Assembly: GCA_010093605.1 (NCBI GenBank)
Contig: MU004196.1
Location: 708,255 to 772,254 of the forward strand
Length of the DNA: 64,000 nucleotides
From: Lophium mytilinum
Taxonomy: Eukaryota > Ascomycota > Dothideomycetes > Mytilinidiales > Mytilinidiaceae
Reading direction: 5' to 3'
Shown: positions 1 through 64,000 of the stretch, in pieces
Position numbering within the stretch: position 1 is the first letter of the stretch
How the letters are laid out: every line of letters starts with the position of its first letter
The notes under the pieces: model-generated
The model's database searches: none
The model's input: the letters and a program-made list of their open reading frames with translations, nothing else
Told to the model about the DNA's origin: nothing
Made by a program: the position numbers and the translations under genes

Positions 1-905
1 AAAAAGGTGGCGCTTCAGGACATGGAGGGTGTTGATGCCGACTTCCATCGCAATCTTGAGTGGATGTTGTGAGTGCCAACTTGATGCTCTTCGAAGACCC
101 CGATTAACAATCTCTTTAGGAATAACGATATCACTGATGCTCTAGAGCTGACGTTCTCCACTGAAGACGAGCGATTCGGCGAGACTGTCAGCATTGAATT
201 GAAGCCTGGAGGAGAGGAAATTGAGGTAACAAACGAGAACAAGCGAGAATACGTCGAGTAAGTGAAGCCAGTGTTATTATGGAGCCAGAGACTAACGCTA
301 GACCAGCCTCATTACGGAATGGCGAATTGAAAAGCGTGTTGAGGAGCAGTTCTCGGCTTTCATATCAGGCTTCCACGAGCTGATTCCCGCAGATCTCGTC
401 AACGTCTTTGACGAGCGCGAGTTGGAGTTGCTCATTGGCGGTATCGCTGACATTGATGTCGACGACTGGAAGAAGCATACTGACTACCGTGGCTACACCG
501 AGAACGACGAAGTTATTGCGAACTTCTGGAAGGTTAGTACTAGTCTCTATTGGTTGACGTATCAAGATGCTGACTTTTACGCAGTGCATTCGGAGCTGGG
601 ATGCGGAACAGAAATCCCGCTTGTTGCAATTCGCAACCGGTACCTCGCGTATTCCCGTCAACGGCTTTAAGGATCTGCAAGGAAGTGACGGCCCGAGGAG
701 GTTTACGATCGAGAAAGCCGGAGAGCCTAATCAATTACCGAAGTCCCATACATGGTTAGTACACTTGGGAATTTTACCGACGGGCATGGCTAATTCGAGG
801 AACAGTTTCAATCGTCTCGATCTTCCCCCATACAAGTCGTTTGATGCTCTGAATGGAAAGTTGACAATTGCCGTTGAAGAGACGGTCGGATTCGGACAAG
901 AGTAG
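1..905 (+). CDS. RSP5: HECT E3 ubiquitin ligase, C-terminal part (Rsp5/NEDD4 type), 5' end outside window
   Basis: The C-terminal 233 residues of a HECT ubiquitin ligase, which takes ubiquitin from an E2 onto a cysteine and passes it to substrates (membrane-protein sorting for the Rsp5/HulA group). Exons are 1-68, 120-257, 307-532, 585-754 and 806-905. Visible motifs are [50 protein letters not shown] and the C-lobe [12 protein letters not shown]. The catalytic Cys lies 32 residues from the C-terminus, the usual HECT spacing. Its codon is split TG|T by the last intron (755-805). That intron is 51 nt, in frame and stop-free. The stop codon touches a short GA/GT microsatellite. WW and C2 domains would lie to the left of the window. 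Family assignment is secure; the exact orthologue name is inferred from near-identity of these motifs to Rsp5. Confidence 0.9.
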
Positions 906-927
906 AGAGAGAGTGTGTGTGTGTGTG
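904..927. repeat. GA/GT microsatellite
   Basis: A short run of GA followed by about seven GT dinucleotides, overlapping the stop codon and start of the 3' UTR of the HECT ligase gene. Read directly from the sequence. Confidence 0.8.
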
Positions 928-2193
928 CGGTTGGTTCCCCATTGATATCTTTGCTGCTCCTGTTTTTTGGAGAATGGTACATATCCAGCCTCAATCTCCC
1001 GTGTATAAAAGTGCGGACGAGGTTTGGGGAAAGCAGGCTTGGAATTTTGCGTCAAATGGCTTCATTACATTTGATATGTTCTTGCGTGGTGGTTACGGCC
1101 TCGAGGACAGGAGGCGTTGCTGAATATGCAGGCAGCCGAGATCGTCGCGTGGATGAAACGAGGCGTTTAGGATTATTTCAACGTTTTGCGGTGTAACGGG
1201 AGCGAGCGGGGCCGTAGGTGCCACAGTAAATGCAGTTAAGACATGTAATGGTTGTTGATGGTGTCACGTCGCGCTGTTCTCACCTCGACTGTGACCTCGC
1301 GATCGAGTGATGGTCCTATGGCAACTGGACAAGCTTCTCCCTTTTCACAATCACGGGCCGAGCTGCATCTCATATCCCACCGCCAAGCCGCTCCATCTCC
1401 CCCGAATGGCTGCCGGATCGGAAGCTGAAGCTCATCTCGTCTCCATGCTCCATGAACCCTGCACACGACAACCCTAATCCAGCGATCACACCCTCTCTGC
1501 CAATCAGACCGGACACTGCATCGGGAGGCGTTAAGCTTTTGCGGCTTAAATACGCGAGCAAGGGGGACCCTTTCGTTGCTCGGACCCTCATATATCTCTT
1601 TGGGAAACCAGCGGATGCTCCCAGCGCGCTAGCTTCAGGGTGGCAGCAAGCCATGAGAGCCACCGAGTGTCTTCCAGCTGCTGTCTTCCTTTGCTCGATA
1701 GTTGAAGGATGCTGCGGATACGCGTCCTCGACGCATATCACATCACTTACCGCCCTTTTTGGAGGAAGGGATTGGATACGGACTTTCATAACTGGCATGC
1801 CAACCGGCTGCCGTGGCTCTCTCTCCTCATCATGCGATTCACGCTTTAGTGCTTCTGAGCGCCCGCTCGCACGGCCCCCTTTGAGGCGTGCCCCAGACTC
1901 GAGCGAGATTGAAAGTTTAAAATTCCGCGGGCCCCTTCCCGGAGCGCGGTCCTTGGCTTCTGCTTCGTGAACTCTCTTGTCCCGTCGTCGTTGTCTGCTC
2001 GATACCAAGTTTGCATTCTTTCTCATTCCATACCCTCTGACCCATCACTCGCTTTGGGTATTCTTAATAACAAATAAACTTTGCCTCCCATCATCCTATA
2101 CACTCGCTCGCTCTATCCAAGCTTGCTCTGCTTGCATTCCTCTTATACTTTACGCATATCAACACCGAGATTCTAGACCTGTTTACCGCCAAC
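906..2193. other. Intergenic, no gene recognised
   Basis: The 3' flank of the HECT ligase and upstream region of the GPI protein gene. Opposed ORFs of 172 and 218 codons here resemble no family I know and are treated as chance. The last 200 bases before 2194 are rich in C and T, as is common for leaders of well-expressed fungal genes. Confidence 0.5.
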
Positions 2194-2821
2194 ATGCGCT
2201 TCTTCGCAACCCTCGCTTTCTTCGCGACCGCTGGCCTCGTGGCCGCCCAAACGCAATCGTCTGCCGTCATGCCCAAGCCGACGACTGGAACCTGCGATGC
2301 GCAGAAGTCAGTCACATGCATCCCGATTCCAGCCCTCCGATAGCGTGTTACTAACACCCACCCCCAGCATCGTCGACGCCTGCGTCTCAGGCATCCAGCC
2401 GCAGATCACAGCCTGCGGCGGCAACGACTGGATCTGCCTCTGCCAGCAGTACACCAACCTGCTGACGTGCTACAACAACTGCCCCAACGACCCCAAAGGT
2501 GCGACGGTCCAGACCCAGGTGACGTCGTATTGTCAAGCTGCAGCTCCGTAAGTAGACCGTACTCTTTCAGTTAGTGTTGTTTGCTAATAAGTATGATGCA
2601 GGTACATCTCCGCCAGCCTCTCCGCCGCCGCCACCATGCCCCACTGGTCCTCGAGCGCGACGGCCTCCGCTACTGCCAACTCGGCTACGACTGGAACTGC
2701 GTCCAAGGCGACGGGTACGGCGGCTGCGGCGTCGGCGTCGTCGACGGGGGTGGCGGGAGTGGTTGTGGCGCCGGTTGGGGGCGTGCTTGCTGTTGTGCTT
2801 GGGCTTGTGGGGCTGTTGTAG
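2194..2821 (+). CDS. GPI-anchored cell-surface protein with eight cysteines (CFEM-like)
   Basis: Predicted 170-residue secreted protein; exons 2194-2306, 2368-2547 and 2602-2821. Residues 1-19 form a signal peptide (MRFFATLAFFATAGLVAAQ). A compact domain follows with eight cysteines, including WICLC and LTCYNNCPND. Next comes an Ala/Ser/Thr-rich stretch, and a hydrophobic tail ending VVLGLVGLL that fits a GPI attachment signal. Both introns have clear branch sites (TTACTAACAC, GCTAATAAG). The pattern resembles fungal GPI-anchored Ser/Thr-rich proteins and is CFEM-like in cysteine count, but I cannot confirm CFEM spacing. Likely location is the outer plasma membrane or wall. No enzymatic role is suggested. 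Confidence 0.85.
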
Positions 2822-4132
2822 TTGAACTTTTGAAGGGGAGACTAAGAGAAAGAGAGGAGAGTGGGGATTGGATGTTGGGGTAAAAACGGGGATAGTTGTA
2901 TACTTAATTCTTAATGTGGATTAGACTGTGCTGGACTGGAGAAGGAAGGGGTGACGTTGATATGTGGAGGTGGTGGTGACTTTTGGTTATGTAGTTTTAC
3001 TATGCTAGAGCAGCCTTTTGTGAGGATATTTGTAGTGAATGGAGGTGTGGGGCTTCGTAATAGTGATGCAGATGTTCTGAGTAATGCTCTGACAAATGAA
3101 GGGCAGTAGCAGAAGGCTAGTACGCCCTCATGAGGACGCATAGTAAGTGTGTATACTTACCTGCCTTTGTGGGAGGTCTCTCGATACGTATAAGGGAATC
3201 TGCCGAGCTGTACCTTACATATTGTGAGCCAGTCTGTGACCTTGCCGAGCCACTCCAACGGCATCATCTGTAGAGGTTGTGACAAGGTATATGATATGAA
3301 TATGGTAGGATAAAGATTGTAAGTCACTCTTAATCCCAACATTGGCTGCAGTCCACTTCTCTGTCCCTGAAAGTATCGTAGAGTGTACACTGTCTTACTG
3401 TAGCTAGCTGGACGTACCAAGTTTAGTCGAGACCACAGGTAGGTATAAGAGTCGATCGAAGTGTATCATGTCTTCAGCAATCGATGCGAAGTCGGTATAC
3501 CCAGTTTAGAACTTAGCCGGTGCCCGGGCTGTCGGAATCAAAGGGCACGGAACCGAGCAGCGCCTTGTTCGATACAGACCCCGTGACTGGTGGTCGTCGT
3601 TCCCCCGCGATCCTTCATGGAGATTGCTGCCGCGATTTGTCCGGGGAGTGCGTAGATCCTTGAATGGTGACGTGCTGGCAGCTTGTCTCCGCACTTCACC
3701 ATCTTCTGCCCAATGACGCCGGCTGAAACAAGCTATCCAGTCGCAACCCACCGAGCATCACTCCGCACACCGCACGATGCCCGCGCTGGCCGCCGCCCGG
3801 GTCTTGCTAAACGCCAAGCGGAAAACTCTGGGGACTAGTCATTCCCAAGAACACTTTCCGGGCCGATGACTGACAGCTAAATCCCGCTGTCGGCGTAGAG
3901 ATCGACTTCTCCAGCTGCCACGGTGCCATTGCCGCGGGATGCAACCTCCTGTTCTCTTTTGCTTTTCTTGTGCCTACCCGTCGTCATCGTCTGCGACTTT
4001 TCTGTTTGTCTCCTCCTTCGTGGAGGTCATGTTGGGCACGTTGGTCACAATCTCAAGACATCCAGCAAACGGCAGCGCTTTCTTCCATAATTCTTAGACC
4101 ATGGTCCAAGGCACATCTGCAACGCTTCCAAC
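2822..4132. other. Intergenic, nothing recognised
   Basis: The 3' flank of the GPI protein gene and the promoter side of the rhodopsin-MFS gene. I see no ORF with family resemblance, no repeat and no RNA gene. Confidence 0.5.
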
Positions 4133-6889
4133 ATGGCGAACGAAACCAGCGGGGACCACCATGTCGTATCAAGAGGTCCTGTCGTGCTGGGCGTTACAAC
4201 TGCCACGATCGTGTGCGCCACCGTCTTCGTTGTGCTACGTTTGATCTCGAGGATTGGAATTGTGCGAAGAGTTGGCTGGGATGACCACTTCATCATTCTC
4301 GCTTGGGTAGGTTAATCATGGGTTCGTAGTTTTGAGTATTGAGAAACTAACCGTAGCACTGTACAGGTCCTCGCATTCGGCACTTCTTTCTCCATTTGCT
4401 ACGGGACGTCCGTTGGCCTTGGACGACACGAGGTGGATGTTCCAGCAGACTGGGATCCTATTCTAACCAGGATGGAATATGTCTTCTCGGTTCTCTATGT
4501 CGGTACCCGTATTCCATGTGCTTGAAAAAGACACTGAGACAGGCAGAACCCAGCCTTGATGGCTACTAAGACGTCTATCCTGATCTTTTATTTGTCTCTT
4601 TCCAAGACCCAGAAGATCTTCCGTACCGCCACCATTGCGACCCTCGCCGTAGTCAATATTGGCGGATTAGCGTTGACGCTCCTCAATGTTGTCCAATGCC
4701 GACCTGTCGGTGCCGCTTTCGATAATCCGGTCCCGGAAAGTGCAACTTGCACAGACATTATTACCATTTACCTTTCTTCGGCGCCATTGAACATCATCAC
4801 GGATCTGGCAATTCTGTTCCTTCCAATGCCAATACTAACCAGTATGCGTCTGCCAAAGAAACAAAAGATAATACTCGTCGTCACCTTCGGGTTCGGTATT
4901 TTCGTCGCCGTTGTTGATGTAGTTCGAATTGCATACCTTCAATCCGCAGCTCGCACGCACCTGCGAAACGTTGAAGACAACAGTGACCCGACAGGAAATG
5001 ACTCCCGGAATTCGGAGAATGATTTCAGCTGGTATGCTTCTTTCTCGCTGATGTTTTCAGCCATCGAGGTAAATGTCGGACTCATGTGTGCCTGCGTGCC
5101 AGCCATGAAGCCCCTAGTGTCTCGCTTTATGCCTCACTTACTGCGGGACAATAGCCAAACCGATAAGACAGCACTCACGACTGGAAGCGGATTGAACCAC
5201 CCTGATATTGCAAATGGGAATCTACAGGCACCCTCTCAGGACTTACCAACAAGGCCAGCACCTGTTGCCACCCCCGGAGGCGCCAACCCAGCAGCCACGT
5301 TAGGAGCAATTTCAGGTGGAAATGGCGATGGGACAATGGGTATGATGGATTTCCTAACGACACCAGATATGACCGAGCTACCGGTAGAAAGGACGAATAC
5401 GTATGCGACGGCCGCTACAGCAGGGAGTGCTCCGCCCTTCTTCGACTTTGTGACATTTAACAAAAAGAAGAGCATTGTCAACATGACGACGAGGGAAAGC
5501 ATCTATCCAGTGATGATGGTCACCGTCTTGTTCTTCGTCTGGGGATTTGCATATGGACTCCTGGACACACTTAATGCTCAGTTCCAGACTGTTGCTCACA
5601 TGTCATCCGCACAGTTCATCGGTCTTCACAGCGCATACTATGGAGGCTATTTCTTGGGACCGCTGACTTTTGGCCGGCTCGTCTTCAAGTACTGGGGCTT
5701 CAAAGCTTGTTACACCGTTGGACTAGTCATATACGCGTGTGGCACTTTGGTCTTCTGGCCTTCTGCCGTTCTGACATCCTTTCCCGCTTTCTTCATCTCA
5801 AACTTCATTGTTGGCCTCGGCCTATCTACGCTGGAGATCTCAGCGAACCCTTTCATTACACTTTGTGGGCCGCCGGAATGGGCAGAGGTTCGACTCAATC
5901 TCTCTCAAGGCTTCCAAGCGATTGGGACCGTCGTTTCTCCGTTGCTCGCAAAGAAAGTTCTCTTCAAAGCCTCGGCCGACTCCCTCATCGACGTTCAATG
6001 GACCTATCTTGGCCTCTCGCTGTTTACATTTGCTCTCGCAATTGTTTACTTCTACATCCCCCTACCAGAAGCCAATGATGACGAGCTAGAAGAAGCATCT
6101 CAACGCATCAACACTCCAAATACGGAAAAGCTTCTCAACGTGAAAGTGATATGGATCACTCTTGGTCTTGGATTATTCTCTCAAATGTGCTACGTCGGTG
6201 GTCAAGAGAGCATTTCCACAACATTTGCGGCGTATGTCACCAGGATTTACCCAGGCCTCAACATGGTAAACCTCCAGGCAATCGGCCATACAGCCTTCGC
6301 CCTCTCGCGCTTCCTCGCTGCCGGTGCCGGATTATGGATCAAGCCACGCTACCAGCTCCTCTTTTTCTACCTCGGCGCTATTGCGTTCGCGGTAGCATCT
6401 ATGAATGGACATGGCACCGCACCTGCCGCGCTCGTCGTCACGCTCTTCTTCTTCGAAGGACCGATATTCGCCCTTGTCTTCGCGCAATCGATTCGTGGAC
6501 TTGGAAGGAATGCGAAAATGGCCAGCGTGCTACTCACCTCAGCGATAGGTGGCGGAGCAGTATTCCCTCCTATTGCATATGGTGCGATGAAGGCAAAGAA
6601 CGTGCAGTATGCGTATTGCGTGGTGGCGGCTGCATTTGCTGCTGGCGCTTTGTTCCCGATATGGCTGAATTTATCGCCTCTCGCAAAAGCGATAGTTGAT
6701 CCTAAGAAATATGACGATTCCCGAGCAGTCGGAGATGCGGGAATAGAAGTAGATGGGAAGAGACACCGGAGCTTCTCTTCATTTAGTGACAGTATTAAGA
6801 GGAGGTGGCGGAAGGACGGTGCCAAAGATGACCCTCCTCAAGCTGAGCACAAGGAGAGGAGCTCATGGCCGCCTGTCTCGATTGTATGA
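4133..6889 (+). CDS. Fusion membrane protein: rhodopsin (Pth11-like) domain joined to FHS-type MFS sugar transporter
   Basis: Predicted 882 residues; exons 4133-4306, 4367-4498 and 4547-6889. Residues about 15-300 form a fungal rhodopsin/Pth11-like seven-helix domain, with GWDDHFIILAW, LYNPALMATKTSIL after the second intron, the Cys-containing VVQCRPVGAAFD, and SAPLNIITDLAILFLPMP. A polar linker rich in Gly, Pro, Ala and Thr spans about 300-418. Residues about 420-840 form an MFS carrier of the fucose/glucose-galactose permease group: LFFVWGFAYGLLDTLNAQF, GLHSAYYGGYFLGPLTFGR, GLGLSTLEISANPF, EVRLNLSQGFQAIG. The basic tail is cytosolic in type. The junction lies inside one uninterrupted 2.3-kb exon, so the fusion is present in the DNA and is not a gene-model choice. 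Substrate, ligand and any sensing role are unknown; a receptor-transporter is inference. Start codon ATG 4133 is the only good one upstream. Confidence 0.85.
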
Positions 6890-7408
6890 GCTACACAGAG
6901 TTCTCTTTCATATGTTATGCTTTGCAGAACTCAGGTTCCGCTCAATTGTTCTCTTTTAAAGACGGCGCACGGAGTTACTGGAGAGTGACCGTACGCTAGA
7001 CTCCCAAACTTCATTTATCCATGGGCGATTTGGGAGGTAGTCGTATTCGCATTTACATGGGATGGAAGCCACGGCCGTACGAAGACATTTGCTTCATTGT
7101 TGTATGTACATATGATCGATCGATACCCTGTACTTAGTTTCTTTATAAGTGTATATAGAGAAGACAATACTTCTGAGAAAAAGAGGAAATGTATAAACTT
7201 GCAAGGGATATAGCTTTAAAGAGCAGTACCCACTACTTGACATGCGCGCAGAGAATAGTATGCGAGCCACACAGCTAAATCGAGTTTGTCATCACTCCCC
7301 CAAGTCTTGGCACTGAGGTCATCTAATCCAATATTCGATGCGGCGAATGTCGGGAGTGCCTTTCACCACAACCTCCAACCTCACCTACCTCCCACCTAAA
7401 CCGCCACC
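6890..7408. other. Intergenic, nothing recognised
   Basis: The 3' flank of the rhodopsin-MFS gene followed by the short promoter of GRX5. ACCTCCCACC-like pyrimidine-rich leader just before 7409. No other feature seen. Confidence 0.5.
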
Positions 7409-8080
7409 ATGTTCGCACGACCAGCAATCTCTTCCGTATGCCCACTATCCCAATGCTTCATACTCCCTTTGGAACCCTTTCTAATTAGCTCAACTACAGG
7501 CTCTCCGGACAGCTACCCGCACCACACCTCTCATGCGCCCACTCCCCACACCCCGCTTCCTCACCCCGTTCCAAGCGCGCCTGCTCTCTTCCGAAACCCG
7601 CACCGCGATCGATAAGGCTGTGAGCTCGGCGCCTGTCGTGCTGTTCATGAAGGGCACCCCCGAGACGCCGCAGTGCGGGTTCTCGCGCGCGAGCATCCAG
7701 ATCCTGGGGATGCAGGGGGTGGATCCGGGGAAGTTTACGGCGTTTAATGTGCTGGAGGATGAGGAGTTGAGGGCTGGTGAGTTGCAGTTTTCTGCTTTGT
7801 AAACTGGGAGGGTTGGGGTGGGAGTGGATGGGGTTGAGGTGGCGTCGGCTGAAATTACATATGTATTGGTCGTTTGGATGCTAATCGTTTATTTTATGTT
7901 GTAGGGATTAAGGAATATTCAGAGTGGCCGACGATACCCCAGCTTTACGTGGATAAGGAGTTTGTGGGGGGCTGCGATATCTTGATGTCGATGCATCAGG
8001 ATGGGTCGCTGGCGAAGATGTTGGAGGAGAAGGGCGTGCTTGTTGAGCCGGGAGAAGAGGAGCCGGCGCCGAAGGAGTAG
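7409..8080 (+). CDS. GRX5: Monothiol glutaredoxin, mitochondrial (Grx5 type)
   Basis: Predicted 159 residues; exons 7409-7435, 7500-7776 and 7905-8080. The first coding exon is only nine codons. Residues 1-38 are basic and hydroxylated without acids, as in a mitochondrial presequence. The glutaredoxin fold follows, with [17 protein letters not shown] carrying the single active cysteine (about Cys68), then [23 protein letters not shown] with the conserved WPTIPQ and GGCD glutathione-binding elements. CGFS glutaredoxins of this group hold and transfer [2Fe-2S] clusters in mitochondrial Fe-S assembly. Length is usual for the family, with a short acidic tail ([11 protein letters not shown]). Function by homology; the presequence cleavage site is not determined. 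Confidence 0.93.
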
Positions 8081-8842
8081 TTTTGTGCTGTCATTGAGAG
8101 TTGAGCAAGCAGCGTAATAGAAGGGCGAAGAGGAGCGGTCTCCGTTTGACGTCCTGGGACCGTAAAAGATATTCCTGTACAAAATTCTTATGGCCAACAG
8201 GATCGGTCTTTAACTTCGTCTTCTGCTAAAAGAAGTAGTCGATAAGGTCGGTATTGAGCTAAGGTTCTATCTAGATCGCCCGGTTGCGGGAGTGCTGGCC
8301 ATCAGAGAGCTTTTCGAGGGGCTGGAAGACAATTCGAGAGTCTTTCTAGAGCCTTTGACACGCTCTGTCGCACTCCTCCATATTTATGTCTAGCCTAGCA
8401 GTGATGCGAGGTTTTGGGTAGGTCACGCAAAGATTGTGTGCTGGTAAAGTAGAGGAAATGATTAACAAGACTTTGCAAAGCATTTCCAGTCAAACCATCT
8501 TCATGCGGTGTTCATAGTGCCTCATTACAGATCTGTGTACGCTTTCTCGGTATTGTTTGGAGTGCTTTGATACTACATCATGGATCCAAATGGTTCTCAT
8601 CTCAGCTGCTCTTCCTCTAGTAACTAGACCAGAACACCTAAGTATATACTTTTCCTATAAACAGCGACTTTATCAGTCAACGAAATGTTCTCAATCTTCT
8701 TAGGTTAGTCTCACCGTCCTTGTTGTTGTGTCTTTCCTATTCTACTCATGATTAAAGCGCCGTCTACTTCGGCTTTAACGGCTTCAACTCCTATTCCAAC
8801 GTCATCCCAACTCCTACCATCCGATCTCCACCACATCCAACA
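8081..8842. other. Intergenic with a possible upstream ORF before the next gene
   Basis: The 3' flank of GRX5 and the leader of the coiled-coil gene. An ATG at 8748 opens a 40-codon frame that ends at 8870, overlapping the chosen start at 8843 out of frame. Whether it is transcribed is unknown. Nothing else recognised. Confidence 0.4.
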
Positions 8843-9904
8843 ATGGCAACCCGCCGCCGCGCTCCAATAGTTCCCCCTCGCACCGTCCCAAAGACACATG
8901 TCACCTCTACCAGAAAGGAAAAACAAGTCATCTCCACCACCGCAATGTTCAAGCGTCCCCTCCGTCCACGCCAAACCTCCATCTCCTCCGCTCCAACCCG
9001 CACCCCAAAACCCAATGCCATCCCAATCAAAGGCGCCGGCATCATCAAACCAGCGCACAAGTCCCCAGGCCCTTCAATCCTAAAGAAAACCCGAATCGTT
9101 GGCGAAAGCGTAGCAGCGAAGCATCCGATCTCAGTAGCGTTCAACGGTACCTACCTCCACCTTTCCCCTCACCTCCACCTCCTTAAAAAGTAGCCCATCT
9201 CACCCGCGATCATAGAAACAACAACAACCTACCTCCACACCGCCACCGCCTCCCTCACCTCCGCCCTCAGCGAAACCCACGCCGCCCTCCTCGCCGAGCT
9301 CGCGGCCGCCGTCTCTACGAAGCCCAACAACCCTATCAACCCCCTCAACGATTCCGAAAGCAATAGAGCGCCAGAACAAGCGCCAGACGCAAGCACCAGC
9401 TCTCCCCAACCCCTCGCAACCCGCTACGCCGCCGACATCGCCGCCCTCACGGCCCCGCTGGGCAACATCACCCTCACGTCCGCGCAGTGGACGCGGGACA
9501 TGACGCTGCACGAGCGGCTGTCGCGCTTCCACGCGACGCTGCAGGCAGAGGCGCAGGTGGTGCGCGAGCTGCAGGCGGAGTACGAGGAGGTGTTGGGGGA
9601 GCTGTATTGGGTGCTTCACGCTGCGGTGGGAGAGGAGGCGGCGGGGAAGGTGCTGGAGGCGAGTGGAGTGGGGCTAAGAAGCGGAGAGGAGAAGGAGGGG
9701 GGATTCGCGGAGTCGAAGCTTGAGGCGTTGGAGTTGGCGCCGCGGGTGGAGGGAGAGGGGGTTGAGGGGATGGAGAAGGAGATTAGGGAGGTGAGGGGGG
9801 AGGCGTTGAGGGAGTTTCAGAGTGAGGAGAATGAGAGGAGGGGGAAGGAGAGGGAGCAGAATGAGAAGATTGTCGAGTCGATGAAGCGGGTGCAGGGGTA
9901 TTGA
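8843..9904 (+). CDS. Conserved-looking coiled-coil protein, function unknown
   Basis: Predicted 330 residues; exons 8843-9146 and 9216-9904, joined in frame across a 69-nt intron (AFN|E). Residues 1-95 are basic and proline-rich, low complexity, with motifs such as TRRRAPIVPPR and KPNAIPIKGAG, and look disordered. After a middle section rich in Ala and Pro, residues from about 190 on form a helical, charged region: WTRDMTLHERLSRFHATL, VVRELQAEYEEVLGELY, then a strongly Glu/Lys/Arg coiled coil to the C-terminus (EENERRGKEREQNEKIVESM). I do not recognise the family. A role in a protein complex (for example kinetochore or cytoskeleton) would fit coiled coils but is not supported by a motif. It converges on CCP1. 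Confidence 0.65.
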
Positions 9905-10334
9905 GGGAAGTGGATTGGGATCATATACTACGTCATATCTGGTTTATGGGTCTGGTGTGGGAAGGAGTCTATCTGCAAATCACATGTGAGTTGAATGTGC
10001 GTATGGGGCTAAGGATAAGGTTAACATATTCAGAAGTTTCTCGTAAGGGGGAACTTTAACGGAGCAGCATGTGTACAAAAGCTTCTGGTTTATTGTTCGC
10101 GCTATGTTACAGGAAAGCAAATCATTAGACTTCGAGGGGGTCATGCTTATCTGCAACACGCCTGAATTGTGAAAGATCCATCTACGGTGTGCTTCAAGGG
10201 CCTCGTTTCCTCTGCCATGGCAGCAAGTGAAATCCCTCTTGAAACCTCATCTAAGTCTAGGATATCAAACTTCTAGGATATCTCTCTTGCTTGCAAGCAA
10301 GAATTCGCTCACAGTCTAGTACGCATCAACCACT
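9905..10334. other. Convergent intergenic
   Basis: Shared 3' flank of the coiled-coil gene (plus strand) and CCP1 (minus strand). Nothing else recognised. Confidence 0.5.
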
Positions 10335-11584
10335 CTACGCCGACGCCGCCTCGTCGAAAGAACTCTTAAACGTCCACCGCGCGTCCTCACCTTGTGTGAA
10401 CGGCACTCCAAGCTCGAACAGCCTTAGCACTACATCTGAGAAGTCCTTGAAGAAGGCGTCATTGTCCCTGGCGTACTTGTCGACATACTGCTTAAAGCTC
10501 TTGTCCTTAACCAGAGCCATATCAGTCGGCAGCATCATGAGTGTCTTAGTCGTGACATCCTCAAACTGCTTGGGGCCGTTCCACTTCTTGTTTTGCCACT
10601 TCTCCTCTACTAGCAGCTTGAAGTAGTCGTTCGTGAGGGTGGTCGGGGAGAAGGTCCAGGGTCCATCGAAGCCGGAGCGGTCGGTGTGGCAGCGGCCTAG
10701 AGCGTGGGCGCCGGATAGAGCGACGATTTCTTGGTCATTGAAGCCCATGCGGCCGAAGATGGCGCGGAGGTGCTTTTGCTCCTTGGAGGCGTCAGGCAGG
10801 CGGCCGTCAGGCGTGCAGAAGGATAGATCGCGGTCGGAGCGGCCGGGGCGGTAGGGGATGTGAGGGCCCTGCATTTCTTGGATGGCGGTGACGCCGGCGA
10901 GAATCCAGAGGTCGGAGTAGCTAATCCAGGGGTATGCCTCTGGCGGAATGTTAGCATGCTATTGGGCGTATATGATGGTGGAGGAGAGAGTGAATTACCT
11001 TTGACGGGCTCAAGGAAATCACGGGCAGCTTTCAGGCCAGCATTGGCTCCATGGTCACCCTCCGGGGCAAACCTCATGGTCGCACCGTTCGAGCCTCCAG
11101 TACCAGTCTCCTTGTCGTACCTGCATATCGTCAGTCTGAGGCCTGTATCCGGCTCCGGAAAGTATGCCTGTACTCACGTTCCGCTACAATGCCATGCCAA
11201 CCTCACCAGCACGGGGCCATAGCTGCCATCGTCGTACTCGTCCTTTTCCTCTAGAAGCTTTGCGATGGTCTTGTAGACCTTTTGGTAGTCCTCGTACTTG
11301 GGCTCAAAGGGGCCCTTGGTCTTCTCCTCGGCTTTGGCAAACAAACCCGGGTTCTGGCTATAAGCGTAGTACCCTCCGCCACCAAGAGCTGCCAACCCAA
11401 TGCCCCAGATCAGTCCACTACTGCCGCCAGCTTTGGGAGCGCCGCTGTCAGCATAGCCCCGACGTGATTGCTGGAAAGTCTGGCGAGGGACGACTAGGCG
11501 CGAGTTGCGGGTGACGGTGGTCTTGAAAGTCGCGGGGGAGCTGCGCAGGGCGCTGCGGGTGAAGGATCGCGCTGCGGTGGCCAT
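10335..11584 (-). CDS. CCP1: Cytochrome c peroxidase, mitochondrial
   Basis: Predicted 377 residues; exons, in coding order, 11584-11178, 11120-10999 and 10939-10335. It reduces hydrogen peroxide with electrons from cytochrome c in the intermembrane space. An N-terminal presequence of about 45 residues is followed by one hydrophobic segment (about 57-75), the bipartite import layout known for this enzyme. Haem-peroxidase residues are all present: distal Arg128, Trp131 and His132 in [11 protein letters not shown], proximal His255 in LSGAHALG, Trp271 in FDGPW and Asp316 in MMLPTDM. Length matches the family. Intron 1 follows the distal pocket. A CCAAT element (ATTGG on the coding strand, 11812-11816) lies upstream; HAP control is possible but untested. 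Confidence 0.95.
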
Positions 11585-12588
11585 GGCGGAAGCTGTCTGA
11601 GCTCGATCAAGGGGTGATGGGAGCTGTCGAGGGCGTAAAAAGCGGGGATTGGCGGTTCTAGAGTATCACACACAGGGAGAAGGTGAGTTGCAAGAAGGAG
11701 AGATAGATTTGGAGGCGTGGTTTTCACTGGAAAGATTCGACAACATTCGGCGGCGGGTGCTGATAACACTCCCGAGGAGACCAGGAGGCAGCCGGTGGAC
11801 CCCGATAGCAGCCAATGGCGCGCCCGCCCGGCAGCACTTGCGTCTGGAACGCTTGTGCTTCATAATCGAGCATCGCGTCACTTGGGGCGACCGTTGCGCA
11901 CTGTGAGGGGAGAGTCCTGCCGTGGCGGTTAAAGATTTGACGCATTATTCCAGGGTCTTTTTGAGGCTCAAGCAGCGTGGCAGCAGGGTCCAGAAGGTTT
12001 CCGGCTCGACGTCTGCCATGGCCACATGGAGAAGAGGGGAAGGCAATCTAGACGCCCAATCAAACGTCTTGCATTTCGCACTCTCTCGGCCATTCACAGT
12101 CTAGCTATTCCAATTCACGTGATAGAAAACGATACAGTCGGCTCCAATAGGATAGAGCAGAATAGCTTCAAACAGTGCGGTTAGCATAGCGCAAATACAG
12201 AAGAGGGGCGCCAGCTGAGTAGCCAATCAGGAGCCTTGCATTTCTCACTTGTCTCAACCGTTCCATATGAGGCTGTTCCAGTTCACGTGATGGTGAGTGT
12301 TACAGATCATTTCGTAGAGCACATATATTGGACAGGAGAATGTTTGGCTCTCCATTGGCTGATTACGCTCATCGATGTGAGATATTTCTGATGCACCCGA
12401 GCATTTCTTAATAGTGTATCACGATCTGTTGGGGTATTTTTGATACATTTATTTAGGGTAAGTTCTGATGATGTAAGCATCGGGATTTCTTTTCGCCGGT
12501 ATCCAGCTTCCGAACGATCATGCCACGAGTCAACGTGACGCCACCTTTAGCATCCTCTTTATGCAGCGTAACCACTCCCGAGATCAAG
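11585..12588. promoter_or_regulatory. Divergent intergenic of CCP1 and VFA1
   Basis: About 1 kb between two divergently transcribed genes. It holds CCAAT elements (11812-11816 and within each repeat copy) and a diverged tandem duplication with a CACGTG box in each copy, listed separately. TATA-like ATATATTGG near 12320. Promoter role is inferred from position only. Confidence 0.5.
12030..12367. repeat. Diverged tandem duplication, period about 168 bp, with CACGTG in each copy
   Basis: Copy 1 begins near 12030 and copy 2 near 12199. Shared landmarks in the same order and spacing are AGAAGAGGGG (12030, 12199), CCAATCA, CTTGCATTT, and TTCACGTGAT (12114, 12282). Offsets are 168-169 bp throughout. 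The copies have diverged considerably, so the duplication is old. It lies in the shared upstream region of CCP1 and VFA1. Confidence 0.7.
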
Positions 12589-13323
12589 ATGTCGCTTCCA
12601 AACATCTGGCATCACCGTCGGGTGGCTGAGAGCTCGGCGAAGGCATGCTGGATCTGCTACAAGCCCACTTCTAGCGTCCTTATTACACCAGATAACAAGG
12701 TAATCAAAACTAGCTGTCCTATATCGACAGCCAGCTTACAATTTCCAAGGACTTCTTTTATATCTGCGTTGGCCATCTCAAAGATCGGCAGTTTTGCCGA
12801 GCTGACGAGGATGAGGTTGCCGCTGCTGCGGCCAAGAAAGCTAAAGAAGAGCTCGATCGTGAGATCGAAAAGGTGAAGCAAGAATACGAGGAAAAGCAGA
12901 AACGAAAGAAAGAGAAGCGGAAAGAGAAAGCAAAGGAGAAGGGCAAAGACAAGGAGAAAGACAAAGATGCCAAAAAGAATGATGATGAAGAAGACACTAA
13001 AGATGAGAAGGCAAAGGATGACAAGGTGAACTCGCACAGACGCTCTCAGTCAAAGACGACTAATGATTCTTGATAAAGATCAAGCAGCTCTCTGAAGCCA
13101 AAGATGCTCCAAAAGCAGACGATGGACCACGCATCTATTCTCTCACGAAGTACGCTCTTGCCAGTTTCTAATCGAAGCATCGCGGATCGGCGACTGACTT
13201 GCCCTTAGGAATTTCTACCAAATGCGTGTTGACCGAATCCGAAACGCTGAGATTGCGAAACGGAGTAGAGAACGTCTTAAGAGCCCTACCGCTTTCCCAT
13301 CTGTGCCTAGCGGCGATCTCTGA
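12589..13323 (+). CDS. VFA1: Vps4-associated protein 1 (Vfa1) homologue
   Basis: Predicted 190 residues; exons 12589-12699, 12750-13025, 13079-13149 and 13209-13323. The N-terminus carries the family's zinc-binding signature: a CWICYKPTSSVL pair of cysteines, then FFYICVGHLKDRQFC. A very charged Lys/Glu helix follows (KAKEELDREIEKVKQEYEEK, then Lys/Asp-rich low complexity). The C-terminal region (RIYSLTKNFYQMR, RIRNAEIAKRSRERL, PTAFPSVPSGDL) matches the end that binds the Vps4 MIT domain in yeast. Known role: a regulator of the Vps4 ATPase in endosomal ESCRT recycling. An in-frame ATG at 12520 exists upstream, but the conserved MSLPNIWHHRRV start is chosen. Confidence 0.88.
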
Positions 13324-16300
13324 GCAGTATGGGGTCCGATTGCTTCACCATTGCCTATTTTTGGTCGCTATCAGTCCAAGCTGTCAATTACCTCATTCGC
13401 GGCGGCGGCCAAATCACTTGGCAGTTACCGTCCGCTTAATGCCACCAAACGATGCTCGTGTTCCTCTCACCCCCAGCCCTAAGATGCATTTGTAGGGAAA
13501 GAATATGCAGTCAGCAATTAGCGACCGACCACAAGGCCTACGCAGGCCAGAGCACAGGTGGTGTCGTACCAGAACGGCTCTGCGTTGTCTATGCTGCACA
13601 TCAGAACTTCGGAAGCGGATATTGATCCGCGTGCTGGGATAGCTAATCAATCCGGGCAGACAGCTCGCGTAGTATCCAAACAGCAGCCATTCTTCGGGTC
13701 AGACGACGACATGCTGACTGCATGCGGGGAAAAATGCGGGGATTTTAGTGTTGTTTCACGGTCAGTCGTCTTCTCATACAAATCTGATCATTTCCACAAG
13801 TCCAATGTGATAAATCTGTTGCGGATGGAGTCTTGGCTGTCTCATTGAGCGCTTGCTTGATCCGAGATCCTGAAGAGCACACTCGCGACCTTGCGGAGAT
13901 CCCACATTGGCACACGCATGCTCTTCGAGAGGCTGTCCGTGCTTCTGCACCCTATCTGTTTACTTTCCTGTTGAGTTTCATTGTGCTTCGCAACAGTTAG
14001 AGCATTCGCCTAGCTTGATGTGCCGCGGGATCACAGAAGTCACCCTTTGCACACGAAGGCATGCCATCCAGGCCGCCTAGCTACCTGATCGAATGTATTC
14101 ACCCGAACTTGATTCCCTGCACTCAACACTGATCATAGTTGGGAACACGTCGAACAGCTTGGTACCAACTCCAATTTTATCCAGCATCTCTGGGTATGCC
14201 TACAGGTGAAGCGAAGAACTAGCACGACGGAGCTATTTGTGAAGGGACCACGTCTTGAAATATGATCAGGCACCATGTTTATCTTTCAATGAAGAATCGC
14301 AACCCAGCGGCTTACGTACTCCCGCTCTCCGCCCATATTGCTAGCATTCATGGCCAGCGCGCAATCTCTGCAGAGCTCGTCTTATCTGGGTGCTTTAATC
14401 CAGTTGCCCAAGGCGACACCAAATGCTATGGAACGAGGTGTGAAGATCACTGGAGACTCTGCCGACAATGGCCACAAGGCAGTGGACGTTGGGACGTTGG
14501 GACGTTCTCCACATCGGTATGAAATCTCGTTTCGAGAGAAGTACCCAGATCTTCATACGACAGAACGACTTGTCAAGACTCGAAGCTGAGGATCTTCCCA
14601 AGGAAGACAGCCTTTTCATGCTGGTTAGACTCGAGGTTACACAGCAGGTTGCTTGACCATCCACAGCATCATGCGTGGTTGGGTTTAGCTGCTCGGTCAC
14701 AAAGCTAGCAGGCCCTCCAACGCTGAGCCTGCAGCTACAACAGCGCTCCTAGCTGATGTGTCTTCCCGAAAGCTTGATATTTGCAGATGATCAGCAGAAG
14801 TCGTTTGTGGATATATGTCCGATTGGCAGAAGGCGCGGGACGGCAGAAATTTCTTTTCCGAAGCATCTAGCTCTAGGTGCAGCTCCCTGCAAAGCGACGA
14901 GCCCCTCGAACACCTGCAGGTCTGCAGAGTTACCTAGCGCCTTCAAAACTCTTCCAGTATGGTACTCCAGGGCACTCGAGGCGGTCAAGAAGCAGGACGC
15001 CACCAAGTCGTCTCTGCCTTTCTTCGCTATATGCAGAAGAAGGCCTCGTCTGCTTCGCCAACAACGGGCTCCACAAGTCTACCTGATGGGACCATACGAC
15101 CAATGAAGGGCGTGGCGCGAGCTCAAGCGATCGCATAATCCTAGAATGGCACGAGGGACAGACGCCACGCCACCTGGCACGCGGATCTTGGGAGTTGTGT
15201 GGACGGGGAAGCTGGTTCAGAGTTCCGCCTTGCCATGCCAAGCCATGCACCAGCTCCCCCAAACTGCAGGCCTCTAGGCGCGGGAGGCCTGTGGTATCAC
15301 GATATCGACGTTTTGGTAATGGAAATGTCTTGGCCACTCTCTACTCCGGCGAATACTCTTAGGCGAACAACCAACTCCCTCCCAACCTGGCCCTGAGGTA
15401 TTGGGAACAACCTCGATGCCAAACCGAGACCCTGGAAGGGTTCCTTACCCTATTCTAGCTCGATGATAGCGTGGACCCTCTCTGACATTCACGGAGAATA
15501 CTCCGAGTGAATCTCAGAGCCAGCGCTGGGAGCGAGCGCTGGGAAGCGAGCTCTAGGCTTAGCGACGCTCAATCACAAAATGAAATATCCGTGCTGGAAT
15601 GCAGCTTGCTGAACTGCACTGCGTAATTACATGTTTCTGTACCGGAGAGCAAGTATTTTCGGGCCATCGGTCGGATGTGCGCCCAGCATTACTCGATCCG
15701 AGTCGTCTCCCTACTGCCATCAATGAACACGGGACGGGGCGCCAGAGCATCCGTGGGCGCCGAACCGCAAACCCATGGAGTTTCGGTGACGTTCACATTC
15801 GAAATGCTGGACTGCATGTTCAGCCCAGGGCCTTGATTCGAGGGCGGCCGTGTTGGCACTATATACAGCAGGTCTCTCGGGATTCCCCTGATTGTCATAT
15901 CACAGCAATTTATACATACCTCGGATAGGGCTTATTACAATGACCTCACTTTGGTTACTCTGCTCACAAGCATTTTCCAAACCTGTGCCCTCCTACCAGG
16001 GAACAGGCCAGGCTGGGTATGTATGTCTCACCCTCTCCATGTCGGAGGAGCAACAAGCATCAATCTAGCTCCTCCCCCATCCCCTCCCCCACGTCTGCCA
16101 AGCATGCCCGTCCGCTCGGCCTCGCCGTCACCCAATCGATATTTTCAATTCCCATGTCGAATCCTGGAGAAAAATGCTCAAACGGGCGTCCTGCATTCCA
16201 CCGCATTCCCGCACCCTGTATTGTGTTTTGGCGGTGGGAGGGATTAGGGTGGTAGAGGGAGGATAATTCTCCGATGTCGGTCTAGCGTGTGCGACGTTGA

Positions 16301-18504
16301 CGACCTGGGAGGCCTGGTATCATGGCGATGATTGCTGGTGAAGGCAAATCGAACTGGCGTTTCCGTAAGGCCACCCGCTGCATACTTCGCGTAGACGCGG
16401 GACGAACCCACACCCGCACCGTCGACAAGCGGCACCGAAGCGCCACAACGGCACGCACCTTTTCACCGTCTGCAAGGCTGAAGCTCCGCTTCGGTGAAGC
16501 TCTGGATGGGTGATCGTCACACCGTCGTACCGCGTATCGCCAAAACCGCACAGTTCAAGGAAAGTCCTCGCATGACGTTCAGGCCAGCAGCACGCGATTT
16601 CTGATTTGCCCGTGCTACCACCACCGCCCGACATCTGACAGCGATCCCCACAAATTCTTGTATGGGAAGTGTTGTGAGTAGAGTGTCACAAGCTGTGTCA
16701 GCCCACGCCTGGATCCCAGATAATCACCTGACACCACCGGGGGGCCGAGATCCGGCGATCTGAGATCCATCCCATCGTATCGAATGTTACCCAGAGCCAA
16801 GGCGCTCGCCCCCAGATCTAGCAGCCCGTCCCATCGCTATTCCTGCCCCTTCAAGTCATTTTTTTTTCTCGCTGGGACGTTGAGAGAAGGCCAGGCCCTT
16901 GGGTGGAGACGGTCGTTTGCGTATTATGGGTACGGCGCGCGTAAGGCGCCCAGCCCTACGCGGGCTCCGGAGTCTGCGGTCTCTCTGCATTGCGATGGAG
17001 AAAGGAATTGTCGGTCTGTGATGCGACCGTCGCATCGCATATACCTGTCCACAAACGCGTGCATGTGTCCATCGCTCCGTTCAGGTTTTGCAACCAAACC
17101 TCGCACTTCCTTGCATTTGGGCCTGTGCGGAAGCGGCAACGATCATTTGGACATGGCCGGTACACAAATTGTCCTCTTACCAGCACCTCCCCTCCTCCCG
17201 CCGCCATCAGCACAGACGCTGTCAAAGAGAGCGTTGCGCTCGCGGGGCAGCGAGTCTTCCCATGCGATTGTGAGACATAAGCGCTAGCTGCGAGCGGGTC
17301 AGGCGCGCGTTTAGGCCTGGCGTAGGGGCCTGGCGAAGCCTGTCAGCTCCCATCAGCAGGGAGCCATGAGTAAAATGCACCCAACTGGGACTACTGCGTG
17401 CAGTAGCTCGCGAGGGGGCTTGGCGAGCGGTGCACGTTCTGAGTAGGTGTGAGACATTGGGATGTGTGTTGTGATACAGGTTGATGGAACTACTGGCCCT
17501 GAAGACAGGAAACTCATTTTTGCGGCTTATTGATTCTTGGTCGGGCGGTGGGTGAGCTGGGATATGGCGGTGATGTTGAGGCTGTGGAGTGCTCACCGGT
17601 TGGCTGGAGCGATCGTCTGTCTTCCTGTTTTGGGGTTGAGCTCGGTAGGCGACTGGTGATGAGACCTGGGATGCTCACCGGTTTAGCGATTTGCGCAACA
17701 CAACGTGCCGCGAATGTCTCGGAACGGCATCCATTTTGGGAACGCTAGCGTGCTGAATAAGGCACCAGTATCAGTAAACCACTGCCGCTTTCTCGTATTG
17801 GCGAGCCAAGAGGACGCAATTAGTAGTATTTCGCCGACCAGGAGAGGAACCAGGCCTTTGACAAACATTCATTTTTAGATTACGTGATACGATACGTAAA
17901 TTTGTAGCGCACTTCGGCGGCGGTAGAGACGTGTGTATGAGGTATGTGTGTGCTTTGCTGAGACACACATCAAAAGCCAAGTGTAAGTCGGGCAGAGCGA
18001 AGACAAGCACGGTCTGTGAAGAGACCACCATCCCCAGCAAACATGACACCGGAGATGCAACAATCCAACCAAAACAGCAAAACAGCCCAGTGCTGGAACA
18101 TGCTCCGAGACAAAGCCAAAACAATCCCGTTCACCCTCGCGAAGAATAAAACAAGTGTACGCCGTCGTGAACGTCATGATGAGAGAGTTGTGTAGAGTAC
18201 TTTATGGAGAAAAAGCAAGGCCCTGCTGGGCGGTCGAGAGCCAGCCAAGGCAGGGGTGTGAAAATTGACGAATGTTTTTCGCTTGAATCGAGGCATGCAG
18301 AATAAAAGGTCTAGGCCTCTGGTGAATGAAGCCACCGAGAAGAACCCTAGAAAAGAAACAAGACCGCCGGCTCCATAGAAAAAGACCAAGTCCAACCTAT
18401 GGTGGAGATGTCGAAGTTTTGGAGATGAAACAAAGCGCTTAGATCAAATGCATTGATGAATGAATGCTCGCTCAATCAATCGACGAACCGCGATAACCCC
18501 CATC
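13324..18504. other. 5.2-kb stretch without a recognisable gene
   Basis: Lies between the converging VFA1 and C2H2 genes. Many short ORFs occur on both strands, none longer than about 170 codons and none with family resemblance. I could not assemble exons into a convincing protein. A small direct repeat (period 8, GACGTTGG) is at 14485-14506. Poly-T of nine at 16859-16867. It may hold 3' UTRs, lost genes or non-coding transcripts; the sequence does not decide. Confidence 0.4.
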
Positions 18505-20727
18505 TCATGACTCGTCGTGGACCTCGTCGATTACGCCCGGCTTCGATGCCGATGCCAACAGCCCCCCGGCAGATGAGCCGCTGAGGGAGCCTACGGATGA
18601 CACCCTCTCCTTGGGTGGGGGTTCGTCCTTCATGCACGCGTTCTCCAGCATGTTGGTCCACTTTCCGCTGGTCCCGGCATGGCTGTGTTTCAGGTGTTGC
18701 CGGAAATGATCGGCGCGGAAGAACTTCTTTGCTTGGTTGCACTCGCCGAACTTGTGCACGTGATTCAGGTGTTCGGACCGGGCTGGCCAGTCGGCAGGAT
18801 TGGGGAACTCGTCGCCGCAGTACCCGCACACATCGGCGAGGGCTGGGCGTGCCGAAGAGGGGTGAAATGCGCCCTCGACGCTGGAAAGCGCAGCGCAGGA
18901 CCACGAATGCCGCCGTAGATGCAGTGAATTCTGGTGCCGCTCGGCCTCGTTCTTGTTCTTGAAGCGGTTCGAGCAGTACGCGCACGTGTACTGCTTTTCG
19001 AGCTCGTGGATTCTGGGCACGTCAGCGATACAGCACAGTCAAGGGATAGCGGGTCTAGTTGAGGGCTTACCGTAGCTCGTCCTCGGTGTCGAACTTCTTG
19101 GGCTTCTTGGGACAGCACTCGCAGATCAAGTTGCCCTGGATGCGCTGGACGCCGCTGTTCTGGCGCGAGTGCGAGAGGCTGGCGTCCGACATGGTGCGGT
19201 GGTGCGGCTCGTGGTCGGACGGGCCTCGCTGGTGTTGCGGTCGAGACAGAGATGCCCGGGGACTGGGGTTGAGCGACCTACTAGCCGTAAACGGCGAGAC
19301 GGCGCCAAACTCTGATTCTACCGAGGGCGAGAGGGCTCCAGGCGACAGACGTTGCTCTCCGCCGTTGTAACTCGTCGCGCTCGATGCGACCGACAGCCCA
19401 TACGACGACGCAAACGACCCCGTGCGCTGGCTCAGCGACGACGCCGACGAGAGTGACCCCTGGTTTGCGTGGAAGCGCGACACGGGTGAGTTGCGGTTCA
19501 CCAGCATCTGGGCAGACCGCCGGTGGTACAGGTCGTTACCGCCTCCTGTGAGCGGCCGGTCATCCCGCGCCGCTTCGGAGGGCGGTGATGACGCCCGCCG
19601 CTTGATGCCTGCCTTGGAGCCGGGGTACTCGTCGGACCCTGCAGGGCTGCGGTCGTTGATGTTCAGGTCGCGCAGACCGCTGTCCTCCATACCGAATTCC
19701 TGCTCTGAGAAAACGCTGACGTCGAAGCTCTGGTGCCTGGGATGGGCCGACACGCTCTCTTCCACGGTTGAGGGGGTCGACAGGCTGCCGTACCGCCGTG
19801 GGTGGGTGCTGTCGTAGCTGGGGTCGAATCCTGGACTGCGGAATCCCGAATGCCCAGGCGACACCCCTCCTGACGGTGTCCACCGGGATATGGGTGAATC
19901 GAGCGACGAGTACAGGCGGTCGGGCACCGAGAGGGGTTTCAATTGCCCGTTGAGTTTGTTTAGAGTATTGTGGGGGACGGTTGAGTTTTCCTGTGCGCTA
20001 GAGGAGAACAGGCCGGAGTTGGATGTTCTTGTAGGAGTATTCGGGCCGCCAATCTTGGATAGGAGCTGTTTGTCGTATGCGTGGGAGGAGTTCTGCAGAG
20101 TCTGCTTGCCAAGCTGGCTTTCGCTGGTGAATCTGCGGGTCATGGTGGACATGTTAGCGTTCATGTTGCAGTCTGGAGTATTACGGGGCGGACGAGCCAC
20201 GCCTTGTGCGCGTGCCAGTGGCGACTGGTGGAAGTCGACGGATAGGAAGGGAATGCATACCGGTGGTTTCCCAACGACGGGCGCGCTGGACCGCGGTCCT
20301 CGTCACTGCGATCCGAGCTGTCGGTGTTCATGTCCACGTCAAAGGAGCGCGACGACGCACTCTCGCGCCGGGCATGGCCATATGCATAGCGGTCGCCGTC
20401 CGACCTGTGGTGCTGCACCTGACCAATGCCGCCTCCACCGCCCAGCAGACTCGACCCAGGCTTCACCGAGGCGGCCGATCTCCCGAAGCCTGCGCCGTTG
20501 GGACTGTGGGTATTACCCCACTGCCAGCCCGGGTCTTGGCCCTCAGCGAGCTCGCCAATGTAACGTGGAGGAGGTAAGGGCGGCGGCGGGCTCTCACGAG
20601 CATTTGGAATCGCCATGGGGACTCCTGAGGCGGCGTAGGAAGAGCGGCGCGGTAGCGAGTACCGGTTGTGGTGCGGCGCCGAGTCATATACGCGAATAGA
20701 CGGTGTCGATGTTGTTGCGTGCGACAT
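18505..20727 (-). CDS. C2H2-type zinc-finger protein, probable transcription factor
   Basis: Predicted 678 residues; exons, in coding order, 20727-20261, 20132-19071 and 19012-18505. The first two-thirds are low-complexity, rich in Ser, Pro, Gly and Arg (RRSSYAASGVP, ESPPPPLPPPRYIGELAEG), and look disordered. Zinc-binding segments lie in the C-terminal third: ICECCPKKPKKF; YTCAYCSNRFKNKNEAERH ending in an H-x4-H pair; VCGYCGDEFPNPADW with EHLNHVH; and FGECNQAKKFF with HFRQHLKHSH. The block HAGTSGKWTNMLENACM follows. These spacings fit tandem C2H2 fingers, several atypical. DNA binding is inferred. An in-frame ATG at 20787 would add 20 residues; 20727 is preferred. Its upstream region is GC-rich and shared with YVH1. 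Confidence 0.85.
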
Positions 20728-23426
20728 GGCGACGAGGAGCAGGGGGCTTTTAGAGTTGCCACCAGCTGAGTTTGTGAGCGGGCCCAAAGTGGCAATACTA
20801 ATCCACGGCGACTCGACGCTTCAGCGCTTAAGGGACGGCAGCAGCAGCCACGAAGCCACGGGGGGCCCGAAGCAGCACGCAGGCACACAAATAGGCCGCG
20901 AGCCGCCAGGTGGGTCGGGCAGCGGGCGGCGGATGGGCGTGCCTCAGGGATGAGGGCAGTGGAGGGTGGTGTGGACGGCGAGGCGGGCTGGAGGCGTTGA
21001 GTTCGTGATACCGGGGACTGGAGGACAGGAGATTAGCGGACTTTTGGATTTCGGCCTCAGCCCTACGAGGCTGGACAGTGCCGGCTGAAGAAACGCACCC
21101 GCCTGGGCCGCACAGCCACGCCGCGGAGCTACGCCTAGGGCAGAAGGCCTCGAGGAGTCTGGAGTGCGCGTCGTCGGCAGGCTCATGCGGGTAGCGTGCT
21201 CGCGGTGCGTTCGCTGCAGTGGCCACGGCGCATGGGCAGCACGCCGGCCATTCGAAGCAGCCCGGGGACCAGAGAGGGCGGCGATGCTGCTGGCCGCGAG
21301 TGTGCGGGTCCGGTGGCGCGTCGTGGGTGGGTGAGGCTCGGGAGCAGCAGAGTCAGGGGAGAGACAGCAGCTGTCACGGCGAGCAGACGAGGTGCATAGA
21401 GAGCAAGACAGCACAAGACAACAGGCGGCGAGAGGTGAGGGGCGGTCCGATGCGTTTGAGAGAGCGGTGCTGCGTCCAACGGTACATATTCATAAGAGGG
21501 GACCGCCATAAGCTCGCTTTTCCGCCAAAGGCTGCTCCGTGCCCATCGCCTGGGGGGTCCTCCCAGCCGCTAAACGGCGCGGATTGGCCCTCTCTGCGCA
21601 CCGAACGCACTGGAGGGCGGCAGGGGAGTGCCTTGGTGTGCAGGCCTCAACTCGAGCTTTCCAGAAGGCGTGCAGAATCCCGCAGGGCCAGCGAATGCTG
21701 TCGAGTCAACTGCCTGCGGCCGGCAGCAGCACGCTTCTCGAGCAGCGATGCATCCAGCACTTCGTCCGCGCCCAGCAAGGCCCCGGCCACCCGCCAGAGG
21801 GCTGTTTCAAGATGACGGCGAGCATTCCCGGCAGCGTGGGACCTCAGTACTGTCAGCCTGGCCCTCATCTCGGGGCTCCAGCGCGCCCGCTCATCCGCTG
21901 CTGCAACCCGTCTGGGAGCACGGCCAAGCCCACCGACTACCCAGGCGCGCGCCCTCGCTCCAACGCTGTGTGGGGACACGGACACGGTGACAGGGCTCGC
22001 GGTCGACGGTCGATGGTCGACGACAGTGAAGCGCCGGCGAGACGTCTCGGGCGGCACAACTTGGGCGTGGCCAGCGGCATGCACTCATGGCGTCGTATCG
22101 TGAAGGCGCCGACGCTGTGCAAGACGGGCCGTGGCCAGCAGACGGTGCAGAAAAGCTGAGGGCGACGCGGTGAGGACGGATGCACGAAGCTCGCTGAGGT
22201 GCATGCGAAGACGGCCTTACAACTGCTAGCGCCCACGACCCAGGGTCCCTCCCAAGGCTCTAGCGACTCCTTCAGCCTTACGGGCGTTACTGGCGGCCGA
22301 TATCAAAAGCGTCGACTCGTGGACCGTGGGACTCGATTCGATGCCCCCTCACGCTGCCAGCCTCGGGGTCGACCACACAACCACAACGCCGTTCTTGTGC
22401 AACACCACCCAAAGCACCCCCGCCCTTGAACGCTGATCGCTGGATCGCCGCCGCTGCATCGTCTCAAACGCTGTCGGCGTGCTGGCGGGCGAATAGCGGT
22501 GGCGGTGCCCCATCCGGTGCATCGTGCCACTCACCACTCGTTATGGCCCGGCAGCCCTGCTCTCCGTCCAGGCTCTTGACCCCATGCTGACCATCTCTTG
22601 AACTCGACGCTTGGATGAAACAACGGAAGATGGACGTAGGATAGAGGCAGAATACGCAGGATAGATGCAGGAAGCCCTACGCTTAGCGGGAGAAGCCGGC
22701 TGTCCTGCGAACTCGTCGTCCTCTTCGGGCATGGGGTCCCAGGTTCCCCAGACGTGCCGCAACTGACGCCGGCTGACCACTTGGGTCGGCCAGGGATGCA
22801 ACGGTGAGATAGATTGACGGGCACATTCACCAACCGCGAGACAGGCCTCATGCTGGACGTGACACGGCTGCAGGCGTGACAATCGCCGGCTTCCACGGTT
22901 CGCGCTGCAGATGTGAGGGCTGCTAGCGCCTCTCGTGATGCCGAGCCAGAAAAAGCGGACACGGCACGCCGCGCACAAGCAAGGAGACCCCCGACATAGA
23001 GAGCTTCGGTGCACGGGAGCTGGCGCCCTGAGCCGTCTGTGGCGCGCTCAGATCCTCAGCCCTATCACGGCCTGATCGGCTTCCTGGTCGGCGGCGTGCC
23101 GCAAAGGCACCGCACCGGGCGCCGAACCGAATGCTCGCAGGCAGGTTTTGCCTACTGTTTCGGTGCCTCTGCCGTCTCCACGCTCCAATTGCCGGCGCGG
23201 GAGGCAAGGGAAATTTGTTGCGGTGTGGGAAAGTCGCCTGGCAGCGCCAAAGCGGGCGTCTCATCCGCGCTCTAGAGATTACGGCTTGAACGCCCACACA
23301 CGAGCCTCGGCCAATGTTGGACCAGCGAAAAACGCTGATTCACCAGGCGACGTCTGCCCATCATCGCCAGGCCACACGCGGGAGTCTCCCCCTCTGGAGT
23401 ACGCAATACTGCAATCTCCGACTGCG
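20728..23426. promoter_or_regulatory. GC-rich divergent intergenic, C2H2 gene and YVH1
   Basis: About 2.7 kb between divergent genes, richer in G and C than the coding flanks. Several ORFs of 100-200 codons occur on both strands, a normal effect of GC-rich DNA; none resembles a protein family. Likely contains long leaders or promoters. No tRNA or repeat seen. Confidence 0.4.
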
Positions 23427-24864
23427 ATGGCCCTGCTCGACAGAGTCCCCGGCGATCTGAAGCTGTACATTGGCGGGTGCGTCGCTAACCTCCACTGGGC
23501 CATCATGCCCGTCCTCCACACACGCCTCACAGATCCGTCACTGACGCGTCCACGATTGCTATAGGCTGTTCACCCTCCGCCGCCGCGATGCACTGGAGGA
23601 AGCCGGCGTTACTCACGTCCTGTCGGTGCTGCGGCTGCCGCTCGATCAGCGGCTCTTCGTGCCGTTCAAGCACATGGTCGTCGAGGTGGACGACGTCGAG
23701 GATGAGAACCTGCTGGAGCACTTCCCGGCCACCAACCAGTTCATCCAGGAGGGTCTTGACGCTGGTGGCGGCGTCCTTGTGCACTGGTGAGTCCACACCC
23801 TGGTGCAGCTGAGCGCCGCATGTCCAACTATTGATCGCCACCCCGGACTTCTCTTCTTGGCAATATCGCCATCCTCAAAAGCAACAAGCTGTCATTGTGT
23901 CATACCGCAGCGTGCATGCAAGCCCCTTTCTGCGTCTCCTCTTGTTTCTGTGCTTGCCGTCTTGTTTTGCTCGCACGTTTCTGTGCTCAAGCTGGGATAT
24001 CCTTCCATCTTACTTTCTGTCTTTCACATGCCGAAAATACTCATACACACCGCTCGTTTGCCACTATTTTCAAGATGCCAACTTTTATTTCCCCTCTAGT
24101 GCAATGGGCAAATCCCGGTCCGCAACCTGTGTTATCGCCTACCTGATGCAACACCACAATATTTCCGCCGAAGAAGCTTTGTCCCACGTACGGGAGGCAC
24201 GCGCGATCTGCGAGCCAAATTCGGGATTCATGAGCCAATTAGAGCTGTACGGGAGCATGCGCACTCCTGAAAATGTTGAGGAGTCGCCAGCATACCAGCG
24301 TTGGGTATTTCAACGGGAGGTTGAGCTGTCCCGAGCGTGTGGACAAGCGCCTGATGCCGAGAAGATCAGGTTTGAAGATGAGCATACTTCTCAAGACTCC
24401 GTTGACTATGAGCTACGCTGTCGCAAGTGCAGGTAGGACTCCATAATGCTTGCCACGATGCTTTTCACATCAAATCACAGATTAAGCTTACTATATTTAG
24501 GCGAACACTGGCAACATCTCAATACCTCACTCAGCACGGGTCTGCATCCTCAAACTCAAACCCTTCCAAAGTTCGTCCATGTGCACATTATTTCCTAGAC
24601 CCACTCTCGTGGATGCGTCCAGAACTCGAACAAGGCAAGCTAGATGGACGCCTCGAATGTCCCAAATGCCACACCAATGTGGGCAAGTACGCGTGGCAAG
24701 GCATGCAATGCAGTTGTAGCGAGTGGATCTTACCCGCCATCAGCCTGTCGAAGAGCCGAATCGACGAGGTGAAGCCACAGTCATCTGCTGCTACCGGTAT
24801 ACGACGACCTCCAGGAACAATCGTCGCGCCACCAAGCCGAGGCCCGCCGAAAGAGAGTTTGTAG
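23427..24864 (+). CDS. YVH1: Dual-specificity protein phosphatase Yvh1
   Basis: Predicted 322 residues; exons 23427-23476, 23565-23786, 24100-24432 and 24501-24864. The catalytic domain (about 10-160) has the dual-specificity loop HCAMGKSRS, with Cys91 and Arg97, and acidic VEVDDVEDENLLEHFP for the general-acid loop. The C-terminal zinc-binding domain shows RCRKCRRTLATSQYL, HYFLDPLSWM, LECPKCHTNVGKYAW and CSCSEWILPA. In yeast Yvh1 releases Mrt4 during late 60S ribosome assembly, a role needing the zinc domain more than catalysis. The Cys91 codon is split TG|T by a 313-nt intron (23787-24099), the longest in the window. If retained, translation stops one codon after the His (TGG TGA). Confidence 0.93.
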
Positions 24865-26820
24865 GGCTGTAAGGCAAAGTATAAATTACACTGGACAACT
24901 AGCGCGATAACAGCGTCGGCGCATCCAGCCTAATAGTATCTAGTGTTAGAAGGCCTGGATGGATGTTGGATTCGAGTTCGCTTATAGGGTCTCTCTTTCG
25001 ATTAGCCTCAAAGATCTCCCAGCCGTCTCCTCTTCGGATTTCGGAGTCCCAGTCAAGCGGTTTCAGTTCGAAAGCTATTGACGTCAGCCCGCAGTCTGCA
25101 CGTCTGAACTTACGTTTCTGGGTACCTTATGAGAGGCTATTCAAAGTTTCTTTTGATCCGGAAGCTCTGATCGTATGTCGACGCATTGCCGTATCGCACT
25201 AGCGCTCGCACCAGAATGAAACCGCAACATAGAACCTAGAAAAGAATGAGGGGGCAATCAATATCCATAAAGCATCAGTATACCCAATTATCATCCTTTG
25301 TAAAGGTCGACCACGTCTTCTAATTGGATGGCATTCGCGATTTGACAAGCCGAAAAGAGCAAATGCTTAAATAAACGTCCGAAGATAGACCGCTGGGTAG
25401 GACGTCGCAAGGCTAGCATCATCCTACTAACCACGTCACGGTCTATCATTGAATAGCATCTGCCTACTAACCACACTACGCGAATCTTGAGCACGTTTGC
25501 TTGCACCTTATGGCCCCAAATGGCCGTTCGCGTTGTATGGCTGCGTTGAGTTACTCCCCACAGCAAACACGACGCACTACGTGATATTTCCTTATTCCGG
25601 CAAAGCGCGTAAGACTCCTCCACACTTAAGATCTTACACGCGTGTGAAGGATGCAGCCATGTGTCGTTTCAGCCTTTACATGGCTAGTCGTTCAGCGATC
25701 GTCCACCATGTGCGCCGCCAACACTTGGCGTTAGTGATTCGCGATTACTCGGAGTAAGCATTGTGCTCATTGGGCTTCGTATGGGAAATGCCAAAGTCAG
25801 CCTTATGGATGTTGGCCCATGAGTATTAGTCGCCGTTCGCGACCTGTGTAGGCAATGCAGGAGGGAGTAGTATGACGCGCAATCTCCGATTCTCTGACAA
25901 AATGTCTAAAAATCCGAGGGCCGCGACTGCACGGTAATTTGGAATCCCCAGATAATCTTCTACCCCAGACGACCCCTGCTCTCGGAGCCCCGCACAATGG
26001 GTTTACCCTTAATGGATACAGTCCGAGTACTGACATCGATCGTGATCGCACAAAAGCCTGCATCGGGATGAAGATCCGAGCTTTGCGGATGGATACCACA
26101 GTGCAGGTTGCCTAGCCGCTAACGAGTCAACATACATTCCTACCTATCTACTGTAGGCAAGATGAAGGTGATTGGGATGCAGCTCAGAAGCAAGAAAGCA
26201 TGCGGCCCGGATGTGCGGGCATTCCGGATATGAGATAATGATAACATTATCCTGCGCATATATATAGAATGCTATATACAAGCTTTTAATAAGCAAGCTT
26301 GGCGCGGGAAGATGTTGGGACCGGGTATTAATTTCATGTTTTGCATTAGGGCCATATAGAGGCGTATCATGAGATATGTATCTGACTTGGATGAATCATC
26401 AACTGAAAACAAAAGGGCTGTGAAGGGCTGCAAAGGTTCCGAACATGCTTGAGTCGTTGATCCACGTGACTGCGGGAAGGGCTGAGAAGCTCGAGCCTTC
26501 CCGCTAAAACCATCTCGAGCCACGGGAGCCACCTACGATGCGTCACGAGAAAATACAGACATCATCAAGAAGCTCCACTGGACATGACTGTACGTGTCTA
26601 TGAAATCTAAGTATCTACAAATAGGCCACAGGGCGGTGCTGCGTACCTCTCACACTCATCAATTTTTCTCTACTCAAGCATTTGCATCTCCTTTAACCAA
26701 AGTCAACGTGTCGTGCAGTAAGTGAAGCTATAATTGAGACTGAAACGAATGAGCACTTACCCCTTTGAAGAACCGCAAACCTCTTTCAAAAATACCAATC
26801 TCCTGTTCTCAACTTTCACA
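24865..26820. other. Intergenic, nothing recognised
   Basis: The 3' flank of YVH1 and upstream region of the TatD gene. Contains AT-rich patches (for example TATATATAGAATGC near 26260). No ORF with family resemblance and no RNA gene recognised. Confidence 0.45.
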
Positions 26821-28029
26821 ATGTCTCAAAACGCATCTGCTTCAGCATCAGGGCCCGCCCCGGCCGAGGAAGGGGATAGCTCTCAGAAGCTACGATACGT
26901 TGATGTTTGTCCGCCTATCCACGTTTCCCATACGTCGAGTCTTCTAAAAAGTCATATATTAGATTGGTATCAACCTCGGTGACCCCGTATTCCGCGGCAA
27001 ATACCACGGCAAGCAAAGCCACCAGGACGACTTCACAGACGTTCTCCAGCGGGCTCTAGACGCTGGCTGCAAGAAACTGATGGTCACGGGGTCCGATCTA
27101 AAAGAGTCTCGCCATGCCGTCGAAATCGCTAAGCAACATCGTCCGTGTACAATTCCCCAATGCCATTTGTCGTAGACTAACGACCTCCGCAGCCGGACTC
27201 TGTTACGCTACAGTCGGCGTCCATCCATGCTCCGCAAAGCACTTCGACTCCCACCGCGACGGCCCCGCGGCTTTACTCGCCGCCATCGGCGACCTCGCTC
27301 GCAGCTCCAAGGCAGCCGGCCACACCGTCGCCTTCGGAGAAATCGGATTGGACTACGACCGCCTATTCCTCACCCCTAAAGACCAGCAGCTCAAATACTT
27401 CGAGGCGCAGCTCGACCTCGCGGTGGACATCCAGCTCCCCCTATTCCTGCATTCCCGAGCCGCGAGCGAGGATTTCGAGAGACTGCTCGCTGCGAAACTG
27501 CCCCAGCTGCCGAAGAAGGGGTTGGTGCACAGCTTTACTGGCACCGCTGAGGAGATGAAGCGGATGGTGGAGCTGGGGTTGGATGTTGGGGTCAATGGGT
27601 GCAGTATGAAGACGGAGGAGAACGTTGAGGTGGTTAGGCAGATTCCGCTTGAGCATTTGCAGATCGAGACGGACGGGCCTTGGGTGGGTGATCCCGGACT
27701 TTAGCGCTAATGGGCTTTGCTGATGGGTGTTCAGTGCGAGATGCGTCCCAGCCATGCATCGGCGAAGTTCCTCCAGGACGCGCCTCCGCTGCCAAAGGCG
27801 GTCAAGAAAGAGAGGTGGACGCAGGGTGTTATGATCAAGGGACGGAATGAGCCGGCAACGATACCGCATGTTGCGTATGCGATTGCGAGGATAAAAGACA
27901 TCTCGGTAGAGGAGGTTTGCGAAGCGTAAGTGCACAGCGGGCCACATTCGAATATCTCTTGCTAATTCTAATCACAGTGCGTGGCGTAATTCGATCAAAA
28001 TGTTCGGATTGGGAGAGAAAATAGAATAG
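26821..28029 (+). CDS. TatD-type metal-dependent nuclease
   Basis: Predicted 331 residues; exons 26821-26904, 26963-27140, 27193-27683, 27735-27925 and 27978-28029. It belongs to the TatD/YBL055C group of TIM-barrel nucleases (3'-5' exonuclease and endonuclease, metal-dependent). Motifs in order: YVDIGINLGDPVFRGKYHGK, VTGSDLKES, ATVGVHPC, AFGEIGLDYDR (metal-binding Glu), LPLFLHSRAA (metal-binding His), KGLVHSFTGT, and IETDGPWCEMRPSH with the conserved Asp. Length is as usual. Intron 2 has a weak donor (GTCCGT) but restores the conserved frame. An ATG at 26734 is in frame upstream and would add 29 residues; the shorter start is chosen because the extension is not conserved-looking. Confidence 0.9.
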
Positions 28030-29671
28030 AGTAGGCAGTCTTTGTACATTAGGCATTAGAAGCGGTCTGGGCCATAAGGCGAGCGACTTGCATATAGTGA
28101 CTGGGTAGATTGATGGCGTATTATTGATTTCTGACAATACTACAGGAGCATGACTACGTGTTTGAATCCAAGTACTAGCTTTTTAGAGCCAAGAGTCTTT
28201 AGACTGCACTTTATATCTCCCCACTTTATATCAGATCTCTTCACTTCTTAGCAAAGTCAACTTAGTTCGAAAAGGTGCGCAGAACCATCCACGGGTGAAG
28301 CCAAATAGCCGTGCACCGACTGTTGTAGCTCGAGAGAAAGATCTTCGAAGCAAAAAGGCTGTGTGTGGAGACTTAGGCCAGAAACTCCAGCCAGCCTGTC
28401 GACAACGAGACCGGGCACATTCTGCAGAGCTTGCATAGTAATTTCAGCAGTAGTATTGTCGCTAGGCTTTAAGATATATGTTTAAGTGAGCTCATTAGCG
28501 GATCTTATGGCAAACACTCTCACAATGAATACAGTCGCCGTGACCATTTTTTTCTACCCTCTTCTATTTTTCTGTTCGAGGTTCTTGGGGGTTAGTCTGA
28601 TGATCTTTATGCAGACACCCTGTTGAGGCATAGACGTAACAACTTAGCCATCTTTGATTGCAGATTTTCGCTCAGCCTTCTTCTTGAAGGCTTAGGTGCG
28701 TCGGTCTGATCCTCATCCTACCGAGAGGCACTTTGTTGCGGCTCGGGATTCGGACGTTTTTTACACTATAATTTCGCCATATCGCTCAGACGAGACCGAA
28801 TGGAGCTCAAAGGACAAGGAATCTTGATTAGTTATCAGCAACGACTACGACGTATATGGTCATCAATGTTTGCCGAAGCAACGCGCGGATACTTTGATGG
28901 ATGCGCGTATGACCTAGGTAGTGAAGAGGCGCAAGGCAGATCAATCGAGGAAACCTTTACCAGTGTGGTGTATCTCCAGGTGCTCAAGCGCATGTCGTAA
29001 AGTGATTTCAGGACGAGTGAGCCATCGAGATTTTGCTAAAGCTCGTCCCGACTGCGACATTCAGCTGCTCTCCGCAAATAGTTTGGGTCATACCTAGCAA
29101 AGGAGTAAAGTGCTTATGCCATGGCGCGAGACCTCCTTTGCAACTTCATCAATCCACGACTCGAATACGTACGAGGTATAGAGGAACAAATGGACTAGGT
29201 GGAACCGCCATATTCGATTGAAAAGCAATCTCGGCGCCGATTCTGCAGCATTCAGTGTAAAGTATACATTCGGAAAAAAACCTTATGAGAAGCCTTGAGG
29301 CTGAGCTTGTGCATAGCCACAAAGCTTGTTAGAGACAACTGCCAACCCTGCTCATTGTGGTTAAGAACCAAACCAGAACCCTTAGCCCGACCTTGCCTGT
29401 ACCCGTTATCCACGCAAATGTATACTCCTAAACATTCGATTCGCTCACATTCCAGGGGGAGGAGGAACCTAGAGACAGTTAGCCCAGTTCAACAATCTCG
29501 ATGTGAAAATTGAACAAAAGCAGATCCACGGTACAATCAGGCAGACTGAAAGTCGCAGCTCCTGAAACCAAAGCCCTCGAAAGAGGAGTTGACCGGCTGA
29601 ATGAACGAAGAAGATGAAGAAGAAGCATGCTCCTCAAGCTCTTCGATTTTGATTTCAGGAGTGTCTTTCTG
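28030..29671. other. Convergent intergenic, nothing recognised
   Basis: About 1.6 kb between the ends of the TatD gene (plus) and the KH gene (minus). Only short ORFs. AT-rich patch with a repeated ACTTTATATC word near 28207-28232. No gene seen. Confidence 0.45.
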
Positions 29672-31814
29672 TCATTCGAAATTCTGCATAGGAGTGTCGT
29701 CCCGCGGTCTAGTGAAAGAGGTTCCGTCTTCAGCTTTGACCACAGAATTGTAGTTTTGCGGTGCAGCGAAGGGAGTATAGTGGCCATACGGAGGATCGTA
29801 ATACCCGGTCTGAGCTTGTTGGCTTTGTGTGGATCGATAAAATTGAGGGTGCCAGGAGTACTTAGAAGAAAAGTCCTAGGATAAGAAAGGCTCAATGACA
29901 TGAAGAATAAGTCCAATTACTTACGGCATTGTATCCAGATGATGGTGGAGCTCCTGGTGGGGGAGGAGGAGCCTCGCTAGGAGGTGGTGGGGGAGCTGTG
30001 CCTGGGGCAGAAGCAGTGCCCGGAGCTGGAGTCTGTTGCTGGGCACCTTGCTGTCCATACCATTGGTAGTAGTACGCACAATAGGCTTCGTAGCCACCGT
30101 AAGCGGCATACGGGTCCTGTCCGGCGGCGTACATCTGAGCCATTTGGGCAGCATAGTCTGCAGTTTGACCGGGGGTTCCTGGAGCAGGAGTTGTGGGACG
30201 CATTAGTGAAGCTGCGGCGCCGGGCGATTGCTGCCCGCCGTTACCTTGCCCGCCGTAGCCGTTGTAGCCACCGTAGCCACCGCCACCGCCATAACCGTGG
30301 TTCTGGCCGCGGTCGCGGTCACCTCTGTCCCCGTAGTTGGAACGTCCGCCGCCGTTGGAGTAGCCGTCTCCGCCGAAGCGATGGGTTGGGCCACGCTCTT
30401 TGAATCTCTCATACTCGCCCTTGACGTTCCCAAGGAGATCCTCGCACAGTGCCTTGGCGGTTTGTACCATTTCAGGGTCCGGGCCGCTGCTCGCTATTAG
30501 ATCTCGGACATGAAAACAAGTGGGGGTTGCACTTACGCGACATGCAGATACATGGCCTCATCGCTCTCTTGGCCTGAAGCAGGCTCCATGAAGCCAGATC
30601 CACGGCCTTTGATCTGGACACGGCATCGAGTCTCTTGCTGAATATGTTTGACGTAAGTGCCTCCATGGCCAACTACCTGAGCCCTCAAGTTGAATCCAGG
30701 AATGGGTTCCAGATCGATAGGAATCCTCTCTTCGGGCCATTTGCGCTGTTGTTTGTTAGCATCTAACAAGGCTTGTAATACCAAAATACTGTACCCGGCC
30801 AAGCTCGTCACGCTCGAATTGTTCTGGCTCGCGACGACGAAACCTACGCTCGTCCACAAGATTGGGCAGTTCCTGATTCATCATTTCTTCGATCTTCGCG
30901 ACCGCCTTCTCCAAACCCTCCTTGGTGGTGCTAGTGACGTGCAAGTAGAGCGGTGGATTCTATTGCAAATTAGCACAGTTCCATCGTGTCTTCGGGGTGA
31001 TTTTGTACATACCGCAGCAGTCGCCATGCTCTTATTGGGATAATAGCTGCCGCGAGTTGTGACATCTTCTCATCAATAAGCAAGGTATTCTACAAACGTT
31101 AAGTGGTGGAAGGTGGTTGAGCATACCGGCACCAGTTTCATCTGCAATCTAAATGTCACACAAGCGAGGTCAGCAGATGCCATTTACGGGTGGTGTAGAA
31201 CAGCTAATTCAGGACGATAAGTGAGCGCTAGCACTTCTCCACGATGTAGTGACAGGAACGAGAGACCTTGCGCCATGCCTTGCTTGTAGCAGGATGCGCG
31301 CTCGGCAGGCTCAAGGTCTCTCGCCCCTGGGCCCTGAAAGTATCAGTTGGGGAGGAAGAGGGGTGCTTACCATCTTTTGAGTAGCGCCTTTGGTCAGTGT
31401 GTAGCGGTTGCGCAAGTCGTTGACTTCGATGTCCTTGATGTAGTCCCCATCTTGCTGATAGACTTCATTAGTGAGCGCAGCGGCGGCAGCGGCGCCCGGA
31501 GAGGCGGCGACTGCGGGGCTTGATGCAGCACGGATGGGCGGTACATCGACAGGCTGAGCCCGCTTGCGCGCCTCGATCTGCGCATTAATTTTGGCAGCAG
31601 CCGCAGCAGCTGCAGTAATAGCAGCGACCGGGTCGATTTTCTTCTTTTCTGGCTCGACAGATTTGGGTTCCTCTCGTGGGATCGGGCTGCGACTGCGGCG
31701 CGCCTCGGATTTGCGCGCAGACGGCGAGCGCGAGCGTCGGTCGAATCTGGCTGTCCGCTTCTGCGCAGGCTCGACCTGATCGAAGCGCGAGCGTCGACGG
31801 GGCTCGTCAGCCAT
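29672..31814 (-). CDS. KH-domain RNA-binding protein (KHDC4/BLOM7-like)
   Basis: Predicted 552 residues in seven exons, in coding order 31814-31371, 31148-31127, 31065-31013, 30959-30795, 30745-30537, 30486-29925 and 29875-29672. The N-terminus is Arg/Ser-rich (RRSRFDQVEPAQKR, RSRSPSARK) as in splicing proteins. A conserved block begins DYIKDIEVNDLRNRYTLTKG and continues TTRGSYYPNKS. The KH domain (about 240-295) contains GFNLRAQVVGHGGTYVKHI and CRVQIKGRGSGF. The C-terminal half is Gly/Tyr-rich, then proline-rich (PPPPPSEAPPPPPGAPP). Human KHDC4 and plant RIK share this layout and act in pre-mRNA splicing; that role is inferred. Exon 2 is only 22 nt. Divergent from ILV6 by 331 bp. Confidence 0.88.
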
Positions 31815-32145
31815 GGTGGATGGCTGTGGTGATAGGAGTGTTTGGGGTGGCGATGTTGGAGTGTTAAGAAGTGAGGTGGTGGAGGTCAAGGTGGTGACAA
31901 GAGGTGAAGTGGCAGTTGTCGAACATGCGGGCCGAGAGAAAGCCCTAGCGGTCCGAGTCCGAGCTTCCAGCCTTGGCCGGCCTCGGCAAACCGATGCTCC
32001 GATCTGCGGCGCCCCAGGTTTTTCTGTGTGATTCATCCAGACATCCTCGTTCGCCGCAAACATCCAAAATTACTTTGCCCAATTCACACGCTGGTGAGAG
32101 GTTCTACAACCTCCAATTGACCCGGAAAGGCCCTATATAGGCATC
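31815..32145. promoter_or_regulatory. Divergent promoter of the KH gene and ILV6
   Basis: 331 bp between two start codons facing apart. A TATATAG box lies about 13 bp before the ILV6 ATG, which is closer than a functional TATA usually sits. No Gcn4/CpcA TGACTCA site was found in this interval. Confidence 0.6.
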
Positions 32146-33190
32146 ATGGCCTCCCGAAGAGCTCTGGCGCTGCCCCTCCGCAGTCTCGCTCAACGCCCAA
32201 AGACCTCCGCATTCCTCCTCCAGCAAAAGGTCCACAGCTCCTCCTCCACCCAAGCGCTCGAATACAAGGCCCTGCACCGCCGCATTGCACCCCTCCCGAC
32301 CGAAGACCGCCCGCCTGCATGGTCCGCCCAAGCTGCCGTCAGCAGCATCCTCTACGAGACACCCCTCCCTTCGCAAGCACCGCCGAAACGCCATATCTTG
32401 AACTGTCTTGTGCAGAATGAGCCGGGAGTCCTTTCTCGTGTGTCTGGTATTCTTGCCGCTCGAGGCTTCAACATCGACAGCTTGGTCGTGTGCAACACCG
32501 AGGTCGAGGACCTTTCTCGCATGACCATCGTACTACAGGGCCAGGACGGCGTCGTCGAACAAGCCCGGCGTCAGCTTGAAGACTTGGTGCCTGTATGGGC
32601 TGTTCTAGATTACACTTCAGCACCCTTGGTTCAGCGTGAGCTTCTTCTCGCTAAGATCTCTACGCTGGGCCCGGAATACTTCGAGGAGTTGCTCGCTCAC
32701 CACCGAGAAATGGTCCAGGAGCCGGAACGGCCACCGATAGATGTTGAGAGCATTGAAGAAGGCTCTGAGGGAGATGCTGAGTTCCAAGCCGAGCTGGCAG
32801 CCCGTGAGGCTCTGAGGAGAGACTTCCACCCCAGCAAGCTAGCTGTCAGCCAAGCGATGAGGCACAAGCACCAACATCTGCAGTCTATCACCTATTTCAC
32901 CCATCAATTCGGTGGAAAGGTTTTGGATATCAGTACGAACAACTGCGTTGTGGAGGTCTCAGCGAAGCCTTCGAGGATTGACTCCTTCATGAAGCTGATT
33001 GCGCCATTTGGTATCCTAGAGTCAGCGAGAACTGGTAAGCCTTTCCTATCCAATTCTTCTAAACGAATTCATGCTGATGAAATACGCAGGTCTCATGGCC
33101 CTACCTCGATCTCCACTACACGATCCCAACGAGATAGAAGATAAGGATGCCCAGGATATTGTGGACACAAGCACCCTTCCTCCCGGTTGA
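32146..33190 (+). CDS. ILV6: Acetolactate synthase regulatory (small) subunit, mitochondrial
   Basis: Predicted 329 residues; exons 32146-33034 and 33090-33190. It binds the catalytic subunit Ilv2 and gives valine feedback control of the first shared step of branched-chain amino-acid synthesis, in mitochondria. Residues 1-35 are basic and Ser-rich without acids (MASRRALALPLRSLAQRPK), a presequence. The first ACT domain starts near residue 82: RHILNCLVQNEPGVLSRVSG, GFNIDSLVVC, SRMTIVLQGQD. After an acidic insert (about 200-225) a second ACT-like domain has QSITYFTHQFGGKVLDIS and PFGILESARTGLMALPRS, the typical C-terminal end. Length agrees with fungal Ilv6. Single 55-nt intron near the 3' end. 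Confidence 0.95.
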
Positions 33191-33633
33191 AGTGCTCACT
33201 TCCCAATGTGCTCGTAATGATTTTGGGGAATCTTCAGCCTTACTGTCCCGGCGTTTACGTCCTCTGTATATAGCCCAGTTGGTTGGTTCGAGAATGCCTC
33301 AGCGGGTGTTGATGTCTTTGGCGCTTCTGGGAGGTACCATGATTTCTACTTACACTTGAAAGTGACAGCAAAAACCAAGCGGAATATTACTCGCTTCTGC
33401 GAAGATTCCAGCGGTCTCGTGCAATGATTATAATACTTTGACTTCTTTCATGTGCACACCCAACTGAAGGATTTATATCACTCGACGTATAATCATCTCC
33501 CAGACAGAAGATACTGTACGTATACTACTCGTAATGTACAGCGTTCCTCTCGCAGAGTCAAGAGTCAGCTAGTCCCAACGCCTGCCCAATGCTATAATAT
33601 ACATTTTCTCTTCGGCATGCTTGCCACAAGACC
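33191..33633. other. Convergent intergenic of ILV6 and COA1
   Basis: Short tail-to-tail interval; no gene seen. A word similar to a tRNA A box next to a GGTTCGA word occurs near 33270-33295 but nothing folds around it. Confidence 0.45.
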
Positions 33634-34272
33634 TCAATGCGTATACTTATCCTCATCATCCCTCGACGTAATCTTCTTGAACGGATCCGGGCCTTCAGGC
33701 TTGAACAGCTGTACCACCTGCCCATCTTCAGACGTCAAACTCCACTCCAACGTCTCAAACTACATCGGCCAATTAGCGCTCACCCCTCACAAACAGGATA
33801 AACACATATAACTCACAAACCCCGTTCGCGTCCGCCTCACACTCCTAAACCGCATCACCGCCCCCCGCTTCGTCCCCTTCACCCCAAAACTAATATCAAT
33901 GCGCCCATGCAGCTGATTCAGCTCCCCGCTGATCCACGGCATCCGGTCTCGGAAGTAAATCTCGTCCCCCAGGATCTCCCGCGCCTCGTCATTCGTGCGC
34001 AGTGCGTACAGCGTCGATGTCGTGACGGACGACGACTGCTTCTGGTAGTTGAAGATGGCGAGACAGGAAGCGCCGACGACACCGGCGAAAATGGGGAGGG
34101 TCTTCAGCCAGCCCCAGCGCGTTGGGAGTGTGGGGAGGGCGCGATCGGCGCGGCGCTCGAGGAGGGGGCCGCTGGTGGCTTTTGGGGCGGCGATGAGGGT
34201 GCGCCTTGTTGTCCTGGAAACGCTTCTGAGTGGGAGGCGGGCCGGCCGGGGGAGCGGTATTCGGGGGGGCAT
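33634..34272 (-). CDS. COA1: Cytochrome c oxidase assembly factor Coa1
   Basis: Predicted 193 residues; exons, in coding order, 34272-33817 and 33759-33634. Coa1 is an inner-membrane factor that accompanies newly made Cox1 during complex IV assembly. The basic N-terminus (MPPRIPLPRPARLPLRSVSR) is a mitochondrial presequence. One membrane segment, about 65-82, follows RWGWLKTLP (IFAGVVGASCLAIFNY). Then comes the Coa1 domain: LYALRTNDEAREILGDEIYF, MPWISGELNQLHGRIDISFG, GTKRGAVMRFRSVRR, and FETLEWSLTSEDGQ from exon 2. An in-frame ATG at 34326 would add 18 residues; 34272 is preferred because it opens directly into the presequence. Divergent from the next gene by 212 bp. Confidence 0.88.
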
Positions 34273-34484
34273 TGTTGGGGCTGAATTGGGGGTCAATTCG
34301 TAGCGGAGGAGGATCGAATGATGCATGATGTTCAAGCTGGAGTCGGCGGATTGTTTTTGCGTAGCCGTGGACCCTGGAAATGTGGCGCGCGTGGCGTAAC
34401 TTCCGTCATCGCGGTCAAGCTTCAGGCAGATGCTATATATATCACCACATCTCGCAAGCTCAAAGAAAGGATTAAAGAATAAAA
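34273..34484. promoter_or_regulatory. Divergent promoter of COA1 and a small membrane-protein gene
   Basis: 212 bp between facing-apart start codons. A TATATATA element at about 34434-34441 lies 45 bp before the plus-strand ATG. Promoter role from position. Confidence 0.55.
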
Positions 34485-35203
34485 ATGGCGACAACCCGCC
34501 TCCGCCACGCGTTCCGCTATCCCACCGAATCCGACTCAGACGAGCCTCCAGAAGGCATCGACGAGCAAGGTAGCTAAATTCCATTCTTCCCCATCCAGCT
34601 CAACTTATAGCTCTACTCTCTGTCCACTCCCTTTATTTCGTATTTTCCTCTTCTACCCTTACATAACACACCACTAACCCTTTCTTCTCAGAACAAGAAA
34701 CTCTCATAACCAACCTCACCACCACCGATGCCACCAACACGCTCCTCTACACCCGCCTCCTCCTCTCCCTCCCCCTCACCCCCACGCTCCTCTACCTCCC
34801 AACCCTCCTCCGCCCCCCCTCCTCCAGCGCCTGGCTCTCCACCCTCTTTACCATAACCTCCCTCCTCGCCGCCGCCTACATCCTCTACTTCCTCCCCCTC
34901 CCACCCTCCAGCTCCACATCGAAACCCCCGCAACAACGAAAACCGAACCCTCACGCGCACCTAGACATCGAGGGCGACAGCGAGAGCCCGCTGCGGCGGT
35001 ACATCACCTACCTAAATGGCGCGCTGGTGGTTGTACTAGCGTTACGGGAGTTGAGCAGCGGAAGAGGATGGCGGGAGGGGATGGCGGGGGGCGGGTACGT
35101 GCCGGGGTTTGTGTATGCGGTGGTGCTGTTTGCGCGGACGCAGTTGCGGGCGGTAGATGTTGGTGTATTGGAGGGGTTGCGGTATCGGTATAAAGGTGCA
35201 TAA
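34485..35203 (+). CDS. Small integral membrane protein, conserved-looking, function unknown
   Basis: Predicted 198 residues; exons 34485-34569 and 34692-35203, joined in frame (DEQ|EQE). The N-terminus has MATTRLRHAFRYPTESDSDE followed by acids. Two hydrophobic segments follow: LLYTRLLLSLPLTPTLLYLP and LFTITSLLAAAYILYFLPLP. A polar stretch (STSKPPQQRKPNPHAHLDIE) separates them from a third weak segment, YLNGALVVVLALRE, and a fourth, GFVYAVVLFART. I believe similar proteins occur across filamentous ascomycetes but know no function. It is missed by simple ATG-ORF scans because of the short first exon. The exon 2 coding strand is very C-rich early and G-rich late. Confidence 0.75.
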
Positions 35204-36103
35204 GGAAGAGACACTCAGTGGTTCTGGGTGCAATTCCGGACCAGGAGTTACAATATGAAATAAGTTAGGAGGACGACTATCACTTTCAGCATTTAATAAA
35301 GATACGTTTATAAGTGATGGGAGCGCGCATCGAACTCTTAAGCAATAGGAGAGCAAAATCTCGGGCCCGAAGCCCTACAAAAAACCCCCGCTGCACACAA
35401 GGAATTTTGAGATGATATATTTGAAGCTAGGAATTTCCCGGGCTCGAACTACCACCATACCACTGAACCACCGGGTTACAAGCCACGATCGTCAGGGGCC
35501 CCGAAGGGCCAGGACGGCTGGAAAGTAGAGCGGATATATGCATGGGCTGAAGAGGTGATATGTCGAAGAAAGCAAAGATAGGGTGTCCGGTCGATCGAGG
35601 CCGCTACAGTTCAAATTATAAGAGTATTGCGACACACCCATATCACTCAAGAAGCTGATTAATTGATTTAGAAGTTTTTGTTTCTTAACATCATCCAAAG
35701 TTTTCGTTTTTCAAACTCCACGTCGTTGGGTCTGTGCCCATATCCCCTGCTCTCGCAACACGACTTAGTCCAGTCCAGTTTTAAGCCATCATCAAGAAAA
35801 GACTGTCCAAGCGTATCAATCAATCTCTGGTATCATACTCATCAAAAGAGTGGCAAGTCCCACCTGCACCCCGGATCCCGCTAGCGCCATATGTACCCTA
35901 CGACTGCAACACACTCCCAATCGTATCAGTGTGTAGTCATGAAGAAGAAAGGAAAAGTCGTAAAGAGAGTCAAAAAGTATGCAAATGCATATCGAAAAGG
36001 AATGAGAGAATCATAACCGCCGAGCCGAGCCACACTGCCACAGAATCATATCATCTCAATGGGTAAGTTAGTAGAATCGTGTCGGTCGTAAGGGCTCTTT
36101 TTT
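35204..36103. other. Convergent intergenic with a tRNA-like fragment
   Basis: Between the ends of the small membrane-protein gene (plus) and the DUF7598-like gene (minus). Contains a minus-strand stretch resembling tRNA promoter boxes at 35431-35480, listed separately. Otherwise AT-rich with nothing recognised. Confidence 0.5.
35431..35480 (-). other. tRNA-like fragment (A-box and B-box words, no anticodon arm)
   Basis: On the minus strand GGTGGTTCAGTGGTA, the D-arm word of glycine-type tRNAs, is followed within about 10 nt by AGTTCGAGCCCGGG, a T-arm/B-box word. No anticodon arm fits between them and the acceptor stem does not pair convincingly. It may be a decayed tRNA or chance. Not a functional tRNA as read. 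Confidence 0.3.
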
Positions 36104-37197
36104 TCAGAACCCCAATCCAGTCTCTGACCGATCAACCGGGCTGCGATGGGAGGGGTGATGTGCCATATCAGGTCTCACGAGATGCGCAAACTGCGGATTC
36201 ACGTTGAGCGGCGCTGAGATGTTGATCGGAACCCTCGGGCCGGTGCTGCTCCGCTTGCTCTTCTTCGACGGCGACGTATCAGTCGAGTTGGAGGAGGAGT
36301 GGAAGACGCGCAGGGGCGACGAGCTATGGTAGGATGGGAGGATGGAGTTGCGGGCGTTGCGGAAGGTGCGGGCAGGAGAGAAGGTCCGGTGGGGTTCCTT
36401 GACTGGGGACGTGAGCTCGATATGGTGCAGCGTGCCCGAGGATGAGGAGCCGGTGGTGTGCGTGTTGATGCTGAGAGATTTGCCGATGCCGATGTTTGGG
36501 GCGGATTCGGTGTCGGTGAGGGCGACAGCGCCATGAGAGCGGACGCGGCGGGCTGTGATGCCTCGGCTGGAGTCGCGGAAGACGTAGCTCTGGGCTTGGT
36601 CAGTATGCCGTTCTGCATCAGCTGAGGACAGTGGGGTTGACTTACAGCGACGACGTTGAAGAAGCCAATGACCAGGCAAAGGATGCCTGATGCAAGGACC
36701 AAGCGCCAGAAGGGCAGGCCTAGCGACTCCTGGCTGGTAGCCTCCTTGTTCATGTTTCCGAGGATGTTGAGACCGAGGACGATCATCGCGCAGCCAAGAC
36801 CAACGAAGCCATGAGCTGGGCTAAGCAGTGGCCAGTTGCGAGCGAAGAAGCTGCGGAAGAGCGAGCACTCAGAGACGACGAGAAACACTGACGTGGCGTT
36901 AGTATGAGTTTCAGATTTGGGTTTCAAAACCTGGAGCTTACTGCTTGTGAGGGCTGTGATGACATGGCTGACGGCGTCGAAGAAGAAGAACTGGACAATG
37001 TTAGCTTGAGCTTCTAGATGTAAGAGTTGAGCTGCTGGATGCAGAGCTAGACGTACCTTGGAGACCACGAACGTCTTGACAAGCATGACGAAGCTGCCTG
37101 TGACCACAGCGGTGAGGGCAATGATGTTCAAGGCGCGGATGACATTAAGGATGATGTATCCTGGGCCAGCCAGAGACTTGGTGGAGAGGAGAGCCAT
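36104..37197 (-). CDS. Four-helix membrane protein, DUF7598-like, function unknown
   Basis: Predicted 305 residues; exons, in coding order, 37197-37057, 36990-36942, 36887-36646 and 36589-36104. Hydrophobic segments are IILNVIRALNIIALTAVV, FFFFDAVSHVITALTSM (across introns 1-2), HGFVGLGCAMIVLGLNILG and LASGILCLVIGFFNVVA. The motifs SECSLFRSFFARNWPLLSP and NMNKEATSQESLGLPFWR are typical of a fungal membrane-protein family. The C-terminal half, from about residue 145, is cytosolic in type: SYVFRDSSRGITARRVRSHG, then Ser/Pro/Arg-rich low complexity. No function known to me. Family name is from memory and should be treated as provisional. The last intron separates the membrane and tail parts. Confidence 0.82.
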
Positions 37198-38208
37198 CGT
37201 GCAGACTGGGTATCGGTGAAGGTGATGATTCTGTGGAGTAGGGCTGGCCGGCAGTCGAATAGAGGTCGCGTCGAGCGGTTGCAAGGAAAGCTACAGAGCG
37301 AGGTCGTGTAGAGCAGTAGATTATAACAGAGAAGGAAAGAAGCTGGTGATAACTGGAGGAGAAGTCCTGAGCCGTGACGGCAAAGGAATCTTTCTGGCCG
37401 CCGCTCAATAGTATCGATAAGGCACAATAGGAAGAGAATGACAATAGGAAGAAGAGAAGGATCCAGAATGGGGTGGGGTGGCCATTTTCACCAAAGTACG
37501 GCAGCGCGGGCGCGTTCAGCGTGGGCCACCTCACGATGGCCAATTCCGTCACAGCACAGAAATGAGTGGTCTACATGGCTCCACCGCTGCCTCTTGCTCG
37601 GCAGCACTCATGCTGAAACGCGGGAATCGCTCCCGGTTGAAGACTAGAGGGTTGGCAAACAGCTGGAGCAACGGGGATCCAGGCCAGCAGTCAACGGGCC
37701 TGTCTCTGCGGAGCGTGGGCAGGCCAGTGTCGTCGAGGCCTGAGGGCGACCGACTGCAGTCGAGTGAGGCAGGTTTGGCAGCGGGCAAGGCATCGCGGAA
37801 GCATTGGCTGTGGGTGCATGCAGCGCGCCCGCGAGAGACGCGCCGCCGTGTTTCAGCCCTCTTAAAACAGATCAAGACAGCAGATCCTTGGGCGGCAAGA
37901 GCCAGGCTTGACGCTCGACTCACCTCGTGTCGCTGAAGAAGCTGGCAACAGAGGCGGAGAATTGAATGGTATTTCTGGCCTCATGGTGACCTCTTTGGGC
38001 CGTCGTGATGTCTACTGCAAGTGCTGCTCGTGATTGGGCGAGACCTGCAGACAAAGCCAGACCCTTCTTCCCGCCTATTTTTATCAGCCCGATAACCTTT
38101 TCCCTCCTCATCCCCCGTTTCCACCTCTCCAGTTCAGCCTTACGGTCAGCCACCGCGACGATCGCACTCTGAAACCCTCCAGCAACTGCCAGCCTACTCT
38201 CCTCAACA
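37198..38208. other. Divergent intergenic, nothing recognised
   Basis: Between the starts of the DUF7598-like gene (minus) and the SERF-like gene (plus). ORFs up to about 150 codons without family resemblance. Shared promoter by position. Confidence 0.45.
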
Positions 38209-38680
38209 ATGGCCCGCGGTAACCAGCGTGAAAACGCTCGCGAGAAGAACGCAAAGAAGACAGCCGGCGCAGTACGCTACACCCCTCCTCATCCACGACC
38301 ACCTCCGTATCACTACTAACACCGGCGCAGGGAAAGAAGAACGCGGTACGCATACACATCTCCACCCGCCACCCACCTCTGCCAGCGCATTCATCCCATC
38401 CCATCCCATACCGCAACAGCTTCACTCCAGCCTCTAACGCCGCCACAGATGTCCGGCACCGAAGCCGCCCGCAACAAGGAGAACGTGGCCGCCATCATGC
38501 GCGCCAAACAGATCGCAGGTACCTCTCGTCCCGTCCCGTTCCAGCCCATGCCTCGATTCCAAATGCGCCTTCATGCCCTGGATACAGATGTGTGAAGGTT
38601 GGGACCACCCCGGACAATGCTAACACGTGTCTCGAACAGCCGAGGAGAAGAAGAAGGCCGACGCCTCGTCCTCCACCTAG
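38209..38680 (+). CDS. Small basic protein, 4F5/SERF-like
   Basis: Predicted 62 residues from four exons: 38209-38271, 38331-38345, 38449-38518 and 38640-38680. The N-terminus MARGNQRENAREKNAKK is the 4F5/SERF signature. The second exon is a 15-nt microexon (GKKNA). The rest reads MSGTEAARNKENVAAIMRAK and ends EEKKKADASSST. SERF proteins are short, highly charged and disordered; animal members promote amyloid aggregation and bind nucleic acids. The role in fungi is unclear. Introns have GTACGC, GTACGC and GTACCT donors and a CTAACAC branch site in the last. Frame is kept both with and without the microexon, so skipping would remove five residues only. Too short for ORF scanning to show. Confidence 0.8.
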
Positions 38681-39307
38681 ACGACCTGATGTCCGATCCG
38701 ACGCATGCGCTTCATTTGTGTGCCATGCCAGCGTGGGGTCCTGGGGGAAGCGGGGCGGGAGATTAGACTAGAGCATCAACGGGGTTGGAGAGGGGCGGTA
38801 GATGGGGTGGTGGGATGCGGACGGGAGTTTTCCAACGGTGCTTGATCCTGCAGTTTTAGCGATAGATGAGTACCTACGAACCCGGGAGCTTGCCTTAGCG
38901 TCGACGATATCCCCAACGCGCTGTCAACGAAGAAAGTGGAGTTCTAGGTTTGTTCATCGTGGTGCCCTTATGCCAATCTCCCCTGTTTTCGCGTGATATC
39001 AAACTCCCTACACCGTCCACATTCAGCCTTCAAGCGTAAGACAAGAGTGTTCTCTCAAAGTCGTCCTATTCAAGATCTATCTTATTTCTACAAAGTCGCA
39101 CAATCAATGCGCCTTCCTAGGGCAATTACGGTATAATGCAAGGAACGCCATCCCCAAAACTCAAAAGCCACAAAATCCGGGGTCAGTCTGCCACTCAACA
39201 GCGACCACGACCCCTTTCAAGAAGTGAACCTTCCAGTTCGATATGCTGTCGGCATGACATTACACCTCTTGCCCAATTTCTAGCCCCGTCTCTGTTCATC
39301 CAGACAA
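38681..39307. other. Convergent intergenic, nothing recognised
   Basis: Between the ends of the SERF-like gene (plus) and the cupredoxin gene (minus). No gene, repeat or RNA recognised. Confidence 0.5.
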
Positions 39308-40159
39308 TTATGATAGCATACCAGCGAACCCGCCGAAGGAGTTCACAGCCGCAGCTTGCGGGAAAGAGTTGGCGCCGCACAAGCATGCGCACGAGCACGC
39401 CGTTCCATCGCCCGTCTGGCCTTGACCAGCAGCGATAGTGGCAGCGGCGGATGCTCCTGCGGCGATGGTGACGGTGCTTGCAGGCGGTGCGGCAGCGACT
39501 GATGCACCGCCGCTAGGAGCGATGTTGGCGGGTAGAAGACCAGTGCCGTTCTGCGCGATGGCGAGCTGCTTGTACGCGGCCGAGTTCTTCTCGCCGGATT
39601 CGACGGCGTTGACGGAGAAGACCATGCCCTTGCCGCAGTGGGTGCCGTTCTTTTGTTTGCAGTAGAACCCTGGCACTCGTCAGTCCATGTCTGGATAAGC
39701 GGTCTGAGGTGGAGTGGACTTACACATTGGGTCCGTGGCCGGAACGGTCATCTGGAAGGTGACGCCGGGCTTGCCCGAGGGGTTTGGCAAGAAGCCGGAG
39801 TCGATACCTCCAGCCATCTTCACGCAAGGGTTGGCGAATGTGGATTGCGTAACCGTGTGGTTTTTCTGCATGAAGACGAACTCGACAACATCGCCGACGG
39901 CAGCGCTGATGGCCTCGGGCGAATAGCCTAATATCGGGGTTGGGGTGCCGGAAGGGTCTGCAGCCGCTTTTACACCTCCTACGGTAACCTTTCATACTAT
40001 TAGACTTCCATTCAGCTTCACGATCTTGGCTGGGCTCACGGTATGTGTCATGGCGCCTGCTGCAGCAGCTACGGTACCAGACGGCGCCGCCACGCTCATC
40101 ATTTGCGCGGTGGCAGAAACGGCGCTCGCAGCCAGGGATAGGATGGTGAAGGACTTCAT
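39308..40159 (-). CDS. Secreted cupredoxin-domain protein (fungal extracellular type)
   Basis: Predicted 248 residues; exons, in coding order, 40159-40040, 39988-39724 and 39669-39308. A signal peptide (MKSFTILSLAASAVSATA) is followed by a short Ala-rich stretch and a plastocyanin-like fold: YSPEAISAAVGDVVEFVF, KNHTVTQSTFANPC, VTFQMTVPATDPMWFYC and NGTHCGKGMVFSVNA. Likely copper ligands are His84, Cys132, His139 and Met144. After the domain comes an Ala/Gly/Thr-rich stretch and a cysteine cluster near the end (TACSCACLCGANSF). There is no hydrophobic GPI tail. Such proteins are found in walls and secretomes of ascomycetes; the function is unknown. The second intron splits the Trp codon just before the Cys ligand. 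Confidence 0.87.
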
Positions 40160-40969
40160 TTTGAGTGTTGAGATAATGGTATTAGGCCTTAAAGAGTGGA
40201 AGCGTCCGCGCTGCGGGCTGTGTAATGGTACTTTGGGTGAAGACGAAGGACTGAAGGGCGCAATGCGAGGGCCGGCTCGGTAATAAGAAGACCTAAAGGG
40301 AACGAGAACGAGAGAGATTAGGCACGTAGAATGGAAATCGAGGTTGAATGGAGCAGAGAATGTAGGGGCGCTGAGGGCTTATATTGTAGCATGAAATTGA
40401 CGGTTTGAGAACATGCAGTCGCAAAGGGGAGTCATGGCGAAACAACACCGCCCCTCGGCTTGCCTGGCCTCCGTGAAAACAGCAGCAAACGCAGCAAGAG
40501 GTGCGGTTTGAAGTCATGATGGCGAAGCGCCGCAGACGGCTGTTGTGTGAGAGTCGTCTGGGCCATGACCCCTGGTGTCGCAGCCACGTCTCAAGCGCAC
40601 GGGGTTCAATCGCTTGAAGCCCGAGCTCCACGACAAGACGGCCAAGCTTCGGTCAAGCTTGCGATTTGCGACCCTGTTGCCTGTAAATAGTCTTTGAAAA
40701 AGGTACAGCGCATAAATGGGCGGGCTAGTCAGTTCATGGTCGACGATTTCGACTTGCCCCGTTGAGCGGCGTGAAGCAGTCCGCGCCACACCTCCGCCAT
40801 ACTGTGGAGATTAGCCCCATTTCGACGAACAAGTGCGACGTTCTCACCAATAGACACTCGGTTTCTAGCAGAGTCTCTTCGGCGTGTTCTCGAAAATGGC
40901 GTGTTGCTTGATTACCTAAAGGTCTAGCCAAACCGTCCCTAGACCGACGATCATCGGGTCTGCAAACAC
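40160..40969. other. Intergenic, cupredoxin promoter side and SMN 3' flank
   Basis: About 800 bp between two minus-strand genes. No ORF with family resemblance; nothing else recognised. Confidence 0.45.
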
Positions 40970-41725
40970 TCAAGACTTGTTCTGTTCCGTAGTCTTCTGC
41001 TGTCCTTCGTGCAAGCCAGTGTAGTATCCGGCGTAGTACCAAGCCATCATGATATTCTTCATGTTCTCGTCTTGCACTGTGAAGGTCAGCATGACTTCGC
41101 CTCTGTGATGAAGGCGCGCGGGAGGCATATCTCCAGGCTTACCATTTGCGAGAAGGACCTGCGGCATTGAAGCTGGTGCAGCTGTGCTATGCAATGGGAC
41201 AGAAGAATCAGCTGACTCGTGAGCCTGCTGCTGGCCGGATGTCGTGGGCTCCATGAAATTAGCCAATGCCTGAGACTGCGCCGCAGGTATATCAAATCGC
41301 ACCTGGTCCTCCATTTTGGTTCCGTTCGTCTCCCCGGGAACAACACTCTCGTCTGCTACTGGATAGTCGTTTTCAGAGGCTTTCGGCTTTCTGATTCTTT
41401 TCTTTTTGGGCTTCTTGTCCACTTCGACTTCCTCCTTCTCGTGACCCAGCTCCCTGTGAACGTCAGTCGTTTCTTCGAAGCAGTACAGGAAGCGTCTCAC
41501 CTTCTCAATTCTATCAGCTCTTCTGAGCTAAGTACATCCTCGACTCGTTTTCCTTCCAGATGTATGCTGTGATATCTCTGCGTCCAATATTAGCGGCTTC
41601 GGACCAATGTGGTGCCTGAGACATACCTTGTACTCAGCAAGAGCGCCCTCCCACGAGCTGACCAGGGCACTATCATCCCATGCCCGTCGGTCGTTGAAAT
41701 CAACATCAACAACAATAGGAGCCAT
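40970..41725 (-). CDS. SMN1: Survival motor neuron (SMN) homologue
   Basis: Predicted 197 residues; exons, in coding order, 41725-41627, 41577-41501, 41453-41143 and 41076-40970. SMN with Gemin2 loads Sm proteins onto spliceosomal snRNAs. The N-terminal Gemin2-binding element is AWDDSALVSSWEGALAEYK (about 15-33), followed by a Lys/Arg-rich stretch (DKKPKKKRIRKPK). The C-terminal YG box is IMMAWYYAGYYTGLHEG (171-187), the self-association helix with small residues every fourth position. No Tudor domain is visible, as in fission-yeast Smn1. Budding yeast lacks this gene. The region 160 bp upstream of the start opens into the 108-bp minisatellite. Confidence 0.88.
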
Positions 41726-43825
41726 GATGGTGATGATGGGATGCGGAGGATGGATGTTCGCCGCTCTTGCTGAAAGCGAGCTTTGATCGTATCGGCTACA
41801 CTTCGGCGAATTGGCATGGAGCTCTGTGATTGGCTGGACTGCAATATCACCACATCGGGTAAGCATTCTACAGGAAAGGGGCATCCCTTTGACTATTCAG
41901 CTATATACTTGCTGGGGTACTCCCAACAGTGGTATTAGGCGTGCAAGAGTAAAGAAAATTGATGTAAAAGTGAACGCAATAGGAATAGGATATCTTTTTA
42001 ACTACTCAGCTATAGTGACAGGCCATAACTCTATGCACACTCGGTTGCCACTGTCAGGAGCGCCCCAATAGGGAGACAACAACGTAGGCGTCATGTCAAG
42101 TTCTAGACCGCGTAGTTTAAGCTTCCTCTTGACCAAGAGGTATCCTCGCGATGGGGCCGCCCTTGACAGTGGTGTCCAGCTTGTAAAAGCGACACTCGAA
42201 CAGTAATATTCGAGTGCCTAAACTTGTCGCCTAGTACTGGCTACAGGCCACATGTTTGAGCACACTGGTACGTCACTGCTTGGGGTACCCTATAGGGTTT
42301 CATATACTCAAGGGCGATGCCAAACTTCAAGCAGTGCAGATTACACTGTCTCTTGACTAGTTGCCTGCTCAGCAGTCAGACTACCCCCAACAGTAGTGTT
42401 AAGTGGACAAATTGAAGCCGAGTCCGTGTATCTAGACTTATGGCCTAGGATTATATATACTAGCTGGGCTACTCCTCACAGTAGTATTAGGCGTGCAAAA
42501 AAAAAAGTAATGTAATGGTGAACGCAATAGGAATAGGATATCCTTTTGACTAACCAACAACCTGCAAATCGGGCCGCTCCTGACAGCGGTGTATCGCGAG
42601 AAAAAGCGAAGTCCAAGTGGAATTGGAGTACTCGCGATACCGAGAGGTTTCCTTTTGGCCAACCAACGACATACTAGTCAGGGTCCTCCTGACAGCGATG
42701 TTCTTCCAGCAACGCGAAACCTAAGTCGGATCAGAATGCTGCCGGGGCTGAGAGGGTTCCTTTTGACTGGCCAGTCACCTGCTAGTCAGGGTCCTCCTCA
42801 CAGCGGTATTTTGTGAGCAAGACAAAGCCTAATCGGGATCACAATGCTACCCGGAGTGGGAGGTATCCTTTTGACTATCTCAGCTATGTACTAGTTGGGC
42901 TACTCCTCACACGGGTATTAGGCGTGCAAGATGGAAGAAATTGATGTAAAGGTGAACGTAGTACGAATGAGACATCCTTTTGACTACTTAGCTATATACT
43001 AGCTGGGCTACTCCTCACGGTGGTGTTATGCGTGCAAGAAAGAAGGAAGTGATGTAAAAGTGAACGCAATAGGAATAGGAGATCCTTTTGACTACTCAGC
43101 TATATACCAGCTGGGCTACTCCCCACGGCGCTATCAAGCATCCAAAAGGAAGGAACCCCATATAAAGAACGATGCAGTTCAGAGCAGACTTCCTTCTGGC
43201 TGATCAGATACCGGCTGGCTAGGCTGCTCCCAACAGCGCTATCAGGCTTGCAGAATGAAGAAATTGATGTAAAAGTGAACGCGATAAGAATGGGACATCC
43301 CTTTGACTACTCAGCTATATACTAGCTGGGCTGCTCCTTACAGTGGTATTATGCGGGCAAGAATGAAAAATTTGATGTGAAGGTGAGCGTAATAAGAATA
43401 GGACATCTTTTTGACTACTCAGCTATATACTAGCTGGGCTACTCCTTACAGTGGTATCAGGCGTGCAAGAACAGAACCTGTGCTATAGTATAGCCGTGCA
43501 CCCGAAATTGAGACATAATACGGTAATCTTTACATCATTTTCACGTACGCGTAGTGGACACGATGAGGAGCATTGTTCTGTTCATTACGACAAAGGAAAG
43601 GGGTCTTACGGACCAATATTAAGCAGAAGAATCGACAAAAACAACCAAACACCACGTAATAGGACCCAAACTGGTATCATAAGCAACAATTCCGCCCATT
43701 TTGTGCTCCGACCCAATGCCGCTGTGTCCACGCTATGCCGGAAAGTGATTACAAAGGGAGAAAGAGAGGAGAAAGTGTCAGTACAAGGTGTGCTCTATAC
43801 TACCTCGTGTGCACGCTTTCGCCCA
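41726..43825. other. Intergenic occupied mostly by the 108-bp minisatellite
   Basis: Between the start of SMN1 and the end of the NCBP3-like gene, both on the minus strand. The tandem array takes up 41885-43470, leaving about 160 bp on the SMN side and 350 bp on the NCBP3 side. No gene recognised. Confidence 0.7.
41885..43470. repeat. Minisatellite, period 108 bp, about 15 diverged units
   Basis: The word CCTTTTGAC or a close variant starts units at 41886, 41994, then (after a less regular part) 42434, 42542, 42651, 42759, 42867, 42976, 43084, 43192, 43300 and 43407. Spacing is 108-109 bp almost throughout. Two unit types are seen. Type 1 carries CTATATACTAGCTGGGC, GGTATTAGGCGTGCAAGA and TTGATGTAAAAGTGAACGC. 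Type 2 (42542-42866) carries GTCAGGGTCCTCCTGACAG and GGATCAGAATGCTG. The part from 42100 to 42430 is degenerate. Units are not coding in any long frame. Confidence 0.9.
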
Positions 43826-45320
43826 TCAAAAGAAATCTTCTGCCCCACGGCGTGGGCCGCCGCGGCCCTTGTTCTTCGTGTCAAACAGCTCTTTACCACC
43901 AAAGAGCTCCCGCGTCTCCTGCGCCGCTCCACGGATCGTGAAGCCCTCCGCCTGGCCCTCTTGGGCGTTGTTGGTGATTCTGCTCGCAAGATCGCGAGGC
44001 TTCGTGATGCGGTCTTCGAGGCTCGGGGGCCCCCGCGTGATTCGATCCGCCAGGCTTCGTGATTTGGCCGGCGCTTTTCCGAAAAGTTCCGGAACATCTT
44101 CGCTCGCGTCGACGGCGTCGCTGCGCCGGTGGTTGCTGTTGGGAGTTCTATTGGGGAAGAGCTCCTTGGATCGGGGGGCGGTGGGGGTCTTCTTCTCGAA
44201 CAACTCCCTGTCAGTCGACGCATTGACTGCTTTGACCGGAAAGAGCTCGTTGCCGCGGGTGCTTCTGGCGTCCTTTCGATACGACGGGGGGGTCGGGGTG
44301 CGGCGCCGAATCTTACGACGGCTAGCCTCTTCATCTGCCTCAAAGCCCATTCGGCCGTCACCCTCAGGGTCTGGTGACGCGCTCCGATCGCGCAGGCGGC
44401 CACGGTCGTCCTCGCGGGAGAATTGGACCTTCTTGCGACTGCTCCCGTCTCCAAACAGCTCCGTGTCTCGTGCGCGGGGGTACGCGGTGTGGCCTCTGTC
44501 TCCGGACATACTCCTCATTCTGGAGGTAGCGTCTCTCTGCCTCGACGCGTCTCTTGACGACCCGCTCGTGTCATCTCCGTACAGATTGACGTCAAATTCG
44601 CCGTCGCCGTGTCGGCCTTTGCGTGGCGCGTCCAGGTCACGCGGCTTCCTGAATCTTCCCCGGTCACGCGAGCGGCTGTCGCGACGATTGTTGTTCCGGT
44701 AGTACTGGCTGCGCTCACGGGCGCCCTTCTGTTTCGCGTCGTAGATGGTCGCAAGTCGCACCCTCAGCTCGACGTCTGGTCGGTATGACAGCTCTTTCGT
44801 CTTCAGACCGGATTTTGGCACGCCCTTCTCCTCCCAGTCCTCAACAATCAAGCCGGTAAATGCATTCAGGGCTTGCTTGGCCGCTTCATCGGTCACGAAC
44901 TCGAGATTGGCTGACGAGTCGTTGATCCAGTCAATCTTCAGGAAGGTCTGGTTGCAGCCATGTTCGGCAACGAAGGCTTCGACATCGCGCGTGCTCAAGG
45001 TGTTGAGGCCCATGATGTGCACTCGGCGAGGGACGGTGTCTGTGAGCTGGGTCCTCGGGGCGGGGGGGTCGTTGAGGCGTTCGAACGGGTGAAGGAGGGA
45101 TTGCTGTCGCTTCAGCTCTTCCGCCGCGTTGTCCTGTAGTGATGTTAGATCTTTGCGAGCAAACACTCCAGTACAAGGCGCGTTGACGTACCTCTCTGGT
45201 CTGCTCTCGTACCTTCTCCCAGAGCTCATCGTCGTCGAGGTCGAGGTCAATGTCGCCGACATCCTCCATGTCAACGTCGGTGAGGTACTTCTGCATGTTG
45301 GTGGGTTCGTTAGTCTCCAT
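43826..45320 (-). CDS. Nuclear cap-binding protein subunit 3 (NCBP3)-like protein
   Basis: Predicted 478 residues; exons, in coding order, 45320-45192 and 45133-43826. The acidic N-terminus (DVDMEDVGDIDLDLDDDELW) is followed by an RRM-like domain about 70-140: RVHIMGLNTLSTRDVEAFV, FLKIDWINDSSANLEFV, AAKQALNAFTG. The rest is Arg/Ser/Asp-rich and disordered, with the short motif ELF (in DTELFG, NELFP, RELFE, KELFP, PELFG, RELFG) recurring at least eight times. Human NCBP3 binds the mRNA cap with NCBP1 and aids mRNA export; this role is inferred. The repeated ELF motif may be a peptide docking site. The gene sits between two minisatellites. A long antisense frame (43788-44702) is a shadow. Confidence 0.8.
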
Positions 45321-46613
45321 GGTAGCTGTGAATGTGTGAGCGGCGCCGGCAAGACGACGACGGGTGGTCACGGCGACTGGTGACTGATGAGGACGATGAG
45401 GAAGTGGTGTTGACGCGCTCGGGCAGCTTTGACGTTCAGAGGTTCTCGCTTACGCTAGCGACCACGCTAAGCCCCGCATCACGTGGCCTTCGACGCGTCA
45501 AAGCGTTCGACCAGGCTTGGAGGTAGTCAAACTAACTACCAAAAGATGTTGTGTTGGTGAAGGTGAGAAAGCTGGTTGTTGTGTAGTAGATATAATCTGA
45601 CATTGCTGAGTAAGCTGTAAGACTGGAAGGCAACAAGCGCCTGGATTGGAGGTGGTGAAGTGATGTTTTGAGGACGTAGATATAAGTCTGAGGTCTTTCA
45701 TACCCATTCATCTTTCAGAGTTCACGGTGTTGTTTCTGTGAGGTCGTAGATCAGGGCGGACTTTAGGTTTGCCTCATGAGCCCGGATTGGAGGTATTGAA
45801 GTGCTGGTTTGAGAGCGTGGTTATGAGTTCCAGGTCTCTCACGCCTGTTCATCTTTCAGAGTCCACGATGTTGTTTCTGTGAGGTCTCAAATCAGGCTGG
45901 GCTTTCTATATGCCTCATGAGCCTGGAATGGAGGTGTCAGAGTGTTGTTTTGAGAGCGTGGGTATGAGTCTAAGGTCTTTCACGCCTGTTCATCTTTCGA
46001 ACTTCAAAATGTCTCTTCTGCGAGGCTGTAGATCTGGCTAGGCTTTCCGTTTGCCTCGTGAGCTTGAAATAGAATTGTTATAGTACTGTTTTGAGAAGGT
46101 GGGTATAAGTTTGAGGGCTCTCATACACCATTCATCTTTCGAGGTTCACGATGTCATTCCCCCGAGGTCATGAATCAGGGAGGCGTCTAGTTGTGCCTTA
46201 TGATCCCAGATTGAAGGTGCTAGAGTGATGCTTTGATAGGGCAGATATACTTTTGTGGACTCTCACACCTATACATCTTTCAATCTCTACAATGACATTT
46301 CGTCGAGATCGTAAATTGAGCAGCTCATCCCTTATGTCTCATGAGCAAGACAGGTTACAGAACCTTGTGACAAGGCTATGTACTGTCGCGGTAGGGCAGG
46401 TAGGTTTTGAGGTGTTACATCACTGCAAAGAAACGATGGAGAAAATGTGAGTTCCACCTTTCGGAAAATAGACGATTTTGGGAGCCTTGACACTCGAGAT
46501 CTCAACATTCCAACATCCGTCCCCATACAATCCAATCAAACTCCCAGATGCCGAAGGGTATCGGGTTTCGGGAATACGTAGGCAGGACTGCGAAGACATC
46601 CCCTGCGAAATAA
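45321..46613. other. Intergenic containing the 141-bp minisatellite
   Basis: Between the start of the NCBP3-like gene and the end of the peroxiredoxin gene, both on the minus strand. The array takes up about 45640-46350, beginning roughly 320 bp upstream of the NCBP3-like start codon. No gene recognised. Confidence 0.7.
45640..46350. repeat. Minisatellite, period 141 bp, five diverged units
   Basis: The word CATCTTTC recurs at 45709, 45850, 45991, 46133 and 46274, a spacing of 141-142 bp. Other landmarks in each unit are TGTTTTGAGA, GGTATGAGTC, GTTGTTTCTGTGAGGTC, ATCAGG and TTGCCTCATGAG. Divergence rises toward the right end. Unrelated in sequence to the 108-bp array on the other side of the NCBP3-like gene. 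Confidence 0.88.
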
Positions 46614-47449
46614 TCAACCATCCAGCTTCGCCGCAGTGTCGGCAACCTCGCTCGCCGTCTTAGCTAGGTCTACATCCTCCTTCTCTTTTGCGACCTCGGC
46701 CGGCGCAGTGCCCTCTCCACTCACAAGCTTCTTTACAACATCTACTGTAGCTGCCGGTCCGCCTGTCTCAGCTGCTAGCACCTTGCCTTCTTTGTCAATG
46801 ACGAAGACTCCGCGCTTGGTGCCCTTAGGTGCCTTCTGTAGGCCGATGGCCTTGATGAGCGTGGCGGAAGGATCGCAGAGAAGCGTGTAAGGGAGGTTCT
46901 GCTTGGCCTTGAAGGTGGTGTTGGCTTTCGGGCTGTCCGAGCTGAGGCCGTAAATTTGGAAGCCAGTGTCGGTTAGGGGGGTGTAGGAGTCGCGGAAAAG
47001 GCACGCCTGAGTTGTGCCTATTCATCCTCATTAGTTCGATCCTGAACAAACGTATAGTCGAGCAAAGCATGTTTGACAGGGGCGCATTGGAGCAAACGAG
47101 GTCACTTACATCCTGGTGTGCTAGCCTTGGGATAAGTGAACAGCACAACGCCGCCCTTGCTCTCCTCCACCAGCGCCTTGAGTGTCGTCTTCGCGCCCTC
47201 GTGTGTCTCGATCTCGCCGCCAAAGGTCGCTAGGTCAATGATGTCGCCGACAGCTGGCGCGCCAGTCACTGGGGATGCTTTCTTCGCGCCATTGGTCGGC
47301 ACTACGGCTTCTTTCACAGCTTCGACTTTGGCGACGACTGCCTCCTTGACTTTCGCAGCTTTGGACGGCGCAGGCTTCGCGGCAGCCTTCTTCTTTGCGG
47401 GCCGCACGGGCGCGGGAGGGGGCGTCTTGCGCTTTCGGAGCTCGACCAT
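46614..47449 (-). CDS. DOT5: Peroxiredoxin, BCP/Dot5 type
   Basis: Predicted 247 residues; exons, in coding order, 47449-47110 and 47017-46614. It is a thiol peroxidase of the bacterioferritin-comigratory/Dot5 class, nuclear in yeast. Residues 1-60 are basic and Ala/Lys/Pro-rich (VELRKRKTPPPAPVRPAKKK), consistent with a nuclear signal and linker. The catalytic motif is FTYPKASTPGCTTQACLFRD, with peroxidatic Cys114 and the second Cys five residues later. Then follow YGLSSDSPKANTTF, YTLLCDPSATLIKAIG and TKRGVFVIDKEGKV. The C-terminal tail is acidic and Ala/Lys-rich. The Cys114 codon is split T|GC by a 92-nt intron (47018-47109). An in-frame ATG at 47461 would add four residues. Confidence 0.9.
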
Positions 47450-48350
47450 GGCGACGGACAAGTAAGTTACGCGTGGAAATTGAGTTTGGAGCTGGAAGCG
47501 CTCGCGATCAGTGTCTTTCGCGGGTTATATAGAAGAAGCGGGTGGGGAGATGTTTGGGGAGCTGCGACACGGAGGGCCTCGATGCCCTGCTGGCGCTTAC
47601 GAACCTGGTTGTGGTGGTACCTGTCGTATCACGAGAAGCACGATCTAAAGACACAGAAGATGCGCTGGGGGTCTGTAACACGGGCAGACCAAGTTCACGG
47701 GCGGGAATTGGAGAAGGGGCAAGCTCTCGCAGCAGCTCTGGAGCTCAGCTTGGGGGACACGGGATGGCTCCCGTTGACCACCACAAGCTCCCCTTGGCGC
47801 GCAGCCATGTCGACAATCAGCGCGATAGTGGTGTTCTTGGGGCGAAAGCGACGCCGCTGCCCCTGGTTCCGCTCGATGGATCGTGCCGTGCTGATTGGGT
47901 GTTGCAAGGCTGCGTGAGGATTGAGGGGGCTGGCGGATGCACTGGCTCCCGTCGAGCCGTCAAGCATCAACCGCTCTCCGACGTCCTCTTTCCCCACTCC
48001 CTACGCAGTCATCAGCAAGGCCACCTTCGATTGTCTATATGGATGTGTATCAATTCAATTTTAGGACGAACGAGGCGACTGCACCCTCTTCGAAGCACTC
48101 AGTGGTCAGACTTCGATGTATCAAGACTCCAATCCCTGCATTCAAATTTCATTATCGAAAACGAACATCGCATTTCAAGGTGCTCTGGTACTGCCTCAAA
48201 AGGCCAACACAGACATCATCAGTATGCGTTTAGATCAATATGTCGAACACTAAATATATTGGTAATCTTCTAAACTGAAATTTCATCACAGCACTTTCCA
48301 TACCTCCTTCTTCTTTACTGTTGAAGGAAAACGCTCCATGCCCAATGGCA
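47450..48350. other. Intergenic, nothing recognised
   Basis: Upstream side of the peroxiredoxin gene and 3' flank of the amino-acid transporter. A 243-codon plus-strand frame (47542-48273) shows no family resemblance and biased low-complexity content; I do not call it. Confidence 0.4.
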
Positions 48351-50061
48351 TCACTCCAAATCCGCAGCGGACTTAGCGCTGTAGTTGTTCTTGCATGAGA
48401 AGGCCTCACCAGCAGCACCAGACGCCAGCGCAGTGCCCGAGGACCAGAGACCTAGTACGCACTACGAAACGCAAGAACGTGAATTAGCACGGATTCGCGC
48501 GAAAAGAGACAAGTAGTTTAGTTGGGGATGCTTACCATGGCTGTGCCCAAGAGAAACACTCCAATGTTGAAGACGAATCCTGCCGTCTTTACCTTAGATG
48601 AAAACAGCCTGGTTCTGTTCATGTAGATCCAGAGAACGGCGGGAAGACCATCTTTGAAGCGTTAGCACAAGTACGCGAAACTTATCTGATAAAAAACACT
48701 TACAGCTGAACCAGGAGCAGAAAAGGGCGCTCTGTGGCCAATGTCAGTGCCTAATCAACCTGAATTTGTCCAAAGGTGGCGATATGACTTACGATGAAAC
48801 CTAGAAGTAAGTTGAAGCTCGGAATAGCCTCTGCAATTATCCAGCTGATGACCCACGCCAAACCACAGATCCCAAGCCAGCTTCCGATGGCCTTGGTCCC
48901 GCTCTCATGGATCACGTCCGTACCCTTCCACAAGCGTACGTAGAGGTATTTGCAGGCTACCGAACCGTTGACGACACCCGCGATGACGATGGTGGGCAGC
49001 GCGATTCCAAAGCAGATTTTTGCCACTGTAGGCGATGCGGAGCCTAGGGCTGGCGACGCAACGCCGCGCCCAGCATAGTAGTATATGACGGCCGCGATGA
49101 GCATGTAGAACGTGCAGGCGGTGATCTGCATGAAAGCGAGAGCTTTCGGGAAGTCGTTGGGGTTCCTGAGCTCAGCGCAGAAGGAGAAAAAGGCGACATG
49201 GCCAGCGTATGCGAGGATGATGTTCATCACTGGACCCAAGCCCTTGATCACCGGAACACCTGGTCGGACAGCGACAATGTGGCCCATATCAGGCTTCGAG
49301 ATCCCGATGGCAATCATGGCAACGGTTACGGCGACGATGACGGATATACACGAGAAGATAGATGCCCATGACACCCCCTTGAACGTGCGCGGAAGGCCAA
49401 AAATGAAGGACACAATCGTGCCAATCACCCCAAACCAGACTGAGCATATGGCGTGATCAGTGAGAACGTTCATCGCGATAGAGAACGACAGGACATGGGC
49501 GGCCATGATGAAGATCAGGATGAGGATCTGAGAGACCGCCATGATCTCTCGACCGACAGGCCCAGCAATCATTTCTCCAGCATCCGCAAAGCTCTGGATC
49601 TGGGGATATGCCTTCTTGAACTCTCCTACGACAAAGCCTGTCCAGTAGGCGATTATCCCGAGGAAGAAAATCAGCAAGAGGCCAGGGACTAATCCAAGCG
49701 TTGCGACTGCTTGTGGTAAGGACAGAACTCCCAGGGATATTGTTTCTGCGAGCATCAGGACACCACAGTGCCTATAGTACTCGTCAGTATAGTTTGAAAG
49801 TCGTATAGTGCTACCAGCGAAGATCACTCACCACCACTCCATCGACCTGTAATGAATCCCGTCGCCATCTTCGTTGCCGAACACTGGATCCACGGCCTGT
49901 ACATCTTTAGCAAGAATATCGCATCCATATGGCGATCCAGCACATACATGTCCATCATGGCTATTTTGGCCTTCCAAGCTCGACTCGGTGGACCCTTCGC
50001 AAACTGCCTCTTTAGCTTCCTTGTTTGGGGTTGAGCCCCATTTTGGTGTGCTCATTTTCAT
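48351..50061 (-). CDS. Amino-acid transporter, AAAP family
   Basis: Predicted 487 residues; exons, in coding order, 50061-49832, 49771-48793, 48731-48704, 48651-48536 and 48461-48351. The soluble N-terminus of about 75 residues is followed by about eleven membrane helices. The first carries the family motif LMLAETISLGVLSLPQAVATLG. Others include FFLGIIAYWTGFVVGEF, ILILIFIMAAHVLSFSIAMN, IILAYAGHVAFFSFCAELRN (a core motif), FYMLIAAVIYYYAGRGVASP and IALPTIVIAGVVNGSVACKY. This is the fungal group containing Neurospora Mtr, which carries neutral aromatic and aliphatic amino acids; the substrate here is not determinable. Exon 3 is only 28 nt. An internal ATG at 50055 is the alternative start. Confidence 0.9.
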
Positions 50062-51237
50062 TGTTCGGTACAGGCCCGGAGTCTACTGCAATTTTCGAAT
50101 GTATCTGGGAGCGAAGAGTGTGTGCGAGCGAAGTTCGTGTGCGAGGAATTTTGAAAGTTGAAGAAGAGAAGACGCAGAAGTCGCGGACAGGTTTTATGCA
50201 CGCGGGCCTATGTGCGACTGGTTGCTGCTATCTTACTGATCATGGGCCCAACATCGAGCGTAATAAGGGACCCAGAGCTCAAGATACATACTAGCCTATG
50301 GCAGCCTCGACGAGTCTCTGGAACCCGTAATCAGACACCCGTACCATGGATTGCCCCACGCACATGATTACACCTCAAAGTTCATGATTGTTATCTCGAG
50401 CGCTAGACGAGTTTATGATTTCCTTGTATTTCTATCTGGTTTCTGTTATCTCTCTTTCTTGTCACACATGGAGCTCCGCAGACTTCGCCTCCCTGGGGGA
50501 GCTGATGCAGGCATGGCGGACCGGCTCGTACCGTTGGAACCGAACACGCGCTGGTAACGTTCCAGGTCCCCCGGACATTCGACCGCGGTTTAGCTTATCT
50601 GCAAGAAGCCACATAACGTTTCAAATTAGTACTTAAAACTGGCACGATGACGACGCACAGCGCGGGGAAGTGGGGCACACCTAAGTTTCTGCGTTTTGTC
50701 AGTTTTAAGATCATATATCGGTACCGTATATAAGTAGTGGTACATACATACATCAGATGCGATACCTGAGCAATTCCAATGGGGGGCACCTGGCGTCTCG
50801 CTTCGTTCTTCAACATTGATCTCCTATTATCTTGACACCGCAATGCGCTACCTTCTCTCCCTTTTCTCTCTCCTGACACAGCACACATGAGTTAGCCGCA
50901 ACCGCAACTGCACAAGACACGCAAAGGAAGAGTTTGCTCAAGATGATCGTGTGCTATTGCTATCCTTTGGAAAGCCATGTGCCTTGTAGACCGCTCGCAC
51001 CCGGTGATTCCCCCCTTTAGATTGAAAGACCAACAGTCCCAGCAACCAGCCATGAAAGCCATCATCACGACAACATCGTCCCCAAAACTTATCGCCATTC
51101 CAGGGAAGTTGCCCCACCCGCCTTCAAATAAGCCTTGTCTGTGATAGCTAGCCCTACATACCCAGATTAGCATCAGTATCAACTTCCAGTCCATCCGTCC
51201 CTGCATTTAGCTTACATGCTTGCCCATTTTCACCGGC
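50062..51237. other. Intergenic, nothing recognised
   Basis: Promoter side of the transporter and 3' flank of the 77-residue protein gene, both on the minus strand. AT-rich patch with GTATATAAGTAG near 50727. No gene recognised. Confidence 0.45.
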
Positions 51238-51471
51238 CTACTTCTTCTCCGCCTTATCGATCTCGCGAAAGCCCTTCTGGATCTCCTTCGCCGTCTCGCA
51301 GTCGGCTGGGTTATCGAGGCGCAGGCCGTAGGACTCCATGAAGTGCTTTTGGTTGTCCCAACCGCCGTCTTTGATGAGTTGGTGGTTGGACTTCGCGCCG
51401 CCGGAGGTGGTGTTAGCAGACTTGCTGGAGTTGTTGGCCTTGGAGGCGGAGTTGGTAGATTGAGCGGGCAT
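51238..51471 (-). CDS. Small conserved-looking protein, 77 residues, function unknown
   Basis: Single-exon gene of 77 residues. The first half is Ser/Asn/Lys-rich and polar (MPAQSTNSASKANNSSKSAN). The second half is a compact helical segment, GGWDNQKHFMESYGLRL, followed by DNPADCETAKEIQKGFREID. I recall similar short proteins in other ascomycetes with the same GGW..F..SYGL core but no function. Charged, soluble, without signal or membrane segment. The conserved-looking C-terminal half is the reason to call this ORF rather than many others of its size. Confidence 0.65.
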   Translation of the reverse strand: MPAQSTNSASKANNSSKSANTTSGGAKSNHQLIKDGGWDNQKHFMESYGLRLDNPADCETAKEIQKGFREIDKAEKK

Positions 51472-52896
51472 CTTGGATGCTTGGATGGGTGGTCGGTTGG
51501 CTGGTAAGGTTTGTGGAGGAGTATGGGCTTATTGGAGTGGGATGTTGTGGGTAGGTGTTGGGTTTGAGGAGGCGATGCTGATAATGAATTCATCGAAGCG
51601 GAAGTGTAGGCGACGTGAGTAAGGTGCACTATAAGGTGAATGAAACATAGAATGGCGTCAGTCGGCGTTCTAGCGCCCAAGCCATGAGGATGTGGACACT
51701 AGTCGGCCTTAGATGCCGCCAGCTGGCTGTACTGAGAGGTTCACGAGCTCAAGAAATGACATCGTAAACTTCGAAACATAAATAGGCATGAGAGGCCTCA
51801 AACTCATACCTAAGCTATCAAAACAGCACTTCAACACCTCCAATCTAAGCGTACTCCAGGTAGCGATTTCTTAGGTAGCTAAAAGGCAGATTAGCCTATA
51901 CTACGTTGGCTTTTACCTCTGCGATCCTATATTTGCGGCAAGGCGGGAGTCTTCTCACCCCTATATTGGGACTACCATGGCGTTATGACAATGGTTTTTG
52001 GCGAATTTGGGGGAAACAATGTGGTATGCCTGGCCAGGCTTGACAGCAGAAGAACTTGTTTCCTGGGCTGAGTCCTAAGGCGCATTTCCTGGCGCTTCCC
52101 CCTTCTCCATCTACATAAGAGAAGAGGATACCCTATTTTCAGCCTCAGTGACGTGTTCATGACCCGTTTTTGCACGGAGGACCTCAGTGAGTATGTTCTC
52201 ATGCAGTTAAAAGGTAGGATGGTTTCTACTGCATTGATCTTCACATCGTACTTAGAGCCTACATAATCTGTCAGCGATATGTTGTTGTACTGGAACTTCT
52301 CTCTTACTATCTGGACATCGCCGTAAGGAGCACTACAGTTAGCACGCCTTCGGTCTGCCGACCAGTAGTCCCACGTCCTCTGCGGAGAGTTTCACATCGT
52401 ATGCACATGTCGTAAAACCCGCAAGGACATTGCAAGCGATTGCAAGCTGCCTGAACGTATGTCTTAGAGCGGTCGTACTGCTATACCAATATAGCGGTAC
52501 CGCTTTTGCCAGGTAAATATTGCTGTCAAGGGTAGCCCAGCTAGCACATCTTCATTAAGTCAAAAGGCAATTAATCAATTGTAATAATGGCATTCAATTC
52601 TGCGAGCCGAAGCTCAAGGGTATCAAGAATCCTATCGTACACTCCCCATCATGAAATCGTTCCAAAATGCTAGAAGTACACCAAATCCCAGTTGAATAGT
52701 AAAGGAAAAGCCAGAGTCAAGCGCACCAACTGCCCGCGCGTTCCAAGCTGAACGCAATGCCCGAAACCCAACTAGCACGCCATTACGCGGGTGAACGCGC
52801 CATGGCGCGCAGGTCGAGAGTGGCACTGGCTCTGCTCAAGAAAGCGAGGCACGTCTATGCAGGCTTGCGGAGGTCGGTTGGATGCAGCGGGCGCGT
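51472..52896. other. Intergenic, nothing recognised
   Basis: About 1.4 kb between two minus-strand genes. Includes AT-rich parts and short inverted words (for example near 52480-52505, ATACCAATATAGCGGTACCGC). No gene seen. Confidence 0.45.
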
Positions 52897-53296
52897 CTAG
52901 TAGACTTGGTGCGCGCCACGGCCATCAGTGCCGTGCATGCGGCGGGTGCCAGCAGCCTAAGAACTTCAAGTCAGCATATATGTATGGCTAATGGTCATAG
53001 TTGATAGTCCTTACCTTCAGACCCGGACGCCTCGTCAAAGAGCCTCGGAGCTTCATCATTGCGCCAGAGACCTTGTCGCCCATGCTGACCTTGCGCCTGT
53101 GATGAACGCCTGTCGTTCCGACGCCAGCTCCGCCGTGTCCGCCATGGGTAGTGCGGGTGGTCTTGGTCGTAGTGGTAGTGGTCGTCGTAGCGGGAGTGTG
53201 GCGGGTGGTGCGTGCAGTGCGGGCACTACGGCGGCCGCGAAGGCGCGACATCAAGCTAGGCTTGCGGGTGGTGGTGCGGGTTGAGCGGCGGACCAT
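52897..53296 (-). CDS. Small basic Thr/Arg-rich conserved-looking protein
   Basis: Predicted 113 residues; exons, in coding order, 53296-53015 and 52956-52897, joined in frame. The N-terminus is very basic (VRRSTRTTTRKPSLMSRLRG). A run of eight threonines and a Thr/Gly/His-rich stretch follow. The C-terminal part is the best ordered: MGDKVSGAMMKLRGSLTRRP, then GTRRMHGTDGRGAHQVY from exon 2. I recall small fungal proteins ending in this MGDKVSGA...GTRRMHGTDGRG pattern, without known function. A chromatin or RNA-binding role would suit the charge but is speculation. The spliced exon 2 supports the model, since it restores that C-terminal pattern. Confidence 0.72.
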
Positions 53297-54389
53297 GATG
53301 AAGAGTTGTTGTTTGGTTTGGTTTGGTTTGGTTTTGAAGTTGAGTTGCTGTGGTGTGGAGCGATGTGATGTTGTTGATAATGAAAAGACGAAGAGGCGAA
53401 TCTCAGCGGTACTTTATACCTTCTCTATCAAAGAGCTCACCCATGTCTTAAAACAGGTTCACATTCACCCCAGGATCGGCGGGCGTGAGACGTCATGGCC
53501 GTGAGGTGGTGTGGCGCATGACGACCCCCCTGTGGAGGCTGGGATTCGGGCAGGGAACAGCGGGCGGGGACACTTGTGGAGACTGGGCTTTCGTCATTGC
53601 GTTGATTGGCTTTCACAGCACGAGAAAGCCTCCGATGCGTTTCTGGCTTGCGGAGAGTTGCTGGATCGAGATGAAACCGGGTATGGGAAGCGAGAGAGCT
53701 TGGACCCTAGCAGAAGCGGCGACGTCATTCTCAGCCCTATGGAAACCGCCAGTAACCTCACCTCATGATCGTGAGACCCCAGCAAGGCCTGATGATGCCC
53801 CAAGTCTACCATGGAAACAAGGCCCGCGATCCGGATGATTGTTTCCTTGTCTGTTTGTCTCAGGCTATGTAAATGTCTTGGGATTACGACGAATATGAAC
53901 GCCTTCTTGGCACCTACGTACTGGCTTCACAGTTCCGCGATCCTATCCACGAGTCAAGAAAACAGCATAGCTGACGAAATGCAAGAAGACGCGTTTTGCA
54001 GTAGACTGACCCATTCAATAGTAGCATTTGGGGGCCTTTCGAGCAAGATTAGACGATCATTGCGAATCCAGAAAGGAATAAGGAAAGTCACGTGCACTCG
54101 AGACGCGCGTTTCGTACTTCGCCCATGTAGTTTCCTAGAATCTCACGATAGCTTCAAGGTGTTGTAACAACGTCTAGATATGTAGGTACAATTAAGGTAA
54201 CGGCTTCGGGCCGACATCTCAAAGATCCACTCACTATCGATATGACCGCGAAGTGATGTAATGATGTGCTCACCACACGAATATTTCCCATGTCACCGTC
54301 CTCTCAACAAACCATTACCTCCAAGCCTAATCAGCATTTCTCTCAAGGAAACTCTCAATCTATATCCTCAAGACCAGCCAGCTACCATC
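53297..54389. other. Divergent intergenic, nothing recognised
   Basis: Between starts of the Thr/Arg-rich protein gene (minus) and the SDR gene (plus). Contains a short TTTGG repeat (GGTTTGGTTTGGTTTGG near 53317-53333) in the minus-strand leader. No gene recognised. Confidence 0.45.
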
Positions 54390-55406
54390 ATGAGCGAGTC
54401 AAAGTCTCAATTCGAACCTGGTACGTTTCCTAGCATCTTAGTCAATTTCTCCGTTCGATCTCTAATACGTTCTAGGCCATGAGGTCCCGGTGGCCCACCA
54501 AGACGCACCCGGCCTCCAACACAAGATGAAAGGGCCTGACCCGCAGGACGAGAACGTCCCCACCGAAGATGGCGGCTATCAGCTCTACAAAGCCGCGGGC
54601 AAGCTTAAGGGCAAGCGCGCCTTGATCACGGGCGGAGACTCAGGAATTGGCCGCGCAATTGCCATTCTATACGCCATGGAGGGTGCAGACAGCTTCATTG
54701 CCTACCTCAAGGAAGAGGAGAAGGACGCACAAGAGACGAAGCGGAAAGTCGAAGAGAAGGGGCAAAAGTGCCACCTCATGGCCACCGATCTCACGGACAT
54801 GAAGAACTGCAAAGCTGTTGTGGAGGCAGCGGTGAAGGCGATGGGTGGGCTTGACATCCTAGTCAACAACGCCGCGTATCAGATGATGGTTGAGGATATC
54901 TTGGACTTGCCCGAGTACGTCTAACCCCCTTCTCTATCAGACTCTACCTTCAGCACGCAAAGCTTACACAACCCAGGGAACAATGGCTCCACACCTTCGC
55001 AACTAACATCCACCCCCTCTTCTACCTCTCTAAGTACGCCATTCCCCATCTCTCCCGCGGCAGCACCATCATCAACAACGCCTCCATAAACGCCTACATC
55101 GGCCGCCCGGATCTGCTTGATTACACCTCCACCAAGGGCGCCATCATCTCCTTCACGCGCGGCCTCTCCAACCAGTACGTCTCCAAGGGCATTCGAGTGA
55201 ACGCAGTTGCACCAGGCCCGGTGTGGACGCCGCTGATCCCGGCGACGATGAATGAGAAGGCGCAGAAGGAGTTCACGAGCCCGATGGGCAGGCCGGCGCA
55301 GCCTAGCGAGATTGCGACGTGCTTTGTCTTCTTGGCTAGTACGGACAGTTCCGCGATTAGTGGGCAGACGATTCATGCGAATGGAGGGGTTGTGGTGAAT
55401 GGATAG
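54390..55406 (+). CDS. Short-chain dehydrogenase/reductase (SDR)
   Basis: Predicted 299 residues; exons 54390-54420, 54476-54914 and 54977-55406. It is a classical SDR with the N-terminal extension (HKMKGPDPQDENVPTEDGGY) of the stress-related glucose/ribitol-dehydrogenase-like group. Cofactor site: ALITGGDSGIGRA (Thr62-Gly69), then DILVNNAAYQ. Catalytic residues: Asn-Ala-Ser in INNASINAYIG and YTSTKGA (Tyr-x3-Lys). Substrate-side VNAVAPGPVWTPLIP and the end FLASTDSSAISGQTIHANGG are as usual. Bacterial relatives are general-stress proteins; the substrate is unknown. Both introns are short, and the first exon encodes ten residues only. It converges on the DUF1857 gene. Confidence 0.92.
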
Positions 55407-55763
55407 GTCGTGAGAGTCTGATAGCGTAGTAGATGTAATGATATGTGATCCAGAGCTTCATTAGCAGATTTCAGATTCAAAGTGATTGGTGATGATGAGT
55501 ATATGAGCAATGACAAAGTAGAGAAGAGTACTGGAAAACTGGTCGTTATGCATTTTTAGTGTGTCAAACTTTCTATGTAGTCACAAATATTGACTATAAA
55601 ATCCTTGAAGCCGAAGGGAGCACTTTTCGTCTTCTTCGGCCCTCTATTCCATACTTATGCGGGCCTCTGTAGCCTGAAGTGCCACCGCACGCGTGGTCAG
55701 AAAGACCCGCACGTAAAGTAAAGCCCTCGAGGGCATGGATTGGGTGTCTTCCGAGCAGCCACC
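55407..55763. other. Convergent intergenic
   Basis: Tail-to-tail interval between the SDR gene and the DUF1857 gene. Nothing recognised. Confidence 0.5.
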
Positions 55764-56526
55764 TCATTTGATGCGCCCATCCTTGACCATCTCCCTGATC
55801 GTATCGATAGACCCCTCAACAGCCATCTTCGCCATCTGTTCAACGTGTTAGCCAGTCCCTTTACTCGCTCGATATCGCCGCCATCCGTCCCGCAGCTAAT
55901 AACCATCCGGGCAATCAAAAGCCAGTCCGACATCATACGCAGATTTCCAAAAGAGCATTTGGCCTCCCTCGCCGCGATGAAAAAGCAGAATGAAGCAAAC
56001 CACCACACACTAAAAAAAGAGACACTCACAGCCTTCACCTTCGCATACCTCTCCCCGGCCTCCTCACTCCCCTCCTCCAACTCCGGAAAAATCCACTCAA
56101 ACATATACGTCATATGCAAATCCTCCACCCCCCCACTCGGCCCATCCGAAATCAGATTCCGAATAATAGACCCATCTTCCTGCTTGAACTCAACCTATAA
56201 CACCACCCATCGTTAGCATCAACGTTCCTTTTCCCAGCCGTTGATGGATTAGGTAGGATAGGCACACGTACCCACGCGTTCCCAAAACTCGTCACGACCT
56301 CCTTCGCGCTCGGCGCGGCGCCCATCCCGGGCTTGAACTGCACGACGCGCGTGACGACGCCCGCGGCGTCTTCGGAGAGCACGTCGCAGGATGTGATGGC
56401 GGAGACGAATTCTTGCGCGAAGCGGATCTTGCGCTGCAGGCCGGCCCAGACTTGGGGGACGGTGAGGACGGGGGTGGCGGAGGGGGGGTTGATGGGGGCC
56501 GTGTAGGCGAGGTGGAAGTTGACCAT
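55764..56526 (-). CDS. DUF1857 (AtaL-like, SRPBCC-fold) protein
   Basis: Predicted 163 residues; exons, in coding order, 56526-56272, 56194-56030 and 55835-55764. The start MVNFHLAYTAPIN and the block VPQVWAGLQRKIRFAQEFV are typical of the DUF1857 family, as are SCDVLSEDAAGVVTRVVQF, VEFKQEDGSIIRNLISDGP, DLHMTYMFEWIFPEL and the last helix EGSIDTIREMVKDGRI. The fold is a helix-grip that could bind a hydrophobic ligand. Some members sit in secondary-metabolite clusters; here no such cluster is visible. Intron 2 is long for this window (194 nt) and exon 3 is only 24 codons. Confidence 0.82.
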
Positions 56527-57106
56527 TGCTGCGGTTGGGGGTTTAGGATGTTGTTCGTTGTTGGTGAGGGAGGTGGGGGTGGTGAGATTTGGGAGATTGG
56601 TGAGGGGTGAGGTGGAGTGGAGTGGGTGGACCCCGCGCGTTGTGGAACTTGGTGGTCGTTTTGCTTGTTTATTCAGGCCCCCATAGCTTTTGCATTACGC
56701 GGGTTTTATGTTTTGAGGTGAGATAAGTCGATGTTTGACGAAGGTGTACAAAACATTTGTGAATTTGATTCAATTTGCGGCGACGTCGTGCAAAGTGCAA
56801 GCGTGTAGGATGTCTAAGGGATCCAATCAGGGGCCCCGTGAATTTTACATGGTGAGTAATAGTTTAGATAGGTGTGAGGTGGCCGAATAGGCTATCAATG
56901 TGCGAAAGTGCAGACAGAGTCAAAGTGAGCTACTCCAGATTTAGAATCACACCGAATAGAGTACCTTCTTAGAAGCTCCTAATTCACACCGTGTACCCCT
57001 AAGAGGAGTACCTAACTCCACATAAAGTGAGCCTCTTCAAGGCATAAATCCACTCCGGGTATTCCATCTCGGTCCCTTAACCCACAATCGCAGCACTTCT
57101 ACCACA
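56527..57106. other. Intergenic, nothing recognised
   Basis: Between two minus-strand genes. Contains words repeated loosely near 56935-57050 (GAGTACC, AAGAGGAGTACC) of no clear meaning. Confidence 0.45.
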
Positions 57107-57748
57107 TCACAACTTACTCCCATCCCTCCCCACCTTCCCCGTCCCCTCCAAATGCTCCTCCCGCAAACTCCTCCCCGTCTCCCCAACCTCAAACGCCTCA
57201 CACGGCAACGTCACCGCCACAAACCTCGCCGGCTCCGTCTCGCTCCCATTCCTCCACTGATGCATCGTGCCCCTCTGCACCACATGATCTCCCGGGTTCA
57301 ACGTCAGCACCTCCCCCCCATCCAACGCCAGCTCCACAACCCCCAGCACACAGATACTAAAATCCACGCTCACAGTCCGATGCATCTGGCTCACACCCCC
57401 CGGCGCGATATCCACGACAAGCAGGGTCGCGCCGCCCTTCCCATTGCCTTCGTGGACGCCGGCGACTTCCCCGGGCCCGATCACGATGTTCGTGCCTTTG
57501 TGGCTCGCTGGCCCGTTTTCGGCGAGGTAGGCGGTGATGTCGGCGTCGTTGGCGAGGATGGGTGGGAGCGTGCTAGTGGCGTAGGAGCGTGCCATGCCGC
57601 CGACGCCCTCGCGGCCGTGGTAGAGCTGGGGTGGGGAAGAGTGGACGACGGAGACGCCGGCGGGGGTGTGGGTGAGGATGTAGCGCTTGTTTGGGGGGAG
57701 GGAGGTGACGGCTTCGGTGAAGGCGCCGATTGTTTTTGCGTCGGCCAT
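57107..57748 (-). CDS. Cupin-domain protein
   Basis: Single-exon gene of 213 residues. Residues about 1-60 precede the barrel (RYILTHTPAGVSVVHSSPP). A conserved cupin barrel follows at about 100-180: TLLVVDIAPGGVSQMHRTVS, VDFSICVLGVVELALDGGE, LTLNPGDHVVQRGTMHQWRN. His in SQMHRT and His in GTMHQW are plausible metal ligands, and Asp in SVDF may be a third. Similar single-domain cupins occur widely in fungi and some bacteria; the reaction is unknown. The frame stays open upstream to 57925, so a 59-residue N-terminal extension is possible, but ATG 57748 gives the expected MADAKTIGAF start. Confidence 0.8.
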   Translation of the reverse strand: MADAKTIGAFTEAVTSLPPNKRYILTHTPAGVSVVHSSPPQLYHGREGVGGMARSYATSTLPPILANDADITAYLAENGPASHKGTNIVIGPGEVAGVHEGNGKGGATLLVVDIAPGGVSQMHRTVSVDFSICVLGVVELALDGGEVLTLNPGDHVVQRGTMHQWRNGSETEPARFVAVTLPCEAFEVGETGRSLREEHLEGTGKVGRDGSKL

Positions 57749-60505
57749 TTTTCTTTGGGGTTTGGGGCCAGGTGGGTAGCAATCGTGACTTTTGGAATAA
57801 AGAGTTTGAAGACAGGATTGATTGGTGAGCGATTGTGAACCTAAGAATGACGACCGGAGACTATTGAGGAGGAATGGTTTACCTATGCGAATAGAGAGAA
57901 TGAGAGAATGTTGGATTTGAGTCAAGTAGTGTACTCAGGGTAGGCTAAGTATGCGGAGATGTGATCGCGAGGAAATGTACATCCGGGCCTTTGATTTCGA
58001 CTTGCTGGACCACGTCCGCGATCTTTTCGCCTTCTGCCGATTCCGGTTGCGTGATTCATTAGTGGTGTCGGAGCTGTGAGCTTTCGAGAATGCGGGGTAG
58101 CTCTGCTCATAGTAGATTTTGGAAGTGGAGGTTTAGACCCCGCATGGTTGATCAGGGTCGACGGCTCCGGCGCGAGTCATGTGTTGCTATTCGATGAAGT
58201 TTGTAAATGCTGTCAGGTATAGAGTACGATAAGTAGGTCTCAAAGCAATTAGCTATTGATATGAGAGTAGAGCATCCGTCGAGCTTATCTACAAGCTGGG
58301 CGGTGTTCTGATCTATTTGAAGTTTCAAGGACCAGAAGTTGTCATTGATTGCATTGAACCGATCGTATCTCGAGTAGGCTTGGTGTTGAGTTTCCGACAC
58401 GAGACGTCGCGAACGGAATGCTTGGCTGCCGAAACACGGCAAGCTGAGACGGGAGAGCACCCGAGTGGTGTGCCTGATCTGCAGGATGAATCGGCCCAGT
58501 GAAGAGATGGTGCTACACGGAGAGCGAAGCTTAAAATCGCTTGGGCTGGGAAACATTCCGCACGCTACATCGCTGTCGATATCAGAGTCAGCATCGGTGC
58601 AATCTCGCATGTCGGTCGCGAGGGGACTATGCAGGCATTGTTATCAGTCAGCGGGGCGGAGAAATGCTGTTTCTGTTGCAATATTGGATGGCGGTCTCCA
58701 CTCTAGATGAGCGGCTACGAAATAGGCAGTATACGTGTTCTGGCGTCATCGAGGTCGGGAATGAAGAATATGAATGGCGATGGAAGTGCAGGATGACCAA
58801 CAATGCAGCGCTGAGAAAGAGGTGATAATGTACTACCAATCTGTTCCGCTGACATAAGATCCGCATAGCTATTGATAGAATAGCTAGCATGGAGTCCCAT
58901 GTGTTGGAGGAGGACTGAAGCGAGGAATGAAGCAGGCCGAGCAGACTAATCGTGGCAGCACGAGGTGGCTATGGGTGATGGGATCGAGACGGGGGCAGAT
59001 GCCGTTCGTGGAATGCGCAAGGACCCCGCTGCGGTGTTGCGGGCGTACAGATGGGTCTAGAGAGATGAGGGAGGTGGAAAACTGGAACGGGGGAGCAAGG
59101 ACCGTGGTGTTGGGGTGCTGTGCTGGGGTGGCAAGGGGCCAAGGGCATGGTTCGCATTGCTCACTTTTGGCGAGATGCTTGATTGAGGGCGGCGGTGCTG
59201 AGCGAAGAAGACGTGTGCAGCCCGTTCGAAGCTTAAGGCCAGGCCCAAGGGGTTTGGTCAGCGTAGATTTGGTAGCCTGAGGCTCGTTGGGATGGAGCCG
59301 CTCGGCCCCTTTTCCATCACCAAGCAAGCGTCAGGGTCCGTGGTGTTGAGCTTCGGCGAACTGCCACACCGCAACGGTGCTTGCATCGGGACGGCAAGGC
59401 TCCTTGGACGGCATCTCGTAGCCGCTGGGACGACGCTTAGCACGCTCGAGTCGGTGGCTGCCGAGCGTCGCAGGTTGAAAGATTCGGAGATTTTGCCAAG
59501 GGCGGCCCTGTCGTGACGACCCCGTGGCTGAAACGATGACGGTGAGGAAACGAGGGCGGCCACAAAGGGCGGCGTTCCCATATGGCCGCCAATCGCGAGT
59601 CTGTCTCGATGCCACGAGAAGGTGAGCGTGCGAGCTGAGGGCACAGTAACGCTGGCGGTGGCACACAGCGTCCAGCCCCGAGGGCAGAGCGTCAAAGTCA
59701 ACGAGAGGTTGCGCGCAATCGAGCTCCCCTCACGGACCCCGGCTGGCGTGCTCTTAGACCGTCATGGCGCCAGGAACCCGCGGCCGCCCATTCGCTGGCC
59801 CGCTCGCCCCCCGGCCAGGGTCGTTGTTTGAGATGGACGATCGTTCTAATTTGGTGGAGTCTGGGTGGGTCGCCCCGTTGGAGGAAACGAGATGAGAGGA
59901 AACAACACCACGCCCTCGGCTCGCAGTCGGCATGCCGGTGCCCAGCGTCGGCTTCCGCTGGCCACGGCATGGAGAGACACAGAAGCCAGGACAACTCCGA
60001 GAGCGAGCTGCCATCGTGTGCGTTGTCGTAGCTGATGCAGCCGGGAGCCAGCTGGTGCGATGCACGGCGGGAGGGCGCAGCGGCTGGGGCGACGACGGTG
60101 GCCGGATCGCGGCCGTTGAGTGGCTTCCAGGGCCTCTGAGCACGAGCCCGCCGGCGTTGCTAGCCTGTTCCTGGGGCCGCCGGCTTGAAATTGCTCACAG
60201 GGGCCTTGCGCAGCCGCTGGACGAGTCTTGGCAGCAATCAGCGTGCGACTTTTGTTCAACACCCCCCGCTGCCGTCTCTCCTCTTCTCCTTCACCTCACA
60301 AGACTTCAGTTCTTCCACACTCGTTCCAGTCTCTTGCAGACGTGCCTCTCTTTTATCCAACCACAGTCATTCCTTCAGCCCGGCTCTCTTTGCGGAATTG
60401 ATTTCTGCTCGTCCTCGATTTCACTGCACTGCTCAGCTACGAAACGACTCTTCCACGACTCCGCATATCAACTGCCCAAAGAACCAGGTCTATATACCCG
60501 CAAAC
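57749..60505. promoter_or_regulatory. Long divergent intergenic, cupin gene and cell-wall protein gene
   Basis: About 2.75 kb between divergent starts. ORFs up to about 150 codons occur without family resemblance; a longer frame from 59932 runs out of frame into the cell-wall gene and is a shadow. The last 250 bases before 60506 are rich in C and T, typical of a strong fungal promoter and leader. Long upstream regions are common for developmentally regulated wall genes. Confidence 0.45.
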
Positions 60506-62445
60506 ATGCAGCTTATCTCAACCCTCCTCTTCGCCGGCCTGGCCACCGCCAACGGCCTCCACGGTCGCCACAACAACCGCCGCCAGGGCTATGGTGGCTA
60601 CGGCGGAGGTGGATATGGCGGTGGAGTCTCCAGCTCCACCCACGTCGCATCTTCGAGCACCAAGCTTTCCCCAACCTTCTCCTCGCCCGCGGGTGGCTAC
60701 GGCGGAGGCGGATATGGCGGTGGACACTCCAGCTCCACCCCCGTCGCATCTTCGAGCACCAAGCTCTCCCCGACCTTCTCCTCGCCCGTGAGCTCCGTCG
60801 TCGTTGTCTCAACCCCGTCTTCAGCGGCTGGATACCCCTCTTCGCCCGCTGGCTACCCGGTTCCGTCCTCGTCGCTCGCGGCCACCGAAGTCTCGTCTTC
60901 CTCTCTCGCTGGCTACCCGGTTCCGTCGTCTTCGCTCGCGGCTACTGGGGTGCCTTCTTCCTCCCCCGCAGGCTACCCAGTTGGGTCGACCTCCCTCGCG
61001 GCCACTGAAGCCTCCTCTTCGTCGCTCGCTGGCTACCCGGTTCCATCTTCCCCCGCTGGCTACCCAGTTCCATCGTCTTCGCTTGCTGGAACTGGAGTCT
61101 CGTCTGCCGTCGTCTACCCGTCCTCCTCTTTGGCCGGCACTGGCGTCTCTTCCGCGGTTGTCTACCCATCTTCGTCTGCTGGTGTTTTCCCATCGTCGTC
61201 TTTGGCCGGTACCGGTGTGCCTTCTTCCCCAGCAGGCTATCCTGTTCCATCTTCCTCAGCCGGCGTCTACCCGTCGTCGTCTTTGGCTGGCACTGGCGTC
61301 CCCTCGTCCCCAGCAGGCTACCCAGTTCCATCTTCCTCTGCTGGCGTCTTCCCATCGTCTTCGTTAGCCGGCACTGGTGTCTCCTCCGCCGTTGGCGTTC
61401 CGTACCCGTCTTCGTCTTTGGCTGGCACTGGTGGCGCTCCTTACCCGTCCTCGTCTTTGGCCGGCACTGGTGTTTACCCGTCCATCCCTCTGACAACCGG
61501 CGGCGTTTCCACTGAGGCCCCGGTCTCTTCCGGTTCCCCAGGCGAGACCTACCTCACCACCCACGTGTCCGAGGTCACCCTCACCTACACCATTGGATAC
61601 GGAAGCAGCGCACACGCCGTCACCACCACCATCCAGGAGACCTCCACTGAGACCGTTGTCGCGACCGTCTACCTGACCAAGCCCGCTGGTGGCTACGGCT
61701 CTGTCTCCGAGGCCGCTACTCCCACCGGTACCACTACCATCTCCAGCACTTCGACCACCACGAAGTTCATCACCGTGTACCCCACCGAATCCGCGACCGA
61801 GTCTGGCAACAGCCCAACTGAGACCGGTGTCCCTGGTGAGGGCGAGTGCTCTGCTCCCGTCTACATCACCGTTACCGCCCAAGAGACTGTCGTAAGTTTG
61901 CATAGCTCTCCACTTTCTTGATCTCACTAACCTTTTAGACCGTCACTGCTCCCGCTGGTGGATACGAATCGGCCACCGCTGCCGCTGAAACCTCCCCAGC
62001 TGGCTACCCTGTGTACAGCTCCGTTGTCTCCTCCGCTGTGGCCCCGGCCAGCACCGGTGCTCCTGTGTACCCCTCTGCCCCATACGGCAATGGAACTATC
62101 CCCAGCAGCGTCTTCGCCCCATCCGGCTTCCTGACCTACAGCAAGCCTGCCGGCACTGCTCCTTCTTACCCGGCTTCCTCGTCAATTGGAGGCACCGGTG
62201 CCGTTCCCTCCGGAACTGCGCCAGTCTATCCCTCCTCTTCTCTTGCTGCCACGGGGGTTGTTCCCTCCGGCACTGCCCCAGTCTACACTGCGCCAGGCTA
62301 CCCTGCCTCGTCGCTTGCTGCCACAGCCGTTGGTCCCTCCGGCACCCCACCAGCGTACAGCGCGCCCGTCTACTCTGCACCAGTAGACACCTCGGCTCCC
62401 GCTGCTGCCTCCCCCACTGGCGGCTATGGAGGCTACGGCTACTAG
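60506..62445 (+). CDS. Secreted repeat-rich cell-wall protein (Ser/Gly/Pro/Tyr-rich, adhesin-like)
   Basis: Predicted 630 residues; exons 60506-61891 and 61939-62445. The signal peptide is MQLISTLLFAGLATANG. Two 33-residue direct repeats (about 33-98) follow, each with GGGGYGGG and VASSSTKLSPTFSSP. Residues about 105-330 are made of variants of SSSLAATGVPSS and PAGYPVPSS. A Thr-rich domain, about 345-460, has TYLTTHVSEVTLTYTIGYG, TTIQETSTETVVATVYLTK and VYITVTAQETV, as in fungal wall proteins with serine/threonine glycosylation. Exon 2 returns to PSGTAPVYPSSSLAATG repeats and ends GGYGGYGY without a GPI signal. ATG 60506 is chosen over in-frame ATGs upstream because it starts the signal peptide. 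Exact function unknown; O-glycosylated wall or adhesion role inferred. Confidence 0.85.
60820..61490 (+). repeat. In-gene tandem repeats encoding SSSLA(A/G)TGV-PAGYPV units
   Basis: Within the cell-wall protein gene. Words such as TCGTCTTTGGC(C/T)GGCACTGG and GGCTACCC(A/G)GTTCC(A/G)TC recur at variable spacing, in frame. Such units are likely to change copy number by slippage or recombination. Confidence 0.75.
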
Positions 62446-63366
62446 ACACAACGTCTATCAATTTTCTTGCTTAGCGCAGGGGCATGCGCTGGATTGTGGA
62501 TAACGGGGTGAATGCTCCGCTGAGGGTCAGTGTTTTTTTCTTTCCAATGTCTAGAGTCCGGGCTTCTGCATGCATATACCTTCTCCCAAGCACATGAGTG
62601 CGTAACTTTTTATGTCTTTTGTGGTCTTGGACATGAAGCGCTGGACTGCGGCGGATGGACGGAATCAAGCGGTCACTTGCAAGGATCTGGATTTGCGTAG
62701 GGGTTGGAGGGAAGGAGAATTCAGGGAAAACGCGCCTGTGGAGCGGACTGTCGGTTTCTGGCAAATACACTATTCTCCTTTGTAACCTCTTGCGCTGTTT
62801 TTTGGTCTTGCATGTTTAACGCTTGTGTTTCTCGAAATCTGCTCTATGGCAGTGTGGATACCAGATAACGTATCCAACGCGTCACGAACCATCCGGCATG
62901 GCGGTGGAGTCTCTTTCGATTTTTTGGGTTGGGCAAAAAGGGTGCAGGTGCGGGCGAGTGTGCAAAGCACAACCAAATATACTGGCATGACCACAACTCT
63001 CGAGTCTTTCGTCATCTGACGTGCTTAATTTTCCATGTTATGGTTTTTCCCTTGTTGCCTCAGCCTCCTTTCTGAAAAAACAAGCATGATCACCGGCATC
63101 CCTGTTGCCCCTGCGTCCTTTATGCGTACCCTTGCTCTGTTTCCCGCGGCCGGCGTCTACCGCGCCATTGCGCGGGTATCTCAAACATGCTATGGAGAGA
63201 ATCTAAATTCTATGCGACTTTTTCTTCCATCGTCTTCAGACCTAGCTTGTAGTGCTGGTGTGCTGCCACTCTCACCGCCAATCCAAGTCTTCACACCGCC
63301 TATCTGTACAGAACGCCGTGTTACGTAACACGCGTCGCGCACGCAGCACCGAGACCATAAGTCGAT
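62446..63366. other. Intergenic, nothing recognised
   Basis: The 3' flank of the cell-wall gene and upstream of the kinase-like reading frame. Short ORFs only; no repeat or RNA recognised. Confidence 0.45.
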
Positions 63367-64000
63367 ATGCCGGCCTTGATGGAAGGGTCAAAGTACATCA
63401 GCTTCGAAGGTGACAAAATCGACTTTCACGATGGTTCCAAATGGGAAATTCAGACGCCATTATCGGACACAAGGTTGCAGGAGACCAATCCGCCATTTGA
63501 AGCTGCGGTCGTCTACAATTGCAAGCGTTTGAGCGATCCCTGGTCTGCGCACGGCGATACAGAAGAAGCTGTTATCAAAATAAAATACCAGTCAGTACAC
63601 CCGAAATTCGAGAACGCGAATGAGTCTAAGCGCAATTAATAGAATCAAGGGCGAATCGCGCGCGATTGAATATTACAGAAAGAATTTGGCAAGGTGGCAG
63701 GAAGACTGCGGAGACTGCAAAGATGCGTTCGGAATCGGACAGGTCAACACAGCAATCGAAGCCTACGAAACAGCTCGGAATCCGACGAAGAAGCCTAACC
63801 GCTATACAGCCCAAGAGATCAAAGCGCTCCAGCTGTTTCGGACTTGCAAGTCCAAAAGCGCGCCTTGGTTCATGGCGTGAAAACAAGCTTGTTTGGATGA
63901 GCAAAAATACTCCAAATCGGTAGCAATGCTCGATGGGTATATCGTATATGTTTTGATGCAAAAGCCCCCAGGACGTATCCTACGGGGGGATGATTTCTGG
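63367..64000 (+). pseudogene. Protein-kinase-like gene with an in-frame TGA, right end outside window
   Basis: Exons 63367-63590 and 63643 onward, joined in frame (KYQ|IKGES). The protein begins MPALMEGSKYISFEGDK and continues EAAVVYNCKRLSDPW, EEAVIKIKYQ, IEYYRKNLARWQEDCGD and NRYTAQEIKALQLFRTCKS. It resembles the fungal kinase-like proteins in which an N-terminal part leads to a degenerate kinase fold. The frame meets TGA at 63878-63880 but continues open to the window edge with family-like sequence (KQACLDEQKYSKSVAML, DGYIVYVLMQKPPGRIL). The TGA occupies the place where a Trp (TGG) would fit before KQ. No in-frame intron of normal size removes it. Most likely a nonsense mutation; family assignment is moderate. 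Confidence 0.6.

Follow-up and report, generated by a model that had tools for sequence, protein, structure and literature searches.

Results

Gene structure of the locus

The window, by which we mean the whole stretch of 64,000 nucleotides analysed here (contig C16, positions 708255-772254 of the Lophium mytilinum genome), carries on its forward strand a gene that combines, in one reading frame, a Pth11-like 7TM domain with an FHS-type MFS carrier. The genome comprises 43.18 Mb in 24 contigs, and C16 reaches at least 1,342,328 bases. The listing of open frames revealed 783 codons from stop to stop at 4538-6889 (+) without an internal stop, and a spliced model with two introns covers 4133-6889 and encodes 882 residues (Table 1). 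Since no in-frame stop occurs from 4547 to 6886 and the 7TM half is not closed by a stop codon, any transcript of the receptor half reads into the carrier, barring an unseen frame-shifting intron. The choice of the second intron follows the PF20684 score, which is 202.1 bits with 4499-4546 and 196.4 bits with 4503-4553, the alternative model being scored from its first 321 residues only. As the fusion lies wholly inside exon 3, it is unaffected by this choice.

Table 1. Features of the fused Pth11-like/FHS gene, in window positions.
Feature	Position	Strand	Content	Basis
Start ATG of the fused gene	4133	+	context CCAACATGGC, presumably fitting the fungal start consensus	
Exon 1	4133..4306	+	N-terminus, TM1, cytoplasmic loop 1 with GWDD, start of TM2	sequence, translation, hydropathy
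PF20684 fungal rhodopsin (Pth11-like) domain	4235..5125	+	residues 35-295; span includes both introns	coordinates by hand
Intron 1	4307..4366	+	canonical; GTAGGT...CTAAC...TACAG	sequence, model enumeration
Exon 2	4367..4498	+	TM2 to start of TM3; alternative end 4502 with acceptor 4553	
Intron 2	4499..4546	+	weak donor GTCGGT; uncertain, alternative 4503-4553	
Exon 3	4547..6889	+	remaining 7TM domain, linker, FHS carrier, C-terminal tail, stop	open frame, Pfam
Linker part 1, putative Pth11-like cytoplasmic tail	5126..5335	+	residues 296-365 (70 residues)	
Linker part 2, proposed former FHS N-terminus	5336..5494	+	residues 366-418; in-frame ATG at 5336	
FHS-type MFS carrier	5495..6706	+		3O7Q match, MFS_1, hydropathy; end boundary our own
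Asp442, equivalent of FucP Asp46	5564..5566	+		alignments
Glu532, equivalent of FucP Glu135	5834..5836	+		alignments
Hydrophilic C-terminal tail and stop codon	6707..6889	+		sequence, codon scores, hydropathy

Directly downstream of the fused gene lies a monothiol glutaredoxin-like gene (7409-8080, +, limits set by eye) with a PF00462 match in the frame 7485-7802. The upstream frame 2177-2551 (+) gave no Pfam match; we take its cysteine pattern to resemble that of small fungal proteins which are secreted or GPI-anchored. The window holds one more transporter, an amino acid transporter frame at 48754-49827 (-) with PF01490. No match to a family of sugar catabolism was obtained in the ten neighbouring frames scanned with Pfam. 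Several long frames are found at about 12000-29000, the longest with 411 aa at 19070-20302 (-), and the frame 55700-56194 (-) matches PF08982 (AtaL, the acetylaranotin cluster protein L family).

The 7TM domain and the carrier

Exon 3 alone is sufficient to recognise both domains with Pfam: PF20684 (Fung_rhodopsin) is matched at 2.6e-43 over profile positions 69-237 of 237, and MFS_1 is over its cut-off at 5.8e-15. In the 882-residue model PF20684 becomes complete (profile 1-237 of 237, 1.2e-59, 202.1 bits against a gathering cut-off of 27), and MFS_1 occupies residues 429-748. The comparison of the carrier with E. coli FucP (3O7Q) gave an E-value of 2.4e-33, with carrier residues 3-387 aligned to residues 25-428 of the chain. 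The original prediction had named a Pth11-like domain and a carrier of the FHS type in a single exon (4547-6889) stop-free across both, and these claims are borne out by the Pfam and 3O7Q matches and by the 783-codon frame. Its assignment of the fourth to seventh helices to this exon was slightly off, as the exon begins inside helix 3 according to simple hydropathy.

By the same simple hydropathy, seven hydrophobic peaks precede the linker, 136 residues without a peak follow, and 11 of the expected 12 helices are called in the carrier, the second carrier helix being the missed one. Counted as lysine plus arginine, the loops of the 7TM domain contain 4, 3 and 4 charges where an inside position is expected and 2, 1 and 4 where an outside position is expected. 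The third outer loop, with as many charges as the inner loops, fits this topology poorly, and the charges broadly fit a cytoplasmic location of loops 1-3 and the linker. The 7TM part should end inside, where MFS carriers begin, so that the join would require no extra helix. With its complete PF20684 domain, seven hydrophobic helices predicted from hydropathy and a hydrophilic tail, the N-terminal half resembles the Pth11-like (class 14) 7TM proteins and is possibly a working receptor; it differs from them in that the tail continues into a transporter instead of ending. Pfam reported no CFEM match in the 882-residue protein, a domain described as present in only 4.1% of class 14 proteins (PMC12842992).

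The carrier half resembles the FHS family (TC 2.A.1.7; FucP, RhtA) in that the 3O7Q match extends over nearly the whole carrier and the equivalents of FucP Asp46 and Glu135 are kept. Both residues are reported to have roles in proton coupling and substrate recognition (PMC3824880), and the role of Asp46 is treated in a further report as well (PMC4882079). In contrast to FucP and RhtA, the fused protein has an N-terminal 7TM domain, and it has Gly in place of FucP Asn43 and Phe in place of FucP Tyr365. These two exchanges, together with Gln in place of Asn162, are found alike in all three fungal FHS proteins compared here. The NCBIfam models scored below their cut-offs with the exon-3 protein (TIGR00885 fucP 147.9 against 280.4 bits; TIGR01272 gluP 77.7 against 202.55 bits), so that the substrate of the carrier cannot be named, and FucP equivalog identity was rejected on the former score. 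RhtA of Aspergillus niger, the only fungal FHS carrier with a functional characterisation that we encountered, is reported to carry L-rhamnose and, more slowly, D-fructose; the hexose-transporter-null yeast EBY.VW4000 was used for it, in the plate assay described there L-fucose did not compete, and the same report describes the FucP domain structure as well represented in fungi (PMC5161314). Transport of a hexose or deoxyhexose together with protons is most likely retained by the carrier half.

The linker and the join

Between the end of PF20684 (residue 295) and the start of the FHS carrier (residue 419) there are 123 residues, in agreement with the linker of about 120 residues that had been predicted. 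The linker is polar and rich in Thr, Ala, Pro and Gly. Its first part can be compared with the tails of stand-alone Pth11-like proteins: in the 18 frames of this genome which reach the end of the profile, tails counted as open frame to the first stop, and thus assuming no intron, are 74-207 residues long with a median of 112.5. Its second part begins with the ATG at 5336, which has a good context (GGGACAATGGG). From this Met to the motif TTRESI we counted 50 residues by hand, and from the first ATG of a stand-alone FHS paralogue on contig C13 to its motif TTRQSI 51 residues; Met-Gly begins both. Since nine in-frame ATGs are present at 5105-5516, that at 5336 among them, this match with the start of the paralogue is weak evidence; the similarity is moreover short, and the N-terminus of a second paralogue, on contig C6, is much shorter. 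The simplest reading is that the linker would consist of the receptor tail and the original N-terminus of the carrier, with the intergenic DNA lost.

The codon score per codon is near zero in the true frame of the linker (+0.039), too weak to count for or against coding, compared with +0.198 and +0.229 in the flanking domains and +0.094 in one antisense frame. Since the undoubtedly coding C-terminal tail has an even lower value (-0.112), the score is no guide to polar stretches. Among 20,000 simulated sequences of 363 nt with the dinucleotide steps of the linker itself, 109 were stop-free in the given frame. The openness of the linker alone is therefore moderate evidence, whereas a frame of 783 codons with a domain on each side is strong evidence; a chance open frame was rejected. 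A structure model of the exon-3 protein, computed from the single sequence, was of low confidence with a mean pLDDT of 38.1.

Relatives of both halves in the same genome

Scoring of 150 out of 158 candidates resulted in 138 PF20684 matches, which correspond to about 92 loci after merging of matches within 1000 bp on one strand, a large set of Pth11-like genes. Apart from the gene in the window, none of the other 137 matches has a frame of more than 487 aa. In the 1.5-kb 3' flanks of 30 of these roughly 92 loci, that of the window included, no second many-helix extension was detected. Three of the flagged loci (L012, L013, L020) were rejected, as we read their frames as the rest of the helices of the 7TM domain itself; another (L019), where a frame of 99 aa some 1 kb downstream had raised the flag, was not taken as a fusion, no domain being assigned to this frame. 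The other loci, about 62, were judged by open-frame length alone, and an intron could hide a fusion there. The genome-wide search for MFS_1 covered 9 of 544 candidates.

Two FHS relatives of the carrier half were found, at C13:1427849-1429137 and C6:2256863-2258258. Neither is adjoined by one of the 138 PF20684 matches, the nearest being about 23 kb (C6) and more than 100 kb (C13) away, and these two stand-alone genes show that FHS carriers in this genome are not generally fused. Over 435 alignment columns the carrier half of the fused protein shares 182 identities with the C13 paralogue and 162 with the C6 paralogue, and the two paralogues share 237 with each other. FucP served as outgroup for pairwise comparisons over 391 columns. 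Between the fused half and C13, the fused half alone retains 28 FucP-like residues and C13 alone 58; the corresponding numbers are 35 and 44 for the fused half and C6, and 45 and 24 for C13 and C6. A ratio of 28 to 58 is unlikely to arise by chance (chi-square about 10.5, calculated by hand), whereas this does not hold for 35 to 44. As C6 also lost more than C13, rapid divergence is not confined to the fused half. The branch of the fused carrier half has a length of 1.38, compared to 0.32 and 0.47 for the paralogues, in a tree with the distant FucP as outgroup and an unsupported inner fork. Out of 14 FucP positions inspected, three (G82, L318, S362) differ in the fused half but not in its paralogues. 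On these alignments the fused carrier is an old or fast-changing branch with the acidic pair kept; having diverged, it may be altered in transport or may have lost it.

Discussion

It is confirmed that one stop-free frame holds both domains in this genome. We consider it most likely, with a probability of about 0.72, that this frame belongs to a fused gene which yields the Pth11-like 7TM domain and the FHS carrier as one chain. Such a gene would have arisen when a separate Pth11-like 7TM gene and a gene for an FHS sugar-proton symporter became a single frame by loss of the DNA between them, including the stop codon of the first gene and the promoter of the second. The predicted product, about 882 residues long, would be a single chain with 19 helices and the N-terminus outside, followed by seven helices, the cytoplasmic linker and a 12-helix carrier with both ends cytoplasmic. 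A 7TM module would thus be carried in the same chain as a sugar-transporting half.

Whether the halves would work together is a separate matter. In one version of this explanation they are independent, the 7TM part is a passenger of the one-piece chain and the carrier transports like its relatives. This version has a good chance of being right, if somewhat less than an even one. It agrees with the two stand-alone FHS paralogues, with the lack of any further recognisable fused pair among the 30 loci whose 3' flanks were read, and with the polar Thr/Ala/Pro/Gly linker of more than 120 residues, which does not by itself suggest tight coupling. On the other hand, both halves are still open and complete, and the strong divergence of the carrier from its paralogues is compatible with a changed role just as with relaxed constraint. 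We regard more tentatively, as possible but with the odds clearly against it, a 19-helix receptor-transporter acting as one unit and having arisen independently of GPR155/LYCHOS, in which binding or flux at the carrier would act through the 7TM part on G-protein signalling, or ligands of the 7TM part would set the rate of uptake. That the 7TM module regulates or reports uptake appears unlikely to a similar, marginally greater degree.

The good-context ATG at 5336 could start a separate carrier and speaks against the single chain, as do the weak codon scores of the linker; the charges of the third outer loop and the divergence of the carrier half also count against the favoured explanation. An internal promoter would then give rise to two products, the fusion not being the main protein, and the position of this ATG close to that of the start in the C13 paralogue is in line with such an arrangement. 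Yet the 7TM half lacks a stop, so that its own transcript would still enter the carrier, and only 210 nt, all of them open, lie between the 7TM domain and the ATG. Furthermore, a motif search of 5000-5560 detected no AATAAA, ATTAAA, TATA-type, CCAAT or long CT-run motif. Taken together, we judge two products to be improbable.

The same low probability is given to a receptor derived from a transporter, in which the carrier half would have lost transport and would form the ligand-binding part of a sensor. Its branch is the longest of the three fungal ones, the C13 paralogue alone retains about twice as many FucP-like residues as the fused half alone, and the three positions changed only in the fused half point in the same direction. 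Against this, the equivalents of Asp46 and Glu135 are kept, the difference to the C6 paralogue is small, and the tree is limited by the distance of FucP as outgroup and by its unsupported inner fork. An assembly error joining two separate genes is highly improbable, as such a join must preserve one frame over 783 codons and land in the linker, and the window is located deep within contig C16 of a genome in few contigs.

Returning to a single fused chain, the nearest working parallel is GPR155/LYCHOS of animals, which combines a PIN-like transporter and a 7TM domain in one chain of 17 helices (PMC11574030; PMC12716839). The likeness consists in one chain with a transporter-like and a 7TM domain, and features described as its own are the transporter in first position, its PIN-like type, a C-terminal DEP domain, the lysosomal location and cholesterol sensing (PMC11574030; PMC12716839). 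PF20684 and MFS_1 are the sole Pfam matches of the fused protein (E up to 1 for exon 3 and up to 0.001 for the 882 residues), with neither a PIN-like nor a DEP domain among them; membership in GPR155/LYCHOS was rejected for this reason. A 7TM domain with a C-terminal module is likewise described for the GPCR-kinases of oomycetes, amoebozoans and choanoflagellates (PMC12716839) and for a rhodopsin-guanylyl cyclase from one fungus (PMC4046227), but there the module is an enzyme. The yeast transceptors Gap1 and Pho84 are reported to unite transport and signalling in one protein, with the difference that signalling arises from the transporter itself (PMC3824880).

Among the literature matches listed, no title or opening of an abstract reported a Pth11-like/MFS fusion, which is weak evidence that none has been described, since subscription literature lies mostly outside these matches. 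We know of no separate 7TM receptor domain in the Gap1 and Pho84 transceptors. Pattern searches for relatives of the fusion returned none from 13 matches in a collection of viral contigs and none from 121 matches in a collection of genome contigs, which are not fungal and have no bearing on its conservation.

Pth11-like proteins, at 29.6%, outnumbered every other receptor class in a survey of 1357 fungi; the filter described there retained hits with more than 75% coverage of query and target and, one class excepted, only proteins with 6-7 helices (PMC12842992). A 19-helix chain would be removed by this filter, so the silence of the survey means little. Surveys limited to 6-7-helix proteins would overlook such fused chains in general. 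To our knowledge, the ligands of Pth11-like proteins are largely unknown, and their natural occurrence in one frame with a sugar carrier points to both a ligand class and a physical partner for them. As a second hybrid of a 7TM domain and a transporter besides GPR155, built from unrelated families, it would suggest that this pairing has been favoured more than once.
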